Below, one piece after another: positions 1 to 64,000 of a DNA stretch of 64,000 nt. Positions within the stretch are counted from its first letter, which is position 1, and each line of letters starts with the position of its first letter. The DNA is taken from assembly GCA_947501685.1 (NCBI GenBank), contig CANMWQ010000004.1, positions 1-64,000 on the forward strand, read 5' to 3'. Under the pieces are notes generated by a model. It was not told the DNA's origin. It saw nothing but the letters and a program-made list of their open reading frames with translations, and ran no database searches. The DNA is from an uncultured Litoreibacter sp. GTDB lineage: Bacteria; Pseudomonadota; Alphaproteobacteria; Rhodobacterales; Rhodobacteraceae. Made by a program: the position numbers and the translations under genes.

Positions 1-42
1 TGCTGTCGCCAGTTGACTATGAAATGAAACAGCAGAAAATGC

Positions 43-1590
<1,548 letters not shown>

Positions 1591-1720
1591 TTTACCCGCG
1601 AAATCCGCCCCGGCTTTCTTGAACGCGCAATTTGTGATATGGTTAGGTTGTCTATTTCGACATTTCAGAACCAGAGCCCCCCTATTTTCAGGGCTCCAAC
1701 AACGCATTTTAGGAGTATTT

Positions 1721-3241
1721 ATGACCCGTTCCATTCACGGTATGTCCCGCTTTGACATCTTCATGAGATCATGTGTCGACGGGGAGGCACAGGCGGCACG
1801 CCCCCCGCTGGAGCAGCATTTCGGCTATTTGCTGCCGAACTCCAAAACAAACGCCAATACCGGCCCGAATGAGCTGACCGGAAAGGGGCTAACATTTGAA
1901 AAAATCGCGACGGCCTTCGAGGAACTCGTCGATACAATGCGCGACAAGGACAACCCTAAAGGCCCTGCAGATGCCGGCATGACCTTCCTCGCACAATTTG
2001 TCGACCATGACATCACACTTGAAGCGACAAGTATGATCGGCAAAAAGATCGACCCCGCCTCAATCCGCAATGTTCGTACGCCAGGTCTGGACCTCGATTG
2101 TGTATACGGCGACGGACCTGAGGCGTCACCGCATCTTTATAGCCCGCAACATGAGGGTTTCCTTCTGTTTGGCCGTGAAGATCACCACTACGATCTTGCA
2201 CGCAACTGCAAGGGCACCGCTTTGATCGGCGATCCACGAAATGACGAGAATATTCTCGTGAGCCAAATTCAAGGTGCATTCATCACCCTGCACAACATCC
2301 TGATGAGTTCGGTGAATGAAGGCGGTGAAGCGCAAAAAGCTATTCATGATTGCGGCAATGCCATTCCAAAACATGTGTGGATGAATGCCGTCAAACCGGA
2401 ACTGGAGAACTTCGAGCAAGTCAGGCTCTTTCTGCGGCTGCATTACCAACATGCTTTTCTTCACGAAATTCTGCCTGCCTTCATCGATCAAGAGTGTATC
2501 GACGCCGCATTGGAGCATGACATTTTCGGCCCGGACGCACCGATCATGCCAGTCGAGTTCTCGGTCGCGGCCTTTCGATTTGGGCATGCGACAGTCCAAC
2601 AGGAGTATAAACTTACAAAAACAGGCAATCCGGTTCCCCTCTTTGCTGGCATGCGCGGCTTCCGCAAACGTACCAAAGCTGATGATATCGAAATGCGCAT
2701 GTTCTTTGATGTCGCGGGAACGGTAGCTCAGAAAGCACGGCCCGTTGGCCCCAAAATGGCGACCGAGCTCTTCGCACTCCCAGAACCCATCGTCACGAAA
2801 GGCGAAACTTTTGGCGATTTCGCAATATCGAAAGAAAGCGCCAAAAAGTTAGGGCTGCGAAATATTTTGCGCGACAGAGGGGCGATCCGCTGCGCATCGG
2901 GGCAACAGCTTGCACGCTGGCTGGCCGCCAATCACCCGGCGCTAGGGGTCAAGGAACTCCCTGCACCGGCAACCTTGAAGAAGCATCATATAACGAAGAC
3001 ACCGCTGTGGTTCTACTGCCTTGAAGAGGCGACAAAGTCGAAAAAGCTGACCGGCGTTGGTGGCATTATCGTTGCATCGGTCTTTGCACGGCTCTTGAAA
3101 TTGGATCGTGAGAGCATCCTGCACACGGAGTTTGAGCCGTGGTCTGGCTTCGGTGAGAAGTTCACTATGGGCAACATGATGAAATGGATGGAAGACCATC
3201 GGGACCATGTCACCCATGCCGCCGATTTGAGGTGTGGCTAG
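1721..3241 (+). CDS. Animal-type haem peroxidase family protein
   Basis: A 506-residue protein of the animal haem peroxidase (peroxidase-cyclooxygenase) superfamily. The distal haem motif FLAQFVDHDITLE places the distal His near residue 96. RFGHATV near residues 286-292 matches the proximal-His motif of the family. These proteins use H2O2 to oxidise halides or organic substrates; the substrate here is unknown. I chose the ATG at 1721 because AGGAG lies directly upstream (1711-1715); an in-frame ATG at 1619 has no such site. No signal peptide is obvious, so export would need another route. It lies alone between tRNA-Arg and sufS, converging on sufS. Its GC content looks lower than that of the suf genes, so it may be acquired. 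Confidence 0.85.
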   Translation: MTRSIHGMSRFDIFMRSCVDGEAQAARPPLEQHFGYLLPNSKTNANTGPNELTGKGLTFEKIATAFEELVDTMRDKDNPKGPADAGMTFLAQFVDHDITLEATSMIGKKIDPASIRNVRTPGLDLDCVYGDGPEASPHLYSPQHEGFLLFGREDHHYDLARNCKGTALIGDPRNDENILVSQIQGAFITLHNILMSSVNEGGEAQKAIHDCGNAIPKHVWMNAVKPELENFEQVRLFLRLHYQHAFLHEILPAFIDQECIDAALEHDIFGPDAPIMPVEFSVAAFRFGHATVQQEYKLTKTGNPVPLFAGMRGFRKRTKADDIEMRMFFDVAGTVAQKARPVGPKMATELFALPEPIVTKGETFGDFAISKESAKKLGLRNILRDRGAIRCASGQQLARWLAANHPALGVKELPAPATLKKHHITKTPLWFYCLEEATKSKKLTGVGGIIVASVFARLLKLDRESILHTEFEPWSGFGEKFTMGNMMKWMEDHRDHVTHAADLRCG

Positions 3242-3266
3242 CCCCCAGCCTCTGCCACGGGGGCCT

Positions 3267-3268
<2 letters not shown>
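3241..3268. terminator. Weak hairpin between convergent peroxidase and sufS
   Basis: GCCCCC (3241-3246) pairs with GGGGGC (3259-3264) around a 12-nt loop and is followed by CTTT. It overlaps the ends of both convergent genes and may terminate from the left. The T-run is short. Confidence 0.4.
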
Positions 3269-4494
<1,226 letters not shown>

Positions 4495-4502
<8 letters not shown>

Positions 4503-5091
4503 TTGGCATCTCCATTCCAAACAAAACTGCAATCAGCGCGATCAGCAGGCTGAGCCCGAAGACCACCCCGAGCACGGAGAGGACAATGCCCATCAACACG
4601 GTGCCGCGGTTCTCGAACCCGTGGGCGACGGCTACGAAATTCACGAAGAGCCAGATCGAGTAGAGGCTGAACCCGAGGCCCAACAGGCCTGCGACCATCA
4701 AGGACACGGCCCCGATGACGATCTGCACGGCCTGCGCCAGCAACAAGATCGTTTGCAGCCAAATAACCAGTTTCAGCGAGGTGTCAAAACGCCCCTGCCC
4801 GCCCACGGCGCGGCCGATGTAATGCATGCAGAACACCGTCAGCACCAACAGGCCCCACATGACCAGCGCGAACATGATGGGCGAGGACACGAACTCCATG
4901 CCCAGCGCCGCTTGCTGAGGGGCGGGGGTAAGGAAGCTCATGATCCGCGCGCCGATCACTGACAAGGCGACGATGACCGTCAACGCGGCCCAGAGGACCT
5001 CGCGGCTGACGTCAATTTGAGCCACGGCGCGTGCGCCTTCCCGCGGGTCGGACAGCGTCAATTTCAGCAACTGCCCCCAATATCCGTTCAT
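4495..5091 (-). CDS. YIP1-like integral membrane protein (second of a pair)
   Basis: A 198-residue, very hydrophobic protein with about five membrane segments (for example VLWAALTVIVALSVIGARIM and IMFALVMWGLLVLTVFCM). The pattern resembles the YIP1 domain family. Function is unknown. It overlaps the preceding gene by 4 bases (ATGA) and sufS by 8, so it is embedded in the suf transcript. Paired membrane proteins of this type between sufD and sufS seem to be a lineage-specific insertion; a role in Fe-S assembly is not shown. Confidence 0.75.
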
Positions 5092-5594
5092 GCCGAGACT
5101 TTCGATGTTTCAAGGGCGATCAGGTTGTTGATCCAGAGGTAGAGAAACGCCACGAAGACCAGCGTGGAGGCCGCCGTCAGCCCCGGTCCCGGCCCCACAA
5201 AGCCTGCGACGAGACCTTGGAACAGGACCACCGGGGCCACGCAAAGCAGCGCCCAGAACAGCGCCAGCCGCGCATCGAGCCACGTCCCGGAGCCGCCAAA
5301 GACCCGCGCCGCGAGACGCGACACGGCGGCGATGAGCAGGAACATCAACGGAGCCAGCAGGACGGTGCCGTAAAACAGCGGCAAGGCGAGGCTGGCCACG
5401 GGGGTGTCTATGCCCTCCAGTGCGGAGAAATGGGCGTCGCGCGACAGTTCCGGCAACCGGGCCACGAAGAACAGGATGCAGGCGATGAAGAGCCACATCA
5501 GCCCCAACGCCTCATCCGCTCCGCTGGCGCGATGCGTGCGCATCACCTCACGCGGCGCGCGGTAACTGCGCATTATGGCCGAGACGGTGGACAT
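5088..5594 (-). CDS. YIP1-like integral membrane protein (first of a pair)
   Basis: A 168-residue protein with four or five hydrophobic segments (LGLMWLFIACILFFVARL, LFYGTVLLAPLMFLLIAAV, LALFWALLCVAPVVLF, STLVFVAFLYLWINNLIAL). I chose ATG 5594, 4 bases after the sufD stop; the frame extends upstream only by running into sufD. It resembles its downstream neighbour in size and layout, which suggests a duplication or a heteromeric pair. Function unknown. Confidence 0.72.
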   Translation of the reverse strand: MSTVSAIMRSYRAPREVMRTHRASGADEALGLMWLFIACILFFVARLPELSRDAHFSALEGIDTPVASLALPLFYGTVLLAPLMFLLIAAVSRLAARVFGGSGTWLDARLALFWALLCVAPVVLFQGLVAGFVGPGPGLTAASTLVFVAFLYLWINNLIALETSKVSA

Positions 5595-5598
5595 GAGA

Positions 5599-6875
5599 TC
5601 AGGCGCTGCGCCGCGCGAGCCAGTCTTCGAGCCGCTGATGCAGGGCCTCGGACAGCGCGTCGCTGTCGATCTCCTCAAGGGCTTCTGCCAGGAAAGCCAG
5701 GACCAGCAAATCCTGCGCCTGCTTCACCGGCACGCCGCGCGATTGCAGGTAGAACAGCGCGTCCTCGTCGATCGCACCAGAAGTGGAGCCGTGGCTACAG
5801 GCCACGTCATCAGCGTAGATTTCCAGCTCAGGCTTGGCGAGGAACTGGCTGTCTTCATCGAGCAAAAGCGACTGGCTGATCTGGTAGCCGTCGGTTTTCT
5901 GCGCGCCTTCCTTGACCAGAATTTTGCCTTGGAACACGCCCACTGCGCCGTTGCGCAGCACCTTTTTGAAGACCTGACGGCTTTCGCAATTCACCGCGTC
6001 ATGGGTGATGAAGACCGTGTCGTCATGGTGAAACACCCCGTCGCCCACAGCGGCACCCGCGACCGTGGCAACCGCGTCATCGCCGGTCAGCTCGATCACG
6101 CATTCATTGCGGGTCAGCACGCCATTGGCGGTCAGGGTGAAAGATTTGAACGTGCTTTCCGCCCCAAGGCGGGTGAAGATATGCGTCACCGCGCGACGCT
6201 CATGGTCACGGCCTTGGGCGCGGACATGGTGGAAGCTGGCCCCATCTGCGATATCGACCTCCATCACCTTGTTGAACCGCGCCGCGGCCGGACCGTTTTC
6301 GGTGAGGGTGATGTCACCGCCCTGCTCGACCTTGATGACATGATGCAGGATCGCGTCGGAACTCTCTGATTTATGGCGATAAATCAGACTGACAGGCTTG
6401 GAGACCTTGCCCGTCACCCGCATCAACACGCCGTCACTCGCAAGCGCTGTGTTCATAGCTGCCAGTGGGCGTTCGACAGGGTCTTGTCCGTTGGACTCGA
6501 GCGTCCCGTAGAGGGTTTTGGCCCAGTGAATATCGGCAGAGGCAGTCTCTGCCAGCCGAGAGATTTCGACGTTTTCCAAGCTCAGGTCATCGGAGGCCTC
6601 GGCGTCGAATACCCCATCGACGAAGACGATCTTGAGCCGCTCCACGTCGTCAAATAACGGCTTCTCGCCCGCATCAAACAGAGCCGCCTGCGGTGCGTCT
6701 TGCGATGTCAGCGTGGCGGGATCGGTGTAGCGCCAATACTCGTCGCGCTTCGTCTGCAGGCCCATCTCGCGCAATCTCGCAAGCGCAGAGCTGCGCGCAT
6801 CTGCGGCCCAACCCGTATTATCCACACTCAGCGCGTCCAGCGCATTGGCGGCTGTGTTTGCATCTGCAACCGACA

Positions 6876-6876
<1 letters not shown>
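5599..6876 (-). CDS. sufD: SufD, Fe-S cluster scaffold subunit
   Basis: Partner of SufB and SufC in the SufBC2D scaffold that builds [Fe-S] clusters in the cytoplasm. The 425-residue protein has the N-terminal helical region with DEYWRYTDP and the beta-helix core. The C-terminal CSHGSTSGAIDEDALFYLQSRGVP block is the SufB/SufD family signature and includes the conserved His of the cluster site. Its start ATG at 6876 overlaps the sufC stop by one base. Confidence 0.95.
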
Positions 6877-7631
<755 letters not shown>

Positions 7632-7693
7632 TTTCTTTTCCTTCGAGACATTCTTGACGACTAGCACGAGCGTCATTTGCATTCACAGTGGAC

Positions 7694-8053
7694 TCAAATT
7701 GCGAACCCGGTCGCTTCCTTAATCTTCTGCTTCCCAATTCCAATTGCAATTTCGAACAATAGGCCAAGTGTTCTAGCTCCTGCAGCCTCAGCAATTTCTT
7801 TGGTCTTGTTCCAAGTTGTATCGTTCCTAATTGCCGCTATGAAATCGTGCCCGGAATTGGTTATGCGATAGACATCGCCATATCGACCGGAAGATTCGAC
7901 GAAACCCGCGTCTACCAACAGCTTGACATGACCTTCTTCCAGCCTTTCATCTTTCGAAGAACTCATGTGAGTACCGAAAGAAGCACAAAAATAATCATCC
8001 TCAGCTTCCATCCGAAACAGGATATCGCGCATTAGATCGTCGTTTCGCTTCAT
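7694..8053 (-). CDS. DUF2513-like protein inserted in the suf operon
   Basis: A 119-residue protein beginning MKRNDDLMRDILFRMEAED, with GHVKLLVDAGFVE, a predicted winged-helix-like core, and SGHDFIAAIRNDTTWNKTKE. These are hallmarks of the DUF2513 family, which is common in phages and mobile DNA. Function is unknown; the layout suggests a small DNA- or protein-binding wHTH. The ATG directly follows the sufB stop with no gap, so it is co-transcribed. Its base composition is clearly more AT-rich than sufB and sufC, which points to acquisition. Confidence 0.75.
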   Translation of the reverse strand: MKRNDDLMRDILFRMEAEDDYFCASFGTHMSSSKDERLEEGHVKLLVDAGFVESSGRYGDVYRITNSGHDFIAAIRNDTTWNKTKEIAEAAGARTLGLLFEIAIGIGKQKIKEATGFAI

Positions 8054-9571
8054 TCAACCCACCGAGCCTTCAAGCGAGATCGCCACCAGCGCCTGCGCCT
8101 CCATGGCGAATTCCATCGGCAGCGCTTGCAGCACTTCCTTGCAGAACCCGTTCACCACGAGCGCCACGGCCTCTTCCTCGTCCATGCCGCGTTGGCGGCA
8201 GTAGAAGAGTTGGTCGTCGTCTACTTTGGACGTGGTGGCCTCATGCTCGACCCGCGAGGAGTTATTCTTCACCTCAATATAGGGCACCGTGTGGGCCCCG
8301 CATTTGTCGCCTATGAGCAAGCTGTCGCATTGGGTGTAATTGCGCGAGTCTTTGGCGCGCGGGTGCATGGAGACCAGCCCGCGATAGGTGTTCTGCGCCT
8401 TGCCCGCCGAGATGCCTTTGGAGACGATCCGCGACTTGGTGTTCTTGCCCAGATGCACCATTTTGGTGCCGGTATCGGCCTGCTGCATGTTGTTGGCGAT
8501 CGCGATGGAGTAGAACTCCCCCTGACTGTCATCGCCGCGCAGGATGCAGCTTGGGTATTTCCACGTCACGGCAGAGCCCGTCTCCACCTGTGTCCACATC
8601 ACCTTGGAGCGCTTGCCCCGACAATCGGCGCGTTTGGTCACGAAGTTATAGATGCCGCCCTTGCCGTCCTCGTCGCCAGGATACCAGTTCTGGACAGTGG
8701 AATATTTGATCTCCGCATCGTCCAGAATGACCAGTTCCACCACCGCCGCGTGCAGCTGGTTGGTGTCGCGCATGGGGGCGGTGCAGCCCTCGAGATAGGA
8801 CACGTAAGAGCCCTCATCCGCGATGATCAGCGTGCGCTCGAACTGGCCGGTGTTTTCGGCGTTGATGCGGAAATAGGTGCTCAGCTCCATCGGGCATTTG
8901 GTGCCTTTGGGGATGTAGACGAAGGACCCATCCGAGAAGACCGCCGAGTTTAGCGTGGCATAGAAATTATCCGACTGCGGCACCACGGTGCCGAGGTATT
9001 TCTTGACCAGCTCGGGATGCTCTTGGATGGCCTCCGAGATGGAGCAGAAGATCACGCCCGCCTTCTTCAGCTCTTCCTGAAACGTCGTGCCGACGGAAAC
9101 GGAATCGAAGACCGCATCGACGGCAACTTTGCGGCCCTCTGCGGGGATGTCTTCCGCACCTTCGACGCCCGCAAGGATCATCTGCTCTTTCAGCGGGATG
9201 CCGAGTTTCTTGTAGGTTTCCAAGAGCTTGGGATCGACGTCATCAAGGCTTTTCGGCTTCTCCGCCATGCTCTTCGGCGCGGCGTAATAATAGATGTCCT
9301 GAAAGTCGATCTGCGGGTAGTCCACCATCGCCCATTCCGGCTCTTTCATCTGCTTCCACCGGGCGAAAGCCTCAAGGCGCCACTCCGTCATCCACTCAGG
9401 TTCTTTGTTTTTCTCGGAGATCAGCCGCACGATGTCTTCATTGACGCCAATCGGCGCGTAATCCATCTCGATCTCAGTGTTCCAGCCGTATTTATACGCG
9501 CCGCCGACCTCACGGACCGCGTCCACAGTCTCCTGATCCACACCTTCTTTGACATCCGTGTCGAGTGACAT
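8054..9571 (-). CDS. sufB: SufB, Fe-S cluster scaffold subunit
   Basis: Main cluster-carrying scaffold of the SufBC2D complex. The 505 residues match the family. Visible signatures are [66 protein letters not shown] and, near the C-terminus, [27 protein letters not shown] with its conserved Glu and Cys. It lies 14 bases after the IscS-like gene and is followed immediately by the DUF2513 gene. Confidence 0.96.
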
Positions 9572-9585
9572 CTGCTTCTCCTAAG

Positions 9586-10632
9586 CTAGGCCGCTTTGGC
9601 CCTGAATTTCTTATGTGCGGCGCACCACGCGTCTGCGAAGCGCAAAACCTCGTCTCTGCTCGTCTCCGGCCCCAAGGAGACCCTGACGGCACTTGCGGCC
9701 GCCCCCTCATCGTACCCCATCGCCAGCAACACCCGGCTGGCCTTCACCTTGCCGCTGGAACAGGCCGAGCCCGCGCTGATCGCAAACCCCGCCAAATCCA
9801 TCGCCATCACCTGCGTCTCGCCTTTCCATCCGGGCGTGATGAAGCAGGAAGTGTTTGGCAAACGGTCGCTGTCCCTGCCTACAAAAATAGTGTCCGGTGC
9901 CTCACTCTCAAGAGCTTCTTCTAGACTCTTTCTAAGGTCTGCAACCCGTTCCCAGACCCCGTCGGCCACATCTTTGGCCGCCTGCGCCGCCGCCGCGCCG
10001 AAACCCGCGATGCCGATCAGGTTTTCGGTGCCCGACCGGCGGCCCATTTCCTGCCCGCCGCCTTTGATCTGTGTCGCCACATCAAGCCCCTGTCGCAGCA
10101 CCAGCGCGCCGATGCCCTTGGGCCCGCCCAGCTTATGCGCCGAGATCACCGCCATCTGCGCCCCCGACCATGAGAACGCCACCGGCATCTTGCCAAAGCT
10201 CTGCGTCATGTCGCTCAGCGCCAGCCCGTCGGGTAATGTCTGCACCACGCCCGTTTCGCTATTGGCCAGCTGCAAGGCCGTTTGCGCGGGCGCGCTGACC
10301 GTCACCTGCCCCTGCGCGTCCACAGGCAAAGCCCCATCCGTCCATGCGCCGACCGCGTCATGCTCAACCGCGCCGCTGGACAAATCGCGCCCTGCGCAAG
10401 CCAAAGCCGCAGCCTCCGTGGCCGAGGAGGTAAAGACGATATCCGCCCCCGAGGCCCCGAACGCGTCCGCCACCTGAGCGCGGGCGCGCTCCATCAGACC
10501 TTTAGCGGCGCGCCCCTCCGCATGGACCGAAGAGGGGTTGCCCACCACGTCCATCGCCGCGTTCATCGCGTCGCGCGCAACGGTGTGCAGCGGGGCGGTC
10601 GCGTTGTAATCAAGGTAAATGCGCCCGCTCAC
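9586..10632 (-). CDS. IscS/NifS-like cysteine desulfurase
   Basis: Class V aminotransferase fold, 348 residues. It starts IYLDYNATAPLH, typical of IscS/NifS. The PLP lysine is in SAHKLGGPKG (Lys167) and the sulfur-transfer cysteine in SAGSACSSGKV (Cys291), so it is a class I desulfurase distinct from SufS in the same operon. It overlaps the iscR stop by 4 bases. A shorter length than E. coli IscS (about 404) suggests a Rhodobacterales subgroup. Substrate preference is inferred from family and context. Confidence 0.88.
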   Translation of the reverse strand: MSGRIYLDYNATAPLHTVARDAMNAAMDVVGNPSSVHAEGRAAKGLMERARAQVADAFGASGADIVFTSSATEAAALACAGRDLSSGAVEHDAVGAWTDGALPVDAQGQVTVSAPAQTALQLANSETGVVQTLPDGLALSDMTQSFGKMPVAFSWSGAQMAVISAHKLGGPKGIGALVLRQGLDVATQIKGGGQEMGRRSGTENLIGIAGFGAAAAQAAKDVADGVWERVADLRKSLEEALESEAPDTIFVGRDSDRLPNTSCFITPGWKGETQVMAMDLAGFAISAGSACSSGKVKASRVLLAMGYDEGAAASAVRVSLGPETSRDEVLRFADAWCAAHKKFRAKAA

Positions 10633-11087
10633 TCGTCGATGACCTCAAACAGGTTCGGCACCGCCGGGCATGGCGTAAGATCATTGCCGACCACGTCCGA
10701 CAGCCGCGCCTGATGCAGAAACACATAGACATGCGCCGACAGGCTTTCCCACAAACGGTTTGTCATGGATTGCGCTTTCGACCCCGAGGACGCGCCGGAG
10801 GCACCGGCGCCAGTATGGAGCGCATTGACCGTTTCATCGACCGCCTCGAGAATTTCAGACACCCGGATCGCATCGGCGGATTTGGCCAGCTTGTAGCCGC
10901 CCCCCGGCCCACGCATAGAGGTCACGATGCCCGCACGGCGCAGTTTCACAAAAAGCTGCTCAAGATAGGGCAGCGAGATGTCTTGCCGTGCGGAGATCTC
11001 GCCCAGCGACACCAGCTCGCTGTCGGACGCCAAGGCAAGGTCGGTCAGCGCAACCATTGCGTAGCGGCCTTTTGTGCTGAGTTTCAT
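10629..11087 (-). CDS. iscR: IscR-type Rrf2 regulator with a single cysteine
   Basis: Fe-S-sensing repressor heading the suf operon. The 152-residue protein has the Rrf2 winged helix (MKLSTKGRYAMVALTDLA; DISLPYLEQLFVKLRRAGIV; RGPGGGYKLAK). Unlike E. coli IscR it lacks the three-cysteine cluster motif around residues 92-104; that region is HTGAGASGASSGS. The only cysteine is Cys140 in TPCPAVPNLFEV. This matches, from memory, the Rhodobacter sphaeroides IscR, reported to bind a cluster with one cysteine. It is divergent from the hydrolase at 11287. Confidence 0.92.
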   Translation of the reverse strand: MKLSTKGRYAMVALTDLALASDSELVSLGEISARQDISLPYLEQLFVKLRRAGIVTSMRGPGGGYKLAKSADAIRVSEILEAVDETVNALHTGAGASGASSGSKAQSMTNRLWESLSAHVYVFLHQARLSDVVGNDLTPCPAVPNLFEVIDE

Positions 11088-11194
11088 ACGCGGATCCCAC
11101 CTGCAGATACCGGGCTCACACCGGGTTAGCCATTGACGAGAACCAGTTCGCCCCTTAGGTCAGTTGGACCGTTGGAGCGGCTCGAACCGCCAAC

Positions 11195-11209
11195 TTAGAA
11201 TGTTTCTAA
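11195..11209. promoter_or_regulatory. Irr/iron-control-element-like palindrome
   Basis: TTAGAATGTTTCTAA is a perfect inverted repeat (TTAGAA, 3-base spacer, TTCTAA) in the intergenic region between iscR and the divergent hydrolase. It resembles the iron control element bound by Irr in alphaproteobacteria. It lies about 110 bases upstream of the iscR start and 78 bases upstream of the hydrolase start, so it could act on either. Confidence 0.5.
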
Positions 11210-11286
11210 ATTACCTGAGCGAACTCGTCAAGTTTACGCCGCTGACATCTCCGCCCAGATCCGCATGAAAGACGAAGAGAAGCCTT

Positions 11287-11943
11287 ATGCCCGAAGTGAT
11301 TTTCCCCGGACCCGAAGGGCGTCTGGAAGGCCGCTACCACCCCCATAAAGGCATGAAAGACGCGCCGATTGCGATCATCTTGCATCCGCATCCGCAATTT
11401 GGCGGCACCATGAACAACCGGGTGGTCTACAACCTGCATTACACGTTCCATAACATGGGCTTTAACGTGCTGCGCTTCAACTTTCGTGGCGTGGGCCGCA
11501 GCCAGGGCGAGTATGATCAGGGCATTGGCGAGCTCAGCGACGCGGCTTCCGCGCTGGATTACCTGCAATCCATGAACCAGAATGCCAAACATTGCTGGGT
11601 GGCCGGATTCTCCTTTGGGGCTTGGATCGGCATGCAGCTCTTGATGCGGCGGCCCGAGATCACCGGGTTCATCTCCGTCTCGCCGCCCGCGAATATGTAC
11701 GACTTTTCGTTCCTCGCCCCCTGCCCGGCCTCCGGTCTGGTGATCAACGGCTCCGGCGACCGCGTGGCCCCGCCCGCAGACACGGAATCGCTGGTGAGCA
11801 AGCTGCATGAGCAAAAAGGCATCACGATCACCCACCAGCAGGTGGAAGGGGCCGGTCACTTCTTCGAGGATGACCATATGGAGACTCTGACGGGGTCGAC
11901 CGAAGATTATGTGCGTCGTCGCCTGACAGAGAACACCCGCTAA
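11287..11943 (+). CDS. Alpha/beta hydrolase
   Basis: A 218-residue cytoplasmic alpha/beta hydrolase. It has the oxyanion-side motif ILHPHPQFGGTMNN, FRGVGRSQG, the nucleophile elbow GFSFGAW (Ser), an Asp in INGSGDRVAPP and a catalytic His in EGAGHFFEDD. The HPHP form is typical of a subgroup widespread in alphaproteobacteria. The substrate is unknown. It is followed without a gap by a small gene (TAA then ATG), so the two form a pair. Confidence 0.88.
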   Translation: MPEVIFPGPEGRLEGRYHPHKGMKDAPIAIILHPHPQFGGTMNNRVVYNLHYTFHNMGFNVLRFNFRGVGRSQGEYDQGIGELSDAASALDYLQSMNQNAKHCWVAGFSFGAWIGMQLLMRRPEITGFISVSPPANMYDFSFLAPCPASGLVINGSGDRVAPPADTESLVSKLHEQKGITITHQQVEGAGHFFEDDHMETLTGSTEDYVRRRLTENTR

Positions 11944-12177
11944 ATGGGCGTCACCGACGACATCGCCGACGAATTGGCCCAACAAGCGCTCGCGCTGGAA
12001 GCCAAGACGGGGGACGAGGGCATCACTGTGAAAGTGTCGGAAATCCTCGGCGCCTCCTCGCAGACGACGCAGGAGGCCTTCCTGACCTCCGTCCGGGTGC
12101 GCCGCGCCGAGGAACGCGCCCGGACCTATCTGGCGGGGCTGGCGCAAAAAGCTGACGGGTCTGAGAACGCCCGCTAA
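11944..12177 (+). CDS. Small conserved-type hypothetical protein
   Basis: A 77-residue, mostly alpha-helical, acidic protein (MGVTDDIADELAQQALALEAK at the N-terminus, then RRAEERARTYLAGLAQKA). It has no recognisable catalytic motif, signal or membrane segment. The ATG directly abuts the stop codon of the hydrolase, so it is likely translated by coupling. Function unknown. Confidence 0.7.
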   Translation: MGVTDDIADELAQQALALEAKTGDEGITVKVSEILGASSQTTQEAFLTSVRVRRAEERARTYLAGLAQKADGSENAR

Positions 12178-12309
12178 GGGTTTCTTGGCAATTGCGCGTT
12201 ACGTATCGGCAAAGTTGCCGCGTCGGGTTTGCTGCCTTAAAACCGTCTAGAACGCCCTGCATCCTCGGTCTGCCCGCAGCGCCGGGACCCAAGATAAGGA
12301 ATGCTCAGG

Positions 12310-13824
12310 ATGACGACCTCCCTTTTGCCCCGCATGCGCAAGCCGGTTTTGGCATTGGCGCTCGCCGCCATCCCCGCACAGGCCGTCGCAGAACTCAGCG
12401 CACGGGACGTTTGGGAGGCGTTTTCAAAGCAGCTCACTCCCTATGGCCAGATGCAGGCTGACCTTGCCCAAGCGGGCCCCACATTGACCGCCCGCGCCAT
12501 CACCTTGTCCACTGAGATCGAAGGGATACGCAGCGAGACCGCGTTGAGCGGCGCGATCTCCTTTCGGGAAAACGCCGACGGCACCGTTTCGATCCAGTTC
12601 CCGGCACAGATGACGGCGACCCTGAACGTCACAGGTGCCACGGGCGGCGCATCATCCTCTGCCAGCTACGCCTTTTCGCAGCAGGGCATGGAGGTGACCG
12701 CCAGCGGCGAACCCGGCCGCATCACCCATGATTTTTCCGCACCTCAAATGTCTTATACACTGCAAGGCATGACCGCGGACGGCACGCCCATGGGCGGCAC
12801 CATGCAGCTGGATCTCACCAACACCGCTGGCAGCTGGCTGAGCGCAGGCGAAACCCTGACGGAAGTGACCGCCGATTACACGATCGACGCACTCTCCGTG
12901 GACGCCGCCTTTACGGACCCTGCGACAAACGGAGAGATCAAATTCACCGCCCAGATGGACGCGGTGGCGGCGCAAAGCACCAACACCATTCCCGACGGCA
13001 TGCAGTCGATGAGCCCACAAGCCATTTTCGCCTCCGGCTTTGGCATCACGGGGCAAATGCAATACGGCCCTGTGTCCTATGCGGCTGACGTGACCTCGAA
13101 GGGGCAAATCTATCAGCTTCTGGGCAACATCGCCCAAGGCAGCGCCTCGGTCTCGCTGGATGGCGACCAGGTACGCTACGCTGTGACCTCCGAAGACATG
13201 ACCGTCGCGGGACGCATGTCGGGGCTGCCTTTGCCGCCGCTGGAGGTTCAGCTTGAGCGCTCCAGCTTTGATTTGCGGATGCCGCTGGCGCAAACCGACA
13301 CGGCGCGCGATTTTGGGCTTGGCATGGCGCTGGAAGGGTTCACCGTCAATGATTTCATCTGGTCCATGCTGGACCCCACGCGGCAGCTGCCACGCGACCC
13401 CGCGACCGTCGCTCTGGACCTCAAAGGCACGGGCAACTGGCTGATCGACATCTTCGACACCGAGGCGCTGGAAAACACCACCTCCCTCGGCAAAATCGAA
13501 ACCCTGTCGCTGGAGGCGCTTGAAATTTCCATTGCAGGCGCGTCCCTGACCGGCGACGGCGCGTTCACCTTTGACAATGACGATCTGGCAAGTTTCGGCG
13601 GCGTGCCACGCCCGCAGGGCAGCGTGGATCTGGCGCTGACAGGCGGCATCACGTTGCTGGACACGCTGACCGCGATGAACGTCGTGCCGCAGCAACAAGC
13701 CTTGGGGATCAAGGCCCTGTCGGGCCTCTTTACGAAACCGGGATCCGGTCCGGACACGCTGACCTCCCGCATTGAGATTGACCCGACGGGCCGCGTTTTG
13801 GCCAATGGGCAGCAGATCCGCTAG
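12310..13824 (+). CDS. DUF2125 family exported protein
   Basis: A protein of about 504 residues with a signal peptide (RMRKPVLALALAAIPAQAVA, cut near AVAEL) and a long beta-rich body of amphipathic strands, as in AsmA/YdbH-like DUF2125 proteins. It is probably periplasmic or envelope-associated. AAGGA at 12296-12300 is well spaced for ATG 12310 but touches the alternative ATG at 12301, so I prefer 12310. Its stop overlaps the stop of the convergent regulator gene. Function is unknown; a lipid-transport role is only an analogy. Confidence 0.82.
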   Translation: MTTSLLPRMRKPVLALALAAIPAQAVAELSARDVWEAFSKQLTPYGQMQADLAQAGPTLTARAITLSTEIEGIRSETALSGAISFRENADGTVSIQFPAQMTATLNVTGATGGASSSASYAFSQQGMEVTASGEPGRITHDFSAPQMSYTLQGMTADGTPMGGTMQLDLTNTAGSWLSAGETLTEVTADYTIDALSVDAAFTDPATNGEIKFTAQMDAVAAQSTNTIPDGMQSMSPQAIFASGFGITGQMQYGPVSYAADVTSKGQIYQLLGNIAQGSASVSLDGDQVRYAVTSEDMTVAGRMSGLPLPPLEVQLERSSFDLRMPLAQTDTARDFGLGMALEGFTVNDFIWSMLDPTRQLPRDPATVALDLKGTGNWLIDIFDTEALENTTSLGKIETLSLEALEISIAGASLTGDGAFTFDNDDLASFGGVPRPQGSVDLALTGGITLLDTLTAMNVVPQQQALGIKALSGLFTKPGSGPDTLTSRIEIDPTGRVLANGQQIR

Positions 13825-14822
13825 GGCTCACCCTGCCCCATCAGGTTGATCTTCTTGCGCGCCCGCATCTTGCTGGGCGTGACGCCATATTCCTCGCGCA
13901 CCGCGCGGGCCAGCGTGTCGGAGGAGCCGAACCCCGTGGCCACCGCGATCTCTACCATCGGCATCAATGTTTCCTCAATCATTGCGCGCGCCTTACGGGC
14001 GCGCAGGCGCTTGTAGAACTTGGCGGGCGTGTCGTTGAAGACTTTGCGAAACACGCGTTCCAGATGCCGGGTGGAGAGCCCTGCCTGCTCCGTCAGCTCG
14101 GCCATGGACATCGGCTCCGCGATACTGTTTTCCATCAGCCGGATGGCCTCGGTGACGCGCGCATCAAACAACCCGGCATTGTCGGCAATGTCCTTGGGCT
14201 GCTCCGCATCGCCCTTGCGGATCGTGTGGAGCAACAGCTGATTGCCCAGCTCTGCCACCTGCGCAGGCTCCATCCATGGCGCGATCAGCCCGATCACCAA
14301 CTCTGACGTGGCCCCCGCCCCAGCCGCCGTGACGATGCCGTCAGATTTCTCTGCAAAGCGGGAGGTGAGATTGGGGAAATACCCGGTTTCTTGCAGCGTG
14401 AACACGTCGCGCCAATGGGTCGTCAGCTTGCCCGGAGGGGCTTTGGCCGCGCGAATATAGGCAGTCGCTGCATCCGACAACAACACCACAGGCAGGTTAC
14501 GCCGCTGCATGGCGCGCACCCGTGCGAGCCACGTATCCGCCCGCGCCCTGTCACCCCCCACCACGATCATCGCGTCGCCGAACCCGTGATCTGGAATGGC
14601 AGGCTCCGCCCGGACCAGCATGCCGTCCTTGCCGCTGACCAACCCCGGCTCGCTTGAGACGAAACGCCAGGCAAACAGCTCTTGGGTCATCAACTGATTG
14701 GCGCGGCACAGCACATGGGTGACGGCAGAGAGCTCAAAGCCGCAAAACCCTTTGGTGACAAACAGCTCAAACACATGCGGAGCCGCGTCAGCCCCCTGCT
14801 GCACTGCTTTCGCCGTCGCCAT
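13821..14822 (-). CDS. GlxA-type AraC family transcriptional regulator
   Basis: A 333-residue regulator. The N-terminal half is a DJ-1/PfpI-like (GATase1) sensor domain (FELFVTKGFCGFELSAVTHVL; MIVVGGD; TAAGAGATSEL). The C-terminal 100 residues are two AraC helix-turn-helices (MSMAELTEQAGLSTRHLERVF; MVEIAVATGFGSSDTLARAV). Relatives often control choline, carnitine or related amine catabolism; here the adjacent gene is a sulfatase-like hydrolase on the same strand. The target is not shown by the sequence. Confidence 0.88.
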   Translation of the reverse strand: MATAKAVQQGADAAPHVFELFVTKGFCGFELSAVTHVLCRANQLMTQELFAWRFVSSEPGLVSGKDGMLVRAEPAIPDHGFGDAMIVVGGDRARADTWLARVRAMQRRNLPVVLLSDAATAYIRAAKAPPGKLTTHWRDVFTLQETGYFPNLTSRFAEKSDGIVTAAGAGATSELVIGLIAPWMEPAQVAELGNQLLLHTIRKGDAEQPKDIADNAGLFDARVTEAIRLMENSIAEPMSMAELTEQAGLSTRHLERVFRKVFNDTPAKFYKRLRARKARAMIEETLMPMVEIAVATGFGSSDTLARAVREEYGVTPSKMRARKKINLMGQGEP

Positions 14823-14915
14823 ATCCGGGTTTTCGGGTTTGATAGCTTTCTCCGTCGCCGCTTGCCGCCGGACAGTATAGCCCGGCTGAGCTGCAGGGAA
14901 GAGCCGTTCTGTCCC

Positions 14916-16559
14916 TTAGTCCTTCGTGAAACGCTGCGCGACAGGGCCGCGGTAATGCGCGGTCATCTCTTCGGGGACCTCGGAGCCATCCACCAGAAAG
15001 GGCAGGATCCCGCGCAGCCGGGAGCGGCCCCGGCCTGCGATGATCTGCGCGTCAGACCGGGTCACCCGTTGCGACATGCGCCGGCCCCACTCCGCGAGGG
15101 AGGCGTAAAGCCGGTCGATCTCGGCGTCGTGACCCGTTCCCTTGGCGAGGTCAAAAAACTCCTCCGGATCGGCTTGCAGATCAAAGAGCATGGGACGGAA
15201 CCCGCCCTCGGCATGCATCATCTTGAACCGCCCGTCGAAAATCATGAACAATCGGCAATCGCGTGGCGCGAGACCCAATATGTCGGCATGCGGCGTCCCG
15301 CTGAAATCATATTCCGAGATCACATAGTCCCGCCACTCCGGCGTCTCGCCCCTGAGCCACGGGAGCAGCGACCGGCCTTCCAAGATGTGATCCGCCACCG
15401 TGCCGCCTGCGGCCTCTACGAAAGTTGGTGCGAGATCAATCGCCTCCACCAGCGCGTCGCATGTGGTGCCGCGCGTGGCATCGGCTTCCGCGCGCGGGTC
15501 GTAGATGATCATCGGGATTTTGACGGAGGGGTCGTGGAACAGCTCCTTCTCGCCCATCCAGTGATCGCCGAGATAATCTCCATGATCGGAGGTCAGCACG
15601 ATCATCGTGTCTTTCAGCGTGTCGGTCTCTTCCAGATGATCGAGCAGCACCCCAAGCTGGTCGTCGCATTGCTTGATCAGCCCCATATAGACCGGGATCA
15701 CCTTGTCGCGGACGTCCTCGCGCTGGAAGGCCTGCGCCACCTTGCCGCCCATATAGGAGCCGAACACCGGATGCGGATCCTCGCGCTCCTCCGGGTGGGC
15801 CGTGGCGGCAGGGACATGCTGGGGCCGGTACATATTGTGATAGGGCGCCGGCACGATATAGGGCCAATGCGGCTTGATATAGCTGACATGGGCGCACCAC
15901 GGGGCCGTGGCTTGGTCCATGAACGCGATAGTCTCGCGGGTGAGCCACGGGGTTTCGCTGTCCTCCTCGCGGATATTGGCGGGCTTGTCAGCATTGGCAA
16001 ACATCCAGCCGGAGGCTTTCTCCCCTTCCTCGGTAATCCCGGCATTGGCGTGATCGGCCCAAGGGTTCTCAGACGCATAGCCTTTGGAATTCAGATAGGC
16101 GTTATACGGGGATCGGAGCTCGTCATAAAACCCGTCCGGCCCCTGCGCCCAGAGCCCGTCATCGCGCACCCATGCGTCAAAGCCGCATTCCGCCTGCCGC
16201 ACGCCGATAATGCTGTCCGCGTCCACGCCCAGCCGCTCCATCCCTTCGGTGTCGGCCTTCATATGGGTCTTGCCAATGAGCCAGCAGTCCATCCCGGCCT
16301 CGCGCAAGTGGTCGCCCAATGTGTGCTCGCCCACGCGCAACGGGAAGCCGTTCCACGCGGCCCCATGCGAGGAGACATAGCGCCCAGTGTAAAAGCTCAT
16401 CCGGCTGGCACCGCAGATTGTCGATTGCACATAGGCATTCGTAAAGCGAACGCCCATCGCCGCGACCCGGTCAAAATTGGGCGTGTCGAGATGGGGATGA
16501 CCCGCGCAGCTGAGATAATCGAACCGCAGCTGGTCATACATGACAAAGAGAATATTCAC
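14916..16559 (-). CDS. Sulfatase-superfamily hydrolase (sulfatase or phosphonate monoester hydrolase)
   Basis: A metallohydrolase of the alkaline phosphatase/sulfatase superfamily, about 547 residues. NILFVMYDQLRFDYLS gives the N-terminal metal Asp, and TICGASRMSFYTGRY carries the C-x-A/P-S-R formylglycine motif (Cys then Arg). LTSDHGDYLGDH gives the second metal Asp-His pair, and EYDFSG and PYHNMYRP recall phosphonate monoester hydrolases. I chose GTG 16559 because GGAGG sits 5 bases upstream; an in-frame ATG at 16607 would add a poor extension. There is no signal peptide, so it is cytoplasmic. The substrate is uncertain; choline sulfate or a phosphonate ester are options. Confidence 0.82.
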   Translation of the reverse strand: MNILFVMYDQLRFDYLSCAGHPHLDTPNFDRVAAMGVRFTNAYVQSTICGASRMSFYTGRYVSSHGAAWNGFPLRVGEHTLGDHLREAGMDCWLIGKTHMKADTEGMERLGVDADSIIGVRQAECGFDAWVRDDGLWAQGPDGFYDELRSPYNAYLNSKGYASENPWADHANAGITEEGEKASGWMFANADKPANIREEDSETPWLTRETIAFMDQATAPWCAHVSYIKPHWPYIVPAPYHNMYRPQHVPAATAHPEEREDPHPVFGSYMGGKVAQAFQREDVRDKVIPVYMGLIKQCDDQLGVLLDHLEETDTLKDTMIVLTSDHGDYLGDHWMGEKELFHDPSVKIPMIIYDPRAEADATRGTTCDALVEAIDLAPTFVEAAGGTVADHILEGRSLLPWLRGETPEWRDYVISEYDFSGTPHADILGLAPRDCRLFMIFDGRFKMMHAEGGFRPMLFDLQADPEEFFDLAKGTGHDAEIDRLYASLAEWGRRMSQRVTRSDAQIIAGRGRSRLRGILPFLVDGSEVPEEMTAHYRGPVAQRFTKD

Positions 16560-16681
16560 GTGGGCCTCCGGTTTGGATATCGCGCGGGCAGCCCCGGCAT
16601 CATCCAAACACTATGCGCCCGCGCCGGGCTGAGTTAAAGCCATTGGCGCGAGGGCGGGAGCCTCTTTTTGCAAGCCTGCGC

Positions 16682-17845
16682 CTAGAAGGCTTTGCCGCGC
16701 GCGGAGACGGGCCAGAGTGTTTCCACCTTGCCGCCCCGCACGCCCACATACCAGTCATGCACGTTACAAGTCGGGTCGCAATGGCCGGGCACCAGCTTGA
16801 GCTTGTCGTTGACCTTCAGGACCTGTTGCGGGTCGCGGATGACGCCATGCTCGTCGGAGCATTTGAAATATTCCACGTCGTCGCGGCCAAAGACCACCGG
16901 CAAGCCGCTGTCGATGGATTGCGCCTTGAGCCCCGCATCCACCACGGCGAGGTCTTCTTTGGCGTGGGACATCACGGAAGTTAGGATGAACAGCGCGTTC
17001 TCCCATTCGCCCGCGTCGATGCGGTTGCCATCCTTGTCGAGGATACGGCCATAATCGGCATCCATGAACGCGTAGGAGCCGCATTGCAGCTCGTTGAAGA
17101 CGCCGGAATTGCCCTCGAAGTAATAAGACCCCGTGCCGCCGCCGCCGACAATGTCGCACTCCAAGCCTTCCTCTCTTAGCGCCGAAATGGCATCGGCCAC
17201 CTGCGCCACGGCCACGTCGATCTTGGCCTTGCGGTCGGCATAGCTGTCCATGTGCTGCATCGCGCCCTGATAGGCTTGCAGCCCCGCGAATTTCAGGCCC
17301 TCAGCGGCGTCGATCATTTTGGCGATCTTGACCACTTCTTCGGTGGTGGTGACCCCGCAACGGCCCGCACCGCAGTCGATCTCCACCACGCATTCGATCT
17401 GGGTGCCGTGTTTGACCGCACCTGCCGACAGGTCCGCCACATTGGCCGGGTCGTCCACGCAGCAAATCGCACGCGCGCCCAGCAGCGGCAGACGCGCCAG
17501 CCGGTCAATCTTGGCGGGCTGCGTCACTTGGTTGGAGACCATGACGTCCTTGATACCGCCCCGCGCAAACACTTCCGCCTCGGAGACCTTCTGGCAACAC
17601 ACCCCGACAGAGCCGCCCAGCTTTTCCTGCAGCTTGGCCACGTCGACGGATTTGTGCATCTTGCCATGCACCCGGTGGCGCACGCCCATCTCCTTGGCGA
17701 AATTGCCCATCTTGGTGATGTTGCGCTCCAGCGCGTCCAGATCAAGGATAAGGCAAGGCGTCTCGATATCCGCCTCATCCATGCCGGGAAGCGCCGGGAC
17801 GTCATATCCGACCTCAAGATCGGCGAAGTTGATTGTGTCTTTCAT
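16682..17845 (-). CDS. bhcC: BhcC, beta-hydroxyaspartate aldolase (D-threonine aldolase family)
   Basis: PLP- and metal-dependent aldolase that joins glycine and glyoxylate to beta-hydroxyaspartate in the beta-hydroxyaspartate cycle. The 387-residue protein has the fold-type III motif RVHGKMHKS (PLP lysine near Lys62) and the C-terminal metal-binding HCDPTCNVHDWYVGVRGG. The start is ATG 17845 (MKDTIN); the extension to 17872 is unsupported. It is third in bhcA-bhcB-bhcC. A bhcD gene normally follows; here the next gene downstream on this strand is the sulfatase-like hydrolase. Confidence 0.9.
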   Translation of the reverse strand: MKDTINFADLEVGYDVPALPGMDEADIETPCLILDLDALERNITKMGNFAKEMGVRHRVHGKMHKSVDVAKLQEKLGGSVGVCCQKVSEAEVFARGGIKDVMVSNQVTQPAKIDRLARLPLLGARAICCVDDPANVADLSAGAVKHGTQIECVVEIDCGAGRCGVTTTEEVVKIAKMIDAAEGLKFAGLQAYQGAMQHMDSYADRKAKIDVAVAQVADAISALREEGLECDIVGGGGTGSYYFEGNSGVFNELQCGSYAFMDADYGRILDKDGNRIDAGEWENALFILTSVMSHAKEDLAVVDAGLKAQSIDSGLPVVFGRDDVEYFKCSDEHGVIRDPQQVLKVNDKLKLVPGHCDPTCNVHDWYVGVRGGKVETLWPVSARGKAF

Positions 17846-17856
17846 GTATACGCTCC

Positions 17857-18828
17857 TTATGCCTGCATCCATGGCAGCTTTGCCAAATCGACATTGCCGC
17901 CGGTGATCACGACGCCCACGCGTTTGCCCGCGAAGACGTGTTTGTTTTTCAGAATCGTCGCCAATGGGACCGCGCAGCTAGGCTCCATCACCAGTTTCAT
18001 CCGCTGCCAGGTGATCTTCATCGCCTCGATGATTTCCTCCTCGGAGGCGGTCAGAACATCGGTGACGTGGTTTTTGACGAAGTGCCAGGTCAGGTCCTTG
18101 AGTGGCACTTTCAGCCCGTCCGCAATTGTCACCGGCGCATCATCGGCAATGATATGGCCCGCCTTGAGGCTGCGCGCCGCATCATCGGCCTGCTCTGGTT
18201 CGGAGGCGATGATCTGCACCTCGGGCGCGATGTTGGAGAGCGTCAGGCAGGTGCCCGAAATCATCCCGCCGCCGCCAATGGGGGCCACAACCATGTCGAG
18301 CCCGTCGGTCTGCTCCATCAGCTCGCGGGAACAGGTGCCCTGCCCGGCAATGACACGCGGATCGTTATAGGGATGGATGAAGTCGCCGCCCGTCTGGGCC
18401 TGCACCTGCGCGAAGACCTCTTCGCGAGAGGAAGTAGACGGCTCGCATTCGGTGATGATCCCGCCATAACCGCGCACGGCGGCTTTCTTGGCCTCGGGTG
18501 CGGTGCGGGGCATGACCACGTTGCACGGGATGCCACGACGGCCCGCCGCGTAAGACAGCGACAGCGCGTGGTTGCCCGAGCTATGCGTGCAGACGCCGTT
18601 TCTCGCCTCTGCCTCCGAGAGGCCAAACACCGCGTTGGAAGCCCCGCGCACTTTGAAAGCCCCCGCCTTTTGAAAGTTCTCGCATTTGAAGAACATCTCG
18701 CAGCCCGCCAGCTCATTGAGATAGCTCGAGGTCAGCACCGGGGTGCGGTGGATATGCGGTGCGATGCGCTCATGCGCGTCGATCACGTCCTGAAAGGTCG
18801 GAATATACATCTCGGAAAAATCCTTCAT
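17857..18828 (-). CDS. bhcB: BhcB, beta-hydroxyaspartate dehydratase
   Basis: PLP-dependent threonine dehydratase-family enzyme, 323 residues, converting beta-hydroxyaspartate to iminosuccinate. The PLP lysine is in QKAGAFKVRGASN (Lys59), with SSGNHALSLSYAA and the phosphate-binding GGGGMISG. Its start overlaps the bhcA stop by one base (TGATG). Neighbouring bhcA and bhcC make the assignment stronger than family membership alone. Confidence 0.9.
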   Translation of the reverse strand: MKDFSEMYIPTFQDVIDAHERIAPHIHRTPVLTSSYLNELAGCEMFFKCENFQKAGAFKVRGASNAVFGLSEAEARNGVCTHSSGNHALSLSYAAGRRGIPCNVVMPRTAPEAKKAAVRGYGGIITECEPSTSSREEVFAQVQAQTGGDFIHPYNDPRVIAGQGTCSRELMEQTDGLDMVVAPIGGGGMISGTCLTLSNIAPEVQIIASEPEQADDAARSLKAGHIIADDAPVTIADGLKVPLKDLTWHFVKNHVTDVLTASEEEIIEAMKITWQRMKLVMEPSCAVPLATILKNKHVFAGKRVGVVITGGNVDLAKLPWMQA

Positions 18829-20018
18829 CAGGCCGCCGCCTTCTTCGCGCTGGCCGCGCCCTGACGGTAAAACTCCTGCGCCGCGCCGACGCCTGAGCCT
18901 TGTTTGATGTCGAGGCCAAGATCGGCCATGCACATCTCCGCCACGCCCAAGCCTGACAGCATCATCGCATCGGTGAGGGAGCCCAGATGGCCGATGCGGA
19001 ACACTTTGCCCGCGACCTCGCCCAAGCCCACGCCAAACGCCATGCCGTAGTTCTCAGCCGCATGGGTGACGATGTCCGTGGCGTTGAACCCCTCCGGCGT
19101 CCGAATGGCGGAGACCGTGTCGGAATAAAACTCAGGCGCAGTCGCACAGAGCTCCAGCCCCCACGCAGCCGTCGCTCGGCGCACCCCTTCGGCGATGCGT
19201 GTATGGCGCGCGAAGACGTTTTCCAGCCCCTCGGCCTCCAGCAGTTCCAGCGACAGTTTCAGCCCGTTCATCAAGCCCACGGGCGGCGTGTAGGGGAAGG
19301 CGTTGGCCGCATAGCCATTGGCCATATCGTCAATGGAGAAAAACGTGCGCGGCAGTTGTGCCGTCTTGGAGGCGTGCATCGCTTTCTCGCTGAACCCGAT
19401 GATGGCCAGACCCGCAGGCAGCATGAAGCCTTTTTGCGAGCCGGTCACGGCGATATCGACGCCCCACTCATCCATCCGAAAATCCATCGACCCGATGGAG
19501 CTGACACCGTCCACAAACAGCATCGCCGGATGGCCTGCCGCATCGAGCGCGCGGCGGATGGCGGCGATGTCGGACTTCACCCCTGTCGCCGTCTCGTTAT
19601 GCGTGGCCAGCACGACCTTGATATCGTGGGTCTTGTCGGCTTTGAGGATCTCTTCATATTGATCCGCTGATATCCCGTGGCCCCAAGGCGTCTCGACAAT
19701 ATGCATGTCCAACCCGTGGCGCTCGCACATGTCGATCCAGCGGTGGCTGAACATCCCGTTCCGCGCCGCCAGCACCTTGTCGCCTGCGCAGAGCGTGTTG
19801 GTCAGCGCTGTCTCCCAGCCGCCCGTGCCGGTGGAGGGAAAAATGAAAATATGCGCATCGTCGGATTTCAGAACCTTGCGCACACCCGCAATGCAGGGGT
19901 GCAGGATGTCCCCGAACAAAGGCGAACGGTGGTCGATGGTGGCCATGTCACAGGCTTTGCGAATGGCGTCCGGCATATTCGTGGGACCGGGAATAAAGAC
20001 GGGGTTCTGAATGCTCAT
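18828..20018 (-). CDS. bhcA: BhcA, aspartate-glyoxylate aminotransferase
   Basis: Class V PLP aminotransferase, 396 residues, that transaminates glyoxylate with aspartate to glycine and oxaloacetate. It begins VFIPGPTNMP, and the PLP lysine is in VTGSQKGFMLPAG (Lys196). It is first in the bhcABC operon. Its start follows GGAGGACAGT on the minus strand. A 211-base gap upstream holds AT-rich repeats that may be operators. No bhcR regulator is adjacent. Confidence 0.92.
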   Translation of the reverse strand: MSIQNPVFIPGPTNMPDAIRKACDMATIDHRSPLFGDILHPCIAGVRKVLKSDDAHIFIFPSTGTGGWETALTNTLCAGDKVLAARNGMFSHRWIDMCERHGLDMHIVETPWGHGISADQYEEILKADKTHDIKVVLATHNETATGVKSDIAAIRRALDAAGHPAMLFVDGVSSIGSMDFRMDEWGVDIAVTGSQKGFMLPAGLAIIGFSEKAMHASKTAQLPRTFFSIDDMANGYAANAFPYTPPVGLMNGLKLSLELLEAEGLENVFARHTRIAEGVRRATAAWGLELCATAPEFYSDTVSAIRTPEGFNATDIVTHAAENYGMAFGVGLGEVAGKVFRIGHLGSLTDAMMLSGLGVAEMCMADLGLDIKQGSGVGAAQEFYRQGAASAKKAAA

Positions 20019-20081
20019 ACTGTCCTCCGAAGGTCATGTTGCATTCACAGTATGGAGCCGCGCGGGCCTCATCAATTTTTT

Positions 20082-20180
20082 TGAAAACGTTTTTCATAGA
20101 ACGCGGAGTTAGATAAAGTGATCATTCTCAATATGTTACATTTTTCACAAGGTGGCAGTATTTTTCATTATTAGAAAAAT
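20082..20180. promoter_or_regulatory. AT-rich repeats upstream of bhcA
   Basis: The gap 20019-20229 holds three copies of TTTTTCA (20090-20096, 20141-20147, 20161-20167). TGAAAACGTTTTTCA at 20082-20096 is nearly palindromic. ATTTTTC (20160-20166) and GAAAAAT (20174-20180) form a perfect 7-bp inverted repeat with a 7-base spacer. These may be operators or promoter elements of bhcA; the last pair could also form a weak hairpin after the upstream SDR gene. Confidence 0.4.
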
Positions 20181-20229
20181 GTTCATCCCATGGTAGATAC
20201 TGACCACCGTCCAAAGCGTCGTAAAGCCG

Positions 20230-20976
20230 TCAAATGCAGCGCCCGCCATCGACCTCCATGCACACGCCGGTGACCATGCTGGCCTCGTCCGAGCAGAGAT
20301 AACACGCAGCATTGCCCATATCTTGCGCCGTCGAGAACCGGCCGAGCGGGATCGTGGCGAGGAACTTTGCTCGCATTTCGGGCGTGTCCTGCCCCATGAA
20401 CTTCGCCAGAAGCGGCGTCTCGCCTGCAACGGGGTTGATCGCGTTCACCCGGATGCCGTCGGGGGCCAATTCCACCGCCATGCCTTTGGTCGCGTTGTTC
20501 ATCCAGCCTTTGGAGGCGTTGTACCAGTTCAGGCGCGGCCTTGGGCTGACGCCTGCCGTGGATGCCACGTTCAGGATCGCGCCCGCGCCGCGTGTCTTGA
20601 AATGCGGCACAAGATGTTTGGCAGTCAGGTAGACCGATTTGCAGTTGACCCGGAAGACGAGATCGAAATCCTCCTCGCTGACCTCCTCCATCGGGGCGGG
20701 CAGATGGGTGGTGCCTGCATTGTTGATCAGGATGTCGACATGGCCGAAGATTTCGATCGCCGCCTCAGCCATCTGCTTGACGTCAGCGTCTTGGGAGACA
20801 TCCACCTGCTGGGCCAGTGCATCATCGCCAAGCTTTTCGGCCAGCGTGGAGGCCCCCTCTCCGTTCAGATCAGCGATCATCACCCGCGCGCCTTCTGCGA
20901 CGAATTTTTCCGCAATCCCCGCGCCAAACCCCGACGCGCCGCCGGTCACGATGGCTGTTTTTCCGCTCAATCGCAT
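20230..20976 (-). CDS. SDR family oxidoreductase
   Basis: A classical short-chain dehydrogenase, 248 residues, with the NAD(P) motif TGGASGFGAG, INNAG, and the catalytic Ser in NVASTAG followed by WYNASKG (Tyr-x3-Lys). ADLN after the second strand has an acidic residue, which favours NAD. It lies 9 bases after the aldehyde dehydrogenase gene and is the last gene of the TRAP-linked run. The substrate is unknown. Confidence 0.88.
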   Translation of the reverse strand: MRLSGKTAIVTGGASGFGAGIAEKFVAEGARVMIADLNGEGASTLAEKLGDDALAQQVDVSQDADVKQMAEAAIEIFGHVDILINNAGTTHLPAPMEEVSEEDFDLVFRVNCKSVYLTAKHLVPHFKTRGAGAILNVASTAGVSPRPRLNWYNASKGWMNNATKGMAVELAPDGIRVNAINPVAGETPLLAKFMGQDTPEMRAKFLATIPLGRFSTAQDMGNAACYLCSDEASMVTGVCMEVDGGRCI

Positions 20977-20985
20977 GATGCCTCC

Positions 20986-22440
20986 CTAGCCGTGATATGC
21001 CGCCACTGTCTTCAGGGTTGAGAACCCGTACAGCGCCTCGAACCCTTTTTCGCGCCCATGTCCAGACATGCCCGCGCCGCCAAAGGGCAGCTCCACCCCG
21101 CCGCCCGCGCCGTAATTATTAAGAAACACCTGCCCCGCCCGCAGCTTGCGCGCCATGCGCATCTGCCGCGCGCCGTCGCGGGTCCAGCAGGACGCGACGA
21201 GGCCGTATTTCGTGCCATTGGCGATCTCAACGGCGTGGTCCTCGTCGCGAAACGGTATGATGACCTGAACCGGGCCAAAAATCTCGTCCTGCGCGAGGCT
21301 GTGCTGAGGGTCGTGGCACGTAAACAAATGAGGCGCGACATAGGCCCCGCCGGAGGGCGCGTTCTGCGCAATTTGGCCCGTGGCGGCGAGCTCCAGATCA
21401 GCGCCTTGCGCGATAAACCCCTCGACGATGTCCTTTTGGCGTTGCGAGACCAGAGGGCCGAGATCGAGGTCGTCCAAAGCGAGCCCGGCCACAAGCGCCT
21501 CAAAGCGGGCGGCCATGGCGGAGGTGACCTCCTCAAAGCGGCTTTCGTGTACGAGGATGCGCGAGGAGGCTGAACAGGTCTGGCCCGCGTTCTGAATGCC
21601 TGCATTGACCAAAAACGGCAGCGCGGCCGCGAGGTCTGCATCCTCAAAGACCAGTTGCGGGGACTTGCCGCCCAGCTCCAGCGTGACGGGTGTGATATGC
21701 GCAGCAGCGCTCGATTGGATCAGCTTACCGACGCCGACAGAGCCGGTGAAGGACAGATGATCCACGCCCCCATGCGCGCTGAGCGCGGCCCCGGCCTGCG
21801 CCCCGCGTCCCGGCACCACATTGAGAGCGCCGTCCGGCAGGCCTGCGCGGCGGGCCAGTTCGGCAAAGGCAAGCGCGGTGAGGCAGGCCTCCTCCGCTGG
21901 TTTCAACACGCAGGCATTGCCGACCGCCAGAGCGGCCCCGACGGAGCGGCCAATGATCTGCATCGGGTAATTCCACGGGATGATATGTCCGGTCACCCCA
22001 TGCGGCTCGCGCAGCGTGTAGACGGTGTAGCCGTCGAGATAGGGGATCGTCTCGCCATGCAGCTTGTCAGCGGCGCCTCCGTAAAACTCCATGTAGCGCG
22101 CAAGGGCCACCACGTCGGCCATGGCCTGCTTATAGGGCTTGCCCACATCCAGCGCTTCCAGCCGAGCCAGCTCGTCTTTATGGTCCAGCACCAATTGTCC
22201 GATGCGGGCCAGCACGCGGCCTCGTTCCAACGCAGTGCTGCGGCCCCAAATGCCATTGTAAGCGCCCCGCGCGGCATCCACGGCAGCGTCTATGTCATCG
22301 GCGGCACCAGAAGCTATATCGCAAAGCGTGCTGCCATCCGACGGGTTGATCAACGGCAGCGACGTGCCGCTGAGCGGCGCGCGCCACTCTGCGTCGATCA
22401 GGCAGTGGCTCGGATCAAGGCCAAGGGGGCGGATGGTCAT
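20986..22440 (-). CDS. NAD(P)-dependent aldehyde dehydrogenase
   Basis: A 484-residue aldehyde dehydrogenase with the cofactor-binding GSVGVGKLI, the general base in LELGGKSPQLVFED and the catalytic Cys in NAGQTCSASSR. The start is ATG 22440, with GGAG about 9 bases upstream. The open frame runs further but only as antisense-like low-quality sequence. Since glucarate dehydratase shares the proposed regulator, alpha-ketoglutarate semialdehyde is one possible substrate, but an aldehyde from the adjacent decarboxylase pathway is equally likely. Confidence 0.88.
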   Translation of the reverse strand: MTIRPLGLDPSHCLIDAEWRAPLSGTSLPLINPSDGSTLCDIASGAADDIDAAVDAARGAYNGIWGRSTALERGRVLARIGQLVLDHKDELARLEALDVGKPYKQAMADVVALARYMEFYGGAADKLHGETIPYLDGYTVYTLREPHGVTGHIIPWNYPMQIIGRSVGAALAVGNACVLKPAEEACLTALAFAELARRAGLPDGALNVVPGRGAQAGAALSAHGGVDHLSFTGSVGVGKLIQSSAAAHITPVTLELGGKSPQLVFEDADLAAALPFLVNAGIQNAGQTCSASSRILVHESRFEEVTSAMAARFEALVAGLALDDLDLGPLVSQRQKDIVEGFIAQGADLELAATGQIAQNAPSGGAYVAPHLFTCHDPQHSLAQDEIFGPVQVIIPFRDEDHAVEIANGTKYGLVASCWTRDGARQMRMARKLRAGQVFLNNYGAGGGVELPFGGAGMSGHGREKGFEALYGFSTLKTVAAYHG

Positions 22441-22537
22441 CTGTGGCGCTCCAGTTGCGGTCCGGGCCATGCGCCCTGTGCCCCGCCAGTTCATACGCAG
22501 CACCCGCGAATTGCAAGCCCGTGTCAGCCAAGAAGGG

Positions 22538-23935
22538 TCACTTGATCTGCTCCCAGACCTCTTGCACAACGTGGTGGACGGCCATGACATCGGCGCGGGT
22601 GCAGTCGAACTGGCCCACTTGAACGCGGATGATCTTGCGCCCGTCAAAGGCGCCCTGCGTGAGGTAGATCCGGCCATCCACGTTGATCGCATCCACCAGC
22701 CGTTGCTGATCCGCGTCACCGCCGGGGCAGCGGAAGGAGAAGAGGCTCAGGATTGGCTCTGTCGTGATTTCAAACCCGTCGAGTGCCCGGATCGCCTCGC
22801 AAAGCTCCCCGGCCCAAGCGACGTGATTGCGGATCCGCGCCTGCAAGCCTTCCAGCCCATAGGAGCGCAGCAGGAACCACAACTTCAGCGCCCGGAACCG
22901 GCGGCCCAGCGGGATGGTCCATTCCGAATAATTGGTCACCGCCTCGCCGGAGGTCTTGAGATATTCGGGTTCAATCTTGAGCGTATTGAGCTGCGGCGTG
23001 GCGTCCCGCAGGAACTGAACGGAGCAGTCAAACTGCGCGCCCAGCCATTTATGCGGGTTGAACACGATGCTGTCGCAGCCATCAACATCGGCCCAAAACG
23101 CGTCACGGAACTCAGGGCAGATCATGGCGGAGCCCGCCCATGCCGCGTCGAGATGGGTGTAGAGATCGTAAGCCCTGGCCACTCTCAAAACCGGGCCTAG
23201 CGCGTCGGAGCCGCCCACCCCAGTGCCGCCCGTAATGGCGATAATTCCAGCGGGATTGTGGCCTGCGGTGAGGTCGGCCTTGATGGCCTCCTCCAGCGCC
23301 GCCGGGTCCATGCCGTGGCGCGGCCCGGTAGTCGCGATTTTGACCAGATTGTCCTGCCCGATCCCCGCCACCCAGCACGCACGGTCAATAGAGGAATGCA
23401 CCTCTTGCGAGCAATAAATGCGAAGATGGCCCTTACCGGAGAGCCCCTCGCGGTTGCCGCTATAGCCCGTGGCCCGCTCACGCATGGTCAGTACAGCCGA
23501 CAGCGTGGCGGAGGAGGCCGAGTCCTGAATGACACCTGTGAAGCCCTCCGCCAGTCCAAGCGCCTGACGCAGCCAATCGACCATGACGCCTTCCAACTCG
23601 GTGGCCGCGGGCGAGGTTTGCCACAGCATGCATTGTGCCGCGACTGTGTTGACCAACTGCTCGGCCAGCATGGACGGCGGGGCGGCGTTGGCCGGGAAGT
23701 AGGCAAAGAACCGGGGGTGCTGCCAATGGGTCATGCCGGACATCACGATGGCCTCGAAATCGGCCATGATCGCTGACATGTCTTCGCCCTTCATCGGCGG
23801 CGCGGTGGCCAATTGCGCGGCAATCTCGCCGGGACGGGTGGCGGGCCTGACGGGGCGGTCGCGCAGCGTCTTGTGATACTGCGCGCCCCAATCGGCAATG
23901 TGCTTGCCCCAATCGGCGTACTCGTCCCAGTTCAA
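22538..23935 (-). CDS. PLP-dependent group II amino-acid decarboxylase
   Basis: A 465-residue decarboxylase of the aromatic-L-amino-acid/tyrosine decarboxylase family. It has THWQHPRFFAYFPAN, the PLP-stacking His180 in SQEVHSS, the Asp in HLDAAWAGS and the PLP lysine Lys296 in FNPHKWLGAQFDCS. It is cytoplasmic. It lies 20 bases after the TRAP large permease gene, so its substrate may be what the transporter brings in or a product of it. The exact amino acid cannot be named from sequence. Confidence 0.87.
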   Translation of the reverse strand: MNWDEYADWGKHIADWGAQYHKTLRDRPVRPATRPGEIAAQLATAPPMKGEDMSAIMADFEAIVMSGMTHWQHPRFFAYFPANAAPPSMLAEQLVNTVAAQCMLWQTSPAATELEGVMVDWLRQALGLAEGFTGVIQDSASSATLSAVLTMRERATGYSGNREGLSGKGHLRIYCSQEVHSSIDRACWVAGIGQDNLVKIATTGPRHGMDPAALEEAIKADLTAGHNPAGIIAITGGTGVGGSDALGPVLRVARAYDLYTHLDAAWAGSAMICPEFRDAFWADVDGCDSIVFNPHKWLGAQFDCSVQFLRDATPQLNTLKIEPEYLKTSGEAVTNYSEWTIPLGRRFRALKLWFLLRSYGLEGLQARIRNHVAWAGELCEAIRALDGFEITTEPILSLFSFRCPGGDADQQRLVDAINVDGRIYLTQGAFDGRKIIRVQVGQFDCTRADVMAVHHVVQEVWEQIK

Positions 23936-23955
23936 GGCTCAGGCCCCTCTGCTTG

Positions 23956-25236
23956 TCACTGCACCAGTGATGGCAACCACAGTGAGATGGCAGGAACATA
24001 TGTCACCAGCAGGAGCGCGCCAAGGATGGCGATGTAGAAGGGCCAGATCGACTTGAGCGCCTCTTCGATGCGGATGCGGCCCACGGCGCAGCCCACGAAC
24101 AGGCAGGTCCCCACCGGAGGCGTGCAGAGCCCCAGCCCGAGATTGATCAGCAGCATGATCCCGAACTGCGTCGGATCCATGCCCAAACTTTTGCAAATGG
24201 GCAAGAAGATCGGGGTGCAGATCAAGATCAGCGCGGCCATGTCCATGATCATGCCCAGCATCAGCAAGATGATGTTGATCATCAGCAAGATCACCAGCGG
24301 GTTGTCGGAGATGGAAACCAGCAGATCGCTCAACACCGTCGGCACTTGGTAGAGCGCCAGCAAATAGCCAAAGGAGCTGGCAAAGGCGATCAGGATCATC
24401 ACCATCGCCGTGGTGCGCACGGCCCCAGTGACGGCCAGCACGAATTTATGCCAGGTCAGCGAGCGGTAATAGAAGGTGCACAAAAGCAGTGCGTAGATGG
24501 CACCAAACGCCCCGGATTCGGTGACGGTGAACACGCCGGACAAAGTGCCGCCCACGATGATCACAGCGGTGATGAAACCGGGGATTGCGTCTGCGGCACT
24601 GCGGCCCACCTCGCCCCAGCCGGGGAACGGCTCCTTGGGGTAGTTGTGTTTGACTGACAAAATATAGGCCGCAATGGCAAGGCAGACGCACATCAGAATG
24701 CCCGGCACCACGCCCGCAAGAAACAGACCGGAGACAGAGATGCCGCCACCGGCAGCCACGGCGAAAATGATCATGTTATGGCTGGGCGGAATGACGATCC
24801 CCGCGATGGAGGATGTAACCGTGACGTTGACCGCGAAATCAGGCCGGTAGCCGCGCTCCTTCATGACCGGGATCATCAGCGACCCCAACGCGGAGATATC
24901 GGCCACCGCAGAGCCCGAGATGCCACCAAAGAGCATCGAGGAGAAGATGTTGACCATCGCCAACCCGCCTTTGATGTGGCCCACCAAAGCAGTGGCCAGC
25001 CGGACCAGCCGGATGGCGATGCCGCCATGCAACATGACCTCACCCGCGAAAACGAAGAACGGGATGGCCAGTAGCGAGAAGACGGAGACGCCTGCCGTCG
25101 CGCGCTGGAAGGTGATGAGCATCGGAAAACCCTCCCACCAGAAGGCGGAGGCGGCGGCGATGCCCATGGCAAAGGCAACCGGCATGCCGATGACGACGCC
25201 GAAGCCGAAGACGCAAAGGAGTATTGTCAGGCCCAT
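23956..25236 (-). CDS. dctM: TRAP transporter large permease (DctM)
   Basis: A 426-residue permease with about 12 membrane segments. It has the family patterns MVNIFSSMLFGGISGSAVADISALGSLMIP and, near the C-terminus, LINLGLGLCTPPVGTCLFV. It is the sodium-driven channel half of a tripartite importer with the dctQ and dctP products. The start is 2 bases after the dctQ stop. Confidence 0.93.
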   Translation of the reverse strand: MGLTILLCVFGFGVVIGMPVAFAMGIAAASAFWWEGFPMLITFQRATAGVSVFSLLAIPFFVFAGEVMLHGGIAIRLVRLATALVGHIKGGLAMVNIFSSMLFGGISGSAVADISALGSLMIPVMKERGYRPDFAVNVTVTSSIAGIVIPPSHNMIIFAVAAGGGISVSGLFLAGVVPGILMCVCLAIAAYILSVKHNYPKEPFPGWGEVGRSAADAIPGFITAVIIVGGTLSGVFTVTESGAFGAIYALLLCTFYYRSLTWHKFVLAVTGAVRTTAMVMILIAFASSFGYLLALYQVPTVLSDLLVSISDNPLVILLMINIILLMLGMIMDMAALILICTPIFLPICKSLGMDPTQFGIMLLINLGLGLCTPPVGTCLFVGCAVGRIRIEEALKSIWPFYIAILGALLLVTYVPAISLWLPSLVQ

Positions 25237-25238
25237 CT

Positions 25239-25754
25239 CTATTGCTCCTGCGCGGGCACATAGAGGTGCCAGTCTTCATGAAATGTCAGAACCCGCAGCA
25301 GCGCACGTACCCCCGCGAACAGGAACACCAACCCGCCACAGGAGGTGATCGCAAGCGTGCGGTAGCTCTCGGAAATGTTGAGCATGGGCAGACGCGAGCT
25401 CCATCCGAACTCCATCAGCTCAATGCCCGCGATCAGCATGATGATGCCAAAGGCAGCCATCATCAGGTCAATCGCGATCATCAGAAGTTTTTGCAATTTG
25501 GCCGGCAGCATGTCGCGAAACAGCGTGACGCCCAGATGGGTGTTTTCCCGCACCCCGGCGGCCGCCCCCAGAAAGGCGATGTAGCAAATGAGCAAAAGCG
25601 CGAGCTGCTCGACCCATGTGGGCGTGACATTCATCACGTAGCGGCCAAAGACCAGCCAGCCAAAGGTTGCGATCAACACCACAAGCGCCACGGAGGCGAC
25701 CCAGATACACAGCGTGGACACCCAGCCCAACAGCTTTTCCAAAACCTCAATCAT
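25239..25754 (-). CDS. dctQ: TRAP transporter small permease (DctQ)
   Basis: A 171-residue protein with four membrane helices (VASVALVVLIATFGWLVFGR; LALLLICYIAFLGAAAGV; and others) typical of DctQ. The start is placed at ATG 25754 (MIEVLEKLLGW), since residues upstream would fall in the intercistronic hairpin region. It bridges the large permease and the binding protein. Confidence 0.88.
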   Translation of the reverse strand: MIEVLEKLLGWVSTLCIWVASVALVVLIATFGWLVFGRYVMNVTPTWVEQLALLLICYIAFLGAAAGVRENTHLGVTLFRDMLPAKLQKLLMIAIDLMMAAFGIIMLIAGIELMEFGWSSRLPMLNISESYRTLAITSCGGLVFLFAGVRALLRVLTFHEDWHLYVPAQEQ

Positions 25755-25783
25755 CCCTGCCCCGCCTGATATGATGCGCCCCC

Positions 25784-25823
25784 ACAAAAAAGCCGCCCGC
25801 TCCTGTTTATAGGTGCGGGCGGC
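25784..25823 (-). terminator. Hairpin between dctP and dctQ (attenuator)
   Basis: On the minus strand GCCGCCCGC pairs with GCGGGCGGC (plus-strand positions 25815-25823 and 25792-25800) and is followed by TTTTTTG. This is a strong intrinsic-terminator form placed after dctP, so the binding protein would be made in excess over the permeases. Confidence 0.8.
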
Positions 25824-25838
25824 GTCTTATTGCACGGC

Positions 25839-26831
25839 TTAGTTTGTGCCGCGGATCAGGTTGACCAGATCAGTCAGCTCCGGGTTGGCCTCCAGAAAGC
25901 CGTCATAGACACCGGCCATACGCTCTTGGAACGGGCCTTTGTCAGCGATCTTGTTGATCGTCACGCCACCGGCTTCGACGTTTTTCATCGCCGAGGCTTC
26001 GCGGGCCTGCCACAGCTCACGCTGTTGCGCGGCGCTGTTGCGTGCGGCCGTGGCAACAATCTCTTGCTGCTCCGGGGTCATCGCGTCCCACGCCTTCATG
26101 CTGACGCAGACGCATTCCGGGATGATCAGGTGCTCGGTCAGTGAGTAGAACTGAGCGACCTCGAAATGGCTGACGGATTCGTAGGAAGGCGGGTTGTTCT
26201 CCGCACCGTCCACAACGCCGGTCTTGATCGACTGATAGACCTCGCCGAACGCCATGGGCGTTGCATTGCCGTCAAGCGCCTCGACCATGCCCACGAACAG
26301 ATCATTGTTCATGACGCGCAGCTTCAGGCCTTCGACGTCGGCAGGCGAGTTGATCGGACGGATCGAGTTGTAGAAAGAACGCGCGCCGCTGTCATACCAT
26401 GCCAGCGCCTTCATGCCCTTTTTCTCCATACCGGCGGAGATCGCTTCGCCTACGGCACCATCCATCAGCTCATACATTTCCGGGATGCCCGGGAAGATGA
26501 ACGGCAAGGAGACGACATTGGTCTCAGGGATGGAAGTTCCCATTGGCCCAAGGTTGAACTGGCCAATGTCCAGCGCGCCCAGACGAACCTGCTCGATGGC
26601 ATCGGGCTGGCTGCCCAGAACGCCATTGTGGAACAGCTTGATGGTGACCTCGCCGCCGGTCTTATCCGCCACTTCGGCAGCAAAGGATTCCAGCGCGATG
26701 GAGTTTGGATAATCCTCGACATGGATGTTCCATGCGCGCAGCTCAGCCGCGGCGGCAGGTGCCGCGAGGGCCGCAACGGACAGCCCGGCGGCCACCGCAA
26801 CGCGTTTTGCATTCTTGGTAAAGTCTAGCAT
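25839..26831 (-). CDS. dctP: TRAP transporter substrate-binding protein (DctP family)
   Basis: A 330-residue periplasmic binding protein. A signal peptide (VAVAAGLSVAALAAPAAAA) is cut before ELRAWNIH. The DctP pattern follows: GGEVTIKLFHNGVLG, LGALDIGQFNLGPMG, and the carboxylate-binding Arg region GLKLRVMNNDLFVGM. The ligand is unknown. A GntR/UxuR-like operator 86 bases upstream suggests a hexuronate or aldarate. Downstream decarboxylase and dehydrogenase genes leave other acids possible. Confidence 0.92.
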   Translation of the reverse strand: MLDFTKNAKRVAVAAGLSVAALAAPAAAAELRAWNIHVEDYPNSIALESFAAEVADKTGGEVTIKLFHNGVLGSQPDAIEQVRLGALDIGQFNLGPMGTSIPETNVVSLPFIFPGIPEMYELMDGAVGEAISAGMEKKGMKALAWYDSGARSFYNSIRPINSPADVEGLKLRVMNNDLFVGMVEALDGNATPMAFGEVYQSIKTGVVDGAENNPPSYESVSHFEVAQFYSLTEHLIIPECVCVSMKAWDAMTPEQQEIVATAARNSAAQQRELWQAREASAMKNVEAGGVTINKIADKGPFQERMAGVYDGFLEANPELTDLVNLIRGTN

Positions 26832-26916
26832 TTTTGATCCTCCCTAGATCAGACTGATGCCCCGTCATATGCCGGTCTGAGCCAGCGCTATGGGGGCAAA
26901 ATTCAGTTATCGTAAA

Positions 26917-26936
26917 TCTAGTATGCTAGTATGGCA
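26917..26936. promoter_or_regulatory. Operator A of the GntR-like regulon
   Basis: TCTAGTATGCTAGTATGGCA, 81-100 bases upstream of the dctP start. It shares the core CTRGTATRYTAGTAT with sites at 29116-29135 and 40538-40557. Likely bound by the GntR product of 27042-27725. Confidence 0.6.
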
Positions 26937-27041
26937 AAATAGAAGGCAAGCGTTTTTTCCGCCCTTCGGGTCGTGGCGGCCTATCGCTGCAACCACAGAC
27001 ATACTGGCGCTCAGGAAGGCTGCTCGACCCTGTGCGACAGA

Positions 27042-27725
27042 TCAATCCCAGAAATAGGATTGATGCTCCGCATAGATCGTCTCGATCGTGCTATCGAGGC
27101 GCGAGAGATGGGTTCGGATGGTTTGCCGCAGGCCGTCTTCGTCCTTCGCCTTGAGCTGACGGACAATAGCCTCATGATCCTCGACCAGCTGCGCCATACT
27201 GTCGGCCCCGGTCAAGCTGAGCACGCAGAGACGATCCACATGAGCTTTGTAGCTGGAGATGATCTCGGAGGCGAAATCCGCCTTGGCCGCGTGGCACAAA
27301 AGGCGGTGAAACTCGTAGTCCAGCTTGTGAAACAGCTTGGCATCCCGCGACGCGACCGCGTTTTTTTGCGCGGCAAGCCCTGCGTCGAACTCCTCTGCAA
27401 AGCTGCCATCCCAATGCAGCACCGCGTGATGCATCACCTCCAGCTCGACGGCCAGTCGGGCGAACCGCGCTGACGCAATGGCCGCGCGGGAGAATTTCTT
27501 GACCACTGTGGCCTTCTGGGGCCGGATCAACAGCAGGTCGAGATTGTCCAGACGGCTGAACGCGTCACGCACCGGCTGGCGTGACACGCCGAATTTCGAC
27601 GCGATCTCGGCCTCGGAAATCTTGGTGCCGGGCATCAGCTCAAGCGAGGAGATTTGCTGCTGAAGATAGTCGAAAACCACATCCGCGCTGGTGCGGCGTT
27701 CCTCCACATGTTCAACCATTTCCAT
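27042..27725 (-). CDS. GntR/FadR-type transcriptional regulator
   Basis: A 227-residue regulator. The N-terminal winged helix is PGTKISEAEIASKFGVSRQPVRDAFSRL, residues about 30-60. The C-terminal all-helical FCD ligand-binding domain has the metal-site pattern (YEFHRLLCHAA; AHVDRLCVLSL; DHEAIVRQL). I chose ATG 27725, with GGAG 7 bases upstream; the longer frame to 27836 overlaps gudD. It lies between gudD and dctP and near three copies of a UxuR/ExuR-like operator, so it probably represses hexuronate genes and perhaps itself through the gudD promoter. Confidence 0.9.
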   Translation of the reverse strand: MEMVEHVEERRTSADVVFDYLQQQISSLELMPGTKISEAEIASKFGVSRQPVRDAFSRLDNLDLLLIRPQKATVVKKFSRAAIASARFARLAVELEVMHHAVLHWDGSFAEEFDAGLAAQKNAVASRDAKLFHKLDYEFHRLLCHAAKADFASEIISSYKAHVDRLCVLSLTGADSMAQLVEDHEAIVRQLKAKDEDGLRQTIRTHLSRLDSTIETIYAEHQSYFWD

Positions 27726-27810
27726 CTCGTCACTCCTGCGTTGCAGCGCTCTGTAGTCCAATTTCTGATCTGAGGCTATCCCCAGAAAACCGTCTGCTGA
27801 CCCGGGCCCG

Positions 27811-29061
27811 CTACCATCTGGGCACTTTGCGCACATAATCGGGCACGTATTTCAGCATTTCATCCGTGTCGTCGCGATCCACCACCATCTGCTCGTTATA
27901 AAGCGCGTGCAGCTCCGCCAGAACCTCTTGGTCCAGCTCCACCCCGAGCCCCGGCCCCTCCGGCACCCGCAGCTTGCCGTCCTTGAAGGTCACCCGCCCG
28001 CCCTTGATGATCTCCTTGCTGTACCAAGGGTAATGCGTGTCGCAATCATAGGTCAGGTTCGGCGTAGCGGCGGCGACGTGGCACATGGCGGCCAGGCTGA
28101 TGCCCAGATGCGAGTTGGAATGCATCGACACCCCAAGCCCCGCCGCGCGGCACATCTCGCCCAGATGAATGGCCCCCGTGGCCCCGCGCCAATAGTGATG
28201 ATCCGACAAAATGATCTGCACGGCATCTTTCTGGATGGCCTCAACCACATGCTCGAATTCCACGACCACCAGATTGGTCGCCAGCGGCATCTCGATCATG
28301 GCCGACAGCTCCGCCATCGCGTCGAGGCCGCGCACCGGGTCCTCCAGATATTCCAGAACCCCGTCCAATTGCTTGACCACCTTCGCGGCGGTCGGCACTG
28401 TCCATGCGCCCATCGGGTCGATGCGCAACCCGTGGTCCGGGAAAGCCTCGCGCAGCTTCAGCATGGTCTCGACCTCCTCATCGGGAGGCAGCACGCCGCC
28501 TTTCAGCTTCAAGGACTTGTAGCCATGATCCCCCACCAGCGCTTTGGCCTGTGCGACCATCGCATCCGGGGTCAGCACATCGCCAAAGATGTCGTCGCTC
28601 ACCGCGTCAGGCAGGTTCGCGTATTTGAAGAAGAGATAGCCGCCGAAGGGGATGTCTTTGCGCACGGCCCCACCCAGAAGATCATAGAGCGGGCGGTCTA
28701 CTTCTTTGCCGCGCAAATCAAGGCAGGCGATCTCGAAAGCGGAGTAAACCACGTCCACTACCTTGTGATCCGCCAGCGCCGTCGGCGCGTTCACCCCGCC
28801 CCCCTCTGGCAAGGCCCGCTCCACTCGGCGACGTAAGTCGCGCAGGTCATAGGGGTCCAGCCCCTCAAGCGTGGGGCCCACCGCCTGCAAGCCGGCCAAG
28901 GTCCGCTTGGCACCATACGCTTCGCCCAACCCCACCAGGCCGGTATCAGTTTCCAGCTCGATGATCGCGCGCAGGAACACCTTGCCATGCACGCCTTTCG
29001 TGTTGAGCAACGGCACGTCAGGCACCGCGATCGGGGTAATCTTTATGGTTGTTATCCGCAT
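27811..29061 (-). CDS. gudD: Glucarate dehydratase-like enolase superfamily enzyme
   Basis: A 416-residue enolase-superfamily protein. It has the KxK base motif SLKLKGGV, metal ligands in RIDPMGAW and EYLEDPV, ATNLVVVEFEHV, LSDHHYW, and the His base in SMHSNSHLGISLAAM. The last motif and CDTHYPW match bacterial glucarate dehydratases, which make 5-keto-4-deoxyglucarate. It is first on the minus strand from a shared promoter region with the ABC operon, where operator B sits. A related aldarate is possible. Confidence 0.8.
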   Translation of the reverse strand: MRITTIKITPIAVPDVPLLNTKGVHGKVFLRAIIELETDTGLVGLGEAYGAKRTLAGLQAVGPTLEGLDPYDLRDLRRRVERALPEGGGVNAPTALADHKVVDVVYSAFEIACLDLRGKEVDRPLYDLLGGAVRKDIPFGGYLFFKYANLPDAVSDDIFGDVLTPDAMVAQAKALVGDHGYKSLKLKGGVLPPDEEVETMLKLREAFPDHGLRIDPMGAWTVPTAAKVVKQLDGVLEYLEDPVRGLDAMAELSAMIEMPLATNLVVVEFEHVVEAIQKDAVQIILSDHHYWRGATGAIHLGEMCRAAGLGVSMHSNSHLGISLAAMCHVAAATPNLTYDCDTHYPWYSKEIIKGGRVTFKDGKLRVPEGPGLGVELDQEVLAELHALYNEQMVVDRDDTDEMLKYVPDYVRKVPRW

Positions 29062-29115
29062 AAAAAGACGTCCTAAATCGGCATGCAGGGCTTGAAAAAT
29101 TTTCGTTGCCGATTC

Positions 29116-29135
29116 TTAAATACTAGTATACCAGT
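29116..29135. promoter_or_regulatory. Operator B of the GntR-like regulon
   Basis: Read on the minus strand it is ACTGGTATACTAGTATTTAA, the best match of the three sites to the TGGTATACCA type of operator. It lies 55-74 bases upstream of gudD and 126-145 bases upstream of the divergent ABC ATPase gene, so it could control both. Confidence 0.65.
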
Positions 29136-29260
29136 TGAATAAGGCAAGGTTTATAGGGACCAGGGCTTCACCTCAATCCGGCACGCGCGGAAACGCCGAG
29201 GCCCATTTTGACAGCAAGTCTCCCTATAGCACGCGCTCATACGATCGTCTGGGAGGGCGC

Positions 29261-30364
29261 ATGTCGGGAGTACAACTAGATGGCATCATCAAGCGTTACG
29301 GCGCGGTGCAAGTGGTGCATGGCGTTGACCTGAACGTCGCCGAGAAAGAGTTCGTGGTGCTTGTCGGCCCCTCCGGCTGCGGCAAATCCACGACCCTCCG
29401 GATGATCGCCGGGCTTGAAGAGATCAGCGACGGCGAGGTCACAATTGACGGCCGTATGGTCAACCGCGTCGCCCCAAAGGACCGCGACGTGGCGATGGTG
29501 TTCCAGAACTACGCGCTTTACCCGCATCTCAACGTGGCCGACAATATCGCCTTCGGGCTGCGAATCCGGCGCGAAAGCAAAGAGGTCATCGCCAGCTCCA
29601 TCGACGAGGTCGCGGGCATTCTGGGCCTGACCGACTATCTCGACCGCCGCCCCGCCGATCTGTCCGGCGGCCAGCGCCAGCGCGTCGCCATGGGCCGCGC
29701 CATTGTGCGCCGCCCCAAAGTGTTCCTGTTCGACGAGCCGCTCTCCAATCTGGACGCCAAGCTGCGCACCCAAATGCGTGCCGAGATCAAGCGGCTGCAC
29801 AACCGGCTGGGCGTGACCTCCATCTATGTGACCCATGATCAGGTGGAGGCCATGACGCTCGCCGACCGCATCGTGGTGATGCATGACGGGCGGATCGAAC
29901 AGGTCGGCACCCCGATGGAATTGTTCATGAACCCGGTCAACACTTTCGTGGCCAGCTTCCTCGGCTCGCCGCCGATGAACCAGGTCACAGCCAAGGTCGA
30001 AAAGGTCGGTTCAGACTTTGTTGGCGTCTTTGCGGGCAACCGCCTGCCGCTGGCGCGTCTCGGCGATCTTGAGGCCCGCGTGGGCCAAGACGTCGTCGTG
30101 GGCATTCGCCCCGAATATGTGACCCCCGCCACGGATGGGGTAAAAGACCAAGTGCGGATCGAGCTTGATCTGGTTGAAACACTGGGCTCCGAGGCGCTGC
30201 TCCACGCGATGCTGGCAGACGCGCCTTTCGTGATCAAAGCCGACACCACCACAGCCGCCAGCAAATTGAGCGACGTCACCGGCTTCACCATCGCGCCCGA
30301 GCTGATCCGCATCTTTGACGGCGAGACCGACCTCGCCCTTGCCGGTCAGGACCGCCCTGCATGA
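29261..30364 (+). CDS. ABC transporter ATP-binding protein (MalK/UgpC/AlgS type)
   Basis: A 367-residue ATPase of the carbohydrate-uptake-1 group. It has Walker A GPSGCGKST (residues 36-44), signature LSGGQRQRVAMG, Walker B FLFDEPLSNLD and switch His in YVTHDQVEAM, followed by a C-terminal TOBE domain. The start is ATG 29261, with GGGAGGGCGC upstream; the open frame to 29135 lacks a ribosome site. It is the first gene of an operon with two LplB/LplC-type permeases and a binding protein, as in alginate importers. Confidence 0.93.
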   Translation: MSGVQLDGIIKRYGAVQVVHGVDLNVAEKEFVVLVGPSGCGKSTTLRMIAGLEEISDGEVTIDGRMVNRVAPKDRDVAMVFQNYALYPHLNVADNIAFGLRIRRESKEVIASSIDEVAGILGLTDYLDRRPADLSGGQRQRVAMGRAIVRRPKVFLFDEPLSNLDAKLRTQMRAEIKRLHNRLGVTSIYVTHDQVEAMTLADRIVVMHDGRIEQVGTPMELFMNPVNTFVASFLGSPPMNQVTAKVEKVGSDFVGVFAGNRLPLARLGDLEARVGQDVVVGIRPEYVTPATDGVKDQVRIELDLVETLGSEALLHAMLADAPFVIKADTTTAASKLSDVTGFTIAPELIRIFDGETDLALAGQDRPA

Positions 30365-31320
30365 GCGACGCGAGCCACATCAAGCCTGCGACCAAAACGG
30401 CCCCGATCAGCCGCGGTGCGCGGATCGTGGACGTTCTGAAACGCGACTGGCAGCTTTACGTGATGCTGTTGCCCACCATCATCTGGTTGCTGCTCTTCCT
30501 CTACAAACCCATGTACGGGCTGCAAATCGCGTTCAAGGATTACTCCGTGTTTCGCGGCATCGCCAACAGCCCTTGGGTGGGCTTTGAGCATTTCGAGACG
30601 CTCTTTAACAACGATCAGTTCATCCGCGCCATCCGCAACACGGTGGTGATCAGCTTCTGGTCGCTGCTCATAGGGTTTCCGGTGCCCATCCTGCTGGCGC
30701 TGCTGTTCAACGAGGTGTTGAACCAGAAATTCAAGAAGACCACGCAAACCATTGTGTACCTGCCGCATTTCATCTCCTCGGTGATCATCGCGGGGATTGT
30801 GATTGCGGCCTTCGCGCCCTCTGCGGGGATCGTGAACACGGCCATTCGCGCGCTGGGCGGGGATGCGATTTACTTCCTGACCAAACCCGAATGGTTCAGG
30901 CCGATCTTTATCGGCACCGGCATCTGGCAGGAGGCGGGCTTCCAGTCGATTGTCTATCTGGCCGCCATCGCCGGGGTCTCACCCACGCTTTATGAAAGTG
31001 CAGTCGTGGACGGGGCCAGCCGTTGGCAGATGATGTGGAAGATCACCATCCCCTCCATTCTGCCGACGATCATCATCATGCTGATCATCCGCATCGGCAA
31101 CATTCTCGAGGTCAGCTTCGAGATGATCATCCTGCTCTACCAGCCCGCCACATACGAGACGGCGGACGTGGTCAACACCTTCATCTACCGGCAGGGTCTG
31201 CAAGGTGGGCAATACGATCTGGCCGCCGCCGCGGGGCTGTTCAACGCGGTGATGGCCTTCACGCTGGTGATGGCCGCCAATGCCCTGTCGAAGCGCTATT
31301 CGCGCACGTCACTGTGGTAG
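30361..31320 (+). CDS. ABC transporter permease, LplB/AlgM1 type
   Basis: A 319-residue permease with six membrane segments and the EAA loop (YESAVVDGASRWQMMWKITIPSI). KDYSVFRGIANSPWVGFEHFETLF is typical of LplB/YteP-type oligosaccharide permeases, the group that includes the alginate permease AlgM1. It overlaps the ATPase stop by 4 bases. Confidence 0.92.
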   Translation: MSDASHIKPATKTAPISRGARIVDVLKRDWQLYVMLLPTIIWLLLFLYKPMYGLQIAFKDYSVFRGIANSPWVGFEHFETLFNNDQFIRAIRNTVVISFWSLLIGFPVPILLALLFNEVLNQKFKKTTQTIVYLPHFISSVIIAGIVIAAFAPSAGIVNTAIRALGGDAIYFLTKPEWFRPIFIGTGIWQEAGFQSIVYLAAIAGVSPTLYESAVVDGASRWQMMWKITIPSILPTIIIMLIIRIGNILEVSFEMIILLYQPATYETADVVNTFIYRQGLQGGQYDLAAAAGLFNAVMAFTLVMAANALSKRYSRTSLW

Positions 31321-31333
31321 AGGGGGCACGGTC

Positions 31334-32215
31334 ATGACCAACATGAACCTCTACTCGCCGGGCGACAAAGTCTTCGTCTACCTGTGCATGTTCCTGATCA
31401 GCGTCTTCGCGCTGTCGACGCTTTATCCGTTCATCTACATCGCCGCGATCTCGCTCAGCACGGGCTTTGAGGCACGTGCCGGCAACGTGGTGTTGACGCC
31501 CGTAGACACGACGCTGGCGGCCTATGAATACGTGGTCGCCCAGCGCGAGTTCTGGGTGTCCTACCGCAACACGTTTATCTACACGATCGGCGGCACCATC
31601 ACGAGCCTGCTCTTCATCATCCCCGGCGCCTACGCGCTGTCGCGCCCGCATCTTTACGGGCGGCGGTTCTGGAACCTGATGGTGGCCTTCACCATGTGGT
31701 TCAACGCAGGGCTGATCCCGTTCTTTCTCAACATGCGCGACCTCGGGCTGCTCGATAGCTATATCGGCATCATGCTGGGCTTTGCGATCAACGGCTTCAA
31801 CGTGATCCTGCTGCGCAACTTCTTCGAGGCCATCCCACAAAGCTTTGAGGAAGCCGCCCGCATGGACGGGGCCAACGAATTTCAGGTGCTGTGGAAAGTC
31901 TACATGCCGCTGTCAAAACCCGCCATTGCGACCGTCACGCTGTTTTGCGTCGTCGGCCGCTGGAACGGCTTTTTCTGGGCGATGGTGCTGCTGCAGGACG
32001 GCGAGAAAATCCCGTTGCAGGTTTACCTACGGCAGGTGATCGCGCAGCTCTCCGATGACGAAGAATTCACCGCAACGCTTCTCGATCAGGCCTACTCGGT
32101 CGAGACCGTAACGGCGGCAATCATTGTCGCCTCCATCATCCCAGTACTCATCTTCTACCCATTCATTCAGAAGTATTTCAACAAGGGCATCATGCTGGGA
32201 GGCGTAAAAGAATGA
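31334..32215 (+). CDS. ABC transporter permease, LplC/AlgM2 type
   Basis: A 293-residue permease with six membrane segments and the EAA loop (FEEAARMDGANEFQVLWKVYMPLSKP). YALSRPHLYGRRFWNLMVAFTMWFNAGLIPFFL is typical of the LplC/YtcP group. The start is ATG 31334, with AGAGGGGG upstream. It ends only 56 bases before the binding-protein start. Confidence 0.92.
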   Translation: MTNMNLYSPGDKVFVYLCMFLISVFALSTLYPFIYIAAISLSTGFEARAGNVVLTPVDTTLAAYEYVVAQREFWVSYRNTFIYTIGGTITSLLFIIPGAYALSRPHLYGRRFWNLMVAFTMWFNAGLIPFFLNMRDLGLLDSYIGIMLGFAINGFNVILLRNFFEAIPQSFEEAARMDGANEFQVLWKVYMPLSKPAIATVTLFCVVGRWNGFFWAMVLLQDGEKIPLQVYLRQVIAQLSDDEEFTATLLDQAYSVETVTAAIIVASIIPVLIFYPFIQKYFNKGIMLGGVKE

Positions 32216-32271
32216 CCCGAAAAAAGACCAACAAAACCCCAACACCACCATTGCATAAAGGGAGGAAACTT

Positions 32272-33816
32272 ATGCGAAATCTAACTCTAAGCCTGGCGCT
32301 TCTTGCCGGCACAGCGTTGAGCACACCCGTGTTCGCCGACGGGCATCTGCCCATCGTGGAAGAGCCGCTGGAGCTGTCGATCCACCTGCACTTCAAACGG
32401 GCCACGGCCTATGATGAAAACTGGCCGGTTGAGCAAGCCGCGCGTGAGATGACCAACATCCACCTCAAAAACGCGACCGTCGGCTCCAACACCGACAACA
32501 GCGAAGAGGCGTTCAACCTGCTGCTGGCCTCCGGCGACATTCCTGACATCGTCGGCACCACCCGGATCAAGGAATATGTCAACCAATACGGCCCCGAAGG
32601 CGCGTTCCAGCCGCTCAACGACCTGATCGAAGAGCACGCACCAAACCTCAAGGCATTCCTCGATGAACGCCCTGAGCTGCGCGCCGCGATCACGTCCGCC
32701 GATGGCAACATCTACTACGTGCCGTATTTCCCGGATGGCAAATATGGCCGCGCCTATTTCATCCGTCAGGACTGGCTCGACAAGCTGGGCCTTGAGACGC
32801 CTGAGACTGTGGCCGAGGTCAAAACCGTGCTGGAAGCCTTCCGCGACGGCGACCCGAACGGCAACGGGCTGAAGGACGAAGTGCCTTACTTCGCACGTCA
32901 GTGGGAAGAGGCCGTTCGTCTGGTCACGCTGTTTGACGGCCGCACCTCCGGCTCGGACACCTATCACGACTTCATGGTCGATGATGGCCAGATCAAGCAC
33001 CCCTATGCCACCGAAGGCTACCGCGACGGGATCAAGAACCTCGCCGAGTGGTATGCTGAAGGGCTGGTCGACAGCGAGGTGTTCACCCGTGGATCGTCTG
33101 CGCGCGACTTCCTGTTGTCAGAAAACCTTGGCGGCATGACCCATGACTGGTTTGCCTCGACCTCCGGCTATAACCGTCTGTCCTCAGAAATTGACGGCTT
33201 CGCCTTCAAGGCCTTTGCCCCGCCCGCGTCGCCCTCTGGTCGTCGTCTGGCAGAGCACCGCCGCATCCCCGTCAAGCCAGATGGCTGGGCCATGGGCTTC
33301 GGCAATGAGCACCCGATCGAGACCATCAAGTATTTCGACTTCTACTTCGCCGAAGAGGGCCGCCGTTTGGCCAACTTTGGTGTCGAAGGCCAGCAATATG
33401 AGATGGTCGATGGCGAGCCAAAATTCACTCAGGAATTCCTGGATGGAGGCCCGGTCAACGCGCAGCTCTATCAGGTTGGTGGCCAGCTGGTCGCCCGCGG
33501 TTTCCCGCAGGATTACAACTACGAAATCCAGTGGACCAACGAAATCGCTCTGGAAGGCATCGCTCTCTATGACCAAGGCGACTACCTGACCGACCAGTTC
33601 CTCGGCGTGTCGATGAACACCGATGAGCAAAAGACATTCGATAAGTCTTGGTCCTCGATCCGGACCTATATGCTGGAGCGTCAGCAGGCCTGGATCCTTG
33701 GCACAGGCAACGTTGAAGCCGACTGGGACGACTACATGGCCACGCTTGAAGGCATGGGTCTGAACGACGTGCTCAGCGTCATGCAATCCGCTTACGTGCG
33801 CCAATACGGCGGCTAA
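32272..33816 (+). CDS. ABC transporter binding protein, LipO/AlgQ type
   Basis: A 514-residue periplasmic binding protein with a signal peptide (MRNLTLSLALLAGTALS to VFADG). The size and layout match the large LipO/AlgQ-type binders. DPNGNGLKDEVPY near residues 200-212 is an EF-hand-like calcium loop of the kind found in alginate binders AlgQ1 and AlgQ2. The start is ATG 32272, behind GGGAGGAAACTT. It probably binds an acidic oligosaccharide. Confidence 0.9.
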   Translation: MRNLTLSLALLAGTALSTPVFADGHLPIVEEPLELSIHLHFKRATAYDENWPVEQAAREMTNIHLKNATVGSNTDNSEEAFNLLLASGDIPDIVGTTRIKEYVNQYGPEGAFQPLNDLIEEHAPNLKAFLDERPELRAAITSADGNIYYVPYFPDGKYGRAYFIRQDWLDKLGLETPETVAEVKTVLEAFRDGDPNGNGLKDEVPYFARQWEEAVRLVTLFDGRTSGSDTYHDFMVDDGQIKHPYATEGYRDGIKNLAEWYAEGLVDSEVFTRGSSARDFLLSENLGGMTHDWFASTSGYNRLSSEIDGFAFKAFAPPASPSGRRLAEHRRIPVKPDGWAMGFGNEHPIETIKYFDFYFAEEGRRLANFGVEGQQYEMVDGEPKFTQEFLDGGPVNAQLYQVGGQLVARGFPQDYNYEIQWTNEIALEGIALYDQGDYLTDQFLGVSMNTDEQKTFDKSWSSIRTYMLERQQAWILGTGNVEADWDDYMATLEGMGLNDVLSVMQSAYVRQYGG

Positions 33817-33831
33817 GCTGAACCAACTTTG

Positions 33832-33865
33832 CGGGGCGGCATCTCACTGTCGCCCCGTTTCCTTT
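33832..33865 (+). terminator. Hairpin after the binding-protein gene
   Basis: CGGGGCG (33832-33838) pairs with CGCCCCG (33851-33857) and is followed by TTTCCTTT. It lies between the abundant binding protein and the lyase-like gene, so partial termination would lower downstream expression. Confidence 0.55.
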
Positions 33866-33900
33866 GCCGACCCCTGATCTCTTTGCGAAAGGCGCGCGCC

Positions 33901-36234
33901 ATGCCTGACGGCTCCCCTTCCCTGCCCTTGCTGGATGAACCCAAAGCCGGACGGCTCAACATTCAATACAGCCCCCATGCAGGCACCGTGATCGCCGAAA
34001 ACCCGCCGCGTTTCACATGGCTGCCGATGATCGAGGCGGAGGCGCAATATGTGCTGCGCGTCTCTACCGACCCGAAATTTCCCGCAAGCAAGACCACAAG
34101 CTATGAAGGCCTGCCGCTGAACCTGTTCACCCCCGACGCGCCGCTGGCGTCGGGCGAGTATCACTGGTCCTATGCCGTCTGGTCGCCCAACGACAAAGCC
34201 CCAGCCTCTACTTGGAGCCAGACCCGCAGCTTCACGCTGGCGGGCGGCCTGCCTGAAACCCCGCTGGCCAGCCGCGCAACCCGCTACGACAAAGCGGAGA
34301 TGGCCCATCCAAGGCTCTGGCTCAGCCCGCAGCTTTTGAAGAGATTCCAGAAGGACCTCGCCAAGGACCCCGGCCATTGCAGCTGGGACGTGTTCTTCGA
34401 GAAATCCGTCGCGCCCTGGATGGAGCGCGACCTGATCACGGAGCCCGAGGGCTACCCCAACCACCAGCGCACCGCCCCAATCTGGCGCGCCACCTATATT
34501 GCCTGTCAGGAGCTGCTTTACGCGATCCGGCATCTGGCCATCGGCGCGAAGGTCACGAATGATCCCAAGATGCGCGCCCGCGCCAAGGAGTGGCTGATGG
34601 AGGCCGCGTCGTGGAACCCCACCGGGACGACGTCGCGCAGCTACACTGATGAATGGGCGTTCCGCGTCAATCTGGCGCTCGCTTGGGGCTATGACTGGCT
34701 GCATGACGACCTGTCGGACACGGAGCGGGACACCGTGCGCGCGGCCCTCTTGGCCCGCACACGTGAGACCGCAGACCACATCATCAAACACGCCAATATC
34801 CACCTCTTCCCCTTTGACAGCCACGCGGTCCGCGCGGTCTCCGCGGTGTTGATCCCGGCCTCCATCGCGCTTCTGGACGACGCCGAGGAGGCGCGCGACT
34901 GGCTGGACTACTCGGTCGAGTTTCTCTCCACGGTCTATTCCCCTTGGGGCGACAGCGAGGGCGGCTGGGCGGAGGGCCCGCATTACTGGATGACCGGCAT
35001 GGCCTATCTGATTGATGCGGCAAATATGCTCAAAAGCTTCTCCGGCATCGACGTCTACCAACGGCCCTTCTTTCAGGCCACGGGGGATTTCCCGCTCTAC
35101 ACCAAAGCGCCAGATACCCGCCGCGCCACCTTTGGCGATGACAGCACCATGGGCGACCTGCCCTGCCTGAAAATCGGCTACAACCTGCGCCAATTCGCAG
35201 GCGTCACCGGCAACGGGGCCTACACGTGGTATTACGACGAGGTCAAACGCAACGACCAAGGCACCGAGATGGAGTTCTACAACTGGGGCTGGTGGGACTT
35301 CAATTTCGACGAGATGGTCTACCTGCATGATTTCGGTCTGGTGGAGGCCACCTCTCCCTCCGATCTGCCCAAGCTGCGCTGGTTCAAAGGCACTGGCTGG
35401 GTGGCCCTGCAGCACAAGATGGATGACCCCGACGGGCATATTCAGTTTGTCATGAAATCCTCGCCCTTCGGGTCGATGAGCCACAGCCATGGCGACCAGA
35501 ACGCGTTCTGTCTGGCGGGCTTCGGAGAAGATCTCGCCATCAACTCCGGCTATTACGTCGCCTTCAACTCGACCATGCACCAAAACTGGCGCAGGCAGAC
35601 GCGATCCAAAAACGCGATCCTGATCAACGGCAAAGGCCAATATGCCGGCAAGGACAAATCCGCCGCCATGCGCGCCACCGGCAAGATCATCACCTGCGAG
35701 GAGCGCGAGGACCACATCTACATCCAAGGCGACGCCACAGAGGCCTACCGCTCCCTGACGCCTGAGATCACCCAAGTGCTGCGCGACGTGTATTTCGTGA
35801 ATAACAGCTTCTTCGTGATCGTGGACGCGGTGGATGCTTCCGAGCCAGTAGAGGTGGACTTCCTGCTCCACGCAAACGCGCCGATGGCTTTGGGGGACAA
35901 CACCTTCCGCTACACGGGGCAAAAGGCCGGGTTCTACGGCCAATTCCTCTGGTCCGAGGCCGGGGCCGCGACCCTGACCCAAGAGACCGGTTTCGCCGAT
36001 GTGGACCCGGCTGAATATAAGGGCCTGTCGGAAAGCACCTGCCTGCACGCCAAATTCCCCAAAGCGATCCGCCACCGCATCGCCACGCTGATCGTGCCCT
36101 ACAGCCTGAAAGACCCGCAGCGGGTATTCAGCTTCCTCGACGATCAGGGCTACGATTGCGACCTCTATTTCACCGACGCTGACGAGCGCAGCTTTAAAGT
36201 CACCGTGCCAAAGACCTTCGACGTCGGGCGTTAA
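33901..36234 (+). CDS. Heparinase II/III-like, DUF4962 family protein (putative uronate lyase)
   Basis: A 777-residue protein. The first 130 residues are a fibronectin-like module (PPRFTWLPMIEAEAQYVLRVS and so on, DUF4962). A long alpha/alpha toroid follows (HPRLWLSPQLLKRFQ; WAFRVNLALAWGYDWLHD; FPFDSHAVRAVSAVLIP; GWAEGPHYWMTGMAYL). The heparinase II/III beta-sheet domain is last (SPFGSMSHSHGDQNAFCLAGFG; NWRRQTRSKNAILINGKGQ). The family cleaves uronate-containing polysaccharides by beta-elimination, giving unsaturated ends. There is no signal peptide (MPDGSPSLPLL), so it should act on imported oligosaccharides. The substrate is not shown. Confidence 0.85.
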   Translation: MPDGSPSLPLLDEPKAGRLNIQYSPHAGTVIAENPPRFTWLPMIEAEAQYVLRVSTDPKFPASKTTSYEGLPLNLFTPDAPLASGEYHWSYAVWSPNDKAPASTWSQTRSFTLAGGLPETPLASRATRYDKAEMAHPRLWLSPQLLKRFQKDLAKDPGHCSWDVFFEKSVAPWMERDLITEPEGYPNHQRTAPIWRATYIACQELLYAIRHLAIGAKVTNDPKMRARAKEWLMEAASWNPTGTTSRSYTDEWAFRVNLALAWGYDWLHDDLSDTERDTVRAALLARTRETADHIIKHANIHLFPFDSHAVRAVSAVLIPASIALLDDAEEARDWLDYSVEFLSTVYSPWGDSEGGWAEGPHYWMTGMAYLIDAANMLKSFSGIDVYQRPFFQATGDFPLYTKAPDTRRATFGDDSTMGDLPCLKIGYNLRQFAGVTGNGAYTWYYDEVKRNDQGTEMEFYNWGWWDFNFDEMVYLHDFGLVEATSPSDLPKLRWFKGTGWVALQHKMDDPDGHIQFVMKSSPFGSMSHSHGDQNAFCLAGFGEDLAINSGYYVAFNSTMHQNWRRQTRSKNAILINGKGQYAGKDKSAAMRATGKIITCEEREDHIYIQGDATEAYRSLTPEITQVLRDVYFVNNSFFVIVDAVDASEPVEVDFLLHANAPMALGDNTFRYTGQKAGFYGQFLWSEAGAATLTQETGFADVDPAEYKGLSESTCLHAKFPKAIRHRIATLIVPYSLKDPQRVFSFLDDQGYDCDLYFTDADERSFKVTVPKTFDVGR

Positions 36235-36255
36235 ACATTAAGGACAGGAAGAGAC

Positions 36256-36999
36256 ATGACCCTCAAAGGCAAAACAGCAATCGTAACCGGCGGCGGTCGT
36301 GACATTGGCCGGGCCTGCGTGATGCGGCTGGCGCAAGAAGGCGCGTCGGTGGCGATCAACTACCACTCCTCCAGCGCAGGCGCCGACAGCGCGGTCGAAG
36401 AGATCAAAGCGATGGGCGGCAGTGCTTTCGCGATGCAAGGTGATCTGACCAATGAGGCCGACGTGACCGCACTTGTGGACCGCGCCGCCTCCGAGTTGGG
36501 CGGCGTTGATATTCTGGTGAACAACGCAGGCGGCCTCGTCGCCCGCAAACGCATCGAGGAGATGGATCTCGCCCATTGGAACACGGTCATGGACCTGAAC
36601 CTGACCTCCGTCTTCCTGATGGTCAAAGCCAGCCTCGCCCATATGACATCCGGCGCGATCATCAACATCGCCAGCCAAGCCGGCCGCGATGGCGGCGGGC
36701 CGGGCGCCGTGGTCTATGCCACCTCGAAAGGCGCGGTGATGACCATGACACGCGGGCTGGCCAAGGAGTTGGGGCCCGACATTCGCGTCAACGGCATCTG
36801 CCCCGGCATGATCGACACCGATTTCCACAACGTCTTTACCAAGGACGAGGTGCGCAAGAACGTCGCCAATGCCACACCTTTGAAACGCGAAGGCGCGCCG
36901 ATGGATGTGGCCAATCTGGTGAACTACCTGGCCTCCGACCAGTCGGCCTTCATCACAGGCACCAATATGGACATCAATGGCGGGCTGGTCTTCAGCTAA
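36256..36999 (+). CDS. SDR oxidoreductase in the uronate operon
   Basis: A 247-residue classical SDR (TGGGRDIGRA; VNNAGG; Ser in NIASQAG; VVYATSKGA with Tyr-x3-Lys). INYHSSS after the second strand favours NADPH. In alginate users an SDR reduces the unsaturated-uronate product DEH to 2-keto-3-deoxygluconate; this is a candidate for that, although KduI and KduD offer a parallel route. AGGACAGG precedes its start. Confidence 0.85.
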   Translation: MTLKGKTAIVTGGGRDIGRACVMRLAQEGASVAINYHSSSAGADSAVEEIKAMGGSAFAMQGDLTNEADVTALVDRAASELGGVDILVNNAGGLVARKRIEEMDLAHWNTVMDLNLTSVFLMVKASLAHMTSGAIINIASQAGRDGGGPGAVVYATSKGAVMTMTRGLAKELGPDIRVNGICPGMIDTDFHNVFTKDEVRKNVANATPLKREGAPMDVANLVNYLASDQSAFITGTNMDINGGLVFS

Positions 37000-37018
37000 G
37001 CCCTTAACAGGAGGCTCT

Positions 37019-37537
37019 ATGTCTCACGCAAAACCCGCCGCAGGCGCGGCCCTGCCAGAAATGAACTTCCCAAAACTGGGGGGAGGCACGCTGTCCGTCG
37101 GCGGCCCCCGCGACACGCATACTCTGTTCGTGGTCTATCGCGGCAAGCATTGTGGACGCTGCAAAAAATACCTCGCGATCCTCGACAAGATGGCGGGCGA
37201 CTGGGAGGCGGCAGGCTTTGAGATCGTCGTGGTCTCCGCCGACCCGGAAGCAAAAGCACAAGCCGATATCAACGAATTCGGCTGGGGGTTTGATCTTGGC
37301 TATGACCTGTCCGAGGACCAAATGCGCGCGCTGGGGCTCTACATCTCCGACCCACTCTCCCCAGATGAAACCGACCGCCGCTTCGCCGAACCCGGCGTGT
37401 TCTGCGTCCGGCCCGACGGCGTGCTTCAGGTCGTCTGCATCTCCAACGGCCCCGCCGCCCGCCCGGAATTGGGGGAGCTACTGGATGGCATGACGTTCAA
37501 CATCGCCCATGACCGCCCTGCGCGGGGGATGGCTTAG
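37019..37537 (+). CDS. Redoxin/peroxiredoxin-like protein
   Basis: A 172-residue thioredoxin-fold protein of the AhpC/TSA-like redoxin family. TLFVVYRGKHCGRCKKYLAIL holds a CGRC pair, and VVVSADPEAKAQADINEFG follows, as in peroxiredoxin-like proteins. It is probably cytoplasmic. The start is ATG 37019, behind AGGAGGCT. It is the last gene of the uronate ABC operon; its link to uronate use is unclear. Confidence 0.82.
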   Translation: MSHAKPAAGAALPEMNFPKLGGGTLSVGGPRDTHTLFVVYRGKHCGRCKKYLAILDKMAGDWEAAGFEIVVVSADPEAKAQADINEFGWGFDLGYDLSEDQMRALGLYISDPLSPDETDRRFAEPGVFCVRPDGVLQVVCISNGPAARPELGELLDGMTFNIAHDRPARGMA

Positions 37538-37597
37538 GGCGCCCAATAGCATATGCACTGCTCACCGGCGAAATGACGGCTTCGAACCCAAAACACG

Positions 37598-37652
37598 TTT
37601 TGGTACAAAATGGGGCAAAACTTTTTGGGCCAATACCCATTTTGTACCAAAA
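37598..37652. repeat. Perfect 17-bp inverted repeat
   Basis: TTTTGGTACAAAATGGG (37598-37614) and its exact complement CCCATTTTGTACCAAAA (37636-37652), separated by 21 bases. It lies in a low-GC gap between the redoxin and GNAT genes. It could be a cruciform, a terminator-like RNA hairpin or a protein-binding pair. Confidence 0.85.
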
Positions 37653-37672
37653 TATTTCGTTAACAGGTCGAC

Positions 37673-37699
37673 GATTTACCCACAGGCTGTGGATAAATC
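37673..37699. promoter_or_regulatory. Palindrome of two DnaA-box-like sites
   Basis: The 27-bp sequence is palindromic at 12 of 13 pairs. It contains TGTGGATAA (37688-37696), the complement of the DnaA box TTATCCACA, facing TTACCCACA (37676-37684), one base different. Two boxes head to head could bind DnaA or a related initiator. Confidence 0.6.
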
Positions 37700-37829
37700 A
37701 GACTCAATCGTGAAATGCCGCTCGCGTAGGGCGCAGCGAATATCTAAAATGAGCCCGAGTAACGAATGCTGCGATTTGAACGAATGGCAGTTTTCATGCG
37801 CACCCACCGAAATGGTCTTTCTCATTGAC

Positions 37830-38333
37830 CTAGTGTAGCCGCTTGGTCAGCCAAAGGATCAAGTGATCGTCCACACGATACTCTGTGCCTGGTTTGACCG
37901 GCGAGCCGTGGTACGTAATGCCACGACCATCTGGAGCATACCCGAGACTTGTATAGAGCCTCTGGGCCGCTCCGTAGTCAGCATACAACCCAACTCCGAT
38001 GCCAACCATGGATCGCCCATCCGCTGCAGCGGACACTTCAAGTTCGCGAATGATTTTCGTTGCAATACCCTTGCGTCGAAATTGTTTACAAGTAGCTAAG
38101 TCGTGGATTTCAGGAATACCATTCTCAGCGAGTGAACTGTATCCTGACTCCCAAACTAGGCTACCGTATCCAACCGCTAGACCGTCCATCAATGCGACCA
38201 CGGTAGCTTGTTCATTCGCTTTAGTTTTGCGCAACCGATCCGCCCATACATCGGCATCATGCTTCCAACCGTTGCCACCGTCGCTTTCGATGATGGCTCC
38301 GATATTTGAGAAGCTAAGTGGTTCGATATCCAT
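37830..38333 (-). CDS. GNAT family N-acetyltransferase
   Basis: A 167-residue acetyltransferase. The acetyl-CoA motif is LATCKQFRRKGIATKIIRELEVSA. The later YGAAQRLYTSLGYAPDGRGITY contains the usual C-terminal strand. The substrate is unknown. Its composition is AT-richer than the neighbours, and it is flanked by unusual repeats, so it may belong to an inserted segment. Confidence 0.85.
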   Translation of the reverse strand: MDIEPLSFSNIGAIIESDGGNGWKHDADVWADRLRKTKANEQATVVALMDGLAVGYGSLVWESGYSSLAENGIPEIHDLATCKQFRRKGIATKIIRELEVSAAADGRSMVGIGVGLYADYGAAQRLYTSLGYAPDGRGITYHGSPVKPGTEYRVDDHLILWLTKRLH

Positions 38334-38433
38334 TTTGCGACGGTAGCATCAAACTAACGGGTTTCTGCAAGCTGACATTCGATAAACTTACTGCAACGGC
38401 AGTTTGATCCCGCAAAGCAGCCCTCCCCCAGCT

Positions 38434-38514
38434 GGGCGAGCGCAAGACCGTGGGATGGCCCCTCTCGGCGATTGCGAAGGGCAATCGCCTGTCGGTCGAA
38501 GCTTGCGCTCGCCC
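38434..38514. repeat. Nested palindrome, about 81 bases
   Basis: Outer arms GGGCGAGCGCAAG (38434-38446) and CTTGCGCTCGCCC (38502-38514) are a perfect 13-bp inverted repeat. Inside, GGCGATTGC (38467-38475) and GCAATCGCC (38481-38489) form a perfect 9-bp stem with a 5-base loop. ACCG/CGGT adds a middle pairing. It looks like a dispersed palindromic repeat or a structured RNA. A short open frame across it (38354-38545) is not credited as a gene. Confidence 0.75.
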
Positions 38515-38596
38515 GGCGCCTGCGGCTTGATTCCGGGCGGGTCAACGCGCTGAAAGGCAGTCAGCAAAGCAAACCACTCCGCCCCACCACAAAAAC

Positions 38597-39325
38597 CTAC
38601 CGCGCGAGCCAGCCTCCGTCGACGTTCAACACGGCGCCGTGGATGTACTTGGACGCGGGCGCGGAGAGGAAGACGGCTGTCTCGGCAATGTCATCCGCCT
38701 GCCCCCAGCGCCCGGCTGGGATGCGCTCGAGGATGGCCTTGTTGCGCTCCGGATCGGCGCGCAGGGCTTCGGTGTTGTTGGTCTCGATATAGCCCGGTGC
38801 GATGGCGTTCACGCCGATGCCGCGGGCGGCCCATTCATTGGCGAGGATCTTGGTCAGCCCCGCGACCCCGTGTTTGGAGGCCGTGTAGGACGGCACCCGG
38901 ATGCCGCCCTGAAAGGACAGGAGCGAGGCGATGTTGACCACCCGCGCCTCTCGCTTCTCAGCCAAGGCCGCTTTGGCAAAGGCCTGCGTCGTGAAAAACA
39001 GCGCCTTGAGGTTCACATCCATCACGGCGTCCCAATCGGCTTCCGTGAAATCTGCGCTGTCGTCGCGGCGGATGATGCCCGCATTGTTGACCAGAATATC
39101 GACCTCCCGGTCGGCAAAGATCCCCGTCCCCGCCATCGGGTCGGCAAAATCGAGGCTCATGGCCTCCGCACTGTCGATCATCGCAGCAGTTTCCGCGCAG
39201 GAGGAGCGCCCCGCGCAGATCACATGCGCGCCCGCCCGGCCCATCGCCAGAGCGATGGCCTGACCAATACCGGTATTGGCCCCGGTGACGAGCGCGGTTT
39301 TCCCCGCGAGGCTGAACGCGCTCAA
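38597..39325 (-). CDS. kduD: KduD, 2-dehydro-3-deoxy-D-gluconate 5-dehydrogenase
   Basis: A 242-residue SDR that reduces 2,5-diketo-3-deoxygluconate to 2-keto-3-deoxygluconate. It has the NAD motif TGANTGIGQ, VNNAGIIRR, SLLSFQGGIRVPSYTASKHG and ERIPAGRWGQADD, which are diagnostic for KduD. It overlaps the kduI stop by 4 bases and is third in kdgF-kduI-kduD. Confidence 0.94.
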   Translation of the reverse strand: MSAFSLAGKTALVTGANTGIGQAIALAMGRAGAHVICAGRSSCAETAAMIDSAEAMSLDFADPMAGTGIFADREVDILVNNAGIIRRDDSADFTEADWDAVMDVNLKALFFTTQAFAKAALAEKREARVVNIASLLSFQGGIRVPSYTASKHGVAGLTKILANEWAARGIGVNAIAPGYIETNNTEALRADPERNKAILERIPAGRWGQADDIAETAVFLSAPASKYIHGAVLNVDGGWLAR

Positions 39326-40146
39326 CGCAGATCCTCCATCGCAACCATTTCGACGTCCTTATAATCAACATTGTCGCCCGCCATGGCCCAGCAGAACGTG
39401 TAGCTGCCGGTGCCCGCGCCGCAATGGATCGACCACGGAGGCGACAACACGCCTTCCTCGTTCTTCATCACGATATGGCGCGTCTCCTCGGGCTGACCCA
39501 TGAAGTGGAACACCCGGTTGGCGTCGTCGAGATTGAAATAGAGATAGGCCTCCATGCGGCGGTCATGAAGATGCGCAGGCATCGTGTTCCAGACGGAGCC
39601 GCCGTGGAACATCGTGTAGCCCATCACAAGCTGGCAAGTCTCCATCACGTCAGGGTGGATGAACTGGAAGATCGTGCGCTCATTGGCGGTCTCGGCCGCC
39701 CCCATATTGACGGAGGCCGCGTCCTCGATGGTCACCAGCCGTGTCGGGTATTTGGCATGCGCAGGCGTGGAGACGATGTAGAACCGTCCGGGGCCGGAAA
39801 AGTCGATCTTGCCGGAGCCCATCTCGAGATACAGCATATCGCCCGAGCCCACAGCATGATCCACACCCGCCGCGCTGATCGTCGCAGGCTCGCCAATGTT
39901 CAGCACGCCCATTTCGCGACGGTCCAAAATCGAGGCCGTGCCGCATTCTTTGACCTCATCCAGCGTCAACGTGCCTTTGCCGGGCACCGCGCCGCCGACA
40001 ATCATGCGGTCATAATGCGAATAGGTCAGGCGAATTTCGCCCTCGGCAAACATACCCTCGACATGGAAATTGTCACGCAGCTGCGTGGTGTCCATCGCCT
40101 TGGCGGCGTTCGGGTCAATGGCGTAGCGGGTGGTCACAGTAAGCAT
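39322..40146 (-). CDS. kduI: KduI, 5-keto-4-deoxyuronate isomerase
   Basis: A 274-residue cupin isomerase converting 5-keto-4-deoxyuronate to 2,5-diketo-3-deoxygluconate. The double beta-barrel has the Zn ligands in NTMPAHLHDRRMEAYLYFNL (two His and a Glu) and a fourth His in WSIHCGAGTGSYTFCWAM. It lies 12 bases after kdgF. Confidence 0.95.
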   Translation of the reverse strand: MLTVTTRYAIDPNAAKAMDTTQLRDNFHVEGMFAEGEIRLTYSHYDRMIVGGAVPGKGTLTLDEVKECGTASILDRREMGVLNIGEPATISAAGVDHAVGSGDMLYLEMGSGKIDFSGPGRFYIVSTPAHAKYPTRLVTIEDAASVNMGAAETANERTIFQFIHPDVMETCQLVMGYTMFHGGSVWNTMPAHLHDRRMEAYLYFNLDDANRVFHFMGQPEETRHIVMKNEEGVLSPPWSIHCGAGTGSYTFCWAMAGDNVDYKDVEMVAMEDLR

Positions 40147-40158
40147 AGAAGCGGTCCT

Positions 40159-40467
40159 TTACAGAAAGTCGTCGCGGCGGGGGGTGAAACAGTCGATCAG
40201 CTCGCCCGGCTCAACGCAGACGCAGCCATGCACGGCCTCCGACGGGATCACGAAGCTGTCGCCCGGCCCCACCTCGGTCTCGACGCCAGCGACGGAGAAG
40301 GTGAAACGCCCCGATTTCACAAAGGTGGATTGCACATGCGGGTGGTTGTGCAGCTTGCCCTCGGCCTCCGCCTGAAAGCGAAACGACACGACCATCAGGT
40401 CGGGATGGTCGGCCAGAACCTGACGTTTGACGCCTGGGTCTGCATCTACAATTGGGAACTGTGTCAT
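40159..40467 (-). CDS. kdgF: KdgF-type cupin, unsaturated uronate to 5-keto-4-deoxyuronate
   Basis: A 102-residue single cupin. The metal site is His40, His42, Gln46 and His80 (HNHPHVQSTFVKSGRF; PSEAVHGC). The ending ELIDCFTPRRDDFL is typical of KdgF. KdgF converts the delta-4,5-unsaturated uronates released by lyases into the linear ketouronate for KduI. First of kdgF-kduI-kduD; operator C lies 71 bases upstream. Confidence 0.88.
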   Translation of the reverse strand: MTQFPIVDADPGVKRQVLADHPDLMVVSFRFQAEAEGKLHNHPHVQSTFVKSGRFTFSVAGVETEVGPGDSFVIPSEAVHGCVCVEPGELIDCFTPRRDDFL

Positions 40468-40537
40468 ATCAAATATCTGCCTCGCTTGATCGGTGACTCT
40501 GGCTAAATTTCCGACGCCCGTTTCGGACGCACCCTTA

Positions 40538-40557
40538 ACTGGTATGTTAGTATGCCA
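40538..40557. promoter_or_regulatory. Operator C of the GntR-like regulon
   Basis: ACTGGTATGTTAGTATGCCA, 71-90 bases upstream of kdgF. It matches operator B in 13 of the 15 core bases. The rest of the 325-base gap between kdgF and allA (40468-40791) shows no gene that I can support. Confidence 0.62.
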
Positions 40558-40791
40558 CTTCTGTCAAACGCTCCGCACCGAGGCCAATCCCGAGCGCCCC
40601 GCCCGCGCTTTGCAGCCCTCACGCGCAACAATAGCTGCCAATCTCCGACAGACCTTTCGGTTTTTCTTGAAAGTCACGGGGTGTTTTTCGTCTTATCAAG
40701 ACCGGGCACTGGGAAGATGGGGAAAACCTGTGACGCTGGCACGACATCCAAACGCTTTTGAGCGCGCTGAGACGCGCCGCCTGCTGGGCCC

Positions 40792-41280
40792 ATGCGCGTG
40801 ATCCTCGCCCGTCCTTTAACCCAAGCCGCCTTCGCGGAATTTGGCGACGTCCTTGAGGCGGCTGGCACGCCGGATAAGATCATCAACCAAGGTCTGTGTG
40901 GCCGCCATCACGACCTCGCAGCGCTCGATTTCAGCACCGGCCGAGCCGGGATCAGCGTCTTTGACGCGCAAGCCCGCAGCCTGCCCTACACGCTGGACAT
41001 GATGGAGCGCCACCCTGACGGCTCGCAGGCATTTTTGCCGATGCATCAGCACCCCTATCTGGTGGTGGTCGCCCGCGACAAGAACGGAGCGCCGGACACC
41101 CCAAAGGCGTTTATCGCACAGCCGGGCCAGGGCGTGAATTACCACCGCAACATATGGCACGGGGTTTTGGCCCCGCTGCACGCGCCCGGCCTTTTTGCGG
41201 TGGTCGACCGCATCGGGGATGGCACAAATCTGGAAGAACACTGGTTCGATCAGCCTTGGCAGATCACGGACCAGCAATAG
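40792..41280 (+). CDS. allA: Ureidoglycolate lyase
   Basis: A 162-residue cupin-like lyase splitting ureidoglycolate into glyoxylate and urea, the last step of purine-ring breakdown. The family features are SRVFDAQARSLPY-like text (here ISVFDAQARSLPYTLDMMERHPDGSQAFLPM) and NYHRNIWHGVLAPL. It precedes a nucleobase permease gene by 55 bases. Confidence 0.9.
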   Translation: MRVILARPLTQAAFAEFGDVLEAAGTPDKIINQGLCGRHHDLAALDFSTGRAGISVFDAQARSLPYTLDMMERHPDGSQAFLPMHQHPYLVVVARDKNGAPDTPKAFIAQPGQGVNYHRNIWHGVLAPLHAPGLFAVVDRIGDGTNLEEHWFDQPWQITDQQ

Positions 41281-41335
41281 CGACGTCGCCACCAAGAGCG
41301 ACATACAGGGACAGTCTAACAAAAGGGAACAACAG

Positions 41336-42703
41336 ATGGCTGACACTTCAATCGGGACACCGGAGCAGCTCCGCGACCCAAATTACACGCCCGCTTTGGG
41401 CAAGGCGATCCCGCTCGGGATTCAGCACGTTTTGGCGATGTTCGTCTCCAACGTGACCCCTGCGATCATCATCGCAGGCGTGGCGGGGTTCGGCTTTGGC
41501 GCGCCAAACGCCGATATTCCGGCGCTGATCTACCTGATCCAGATGGCCATGCTCTTTGCCGGGGTGGCGACGCTGATCCAGACCATCGGCATCGGCCCGG
41601 TTGGCGCGCGGCTGCCAATCGTGCAAGGCACCAGCTTTGCGTTCCTGCCCGTGATGATCCCCGCCATGATCGGCGCGGGCACTGCAGGGCTCGCGGGTCT
41701 GATGACGGGAGTTGTCATCGGCGGGCTGTTTCACGCGTTCCTCGGGCTCTTTGTGGGCAAAATCCGCTTCGCGCTGCCGCCGCTGGTCACCGGGCTGATC
41801 GTGCTGATGATCGGGCTGTTGCTGGTCAAGGTTGGCATTGAATACGCCGCCGGTGGCGCAGGAGATTTCAACCGCAGCAAACCCACATGGGGCGGCGTGT
41901 CGAACTGGTTTCAGGCCGGCGTGGTGATCTTCGTGACGCTTGGCCTGAAATTCTTCACCCGAGGTCTTCTCTCTGTCGCCGCCGTGCTGCTGGGGCTGAT
42001 CACGGGCTATATCGTGGCCTATCTGATGGGCGACGTGAACCTCGGAAATGTCGGCAATGCAGGGTGGTTCACACTGCCCAGCCCGTTCAAATTCGGCTTC
42101 GAGCTAAACTGGGCGATCATCATCGGCATGTGCCTGATGGCCTTCATCTCCGCGATTGAAACCGTGGGCGATGTCTCCGGCATCACCAAAGGTGGCGCGG
42201 GCCGTGAGGCGACCGACAAGGAGGTCACAGGCGCGACCTTCGCCGACGGGGTTGGCACCGCGATTGCGGGCGTGTTCGGCTCCTTGCCCAACACCTCGTT
42301 CAGCCAGAACGTGGGCCTGATCGCCATGACCGGTGTGATGAGCCGCCACGTAGTGACCATCGGCGCGATCTTCCTGATCATCTGCGGACTGATCCCCAAA
42401 GTGGGTGCCGTGATCAATTCCGTGCCTATTCAAGTGCTGGGCGGCGGTGTGATCGTGATGTTCGGCATGGTGGCCGCCGCTGGCGCGTCGATGCTTTCGG
42501 ATGTGCATTGGAACAGCCGCAACATGGTGATCTTCGCGGTCGCTCTGTCGGTTGGTCTTGGCCTGCAACAGGTGCCGGACGCTATGGCATTCCTTGGCGA
42601 CACGCCGCGCATATTGCTGACCTCCGGCCTGCTGCCCGCAGCCTTCATCGCCATCGCGCTGAACTTGCTGCTGCCACAAGAGCTGTCCGCTCAAGACAAG
42701 TGA
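41336..42703 (+). CDS. Nucleobase:cation symporter-2 family permease (urate/xanthine type)
   Basis: A 455-residue permease with about 14 membrane segments. The NAT/NCS2 motifs include PIVQGTSFAFLPV, TVGDVSGITKGGAG with ISAIETVGD (Glu of the signature), and GSLPNTSFSQNVGLIAMTGV. The SQN pattern and ureide neighbours favour a purine such as urate or xanthine. The start is ATG 41336, behind AAAGGGAAC; the longer frame overlaps allA. Confidence 0.9.
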   Translation: MADTSIGTPEQLRDPNYTPALGKAIPLGIQHVLAMFVSNVTPAIIIAGVAGFGFGAPNADIPALIYLIQMAMLFAGVATLIQTIGIGPVGARLPIVQGTSFAFLPVMIPAMIGAGTAGLAGLMTGVVIGGLFHAFLGLFVGKIRFALPPLVTGLIVLMIGLLLVKVGIEYAAGGAGDFNRSKPTWGGVSNWFQAGVVIFVTLGLKFFTRGLLSVAAVLLGLITGYIVAYLMGDVNLGNVGNAGWFTLPSPFKFGFELNWAIIIGMCLMAFISAIETVGDVSGITKGGAGREATDKEVTGATFADGVGTAIAGVFGSLPNTSFSQNVGLIAMTGVMSRHVVTIGAIFLIICGLIPKVGAVINSVPIQVLGGGVIVMFGMVAAAGASMLSDVHWNSRNMVIFAVALSVGLGLQQVPDAMAFLGDTPRILLTSGLLPAAFIAIALNLLLPQELSAQDK

Positions 42704-42726
42704 GCCGCAGCCACCTTTAAAACTGA

Positions 42727-42758
42727 AGAGGCGCGCCCATCACAGGCGCGCCTCTTTG
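42727..42758. terminator. Strong terminator between permease and ureidoglycine gene
   Basis: AGAGGCGCGCC (42727-42737) pairs perfectly with GGCGCGCCTCT (42745-42755) around a 7-base loop, followed by TTG. It is placed between convergent genes and likely ends transcription of the permease and perhaps of the opposing gene. Confidence 0.8.
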
Positions 42759-42810
42759 CATTTGATAAATCCGCGTCAGGGAGACACGCGGCCATAAAAC
42801 CGCCCCCAGC

Positions 42811-43644
42811 CTAACGGCCAGCAACAGGCAGAGTCATATGGCGGTTCACATCCTTATAGAGCAAATAGCGAAACGGCCCCGGCCCGCCCGCGTAGCAGGC
42901 CTGCGGGCAAAAGGCGCGCAGCCACATGTAATCCCCCGCCTCGACCTCAACCCAGTCACTGTTGAGCCGATACACGGCCTTGCCTTCCAGCACGTAGAGC
43001 CCGTGCTCCATCACATGGGTTTCGCAAAACGGGATCACCGCGCCGGGCTGGAAGGTGACGATGGTGACATGCATGTCATGCCGCATGTCGCTTGGGTCCA
43101 CAAAGCGGGTCGTGGCCCATTTGCCATCTGTGTCGGGCATCACCGTCGGGGCCACGTCGCGTTCGTTCACGACAAAGGCCTCCGGGTGGTCCAAGCCCTC
43201 CACGGCCTCATAGCTTTTGCGGATCCAATGAAACCGCGTGACCGCCTTGGTGCCGTTCTGAACGGTCCAACGCGCGCCTGCAGGCAGGTAGGCATAGCTA
43301 CCCTCTTCCAGCGTATGCGCCTCCCCCTCGATGGTCAGCGTGAAGCCGCCTTCGACCACGAACAGCACGCCCTGCGCCAGCGGGTCCAGCTCTGGCCGGT
43401 CGCTGCCGCCACCGGGTTGCACCTCCATGATATATTGCGAGAACGTCTCCGCAAACCCGCTCAAAGGGCGCGACAAAACCCACAGGCGCGTGCCCTCCCA
43501 AAAGGGCAGAAAGCTGGTCACGATGTCCCGCATGCACCCTTTCGGGATAACTGCATAGGCCTCCGTAAACACGGCGCGGTCGGTCAGCAGGCTGTGCTGG
43601 TCGGGATGCCCGCCTGTTGGCGCGTAATAGCTGGGTTTGGTCAT
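42811..43644 (-). CDS. (S)-ureidoglycine aminohydrolase
   Basis: A 277-residue bicupin enzyme removing ammonia from ureidoglycine to give ureidoglycolate, the substrate of AllA. It has MEVQPGGGSDRPELDPLAQGVLFVVEGG in the N-terminal cupin, and PGAVIPFCETHVMEHGLYVLEGKAVYRLN in the C-terminal one with the metal-binding EHG. I chose ATG 43644, preceded by GGAG; an upstream TTG codon is weaker. Confidence 0.88.
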   Translation of the reverse strand: MTKPSYYAPTGGHPDQHSLLTDRAVFTEAYAVIPKGCMRDIVTSFLPFWEGTRLWVLSRPLSGFAETFSQYIMEVQPGGGSDRPELDPLAQGVLFVVEGGFTLTIEGEAHTLEEGSYAYLPAGARWTVQNGTKAVTRFHWIRKSYEAVEGLDHPEAFVVNERDVAPTVMPDTDGKWATTRFVDPSDMRHDMHVTIVTFQPGAVIPFCETHVMEHGLYVLEGKAVYRLNSDWVEVEAGDYMWLRAFCPQACYAGGPGPFRYLLYKDVNRHMTLPVAGR

Positions 43645-43845
43645 GGGGGGCTCCAAAAAACTAAGGCCTCAAGATCCCCTGAACCGCGCCACGAACCAAG
43701 AGCGCGAATGGCTAAAGGAGCGTTCGCTTAATTTTGATAGTCGCGCAGCGCAGCCTCAGGTCCAATTTGATCCCTGCAATGTCGGATATCACCGCGACGA
43801 GAGGCCTGTTTTGCGGCATCCTGAGTGCAAAGAGGGTCTGATTCC

Positions 43846-45096
43846 ATGCGCTACTCCGGTTTCAAAGTCATCAAAGAGGCCCTGTCGGGCCATAAAGGCT
43901 GGACGCCCGCCTGGCGCGAGCCGGAGCCGCAATCCCATTACGACATCATCATCATCGGCGGCGGCGGGCACGGGTTGGCCACGGCGCATTATCTGGCGAA
44001 AGTCTTCGGCCAGAAGAAAATCGCGGTGATCGAGAAAGGCTGGATCGGCGGCGGCAATGTCGGGCGCAACACCACGATCATCCGCTCTAACTACCTGCTG
44101 GATGGCAATGAGCCCTTCTACGAGTTTTCCCTCAAGCTTTGGGAAGGCTTGGAGCAGGACCTGAACTACAACGCCATGGTCAGCCAGCGCGGGATCATGA
44201 ACCTGATCCATTCCGACGCGCAGCGCGACGCCTTCATCCGGCGTGGCAACGCGATGAAGCTGAACGGCGCGGATGCCGAATATCTCGACCTCGACGCGAT
44301 CAAACGCGAATACCCGTTCCTCAATTTCAACGACGCCCGCTTCCCCATCAAGGGCGGTCTGGCGCAGCGTCGTGGCGGCACGGTGCGCCATGACGCGGTG
44401 GCTTGGGGCTATGCGCGCAGCGCCGACCAGCACGGGGTCGATATCCTGCAAAACTGCGAGGTCACCGGCTTCAAGATTGAACAGGGCAAATGTCTCGGCG
44501 TGGAAACCACCAAAGGCTTCATCGGTGCAGGCAAAATCGGCTGCGCCGTCGCGGGCTCCTCGGGCCGCCTCATGTCCAAAGCCGGTATGCGCCTGCCCAT
44601 CGAAAGCCACGTGCTGCAAGCCTTCGTCTCCGAAGGGCTCAAACCCGTGCTGCCCGGCGTCATCACCTTTGGCGCCGGACATTTCTACGTCTCTCAATCC
44701 GACAAGGGTGGGCTGGTCTTTGGTGGAGACATCGACGGCTACAACTCCTACGCCCAACGCGGAAACCTGCCCGTGGTCGAGGATGTCTGCGAGGGCGGCA
44801 TGGCCATCATGCCGATGATCGGCCGCGCCCGGCTGCTGCGCATGTGGGGCGGCATCATGGATATGAGCATGGACGGCTCGCCCATCATCGACCGCACCCA
44901 TATTGACGGGCTCTATTTCAACGGCGGCTGGTGCTATGGCGGCTTCAAGGCCACGCCTGCCTCGGGCTACGCATTCGCGCATCTGCTGGCCACGGACACC
45001 CCGCATGACACCGCCACGGCCTACCGTTTCAACCGCTTTGAGACAGGTCACATGATCGACGAAAAAGGCATGGGCAACCAGCCCAACCTGCACTGA
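43846..45096 (+). CDS. soxB: Sarcosine oxidase subunit beta
   Basis: A 416-residue flavoprotein of heterotetrameric sarcosine oxidase. The FAD motif is DIIIIGGGGHGLATAHYLA, followed by NVGRNTTIIRSNY. RGGTVRHDAVAWGYAR holds the His that carries covalent FMN. I use ATG 43846 with GAGGG 9 bases upstream; the longer frame from 43825 is possible. It is first of soxBDAG, which oxidises sarcosine to glycine and transfers formaldehyde to tetrahydrofolate. Confidence 0.95.
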   Translation: MRYSGFKVIKEALSGHKGWTPAWREPEPQSHYDIIIIGGGGHGLATAHYLAKVFGQKKIAVIEKGWIGGGNVGRNTTIIRSNYLLDGNEPFYEFSLKLWEGLEQDLNYNAMVSQRGIMNLIHSDAQRDAFIRRGNAMKLNGADAEYLDLDAIKREYPFLNFNDARFPIKGGLAQRRGGTVRHDAVAWGYARSADQHGVDILQNCEVTGFKIEQGKCLGVETTKGFIGAGKIGCAVAGSSGRLMSKAGMRLPIESHVLQAFVSEGLKPVLPGVITFGAGHFYVSQSDKGGLVFGGDIDGYNSYAQRGNLPVVEDVCEGGMAIMPMIGRARLLRMWGGIMDMSMDGSPIIDRTHIDGLYFNGGWCYGGFKATPASGYAFAHLLATDTPHDTATAYRFNRFETGHMIDEKGMGNQPNLH

Positions 45097-45167
45097 CGGA
45101 GCGCAACCCAGATGCTTCTTTTTGCCAAAAATATGCACAACCCAGCCCCTGCCAAGCGAGGCCACGC

Positions 45168-45452
45168 ATGATCATCAATCACCCTCTTCTGGGCCCCCGC
45201 GACAGCGCTGAGTTCACCTATAAGGGCGACGCAAATCTGATCAACCGCCCCGACCCGGAGACGGCAAGCCCGCAGGACTGGCACGACTACGCCTATCTGC
45301 GCGACAACCCCGCAGGGCCGCACCGCGAGCTGTGGTTTCACGATGGCGGCGACCGCTCCTGGCTGGTCGTGACCCGCAACACGCTGACCCATGAGATCAC
45401 CGCCGTGGAGCTTGCCCGCGACGTAGCCCGTGCAGAGGGGCGCTCGAAATGA
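45168..45452 (+). CDS. soxD: Sarcosine oxidase subunit delta
   Basis: A 94-residue subunit. It lacks the four-cysteine zinc pattern often seen in SoxD: the sequence has no cysteines. The family text GPRDSAEFTYKGDANLINRP and YLRDNPAGPHRELWFHDGGDRSWLVVTRNT is clear. It lies 71 bases after soxB and overlaps soxA by 4 bases. Confidence 0.92.
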   Translation: MIINHPLLGPRDSAEFTYKGDANLINRPDPETASPQDWHDYAYLRDNPAGPHRELWFHDGGDRSWLVVTRNTLTHEITAVELARDVARAEGRSK

Positions 45453-48394
45453 CCCAGAAAAACCGGCTCTCCGGCGGCCAGATTGGCCGCGATACCACGC
45501 TGAAATTCACCTTTGACGGCAAACAATATCAGGGCCACCAAGGCGACACGCTGGCCTCCGCGCTGCTGGCCAATAACGTGCGCCTCATGGGGCGCTCTTT
45601 CAAATATCACCGCCCGCGTGGCCCGCTCACCGCAGGCTCTGAGGAGCCCAACGCCATTGTCGAGCTGCGCGGCGGCGCGCGCCAAGAACCCAATACCCGC
45701 GCCACCACCGCGGAGCTTTACAACGGCCTGACGGCCAAGTCGCAAAACCGCTGGCCGTCGCTGGCCTTTGACGCGATGGCGATCAATGACCGCTTCTCCA
45801 ACTTCCTGACGGCGGGGTTTTACTACAAGACCTTCATGTGGCCCGCCGCCTTCTGGGAAAAGCTCTACGAGCCGATCATCCGCAAGGCCGCCGGTCTGGG
45901 CTCGCTGTCGATGAAGCCAGACCCCGACGCCTATGACAAAGGCTTTCGCCATTGCGACCTGCTGGTCATCGGCGCAGGCCCCGCAGGGCTGATGGCCGCC
46001 CTGACCGCTGGCCGCGCGGGCAAGGAGGTCATTCTCGCTGATGAAGATTTTCGCATGGGCGGCAGGCTGAACAGCGAAACCCTGCATATTGACGACGCCC
46101 CCGCCACCGACTGGGCCGCCCAAAGCGTGGCCGAACTCAGCGCCTTGCCCAATGTCCGCCTGATGCCCCGCACCACTGTTATCGGCGCGTTTGATCACGG
46201 CATCTACGGCGCGGTGGAGCGGGTCTCCGACCACCTACACACGCCCGATCCCGGCAAGCCGCGTCAAACCCTGTGGCGCATCTATGCGCCCAGAACGCTG
46301 CTCTGCGCAGGCGCGACGGAGCGCCCGATTGCCTTTGACAACAATGACCGCCCCGGCGTGATGCTGGCCTCCGCCATCCGCAGCTATGCCAACCGCTGGG
46401 CCGCCACGCCCGCGCAACGCATTGCGGTCTTTACCAACAATGATGACGGCCACCGCACCGCGCAGGACCTGTTGGCCAAAGGCGTCAAGATCGCCGCCGT
46501 CGTGGACACGCGCCCCGACGCGCCCCGCGCCGACGCTTATGAAGTGCTGCGCGGCGCGCAGGTCATCGACACCAAAGGCCGCCTCGGCCTGACTTTTGCG
46601 GAGGTCAAACTGGCTGACGGCACCCTACGCACGATCGAATGCGGCGCGCTTGGCGTCTCGGGCGGGTGGAACCCCAACGTGCATCTGACCTGCCACCAGC
46701 GGGGCCGCCCCACATGGGATGACAGCCTCGCTGCCTTCGTGCCCGGCGGCACCCTACCCCCCGGCATGAGCGTCGCAGGCGCAGCCATTGGCGCGCTCTC
46801 AACCCACGGCGCTTTGACCACCGGGGCCGCTGCCGCCAAAAAGGCACTGGGGCTCAAAGGCCGCACGCCCGCCACCCCAAAAGCCGAAGATGCCCCCGTC
46901 AGCCAAACCCCGTTCTGGTACGTGGAAGGCTGCTCCCGCGCCTGGCTCGACCAGCAAAACGATGTGACCGTGAAAGATGTCAAGCTCAGCCATCAGGAGG
47001 GCTTCCGCTCCGTCGAGCATCTCAAGCGCTACACCACGCTCGGCATGGCCACGGATCAGGGCAAGACCTCCAATATGGGCGGCCTCGCGATCATGGCCGA
47101 ACTGGCGGGCAAAGCGATCCCCGAAGTCGGCACCACGATTTTCCGCCCGCCCTATACGCCCACCGCCATAGGGGCCTTTGCGGGTCGCATCCGGGGCATG
47201 GAGTTCCACCCAACCCGCCTGACGCCCTCGCATTACTGGGCCAAAGAACGCGGCGCGGTGTTTGTGGAGGTCGGCAATTGGCTGCGTGCCCAGTGGTTCC
47301 CCATCGAGGGGGAGACCCATTGGCGCGAAAGTGTCGACCGTGAGGTCACCGCCACCCGCAACTCCGTAGGCGTCTGCGACTGCACCACCCTTGGCAAGAT
47401 TGACGTGCAAGGCACGGATGCCGCAGCCTTTCTCAACAAACTCTATTGCAACGGCTTCGCCAAACTGGCCGTCGGCAAAACCCGCTACGGGCTGATGCTG
47501 CGCGAAGATGGCATTGCGATGGATGACGGCACCGCCGCACGGCTGGAGGAGGACCATTTCGTTGTGACCACCACCACCGCCAATGCCGCGCGCGTCTACC
47601 AACACATGGAGTTTGTGCGCCAATGCCTGTTCCCGGATATGGATGTGCAGCTGATCTCCACCACCGAAGGCTGGGCGCAATACGCCGTCGCGGGGCCCAA
47701 CTCCCGCAAGCTGCTGCAAAAGGTCGTGGACCCCGCGTTTGACATCTCCAACGAAGGCTTCCCCTTCATGGCCTGCGCCAACATCACCATATGCGGTGGG
47801 CTGCGCGCGCGGCTCTTCCGTATCTCTTTCTCCGGCGAGCTGGCCTTTGAGATTGCGGTGCCATCGCGCTACGGCGACGCGCTGATGCGCAAGCTGATGT
47901 CGGAGGGCGCGGAGTTCGACGTTACACCCTATGGCACCGAAGCGCTTGGCGTCATGCGCATCGAGAAAGGCCATGCCGCGGGCAATGAGCTGAACGGCAC
48001 CACCACGGCGCTCAACCTCGGCATGGGGCGCATGGTCAGCAAGGCCAAGGACAGCATCGGCTCGAAACTGTCCGAACGCCCCGGCCTGAACGAGGCGGAT
48101 GCGTTGATACAAGTGGGCGTCAAACCCGTTGACCCCTCCAAAGCCATCACTGCCGGGGGGCATCTGATGGCCGAGACCGGCCCGGTGAATGCCGCCCATG
48201 ACCAAGGCTATATCACGTCGGCCGCCTACTCGCCCTCGCTTGGCCATATGATCGGCTTGGGCTTTTTGAAGAATGGCGCGGAGCGGCTGGGCGAACGCAT
48301 GCGGCTGGTCTCGCCTGTGACAAGGTTAACGGTCGAGGTTGAAATCGCCTCCGCGCATTTCGTCGACCCTGAAGGAGAGCGCCTGCGTGCATGA
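45449..48394 (+). CDS. soxA: Sarcosine oxidase subunit alpha
   Basis: A 981-residue subunit. An N-terminal 2Fe-2S-like module without cluster cysteines comes first, then an NAD-binding domain (LLVIGAGPAGLMAALTAGRAG near residue 170) and a second nucleotide site. The C-terminal half is a GcvT/aminomethyltransferase fold that binds tetrahydrofolate (DCTTLGKIDVQGTDAAAFLNKLY; ALGVMRIEKGHAAGNELNG). It is full length. Confidence 0.95.
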   Translation: MTQKNRLSGGQIGRDTTLKFTFDGKQYQGHQGDTLASALLANNVRLMGRSFKYHRPRGPLTAGSEEPNAIVELRGGARQEPNTRATTAELYNGLTAKSQNRWPSLAFDAMAINDRFSNFLTAGFYYKTFMWPAAFWEKLYEPIIRKAAGLGSLSMKPDPDAYDKGFRHCDLLVIGAGPAGLMAALTAGRAGKEVILADEDFRMGGRLNSETLHIDDAPATDWAAQSVAELSALPNVRLMPRTTVIGAFDHGIYGAVERVSDHLHTPDPGKPRQTLWRIYAPRTLLCAGATERPIAFDNNDRPGVMLASAIRSYANRWAATPAQRIAVFTNNDDGHRTAQDLLAKGVKIAAVVDTRPDAPRADAYEVLRGAQVIDTKGRLGLTFAEVKLADGTLRTIECGALGVSGGWNPNVHLTCHQRGRPTWDDSLAAFVPGGTLPPGMSVAGAAIGALSTHGALTTGAAAAKKALGLKGRTPATPKAEDAPVSQTPFWYVEGCSRAWLDQQNDVTVKDVKLSHQEGFRSVEHLKRYTTLGMATDQGKTSNMGGLAIMAELAGKAIPEVGTTIFRPPYTPTAIGAFAGRIRGMEFHPTRLTPSHYWAKERGAVFVEVGNWLRAQWFPIEGETHWRESVDREVTATRNSVGVCDCTTLGKIDVQGTDAAAFLNKLYCNGFAKLAVGKTRYGLMLREDGIAMDDGTAARLEEDHFVVTTTTANAARVYQHMEFVRQCLFPDMDVQLISTTEGWAQYAVAGPNSRKLLQKVVDPAFDISNEGFPFMACANITICGGLRARLFRISFSGELAFEIAVPSRYGDALMRKLMSEGAEFDVTPYGTEALGVMRIEKGHAAGNELNGTTTALNLGMGRMVSKAKDSIGSKLSERPGLNEADALIQVGVKPVDPSKAITAGGHLMAETGPVNAAHDQGYITSAAYSPSLGHMIGLGFLKNGAERLGERMRLVSPVTRLTVEVEIASAHFVDPEGERLRA

Positions 48395-48953
48395 CCTCAG
48401 CCCCCTCACCCCGCTCGGCGGCACCGCGCCGCAGATAGACACCGTGGCAGACCTGACCTGCACGGAGCAGTGCGACCTCGCGCTGGCCTCCGTCGCCGCA
48501 AGATTGGGCCAAGAGAAAGCCTGCGCCGCCGCGTTGCAAAAGCTTCTGGGGGCCGCGCCACCCGTGGCGGGCAAAGCTCATCTCGCAGCACCCTATTCCG
48601 CCGTCTGGGCAGGCCCCGATCAGTGGATGCTTGGCGCGGATTTCGCGACCCATGAAGACATCGCCGCCCAGCTGAAAGCGGCGCTCAAGGACACGGCCTC
48701 GATCACCGAACAAACCGACGCGTGGTGCTGCTTTGATCTGTCCGGGGAGGGCATCGCCGCCGTGATGGAGCTGCTCTGCCCCGTCAACATGCGCGCTCTG
48801 GCCAGCGGCGACGCCACCCGCACCACGATCCACCACCTTGGCTGTTTCGTCATCTGCGGCGATCCGAACGGATTTGTCCGTATCTTGGGCCCGCGCGCCT
48901 CCGCCGGGTCTTTGCACCACGCAATCCTCACCGCCATGCGCTCTGCACTTTAA
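48387..48953 (+). CDS. soxG: Sarcosine oxidase subunit gamma
   Basis: A 188-residue subunit (LTPLGGTAPQ; SCTEQ-like start; GPDQWMLGADFATHEDIAAQLKAALKD; ITEQTDAWCCFDLSGEG; HHLGCFVICGDPNGFVRILGPRASA). The frame begins with GTG 48387, overlapping the soxA end by 8 bases and preceded by GGAG; an upstream ATG at 48339 lies inside soxA. This matches the usual soxA-soxG coupling. Confidence 0.88.
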   Translation: MHDLSPLTPLGGTAPQIDTVADLTCTEQCDLALASVAARLGQEKACAAALQKLLGAAPPVAGKAHLAAPYSAVWAGPDQWMLGADFATHEDIAAQLKAALKDTASITEQTDAWCCFDLSGEGIAAVMELLCPVNMRALASGDATRTTIHHLGCFVICGDPNGFVRILGPRASAGSLHHAILTAMRSAL

Positions 48954-49052
48954 CGATAGACGCAGGCGAACCGGTCAACCGCGGGAGGGCGCGCACATAA
49001 ACTATCCCTGATTGGGAACAAAACCCAGAAATCATCGTTGTTTCGCTGAAGC

Positions 49053-49439
49053 TCAAACGCCGCCCCATTGGCAAGAGCGGACACTGACAATGACAGACAA
49101 CCACTTATTCCGGAATAAACGCCTGTGGCCCGAGGGCGAGAACGGCTGCGAGATATGAGGTCCCGCGCTTCGCGCCCTCTCCCACTCGTCACCACGCCCG
49201 TAGCCCTGTTTTCGAACTCGCGAAGCGACCCAGAGAATTTTGATAAGCAACCAGCCGTAAAATGTGGATCCGACAAGCCCTCCAACCAACATGTCGTTTT
49301 CATCCCAAGCTTCGAGCGATATCTGCTTGTTTTGACCTTGCTCTAACTTTGATCGCAACTCCGAAAGAAGATCAGCCTCCAGTTGATCTGCAACACGAGG
49401 ATCGGACGTGAAGCGGAACTCAATTTGGCTGGCTGTCAT
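49053..49439 (-). pseudogene. Decayed GNAT acetyltransferase
   Basis: The frame gives 128 residues. The first 80 match the GNAT fold up to the acetyl-CoA loop (WLLIKILWVASRVRKQGYGR). After that only a short bridge remains before PSGHRRLFRNKWLSV, which resembles the end of these proteins. About 40 residues are missing, and part of a lost helix (TSGRGREARD) shows in another frame. It is probably a relic with a frameshift and deletion, but an unusually short variant is possible. It fills most of the gap 48954-49443 and I see nothing else there. Confidence 0.55.
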
Positions 49440-49443
49440 TTAT

Positions 49444-50130
49444 CTAGCTCAGATGTTTTTCGTAGTCGCTCACCAAAAGATGTTTGGGTGCAGTGTCTTC
49501 GTCAATCGAGGCAAACCGGCCGATGGGTTCGCGGAAGATGTTGTCGGTCTCGTCATCATTGACGGTGGAGACTTCACCTATCAGCACGTCGCCGCCCTCA
49601 CCCCAAAACGCGTGCCAATCGCCGGGGCGCAGGGTGACGCTTTCGCCGGGCTTGAAGATCAGCTTCTCGCCGGGGCCGTAGTCGCGCAGGATACCGTCAC
49701 ACATCACCTGTCCGCCGCGATCTTCGGCGCAATTGCCATTGTCGTCCGAGCCATACAGCTCGATCCCCAGATCGGCGCCACCCCGGTTAATGATATCCTC
49801 GGCCTTGATGACATGGGTATGCATTGGCGACAGCTGGTCGCGGCGCGAGATCAGCAGTTTTTCGGCGTAACACATGCCCCCGCCGCCTTGCAGGTCGGAC
49901 AGAAGCCCATTGCGCAGGGTGAACAGGAACAGCCCCATCTTGTCGAAATCACCCGCACCATAATCAGTGATGTCCCAACCGCACCGCGCGTCGATGACAT
50001 GGCGGGCAGACGCCGCATTGGCCTTAAACTCTTCGGGTGTCCAATAGGCAAAAGGCGGCAACACGAATCCAAACCGCCGGATCATCTCGTCGGCCTCAGC
50101 CAAAATCTCGTTAATATGTGATCGCTTCAT
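49444..50130 (-). CDS. D-lyxose/D-mannose ketol-isomerase
   Basis: A 228-residue cupin isomerase of the D-lyxose isomerase family. It has PPFAYWTPEEFKAN, a metal site in QLSPMHTHVIKAEDIINRGG (two His and Glu) and a later His in RPGDWHAFWGEGG. Relatives also interconvert D-mannose and D-fructose. It is the last gene of the LacI-controlled operon and may process mannose freed by the glycosidase two genes upstream. Confidence 0.88.
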   Translation of the reverse strand: MKRSHINEILAEADEMIRRFGFVLPPFAYWTPEEFKANAASARHVIDARCGWDITDYGAGDFDKMGLFLFTLRNGLLSDLQGGGGMCYAEKLLISRRDQLSPMHTHVIKAEDIINRGGADLGIELYGSDDNGNCAEDRGGQVMCDGILRDYGPGEKLIFKPGESVTLRPGDWHAFWGEGGDVLIGEVSTVNDDETDNIFREPIGRFASIDEDTAPKHLLVSDYEKHLS

Positions 50131-50139
50131 GTCTGTGAC

Positions 50140-51192
50140 CTATACTCTCTGGTCGCCTGCGCCAAAGAAATGCAGGCGGCTGGTATCGAATTTCAACCCT
50201 ACCGTCTGGCCTTCAAGGTCATCGGCAGAGCCTGCGGTCCGCACTGTCATAAGCCCTAATGGGCCACAATCGACATAATGGAAATAGTCGGCCCCGAGAT
50301 ATTCGCTCACCTGCACCACGCCATCACAATGCCCGGCACCGGGTGCCACCACCTCGATATGTTCTGGACGCGCGCCAAGCTGGACGGCGCCGCTTTGGCC
50401 CGCATCCTTCAACGGCCCGGAGCCGCCGCCCGCAAGGGTGAACTGGTCGGCATCCGTGCCACAGGGCATCAAGTTCATTTTCGGGCTGCCAATAAATTGC
50501 GCCACGAAGACGTTTTGCGGGTTTTCATAGAGCTCGCGCGGGGTGCCGACCTGCATAATTTGCCCGTCTTTGAGAACCACGATCCGGTCGGCCAGCGTCA
50601 TTGCCTCTACCTGATCATGGGTCACGTAAACCATCGTGCTGGCAAGCGTCTTGTGTAGCCGCGCGATCTCGAACCGCATATCGACGCGCAGGGAGGCGTC
50701 GAGATTGGAGAGCGGCTCGTCGAAGAGAAAACCCTTGGGCTTGCGCACAATGGCCCGACCAATGGCCACCCGCTGACGCTGCCCGCCTGACAGGTCCTTA
50801 GGGCGGCGGTCGAGGTAGTCCGTCAGCTTCAAGGTGTCGGCGGCGTGGTTCACCTTCTCACTGATCTCGGCCTTAGACGCCCCCGCGGTCATCAGCGCGA
50901 AGCCCATGTTTTCTTCCACCGAGAGATGCGGATAGAGCGCGTAGGACTGGAACACCATCGACAGCTCGCGCTCGGACGGGACCTTGTGGGTGACGTCCTC
51001 GCCGTCGAGCAGGATTTGTCCGCGGCTCGTCTCCTCCAGCCCTGCGATCATGCGCAGCAATGTGGATTTACCGCAGCCCGAGGGGCCCACGAAAATGATC
51101 AGCTCGCCGTCCTGAATATCGAGATCGACGCCCTTGATGACCTGAACCTCGCCAAACCACTTTTCGACCGATTGAAGGCTGATGGACCCCAT
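50140..51192 (-). CDS. ABC transporter ATP-binding protein (MalK/UgpC type)
   Basis: A 350-residue carbohydrate ABC ATPase with Walker A GPSGCGKST, signature LSGGQRQRVAIG, Walker B FLFDEPLSNLD, YVTHDQVEAMTL and a TOBE domain. Its ribosome site is GGGAAG. It serves the importer formed by the products of 52498-56433. Confidence 0.93.
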   Translation of the reverse strand: MGSISLQSVEKWFGEVQVIKGVDLDIQDGELIIFVGPSGCGKSTLLRMIAGLEETSRGQILLDGEDVTHKVPSERELSMVFQSYALYPHLSVEENMGFALMTAGASKAEISEKVNHAADTLKLTDYLDRRPKDLSGGQRQRVAIGRAIVRKPKGFLFDEPLSNLDASLRVDMRFEIARLHKTLASTMVYVTHDQVEAMTLADRIVVLKDGQIMQVGTPRELYENPQNVFVAQFIGSPKMNLMPCGTDADQFTLAGGGSGPLKDAGQSGAVQLGARPEHIEVVAPGAGHCDGVVQVSEYLGADYFHYVDCGPLGLMTVRTAGSADDLEGQTVGLKFDTSRLHFFGAGDQRV

Positions 51193-51216
51193 ATTCTTCC
51201 CTTACCTCGGGCGGCG

Positions 51217-52494
51217 CTACGCCGCGCCTTTCAGTTTGTTTTCGTGCTGCCAGGACAGCCACACAGCAGCAGTCCAAGAGAAATTGTTGCCCACGCACCC
51301 CTCGCCGGTCAGCGGGTTGAAGCATTCCCAGAAGCCGCTTTTCTCAATCGCGCGGCATAGGTCAGTTTGGACCCGGCCCGCCATATCGGCCTCGCCCTGC
51401 TCTGACAGGCCAAGGGCGGTCATGTAATTCATCTGCGGCCAAAGCGGCCCGCACCAATAACGCTGTGCCTCGAAATCAGGAGATGCCGGGTCCCAGCTGG
51501 GCAGCATGTAGCCGACCTTGCTGGCAATCCGCGCCATGTGATCCAGCGTCTTGGCCCGCTGCTGCGGCGTGCCACTATCGGCGTAGAAACACAGAGCGCT
51601 GCAATTGCTGAACCCGTTAGAAAACGCGCCGGAGCGCATGTCGCGGGCGGTAAACGCGCCGAGACGCGCGTTCCAAATGGTATCAGTGGCCGCCTCTGCC
51701 TTGGCGATCCAGCTGTCGATCTGGTCCAGCACCGCTTGCGGCTTGCCCAGCGACGCCGCAATGGCGCGCAGGTCTTTGTCGGCGCGCAAGAGCACAAAAT
51801 GCAGGTTCGGGTCGGCCATCAGGAACGGACCTTCATCGGTCAGGCGGCGCTGGTCCCAGCCTACACGCTCGCCGAACTGCACGATGGTGAGGTATTTGTC
51901 ATATTGCTCCTGGCTGGGCCGGAAGCTGGGGTCGACATGCTTGTTGTCCATCCGAGTGTAGGGCGCCAAATCGGGGGCGATTTGCATCGCCTCCAACCCA
52001 ATATTCCATTCCGGGCAATTGTCTCGTCCGGTCTCCCATGGGTGCACGGTGGCGACGATGCCATCAACCGTGCGCGCCTCATGCCACCATTTGTGCCAGT
52101 TGAACATGGCGTCGAACACTTGCGCGCGGCGTGTCGCGTCCAGCGCTCTGCCGGTCTGGGTCAGCTTGCGCACGATAGTGGCCAGCACGGGGGGTTGAGA
52201 AATACCGGTGGACGGGATTGGCCCGGGCGTTTTGCCCCAACGGGAGGGCCCGGGGAAATAGTCGGGGTCGTCGCTGCGGAAGATGATCGACGGGATCATC
52301 CCGTCAGGCCACTGGCCTTCGATCAGTGAGGTGATCTCCGCCCATGCGCGGTCCATGTCATAGGTGGCGATGCCCAGCGCCACGAAGGCGCTGTCCCAGT
52401 TCCATTGATAGGGGTAGAGCCCCGCCGTGGGGATCGTAAAGCCGCCGCGATCATTGCGAGCGAGAATATCAATGGCGCGTTGCGTCAGGTTCAT
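51217..52494 (-). CDS. GH63-like glycosidase (putative mannosyl/glucosylglycerate hydrolase)
   Basis: A 425-residue alpha/alpha-toroid glycosidase. YPYQWNWDSAFVALGIATYD and GQWPDGMIPSI fit the GH63 glucosyl/mannosylglycerate hydrolase group; WCGPLWPQMNYMTALGL and FNPLTGEGCVGNNFSWTAAVWL form the far end of the active site. Trehalase-like enzymes share the fold. No signal peptide, so it acts on imported substrate. With the adjacent mannose isomerase, mannosylglycerate is an attractive candidate, unproven. Confidence 0.8.
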   Translation of the reverse strand: MNLTQRAIDILARNDRGGFTIPTAGLYPYQWNWDSAFVALGIATYDMDRAWAEITSLIEGQWPDGMIPSIIFRSDDPDYFPGPSRWGKTPGPIPSTGISQPPVLATIVRKLTQTGRALDATRRAQVFDAMFNWHKWWHEARTVDGIVATVHPWETGRDNCPEWNIGLEAMQIAPDLAPYTRMDNKHVDPSFRPSQEQYDKYLTIVQFGERVGWDQRRLTDEGPFLMADPNLHFVLLRADKDLRAIAASLGKPQAVLDQIDSWIAKAEAATDTIWNARLGAFTARDMRSGAFSNGFSNCSALCFYADSGTPQQRAKTLDHMARIASKVGYMLPSWDPASPDFEAQRYWCGPLWPQMNYMTALGLSEQGEADMAGRVQTDLCRAIEKSGFWECFNPLTGEGCVGNNFSWTAAVWLSWQHENKLKGAA

Positions 52495-52497
52495 GGG

Positions 52498-53730
52498 TTA
52501 TCCTTTCACACTACCGGCGGTCAGCCCCGCCACGAGGAAGCGCTCGAACCACAAAAACAGGGCAAGCACTGGCACAGTTGCAATCACCGCACCGGCCATC
52601 AGATGCTGGCGCGGAACCTCGGAAGAGTTCAGCTCCGCGATGCCGCGCGACAGGGTAAACAAGTCCACATTGTCGAGGAACATGAAGGCGAAAAGGAACT
52701 CGTTCCAGGCGATCATAAAGACGTAAAGCGCCACGGAAGCCAGCGCGGGCAGCGCCAACGGTAGGGTGATCTTGCGGATCACATTGAGCCGCGTCAGCCC
52801 ATCCATCAGCCCCGCCTCTTCCAGCTCCGCCGGGATGCCACGGAAATAGCCTTGCAGCATGTAAAGCGCCACGGGGATGGTGGTGGCGGGGTAGACAAAC
52901 AAGAGCCCCCACAGCGTGTTGCGCATGCCGAGCTGGCTGAAGATCGCATAAAGCGGGATCACCAGAACAATCATCGGCACCATGTAGATCAGCAGGATGG
53001 AGCGTGACAGGAAGTTCTGCCCCGGGAAGCGCAGCCGCGCCACCGCATAGGCGCCGGGCACCGCAAAGAACAGTGTGATGGCAACCGTAGCAACTGAGAC
53101 CAGTGCGGAATTCAGCAGGTAGGTGCCAAAATGGTATTGGGTGAACAGCTCGATATAGCTGCGGAAAAGCGCGGCAAAGCCCTGCCCGAGATCGATCGAG
53201 AAATCGAGCGGGTTGGACAGCAGCAATTGCTGATTCTTCAGGCTCATCATCACCATCACGAAGAACGGCAAGGCCACGGCGATGGTGAAGGCCACAAGGC
53301 CGAACCCTTTGATGAACCGCAAACACAGGACCTCGACATTGTAGCGTTTCTCACGGCCCGGACCCAAATTCATGCAGGTCAGGTGGATCGACTGCACAGT
53401 GACGACGGCCATCAGCACCGTAAAGACCAGCTGGCCCACGGAGTAACTGCCCAGTGGCAGACCCATCGGCTGTGTCCCGGAGGCCAGGACGAGGACCAAC
53501 AGGAAGGCGAAGCCCGCCAGCGCCGGCATCCCGAGCGTGCGTTTGGCCGGGGGATGGAAGACCAGCAACGCCGCCGCGATCAGACCGGCAAGCGCTCCGG
53601 CGGTGACTTGTGGCTGGAAGGTCAGGCCGGAAATGAACAGCGCCAGAAGCGTGATGATAATCACCCAGACAGCGCCCCAGAGAGCCCCGAACAAGACCGA
53701 CAGGTAGAAGATGTTGCCAAACCGGCTCAT
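52498..53730 (-). CDS. ABC transporter permease (MalG type) with an extended N-terminus
   Basis: A 410-residue permease. The last 280 residues are a standard MalG-type permease with EAA loop (ELEEAGLMDGLTRLNVIRKITLPLALP). The first 130 or so add roughly four hydrophobic segments (LSVLFGALWGAVWVIIITLL; VTAGALAGLIAAALLVFH; and others) not usual for MalG. The start ATG overlaps the upstream permease stop by 4 bases. Confidence 0.9.
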   Translation of the reverse strand: MSRFGNIFYLSVLFGALWGAVWVIIITLLALFISGLTFQPQVTAGALAGLIAAALLVFHPPAKRTLGMPALAGFAFLLVLVLASGTQPMGLPLGSYSVGQLVFTVLMAVVTVQSIHLTCMNLGPGREKRYNVEVLCLRFIKGFGLVAFTIAVALPFFVMVMMSLKNQQLLLSNPLDFSIDLGQGFAALFRSYIELFTQYHFGTYLLNSALVSVATVAITLFFAVPGAYAVARLRFPGQNFLSRSILLIYMVPMIVLVIPLYAIFSQLGMRNTLWGLLFVYPATTIPVALYMLQGYFRGIPAELEEAGLMDGLTRLNVIRKITLPLALPALASVALYVFMIAWNEFLFAFMFLDNVDLFTLSRGIAELNSSEVPRQHLMAGAVIATVPVLALFLWFERFLVAGLTAGSVKG

Positions 53731-55025
53731 GCGTCATCCTCCGGCGAGAACTTGAAGAAGATGACCGAGAAAAACAGCAGCACGAGGAATACCACCACCG
53801 CGACCGCCGCCCCTGCCCCGAGGTTGGAGACCGCGAAGGCCTGCTCATAGACATTGACCGTCAGCGTGCGTGTACCAGCCGCCCCGCCAGTGAGCAGGAA
53901 GATGTCGTCGAATTTGTTGAAGGTCCAGATGAAGCGCAGCAGGAACAGCACCGCCATGATGCCCATCAGCTGCGGCAATGAGATGAAGCGAAACTGTTGC
54001 AGCGGCGTGGCCCCGTCGATCTCGGCGGCTTCATAAATGTCGGTCGATACGGACTGCATCCGCGCCAATATAAACAGCATCGCCAGCGGGAAGTACCGCC
54101 AGATCTCAAAAATAATCACGACGGTCAGGGCCACGGGGAAGTCGAAGCTGAGACCGAGGACGTTGATCTCCACCGCGCGTTGGCCAAGAAAGCTGATCGG
54201 CCCTTCGATGACGCCCAGCTGGATCAACAGCGCGTTGAGCGTCCCGCCGGGACCGGGGTCCAGCAGCAGCACCCAAGCCAATGCCACGGCAATGACGGGG
54301 GCCACATAGGGAGACAGAAACAACCCGCGCAGGAAGGCCCGCCCGCCAAAGGTGATATTCATCAGTTGCGCCGCGAAAAGCCCCATCACGAGCGCGCCGA
54401 TCGTGCCAGCGATCGTGTAATACATGGACGCCCAAAGCACTGGCCAGAAGTCGGACGCGTTGAAAACCCGGCGGAAATTGTCGAGGGTGAAGTCCCCATT
54501 GGTCAGGATGTTTTCCGGCTCGAATGTAAATGCGGGGTCGGTGTCTTTGACGTTTTCGGGCGCGTCCAGAAAGGCCTGCGTCGCCGCCACACGCACAATG
54601 ATATCCTCGCGTTGTCCGGCCTCGTAGTCGCCAAGATCGCAGCTCAGGTTCTGGCCGTCAGCAACGCAGCGGTCATCGACGGAAATGACGGTAAGGCTTT
54701 CGGGGATGGTATCGGTGAAAAGCACATCGGCAATCGCGCTTTTGCGCGAAGAATTGCGGGCGCGGTAGCGGATATCGGCCTTGTCGCCGACCGCCTCAAG
54801 ATCACCCATCAGGCGCTCGTTGACCAAAATGGCAGGCGCGCGCAGGTCGCCCAGTGTTACCGGCTTGAAGCTGATCCAGACATTGGCAATCAGCGGGAAC
54901 AACACGACCGACAGCACGATCAAGAAGGTCGGCAGCAACAACACGTAGGCGAACCGCATCTCGCGTTTGGCGAGAGGGCCGAGACCTTTGGGCGGGCCTT
55001 GGTTCGATGTGTCTGGCGTCGGCAT
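53727..55025 (-). CDS. ABC transporter permease (MalF type) with inserted DUF11-like domain
   Basis: A 432-residue permease. After the first helix (YVLLLPTFLIVLSVVLFPLI) a periplasmic insertion of about 80 residues (near 70-150) reads IADVLFTDTIPESLTVISVD, then Cys120 and Cys129 and LGDYEAGQREDIIVRVAATQ, which is the pattern of the DUF11 Ig-like repeat. The normal permease core follows (FRRVFNASDFWPVLWASMYYT) with its EAA loop (EAAEIDGATPLQQFRFISLP). This recalls the MalF P2 domain in position. Confidence 0.88.
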   Translation of the reverse strand: MPTPDTSNQGPPKGLGPLAKREMRFAYVLLLPTFLIVLSVVLFPLIANVWISFKPVTLGDLRAPAILVNERLMGDLEAVGDKADIRYRARNSSRKSAIADVLFTDTIPESLTVISVDDRCVADGQNLSCDLGDYEAGQREDIIVRVAATQAFLDAPENVKDTDPAFTFEPENILTNGDFTLDNFRRVFNASDFWPVLWASMYYTIAGTIGALVMGLFAAQLMNITFGGRAFLRGLFLSPYVAPVIAVALAWVLLLDPGPGGTLNALLIQLGVIEGPISFLGQRAVEINVLGLSFDFPVALTVVIIFEIWRYFPLAMLFILARMQSVSTDIYEAAEIDGATPLQQFRFISLPQLMGIMAVLFLLRFIWTFNKFDDIFLLTGGAAGTRTLTVNVYEQAFAVSNLGAGAAVAVVVFLVLLFFSVIFFKFSPEDDA

Positions 55026-55048
55026 CCAGGAAAATCCGTATCGAAGAT

Positions 55049-55076
55049 GTCCGGGGCAGCCAGCGCCGCCCCGGAC
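55049..55076 (-). terminator. Intercistronic hairpin after the binding-protein gene
   Basis: GTCCGGGGC (55049-55057) pairs perfectly with GCCCCGGAC (55068-55076) across a 10-base loop. There is no T-run on the minus strand, so it more likely stabilises the binding-protein mRNA than terminates. Confidence 0.5.
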
Positions 55077-55083
55077 TTTGGGC

Positions 55084-56433
55084 CTAGTTGCCCATCAGTG
55101 CTTTGTGCTCGGCGACAATCTTGTCGGCCGCCTCGTCAACGGACAGCTCGCCATCGGTCATCTCGCGGATAACCTTCGACATGATCTGGCTGTTGATGAT
55201 GGTCGAGGCAGCGGCCAGCTGACCTGTCTCCACGCCCCAGCGGTCGCCCACGGACAGACCAGCGACGATATCGTCAATGACCTGCTGCGGGTAGATGTCG
55301 GCCAGCGGGGCCTTGCGGTCCACGCCCACGTCAAGAGCGGCCCAAGTGGCCTCATACTCGTTGGACCCTGCGGACGGCCCCTTGCGCACAGGGAATTTGC
55401 CTTCAGGTGCTTGGCTCAGCCACTGGCCATACCCCTCAGACAGCAGAAACTTGACGAACTCCTGCGCCACTTCGGTGTTCGCGTCCGCAGTGATACCCAT
55501 GTAGCGCACGTCAGACCAAGCTGCGCCATCAGCATTGCCAGGCCCGGAGACCATGGTGGCAAAGCCGGTATTGCCCGCCAACTCTTTGGTGGTGGGGTCG
55601 TCATTGATCGTCACAGGCGCGCTGTCACGCAGGCCGCCCAGCTCGTCCAGAATGGACGGAGACCAGATGACCATTGCAGCCTTGCCGTCCAGATACAGTT
55701 CGCGCGATTGCGACCAGTAGAGATCGCCTTCGGGTGAGGCTGTGACCAGCTCGTTATACATCTCCAACAACTGCTTGAGGTTGCTGGTGTCCTCATTCAC
55801 CGAGCCGTCAGCGTTCACGGGCGAGTACCCTGTTGCCAGCGACAGATGCTCGATCAGCTGCATCATGTAGCCTTCGTCGATCTTGGTCGCGGCGACAAAG
55901 CCGTACATCTCCGGCGGGTTGTGCAGCGCCTTCAGGCCCGCCCGGATCGCGTCAAATGATGTCGGTGCTGCAAGCCCGTTAGCCTCGAACAGGTCATTGC
56001 GGTAGACGACCATTTGCGTCCAGCCATCCGTCGGCACGGAGACAATTTCGCCGTCGCTTGAGGCCATACGGATGGGGCCTGCTGCAAATGTGTCGACGCC
56101 CAGATCATTGACCACTTCGTCAGCGGCGGCGGTGTCGAGAAGACCTGCCTCAGCATAGGGCAGCAGGTGTTGAACCGTATGGTTCAGCACGTCTGGCAAA
56201 TCACCGGCGGCGAAGGCGGCTGTAGCACGGGTCTGAATATCAGACTCCTCCACCGGAATAAGTTCAACCTCATGGCCGGTGGCTGCCGTAAATGCGGCGG
56301 CCATCTCTTCTTGAATGGCCATACGTTCCGGCTGAACCTCCATGGTCCAAACGCGGATGGTGTCCGCCGAAGCCAACCCGGCCAGCGCTGTGGATAGCAG
56401 CAGCCCGGTGAACAAAGTGGTCGTGCGTTTCAT
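55084..56433 (-). CDS. ABC transporter sugar-binding protein
   Basis: A 449-residue family 1 extracellular binding protein. The signal peptide is MKRTTTLFTGLLLSTALAGLASA; then TIRVWTMEVQPERM, FAAGDLPDVLNH and the domain-hinge text VPTDGWTQMVVYRNDLFEANGLAAP. It overlaps the lacI stop by 4 bases (ATGA). The ligand is likely a small glycoside. Confidence 0.92.
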   Translation of the reverse strand: MKRTTTLFTGLLLSTALAGLASADTIRVWTMEVQPERMAIQEEMAAAFTAATGHEVELIPVEESDIQTRATAAFAAGDLPDVLNHTVQHLLPYAEAGLLDTAAADEVVNDLGVDTFAAGPIRMASSDGEIVSVPTDGWTQMVVYRNDLFEANGLAAPTSFDAIRAGLKALHNPPEMYGFVAATKIDEGYMMQLIEHLSLATGYSPVNADGSVNEDTSNLKQLLEMYNELVTASPEGDLYWSQSRELYLDGKAAMVIWSPSILDELGGLRDSAPVTINDDPTTKELAGNTGFATMVSGPGNADGAAWSDVRYMGITADANTEVAQEFVKFLLSEGYGQWLSQAPEGKFPVRKGPSAGSNEYEATWAALDVGVDRKAPLADIYPQQVIDDIVAGLSVGDRWGVETGQLAAASTIINSQIMSKVIREMTDGELSVDEAADKIVAEHKALMGN

Positions 56434-57500
56434 AGTGAATCCTCCCTTTCTGAAACGATGGTTTGGCCTGTGTTCGAGGTCACAGGTCCGTCTGTACTGC
56501 GCTGCACCAAATGGGCGCGTTGCAATTCTTGAAATTTGGTGGGGTCTGCCCCGTCGATGATCGACAACAGAATATCGCCCAAGCGCCGCCCGGCATGTGC
56601 CTGAGGCTGAGCGAGTGTCGTCAGCGGCGGATGGGCATGTTTGCCGAAATACAAACCATCATAGCCAATGACGGAGACATCCGTACCCGGCCTGATCTTG
56701 CGCGCATGAAGCGCTTCAAGCGCGCCGAGCGCCATCATGTCGGTGACGCAAACAATCGCCGTGGGCGGGCGCGGCAGGTCCATCAAGATGCCCGCCGCCG
56801 CCGTGCCGCCTTCATCCGTAAACTCCGCAATCTGGACCAGCTCGGGGTCCTGCGACAGGCCATTATGGGTCAGCCCTCTGTTATACCCATCCAACCGTTC
56901 TTGCGCGAATTGGTATTGCAGCGGCGCACCGATGAAGCCAATCCGGCGATGCCCCAAGCGCGCGAGGTGGTTGACCGCCGTGACAAACGCATCCTCTCCA
57001 TCCACGTCATACCAAGCATAGCCGTCGCATTTTTCAGTCCGTCCATGCACCACGAAGGGACACCCCAGGTTTTGCATCAAACGCACCCGAGGATCATTCT
57101 TGAGCGGCCGCGAAATCACCAATCCGGCGATGCGACCGGACTTCACCAAACGCTCAATACTGGCCAAATCACCGACCGAGGCATCGGCCTGGCTCACCAA
57201 CAGATCCCAATTCCGCTCGTTCAGCGCCTCGCCCAGACCCGCCAGAAGCTGCGCGACGAATGGCTGCGCGTTCGGGCCAATTTGTCGGGGCATCAGATAA
57301 CAGATGGTCTCAGGTGTCCCGATCGACAGCCTGCGGGCATTTTGATTTGGGCGGTAACCTAACTGATCCGCGGCAAGCTTCACGCGTTTGCGGGTTGCCG
57401 GACTAATATCAGCGTAGTCATTCAAAGCGCGGCTGACAGTGCTCACCGTTAAGCCAAGATGCGCAGCCAGTGCTTTGAGATTTACAGATCTCTCGCCCAT
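56430..57500 (-). CDS. LacI family transcriptional repressor
   Basis: A 356-residue repressor. The helix-turn-helix is VNLKALAAHLGLTVSTVSRALN, followed by the hinge NQNARRLS and a periplasmic-binding-protein-like core. It is first gene of the glycoside operon. Two palindromic operators lie just upstream of its own gene, so the whole operon is probably autoregulated and induced by the transported sugar or a derivative. Confidence 0.93.
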   Translation of the reverse strand: MGERSVNLKALAAHLGLTVSTVSRALNDYADISPATRKRVKLAADQLGYRPNQNARRLSIGTPETICYLMPRQIGPNAQPFVAQLLAGLGEALNERNWDLLVSQADASVGDLASIERLVKSGRIAGLVISRPLKNDPRVRLMQNLGCPFVVHGRTEKCDGYAWYDVDGEDAFVTAVNHLARLGHRRIGFIGAPLQYQFAQERLDGYNRGLTHNGLSQDPELVQIAEFTDEGGTAAAGILMDLPRPPTAIVCVTDMMALGALEALHARKIRPGTDVSVIGYDGLYFGKHAHPPLTTLAQPQAHAGRRLGDILLSIIDGADPTKFQELQRAHLVQRSTDGPVTSNTGQTIVSEREDSL

Positions 57501-57529
57501 TCGAATCCCCCCGTGACATTGAGGCTATC

Positions 57530-57545
57530 CGAAACCGGTTTCGGC
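57530..57545. promoter_or_regulatory. LacI-type operator 1
   Basis: CCGAAACCGGTTTCGG, a perfect 16-bp palindrome with a central CG, 30-45 bases upstream of the lacI start. Confidence 0.8.
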
Positions 57546-57552
57546 ACGCAAC

Positions 57553-57568
57553 CGAAATCGGTTTCGGA
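57553..57568. promoter_or_regulatory. LacI-type operator 2
   Basis: CCGAAATCGGTTTCGG, one mismatched pair from perfect symmetry. Centre-to-centre distance to operator 1 is 23 bases, about two helical turns, so dimers could sit on one face. The rest of the gap 57501-57727 shows nothing I can assign. Confidence 0.75.
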
Positions 57569-57727
57569 GCCTCTTCATTGAAGGCCAGCCATCTGAAAAA
57601 AAGACAATCAGCTGTAAGTGATCATGGCCCGTTGTGAAGCACCGAGGAGCCTGTCCAAAAGCGTATCTCTTACGAATGGCTCCTGGCGCGCGCTCGGCAT
57701 CTCATCAAAGACGAGTTTGTTCGCAGT

Positions 57728-59194
57728 CTACTGCGCTGCGCCACGCCCAGCACGGCGGCCAAAAACAGCCCCCGACGTGAGCCCGGAGCCGCCGGGATAA
57801 CCGTTGTAGAAGACCCCGCCGACAAGTTCACCGCAGGCAAACAGCCCGGAGATTGGTGTGTCGTCTTGGGCCAAGACCGCGCCAGTGCCGTCCACCTTCA
57901 ACCCGCCATAGGTGAACGTAATGCCTCCCGTCACCGGATAGGCACGAAACGGAGCCGTATCGAACGCTTGCGCCCAGTTGCTTTTTGCAAGGGCAAGGCC
58001 ATCGGTGCCTTTACCGTCCAGAATGGTCGGATCGAAGGGAATGTCAGAGCTGACCGCTTCGTTGAATTCTTCCAATGTCCGCGCCGCAGCCTCCTTATCA
58101 ACCCCATCAAGCTCGGCGATCAGGGCAGGCAACGTATCGGCCTCCACGAAATGCGCATCGTGGAAGGTGTATTCGTCATAGAGCAGATCAAACACCTTCG
58201 CGTCGAAAATTTGCCACGCGAAATGGTCGGGCTGGTCCATGATCGCGGCCCCAAATTGCGCATAGGTGTAGTTGCGAAAATTGATGCCCTCATCGACAAA
58301 ACGCTCGCCCTTTGCGTTCAGCATCACCCCGAGGAAGTAACAGATTTTGCGGTACTTCTTGCGTTCCCCCGCAGGCAAATTAAGGTTGCCGAAATCCTTC
58401 ATATGCAAATCCATCGGCGTCGCATGGCACCCGGCGAAAAGCCCGTAATCCTGCGCGCCAAGCGCCTGCGCCATGACCAGACCGTCGCCGGTATTATGCG
58501 GCGTCCCGCGCACTTTGGCTTTGTCCCAATTCGGCCCGATATGGGTCTTGCGCAGGCTCTCGCTGGCCTCGAACCCGCCACAGGCGAGGATGACAGCATC
58601 TGCTGACAGGGTTTCACCTACGCTCGTCTTCACTCCGCTTACAACGCCATCCTCGTGAACGAGCTCGGTCACCGCGCAGCTATACCTGATCTCGCCACCC
58701 AAGCGTTTGAACGCGGCAAGCTCTTGGTCGAACAACCCCACGCCCTCGTTATCTGAGGCAAGCGTCAGCCCACCCCAAAACACATGGCGGCCGTCTTTCT
58801 TGAAACTCTGGCGGGAATAGATCGGCTGAAATTTCACGTCATGCGACGCGAGCCATTTCACTGTTTCGTAGCTCTCGGCGACCAGCGTTTTTTGTTCCTC
58901 GCTCAGAGGGCGGCCATCGTTAAAGCCCAGCAGATCAGCTTCAAATTTCTTTTGTGTATAGCTGCCAAAATCCGTCTGAGGGAGCCTCGGGTCCTCAGGG
59001 TCTTTCAACAGCGGCATCAGTTCATCGCCCGAATTATAGGCAAAGCGCATCGCGCCTGCGGTGTATTTCGTATTGCCGCCCGACATCGCCTCATCCGCTT
59101 TCTCCAGCATCAAGACAGACGCCCCCCGTTCCAACGCAGCGATCCCCGCGCTCAAAGCGGCGTTGCCGGATCCTGCAATTATGACGCGTTTCAT
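57728..59194 (-). CDS. TcuA-like FAD-dependent dehydrogenase
   Basis: A 488-residue flavoprotein of the fumarate reductase/succinate dehydrogenase family, nearest in pattern to tricarballylate dehydrogenase TcuA. It has the FAD site VIIAGSGNAALSAGIAALERGA, SGGNTKYTAGAMRFAYN, LACGGFEAS, and the C-terminal GLFACGELVGGVFYNGYPGGSGLTSGAVFGRRAG. TcuA oxidises tricarballylate to cis-aconitate with TcuB as electron carrier; no tcuB is visible. It lies at the end of the tctCA-prpF-like-dehydrogenase run. Confidence 0.82.
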   Translation of the reverse strand: MKRVIIAGSGNAALSAGIAALERGASVLMLEKADEAMSGGNTKYTAGAMRFAYNSGDELMPLLKDPEDPRLPQTDFGSYTQKKFEADLLGFNDGRPLSEEQKTLVAESYETVKWLASHDVKFQPIYSRQSFKKDGRHVFWGGLTLASDNEGVGLFDQELAAFKRLGGEIRYSCAVTELVHEDGVVSGVKTSVGETLSADAVILACGGFEASESLRKTHIGPNWDKAKVRGTPHNTGDGLVMAQALGAQDYGLFAGCHATPMDLHMKDFGNLNLPAGERKKYRKICYFLGVMLNAKGERFVDEGINFRNYTYAQFGAAIMDQPDHFAWQIFDAKVFDLLYDEYTFHDAHFVEADTLPALIAELDGVDKEAAARTLEEFNEAVSSDIPFDPTILDGKGTDGLALAKSNWAQAFDTAPFRAYPVTGGITFTYGGLKVDGTGAVLAQDDTPISGLFACGELVGGVFYNGYPGGSGLTSGAVFGRRAGRGAAQ

Positions 59195-60168
59195 GTGGGT
59201 CGCTTTCTTGTTTCCGGGTTGATCATGTGGATGGGTGAACCTTCGGCAAACGCGTTGACCTGATCGAAGATGTCGGAAAATTGCAGGTCAAACTCATCTT
59301 CCGTGACGTAGCCAATATGGGGCGTGGGCAGGACATTCGGGTGCGTCAACAGCGGGTGCGACGTGTCTGTCAGCGGCTCCGCATCGAAAACATCCACAGC
59401 CGCATGGATGCGCCCGCGCGCGACCTCCGCCTCGAGTGCTCCGTCCGCAACAAGACCTGAGCGCGAGGTATTCACAAACAACCCGCGCGGCGGCATGGCG
59501 GCCAGGTCTTGCGCAGTGATACAGCCGCGTGTCGCAGGCTTCAGCCGCACATGCACGCTGACTATGTCGGAGCTTTCAAAGAACGCCTGACGGGAAATTG
59601 CAACCGTTTCACCATCCGCCTCAGCCCGCGCCCTGCCCTCCTCCGAGGACCACCATTGCACCTGCATCCCTATCGCTTTGGCATACCCCGCCACGGCCTT
59701 GGCAATCCGACCATAGCCGTAAAGCCCCAAGGTCCTGCCGCGCAGGGTGCGACCAACGCCCGCCTGCCACGCCCCATTGCGGATGGAGGCGACTTGCTCA
59801 GGGATTTGGCGATAGCTCGCGAGAATAAGCGCCAATGTGTGCTCTGCGGCGGCATAGGACGGCGTATCGGAATGCATGTTTGAACACAAAAGCACCCCGT
59901 GGTTCGAACATGCGTCGACATCAATATGCGGGTAAACGCTGCGTTGCGAAATCAGCTTGAGGTTGGGCAATCGCGACAGAAGTTCGGCACCAATCTTTGT
60001 CCGCTCGCGAAACAGCACCAACGCTTCGGCCTCTTGTACCCGCTCGGCCAGACGGACCGGATCAGGCTCATGATCCGTCCAGACGGTGACGTCATGGCCT
60101 GCCAGTTTCGCAAAGCAGGGCAGCCCACGCAGGGTGTCGAACCAGTCATCGAGGATATGGACCTTCAT
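59191..60168 (-). CDS. D-2-hydroxyacid dehydrogenase family protein
   Basis: A 325-residue NAD-dependent dehydrogenase. The nucleotide motif is GLYGYGRIAKAVAGYAKAIGM, followed by SVHVRLKPATRG, the Arg in NTSRSGLVADGAL, and the acid/base DAEPLTDTSHPLLTHPNVLPTPHIGY (Glu and His). It overlaps the next gene by 4 bases. The substrate is probably a 2-hydroxy acid formed from the imported tricarboxylate. Confidence 0.85.
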   Translation of the reverse strand: MKVHILDDWFDTLRGLPCFAKLAGHDVTVWTDHEPDPVRLAERVQEAEALVLFRERTKIGAELLSRLPNLKLISQRSVYPHIDVDACSNHGVLLCSNMHSDTPSYAAAEHTLALILASYRQIPEQVASIRNGAWQAGVGRTLRGRTLGLYGYGRIAKAVAGYAKAIGMQVQWWSSEEGRARAEADGETVAISRQAFFESSDIVSVHVRLKPATRGCITAQDLAAMPPRGLFVNTSRSGLVADGALEAEVARGRIHAAVDVFDAEPLTDTSHPLLTHPNVLPTPHIGYVTEDEFDLQFSDIFDQVNAFAEGSPIHMINPETRKRPT

Positions 60169-61256
60169 CCGTCCATGCCCTTTTCATGTGGCGCGGGAAT
60201 GAACACGGACCCCGCCGCGATTTTGCGCGCCGTACGCACCAGACCAGCAGAGCGCAGCTCGAACCCCGAATTCGTGTTTGCGAAATCCACGACCACATCG
60301 ATCGTGCCGGACGCATGTTCCAGCACCAGATGCGCAGGCGTCTCGTTCGGGATCGCCACATCCGCCACGGTGCCCGGTGTCAACACGCAGGACGCCATGC
60401 ATTGCGCGCCCGTTACGGCCATTGTCGGGTGGCATTTCCACGGCATGAAGTAGCGCACCGCCACAGTGCCACCTTGTGTGGGCGGGGCGACCAGCCCGAA
60501 TTTGGGCGTCACAGATTTGGACACGTCCCCCATCCCCATGAACGCGCCCGCCTTCAGGCGGACCGCCTCCATCTGCGCGAAGAAGTTGCGGTTGTCGTCC
60601 AGCTCCGCCGCTGTCTCATAGCCCGTCAGCCCAAAACTCGCGGCCGTCGCGATCACCATCGGCATGGCGACATCCATACATGTGACCTCGATCCCGTCGA
60701 TCACATCGACCAAATTGCCCGTCGGAAGAAACGCCCCCGTCACGCCGCCCACGGTTTCCATAAATTGCAACGCCACCGGTGCGGCAGTGCCGGGAACGCC
60801 GTCTATTGCCGCCTCGCCCGCGTAGCTGACCACCCTGCCCGGCGTTTGAACAATCGCGGCCACCTTGGCGCCGGTGTTGACGGCACGAATGTTAACCGCC
60901 GTCTCGCCGTCTTCCGCCTCGATCAGCCCCATCTCAATCGCCGCAGGCCCGACACCCGACAGGATGTTGCCACAGGTGGGTTTGAAATCGACCAGCCGAT
61001 CCTCAACGCTGACTTGCGCAAAGAAATAATCAATGTCGGCCCACGGGTCGTCGGACTTGGACAACATCGCGACCTTGGTGGTCACAGCCGCTCCGCCGCC
61101 GATACCGTCAATATTGAGCGGATGGCCGGAACCTATGATCGCAAGCAGCACCTCTGCGAGCGCGTCGAGGTCCTCTGGCAGGTCCGCGCGGTTCAGATAG
61201 GGCCCCCGCGACGTGCCGCCGCGAATGAAGAGATACGGAATTGCGGTTTGAGACAT
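60165..61256 (-). CDS. PrpF-like isomerase (aconitate/oxalomesaconate family)
   Basis: A 363-residue protein of the PrpF / 4-oxalomesaconate tautomerase family. The start is ATG 61256, with GAGGAGGGG upstream. It has FIRGGTSRGPYL, the catalytic Cys in KPTCGNILSGVGPAAIE, and a second active-site region with MPWKCHPTMAVTGAQC (Cys). Such enzymes move double bonds in tricarboxylates; beside TctA/TctC and a TcuA-like protein it may convert trans- to cis-aconitate or a related isomer. Confidence 0.85.
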   Translation of the reverse strand: MSQTAIPYLFIRGGTSRGPYLNRADLPEDLDALAEVLLAIIGSGHPLNIDGIGGGAAVTTKVAMLSKSDDPWADIDYFFAQVSVEDRLVDFKPTCGNILSGVGPAAIEMGLIEAEDGETAVNIRAVNTGAKVAAIVQTPGRVVSYAGEAAIDGVPGTAAPVALQFMETVGGVTGAFLPTGNLVDVIDGIEVTCMDVAMPMVIATAASFGLTGYETAAELDDNRNFFAQMEAVRLKAGAFMGMGDVSKSVTPKFGLVAPPTQGGTVAVRYFMPWKCHPTMAVTGAQCMASCVLTPGTVADVAIPNETPAHLVLEHASGTIDVVVDFANTNSGFELRSAGLVRTARKIAAGSVFIPAPHEKGMDG

Positions 61257-61266
61257 CGGCCCCTCC

Positions 61267-63294
61267 TCAGCCCAAAGGCCATGGCAGGTCTGCATAATCT
61301 TGCAGCAGCCCTGGCGGGAAATCGCGGTTCAAAAGGCCCGCCATGACGCACATGAAGACGATACCGCAGGCGGTGTAGATCGCGGCAGCCAAATTGCTGA
61401 GCCCCGCGCGGATCCTCAGGAATGCAAACAAGAACAGCCCCAATGCGAGAATGAAGCCCAGCAGCGAGGTCAGGATCAGCAGCCCTGCAAACCACGCCAA
61501 GGTCGGCCAAAGCCCATGTGTCGCCTCAGCATCCTCGCCGTTCTTTTCACGGTCGGCAAAGATCGTGTCGGTCTCGGGCTTCAGCATCATTCGGATCAAA
61601 AGCACCAGACATCCCACCAGACAGACGCCGGCCACAAACATCGGGAAGGTCCGGTCACGGCTGAAAGACGGGATCGAGGCCGCATCGTAGAACGCATACC
61701 CAATGTAGCCCGTCACACAGAGCAGAAAGACCAGCGGCGCGCGCTTGCTGCCGGACTGCACATCGCCTTCCGCCATAATGTTCTTCGCCTGCCGCAGCCC
61801 CAATACGACGGAGATCACGGTGATCACGATCAGCACGATCACGATGGGCGAGAAGATGTAATCTAGCCCCTCCTCAAACCCTTTGCGGAAACGCGATTGG
61901 GCGATTTGCAGCGCTTGGTTGGCGTAGGTTTCGGCAGGGTTGGACAGCACAAACCCGATCAGGAAGGCAGGCCGCGACCAGTCAAAGCGGCGCATCAGGA
62001 TGCCAAGAAAGCCGATCGCAAACAATGCCACGAGGTCCATCAGGTTTTGCCCCGACTGGAAGGCCGCAAAGCTGATGATCATGAACAGGAACGGTGCCAG
62101 CAGCGAGAAGCGGATGGTGGTCAGTTTGGCGATCCCGCCTGACGCCGCGATGCAGATCACGGTGCCGACAACATTGGCCAAGGCCAGCAGCCAGACGATG
62201 GAATAGGTGATGTCGAGGTTGTTTTTCAGCATCGCAGGCCCGACCTCGATCTGGCCAGAGCCCAGCAGCGCAATCGCGCCAATGAAGATCGCCATGGAGC
62301 CGGAACCGGGGATACCGAACAGCAGCGTCGGCACTAGCCCGCCGCCCTCTTTGGCGTTGTTTGAGCTTTCCGGCCCGATCACGCCGCGCACTTCTCCCTT
62401 GCCAAAGTTCGACTTGTCCGGCGTGGTTTGCACCGCATGGCCATAGGCGATCCAGTCGACGACGGAGCCACCCAGGCCGGGGATCACCCCGACAACAACG
62501 CCGATGATCGAACAGCGCACCGACAGCCAAATGTTGGCGAACCAGTCCTTGACCCCTTCAAGCCAACCGCCGCCCAATTGCGGCTCTTGGCTGATCGCGC
62601 GGTCTTGGCGCAGCAAAGCGATGATTTCAGGTATCGCAAAGATGCCAAGGCCGACAATGACCAGCTTCAACCCATCGGTCAGGTAAGGAAAATCATAGGA
62701 AGACATGCGCAGGTCGCCGGAGGAGGCCCCCTCCCCAATGGTGCCGATCAACATACCCAAGCCAGCCGCGACCAGCCCCTTGATGGCCACACGTCCCGCG
62801 AGGATACCCACCATAGACAGGCCAAAGAGCGTAATCATGAGCAGTTCGGGCGTGCGGAATTCCAGCACAATGGGCCGGGCGACCAGAATGAACAGGGTCA
62901 GGAAGCTCGCCCCCACCAGCCCGCCAAAAAGCGACGAGGCAAAGGCGGCTGACAACGCACGAGCCGCCTGTCCGCGCTTGGCCATGGGGAACCCGTCCAG
63001 CACAGTCGCTTGCGAAGCGGAGGACCCCGGAATGCCCATCAGCACGGAGGCGAACGTGTCCGAGGTCGGCACAACTGCAACCATCCCGATCATCAAGGCA
63101 AGTCCAAGGATCGGGTCCATCCCGAACATGAAGGGCAGGAGCAAAGACAGACCAGCGATGCCGCCCAGCCCCGGAAACACCCCGATGCAAAGCCCCATCA
63201 AGACGCCCAGCACCAGATATCCCAGCACGACAGGCTGAAGGATCAAGGCCCAGGCGTCGGCCAATGCCGGAAGCGCGGTTGCGATAATGTCCAT
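61267..63294 (-). CDS. TctA-TctB fused tripartite tricarboxylate permease
   Basis: A 675-residue protein. The first 500 residues are TctA (LMGLCIGVFPGLGGIAGLSLLLPF; FASVLMGIPGSSASQATVLDGFP; VVVGVIPGLGGSVVDWIAYGHA; FGIPGSGSMAIFIGAIALLG). The final 160 residues, after a linker with AEGDVQSGSKRAPL, hold four helices of the TctB/DUF1468 kind. TctA and TctB are normally separate genes. I chose ATG 63294 (MDIIATALPAL). Confidence 0.9.
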   Translation of the reverse strand: MDIIATALPALADAWALILQPVVLGYLVLGVLMGLCIGVFPGLGGIAGLSLLLPFMFGMDPILGLALMIGMVAVVPTSDTFASVLMGIPGSSASQATVLDGFPMAKRGQAARALSAAFASSLFGGLVGASFLTLFILVARPIVLEFRTPELLMITLFGLSMVGILAGRVAIKGLVAAGLGMLIGTIGEGASSGDLRMSSYDFPYLTDGLKLVIVGLGIFAIPEIIALLRQDRAISQEPQLGGGWLEGVKDWFANIWLSVRCSIIGVVVGVIPGLGGSVVDWIAYGHAVQTTPDKSNFGKGEVRGVIGPESSNNAKEGGGLVPTLLFGIPGSGSMAIFIGAIALLGSGQIEVGPAMLKNNLDITYSIVWLLALANVVGTVICIAASGGIAKLTTIRFSLLAPFLFMIISFAAFQSGQNLMDLVALFAIGFLGILMRRFDWSRPAFLIGFVLSNPAETYANQALQIAQSRFRKGFEEGLDYIFSPIVIVLIVITVISVVLGLRQAKNIMAEGDVQSGSKRAPLVFLLCVTGYIGYAFYDAASIPSFSRDRTFPMFVAGVCLVGCLVLLIRMMLKPETDTIFADREKNGEDAEATHGLWPTLAWFAGLLILTSLLGFILALGLFLFAFLRIRAGLSNLAAAIYTACGIVFMCVMAGLLNRDFPPGLLQDYADLPWPLG

Positions 63295-63323
63295 GCCGGC
63301 GCGTCCCCCGCTTTGCTTGTGAA

Positions 63324-63352
63324 AGCGCCCCACCCGTCACAGGCAGGGCGCT
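63324..63352 (-). terminator. Hairpin between tctC and tctA
   Basis: AGCGCCC (63324-63330) pairs with GGGCGCT (63346-63352); on the minus strand it is followed by TTTC. It may raise binding-protein levels relative to the permease. Confidence 0.45.
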
Positions 63353-63365
63353 CAAAAAGCAAAGC

Positions 63366-64000
63366 TTAGTTCAGCGAAACGCCGTATTTTTCCTGCAGCC
63401 AGTTGACCACAAAGGCCTTCGCCGCCTCAGGCACCTGAGTGGCACTGGACAAAGCAGTTTGCGCCTTTTCGCCAGTCATCTGCGGGTACTTACCCAAACG
63501 GGCGCCAGAGATTTCAGCGAAATCCGCGCGCGCTTTCACGTCCTCAAACGCCTTGGTGTAGGTGACGATTGCATCGTTCGAGGCGCCATTTGGCAAGAAC
63601 ACCATTTTCTGCGCAGGGAAACCGGCGACAAAGAACGCCTTCCAAGCGTCCCATTTCTCGCCCGATGTCTCACACCCTTCGGTGGCGTCGCAGACCTCTT
63701 TAAAGGTCGGGATGTCGGGGAATGTGGGGTCGCGTACGATATTGCCCGCGTCATCCAACGAGCCCCAGGTCATCATCGGCACGGCAGTGCCTGCTTCGAC
63801 CAAAGGCGTCACGCCTTTCAGATAAGAGGACGAGGTTTGGTAGTCGATATTCGCCTCGCCGCGCTCAAACATCAAACGACCATCGCCGCGGCCTTTGATG
63901 CCCATCACGCTTTCGACGTTCAGGCCCAGCATTTCCCATGCGAGTGTCGGCACAAGGTCCAGACGGGTCGCACCTTGGTTGCCGTAGATAAAGTCCTCGC
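63366..64000 (-). CDS. TctC-like tricarboxylate-binding protein, 5' part beyond the right edge
   Basis: The frame stays open to the edge, so the 5' end is missing. The visible 210 residues end KAFVVNWLQEKYGVSLN and include the family texts MPTLAWEMLGLNVESVMGIKG, GDGRLMFERGEANIDYQTSSS, PTFPDIPTFKEVCDA and FFVAGFPAQKMVFLPNGASND. It is the binding protein for the fused TctA-TctB permease. Confidence 0.85.
   Translation of the reverse strand, partial: EDFIYGNQGATRLDLVPTLAWEMLGLNVESVMGIKGRGDGRLMFERGEANIDYQTSSSYLKGVTPLVEAGTAVPMMTWGSLDDAGNIVRDPTFPDIPTFKEVCDATEGCETSGEKWDAWKAFFVAGFPAQKMVFLPNGASNDAIVTYTKAFEDVKARADFAEISGARLGKYPQMTGEKAQTALSSATQVPEAAKAFVVNWLQEKYGVSLN

Follow-up and report, generated by a model that had tools for sequence, protein, structure and literature searches.

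One operator at three promoters suggests joint GntR/FCD control of alginate and unsaturated-uronate genes in a Litoreibacter

A 64,000-nucleotide stretch from an uncultured Litoreibacter sp. (contig CANMWQ010000004.1, positions 1 to 64,000; hereinafter the window) carries the same short element ahead of three operons, raising the question of which protein reads it and which substrate class those operons serve. A preliminary description had reported the motif at three places, and an exact search of both strands for the 15-mer CTRGTATRYTAGTAT recovers three copies, one within each of the 20-bp intervals given there:

26918..26932, plus strand: operator 1, CTAGTATGCTAGTAT, exact match, between the 3′ end of gntR and the dctP start
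29120..29134, minus strand: operator 2, CTGGTATACTAGTAT, exact match, in the divergent gudD-like/algS intergenic region (29062-29260)
40539..40553, plus strand: operator 3, CTGGTATGTTAGTAT, exact match, 5′ of kdgF-kduI-kduD

All three are intergenic and each lies 5′ of an operon, namely dctPQM, the gudD-like/gntR unit divergent from algS, and kdgF-kduI-kduD. The start codons are 66–134 bp downstream of the site centres, with operator 1 centred about 94 bp ahead of that of dctP and operator 3 about 79 bp ahead of that of kdgF. With up to three mismatches allowed, the window yields seven matches as compared to a mean of 0.72 and a maximum of 3 after shuffling; the four extra ones arise from the near-palindromic symmetry of the site and overlap sites 1 and 2. 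The genome scan that had been proposed as a check of the motif likewise bears it out as not scattered: across the 3.32-Mb genome the three sites are the only ones with at most one mismatch, and at two mismatches they are joined by a single further match (G000:C6:169367), which we rejected as a promoter site as an SDR gene ends directly ahead of it. No enrichment of sigma-70-like promoters is seen (two found as against 4.3 expected).

The genes downstream of operator 2, together with the dehydratase divergent from them, are as follows:

27811..29061, minus strand: 'gudD-like' enolase-superfamily dehydratase (substrate unassigned), co-oriented with and 5′ of gntR, scoring under the cut-off for glucarate dehydratase
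29261..30364, plus strand: algS, ABC ATPase with UgpC and MalK matches
30361..31320, plus strand: algM1, ABC permease (Pfam)
31280..32215, plus strand: algM2, ABC permease (Pfam)
32212..33816, plus strand: algQ, alginate-oligosaccharide binding protein (best structure AlgQ1, 556 bits)
33829..36234, plus strand: oal, oligoalginate lyase (structure 3a0o, 'Oligo alginate lyase', 1074.5 bits)
36256..36999, plus strand: SDR, probable DEH reductase, its function suggested by position

By its sequence matches, the ABC operon belongs to the AlgS-M1-M2-Q type and includes an oligoalginate lyase, which we take to be a member of CAZy family PL15. The algS ORF nominally runs from 29135, with the UgpC and MalK matches beginning at residue 43, i.e., at ATG 29261. 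The SDR scores 148.7 bits against the DEH reductase structure 4tkl, its best match being an unassigned dehydrogenase. A search with the endo-lyase profile PF08787 gave no match here and likewise none in the control genomes. Each copy of the motif had been described as lying upstream of a metabolically related unit; the positions stand, but the label 'gudD/ABC' gives way to an alginate-oligosaccharide importer with oligoalginate lyase. As for 'gudD' itself, a glucarate dehydratase assignment is not supported, the protein scoring 240.5 bits where the NCBIfam equivalog TIGR03247 requires 828.7.

Operators 3 and 1 precede two further operons:

40159..40467, minus strand: kdgF (KdgF structure 5fq0, 75.8 bits)
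39322..40146, minus strand: kduI, 5-dehydro-4-deoxy-D-glucuronate isomerase, above the NCBIfam equivalog cut-off
38597..39325, minus strand: kduD, 2-dehydro-3-deoxy-D-gluconate 5-dehydrogenase, above the NCBIfam equivalog cut-off
25839..26831, minus strand: dctP, TRAP solute-binding protein (67% identity with the Sulfitobacter structure 4pf8)
25239..25787, minus strand: dctQ, start codon nominal
23956..25236, minus strand: dctM, profile match

The predicted structure of DctP is of low quality (mean pLDDT 58.6), and its structure matches are used for sequence identity and entry names only. A lower Entner-Doudoroff step was considered as a member and rejected, the 10-kb stretches around the PF01081 aldolase-family genes (C3:79892 and C5:213873) holding no site with up to three mismatches.

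The candidate reader of the operator is encoded between operators 1 and 2:

27042..27725, minus strand: gntR, FadR-subfamily regulator with an FCD domain (Pfam GntR and FCD; alignment of relatives)

Its start is most likely the ATG at 27725, preceded by AGGAG, rather than 27836. The protein combines the winged helix with the FCD domain (Pfam GntR 59.5 bits and FCD 67.7 bits, both above cut-off), and its predicted structure matches FCD-type structures. One aspartate and three histidines (D173, H177, H221 and H243), which we take to be the FCD metal ligands, are invariant across 24 aligned homologues.

The operator has a near-palindromic core, WCTRGTATACYAGT, which is conserved, with flanks that are near random. 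This core has the palindromic GT-N-AC form with TKGT/ACMA boxes, its TGGT half fitting TKGT and its TAGT half departing at the second letter. According to an excerpt of PMC4494728, TKGT/ACMA is the operator box of the FadR subfamily, and ExuR is among the regulators whose GT and AC are separated by 3 nt. The spacing here is 2 nt; the likeness to UxuR/ExuR operators claimed earlier holds at the level of the subfamily box but not of the spacing given for ExuR in that excerpt. The excerpt of PMC12842492 that we used holds no UxuR operator sequence for comparison. The 15-mer can also be read as a NanR-like direct repeat of two CTRGTAT units 8 bp apart. When only the 12-bp core is used to choose sites, the adjoining outer position prolongs the palindrome (T 0.89), and conservation is lower at the two positions that a second repeat would need (A 0.52 and T 0.52 in mixed sites; A 0.63 and T 0.77 in the 30 symmetric ones). 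The palindrome reading is preferred, with the direct repeat as the less likely one in view of 13 overlapping site pairs at 8 bp. Relatives often have tandem operators at a distance of 20 bp (22 pairs).

In relatives, sites with up to two mismatches are found upstream of algS in 36/40 regions (shuffled-pattern mean 0.10), of the gudD-like gene in 9/9 (0.02), of dctP in 21/44 (0.20), of gntR in 56/114 (0.33) and of dehR in 14/61 (0.15). The counts for kdgF (4/36; shuffled mean 0.05) and kduI (0/21; 0.01) are low and count against the model; a same-genus relative (locus L044) has a one-mismatch site ahead of kdgF-kduI-kduD-gntR. Such sites occur in 6 of 2000 control windows, and shuffled patterns were run on the same upstream regions because random control windows are mostly coding DNA; this control altered no conclusion.

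The site also tracks the regulator across genera, in agreement with the earlier proposal of the GntR gene at 27042 as the regulator: sites with at most one mismatch turn up in 34 of the 48 family genomes that encode this GntR and in 22 of the 150 that lack it (P=6.6e-13), as compared to 17/48 and 63/150 for the reversed pattern (P=0.50). Given its presence in those 22 genomes and its absence from 14 of the 48, a lone one-mismatch match in a genome is weak. Of 12 sites in GntR-bearing genomes that are remote from gntR (over 15 kb away, or on a different contig), five precede TRAP, SDR-TRAP or kduI-kduD operons. AlgQ is encoded by 20 of 198 family genomes, all 20 of which have the GntR; a class-wide search found it in one genome outside the family among 385, and the best match at that locus (L202) has three mismatches to the 15-mer and two to the core. 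One exact site (L172, G067) adjoins genes for a MobA-like transferase and a glycine-cleavage-type oxidoreductase that have no uronate link. Taken together, the operator shared by the three promoters is very probably read by the GntR/FCD protein of 27042-27725.

Could genuine operators nevertheless be read by another FCD paralogue, with the neighbouring GntR merely co-occurring? Loci from 20 of the 22 site-bearing genomes without this GntR (one each) include eight with the site before a different GntR gene (26–38% identity), as does one remote site in a GntR-bearing genome (L176), and five family genomes have two gntR copies within about 15 kb; by these sequence contexts, related GntR regulators apparently read similar sites. 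Against this, the 10 other FCD genes of the organism's own genome show no site with up to three mismatches in stretches of about 3.4 kb each, operator variants follow groups of this regulator (defined by gene context), and this gntR is no more than 15 kb away from 43 of the 82 distinct sites in the family, making a paralogue as the reader very unlikely. A plain hexuronate regulon (glucuronate, galacturonate or glucarate) of the UxuR/ExuR kind is likewise very unlikely. In its favor, the closest matches to the TRAP binding protein are Sulfitobacter and Roseobacter TRAP proteins that presumably bind hexuronates, and the site shares the centre GTATAC with a UxuR sequence quoted in the preliminary description. 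However, the central operon is of the alginate type, a Pfam scan of 20 ORFs found neither a uronate isomerase nor a mannonate dehydratase family, and the dehydratase falls far below the glucarate cut-off. Hence, of the hexuronate regulon proposed earlier, one operator, three promoters and one GntR/FCD regulator are retained, whereas the substrates indicated by the AlgS-M1-M2-Q operon with its lyase are alginate oligosaccharides and unsaturated uronates.

It is also unlikely, if less so than either of these, that the GntR activates or acts either way depending on the site. The tandem operators 20 bp apart suit either mode, but the distance from site centres to start codons speaks against activation, as do site 1, which occupies the whole spacer in a weak promoter-like pair (a kind of pair that is not enriched), and the characterized alginate regulator AusR, a repressor in the excerpted PMC8286568.

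From the sites, their positions, the gene families, the conservation and the co-occurrence with the regulator, all of which are read directly from the sequence, we infer binding, repression rather than activation, and an effector. We consider it highly probable that the GntR/FCD protein has its operators at the three sites; it would repress alginate and unsaturated-uronate genes until a pathway product releases it. A dimer would bind the core at the three promoter regions and, without substrate, most likely repress the ABC importer of alginate oligosaccharides along with the oligoalginate lyase and SDR, its own gene and the dehydratase, kdgF-kduI-kduD, and the TRAP transporter of uronate type. 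A product in the FCD pocket, most likely an unsaturated uronate (DEH/DKI) or KDG, would then free the DNA, jointly switching on the oligo- and mono-uronate routes to KDG.

This is a known kind of control, of which the present example is apparently unstudied. A comparable regulator is AusR, reportedly from work by Dudek in 2020. Excerpts of PMC7874173 and PMC8286568 present it as a GntR-family repressor of alginate catabolism in Zobellia galactanivorans, with promoters of alginate-utilization genes that carry one to three copies of its operator and complexes broken by alginate-derived intermediates, a relief comparable to that proposed here; it is a flavobacterial system with other transporters and is likened by description only. 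In the window, similarly, genes for an alginate importer and a lyase are preceded by a shared operator, with the regulator encoded nearby. AlgO is a GntR family member whose system has AlgQ1/AlgQ2-type binding proteins, the closest structures to the AlgQ through which we liken it, and to our knowledge no TRAP or kdu arm. It is a transcriptional regulator of Sphingomonas sp. A1 (PMC8286568, in excerpt). The E. coli UxuR/ExuR are, as here, FadR-subfamily regulators of uronate catabolism, differing in the ExuR spacing noted above and in the genes controlled: in place of the hexuronate isomerase, reductase and dehydratase set, the operons here comprise alg, oal, SDR, kdgF, kduI, kduD, TRAP and dehydratase genes. 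In Vibrio sp. C42, an excerpt of PMC13390454 likewise places GntR-1/GntR-2 in an alginate locus, together with kdgF and dehR, and reports two of three GntR genes as upregulated on alginate, while implicating a different set of transporters (porin, SSS and tripartite tricarboxylate transporter).

Tentatively, and with somewhat less than even confidence, we suggest that the family may have a two-tier alginate economy, in which some genomes would import oligosaccharides (algSMMQ-oal) and others would keep the GntR, SDR and TRAP under the operator and use the monomer (DEH) that neighbours set free, with the TRAP as DEH importer and regulator groups with their own half-sites running oligomer, monomer and pectin-type routes. 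A locus present in many genera of one marine family gains a candidate regulator, operator and substrate class, and the assignment would predict which members use alginate oligomers and which monomers only. The regulator groups with differing half-sites offer a ready test set for operator choice by FCD proteins, and for DEH uptake the SDR-TRAP operons provide a concrete candidate system.

The preliminary description placed one motif upstream of three units (TRAP, gudD/ABC and kdgF), and each of the three copies indeed proves to be an exact match to the same near-palindromic predicted GntR site:

26918–26932, plus strand: operator 1, exact CTRGTATRYTAGTAT match preceding dctPQM
29120–29134, minus strand: operator 2, exact CTRGTATRYTAGTAT match between the divergent dehydratase-gntR and algS-algM1-algM2-algQ-oal-SDR units
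40539–40553, plus strand: operator 3, exact CTRGTATRYTAGTAT match preceding kdgF-kduI-kduD

The start of algS was set at 29261, where the UgpC and MalK matches begin, and that of gntR at 27725, with AGGAG ahead of the start codon and relatives beginning nearby. Across the 3.32 Mb, 16-contig genome of the organism only operators 1–3 are recovered with ≤1 mismatch, and ≤2 mismatches add a single site directly beyond the stop of an SDR gene (C6:169367). Thus, on the test for refutation set beforehand, the motif is not randomly scattered in this genome. A reversed control pattern gives 13 matches there at ≤2 mismatches, on one strand only, and 0 at 1 mismatch.

The site recurs in the loci of relatives. 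These comprise 40 stretches around gntR copies of the family and 80 named loci (the best 80 of at least 571 contig-scan matches). By title, these best 80 of at least 571 are mostly from Rhodobacteraceae or genera of that family; the rest come from bins named Granulosicoccaceae (L117, L127, L136, L138, L139), Geminicoccaceae (L110), Kiloniellaceae (L132), Hyphomicrobiales (L143) and Rhodospirillales (L152). At ≤1 mismatch, and with the caveat that a near-palindromic site may score twice, we counted 36 matches in 26 of the family loci (200 column-shuffled patterns: mean 0.16, maximum 6) and 51 in 37 of the 70 non-duplicate loci from those best 80 of at least 571 (shuffled mean 0.38, maximum 3). 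Three of the five Granulosicoccaceae loci have a site at ≤2 mismatches (L117, L127, L139). Because random windows are mostly coding, 200 shuffled patterns were also scored on the upstream regions themselves (maxima 1 to 3).

Sites in 300-bp upstream regions of genes taken by gene-specific identity cut-offs of 40–60%: regions with the site at ≤2 mismatches; with the 12-bp core at ≤2 mismatches; mean for shuffled patterns
algS: 36/40; 36; 0.10
gudD-like: 9/9; 9; 0.02
dctP: 21/44; 31; 0.20
gntR: 56/114; 84; 0.33
dehR: 14/61; 18; 0.15
kdgF: 4/36; 4; 0.05
kduI: 0/21; 0; 0.01
Random windows of the same loci: 6/2000; 21/2000

Four of the 40 algS regions are without a site at ≤2 mismatches (L066, L098, L127, L130), and in the last three one is present in the interval separating algS from its neighboring gene. 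Judged by eye, kdgF, kduI and dehR are frequently not first in their operons; sites before kdgF were seen in L044, L046, L067, L101 and L102, and one before kduI-kduD in L171. L044, from the same genus as the window, has its site before kdgF-kduI-kduD-gntR. That locus looks interrupted or mis-sequenced: its kduD match falls in three pieces and kdgF in two, kduI is partial, and the gntR match contains an in-frame stop. In five genomes (G173, G025, G049, G145, G071), two gntR paralogues lie within ~15 kb around one alginate locus (L040, L049, L052/L061, L060 and L066, respectively).

At E≤1e-40, 48 of the 198 family genomes carry a relative of the window GntR. The site at ≤1 mismatch is found in 34/48 of these as against 22/150 of the remainder (Fisher P=6.6e-13; GntR and site lists copied by eye), while the reversed pattern gives 17/48 and 63/150 (P=0.50). 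The 82 distinct sites divide into 43 within 15 kb of gntR, 12 elsewhere in GntR-bearing genomes and 27 in genomes lacking it. Five of the 12 remote sites stand ahead of TRAP or kdu operons: dctPQM at L167 (a separate contig) and L173 (0.9 Mb away), a TRAP operon of a second type at L169 (a separate contig), dehR-dctPQM at L170 (24 kb away) and kduI-kduD at L171 (25 kb away). No TRAP, dehR-TRAP or kduI-kduD target is seen at the other seven, among which L176 precedes a different GntR gene and the exact site L172 adjoins MobA-like transferase and DAO/GCV_T oxidoreductase genes. From 20 of the 22 site-bearing genomes without the regulator we sampled one site each: eight precede another GntR gene with 26–38% identity (L179, L181, L182, L184, L187, L190, L192, L194) and 12 do not.

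When gntR copies are grouped by neighboring genes, the best site before gntR lies ≤2 mismatches from CTRRTATRYYAG in 37/46 of the ALG, 14/16 kdu-type, 15/16 dehR-plus-second-TRAP, 15/16 TRAP-plus-dehR, 9/16 TRAP-only and 5/6 other copies, counts that carry no P value since the copies are non-independent and there is no chance control. The consensus is CTRGTATACTAGT for ALG, CTRATATGCTAGT for kdu-type and CTKGGATACTAGTCA for dehR-plus-second-TRAP (GG-A in 12/15), and the TRAP groups have mixed, mostly ALG-like operators. The CTAG half is constant, while the opposite half varies with the group, which is the best sequence evidence that GntR itself may read the site. Together with the co-occurrence, this bears out the earlier nomination of the gene at 27042 as the probable regulator, and we regard one regulon at three promoters under this GntR as very probable. 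Sites selected on CTRGTATACYAG alone (≤1 mismatch) comprise 91 with mixed TGGT/TAGT halves, 30 TAGT/TAGT and 11 TGGT/TGGT. Unlike the single operators of the window, core sites in relatives are frequently paired (≤2 mismatches), 22 at 20 bp and 9 at 33 bp. The 20-bp tandems among relatives of operator 2 (e.g., L041, L049, L050, L057, L069) are about two helical turns apart, a spacing that suggests cooperative binding.

We posit that a GntR dimer represses at the three promoters and that an unsaturated uronate or KDG would release it, though we are less sure of the sign and effector than of the regulon and its regulator. The promoter scan offers weak support: a TTGCCA-17-TACGAT pair spans operator 1, and such promoter-like pairs do not exceed shuffles (2 found, 4.3 expected). 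In the accessible text of PMC7874173 and PMC8286568, AusR provides a characterized precedent; the former already places alginate genes under GntR control in Zobellia, and the accessible part of PMC13390454 notes GntR genes in further alginate loci. The open-licence literature, outside which subscription journals largely fall, yielded no study of either the operator or the regulator for Rhodobacteraceae.

As for the genes predicted to be so controlled, AlgQ is closest to the AlgQ1 (556 bits) and AlgQ2 structures, and the lyase Oal to 3a0o and 3afl, "oligo alginate lyase" (1074.5 bits over 765 residues). KduI and KduD, which act on the pectin-type isomer, exceed their NCBIfam equivalog cut-offs; the enolase-superfamily dehydratase falls below that of glucarate dehydratase. 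Hence, of the "gudD/ABC" unit, the ABC importer stands, as AlgQ-type with an oligoalginate lyase, and the gudD label is not supported. These matches and cut-offs, with dctPQM, point to a predicted regulon uniting alginate-oligosaccharide import and cleavage, unsaturated-uronate processing and a TRAP transporter; the shared operator over uronate-related units is retained from the proposed hexuronate regulon, and its plain hexuronate substrate gives way to alginate oligosaccharides and unsaturated uronates. According to the accessible part of PMC13390454, KdgF, DEH reductase, KdgK and Eda convert the unsaturated monomer to glyceraldehyde 3-phosphate.

Several neighbors deserve mention. An AhpC/TSA-type redoxin gene (36977–37537) follows the SDR at the alg operon end; homologues (53–68% identity) occur in 13/120 relative loci, often near gntR (L060, L061, L065, L098, L106, L114, L123, L124, L128, a duplicate of L065, L129, L146, L148, L152). 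Downstream of dctM on the same strand lies a pyridoxal-dependent decarboxylase gene (22538–23935) reaching no NCBIfam equivalog cut-off. Ureidoglycolate lyase and xanthine/uracil-type permease genes (40792–42703) diverge from the kdgF operon ~245 bp from operator 3, and are probably not among its targets.

DctP shares 67% identity with 4pf8 and 61% with 4ovq, both of which we take to bind hexuronates. AlgQ (E≤1e-120) occurs in 20/198 family genomes, all with GntR (in G007 on separate contigs), and 28 of the 48 GntR-bearing genomes are without it at this cut-off. In four of the AlgQ-less genomes (G101, G004, G134, G110) dehR-dctPQM diverges from gntR with a site in between (0, 1, 2 and 3 mismatches in L055, L056, L046 and L063, respectively). 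This arrangement suggests, as a prediction, that the TRAP transporter may import monomers such as DEH.
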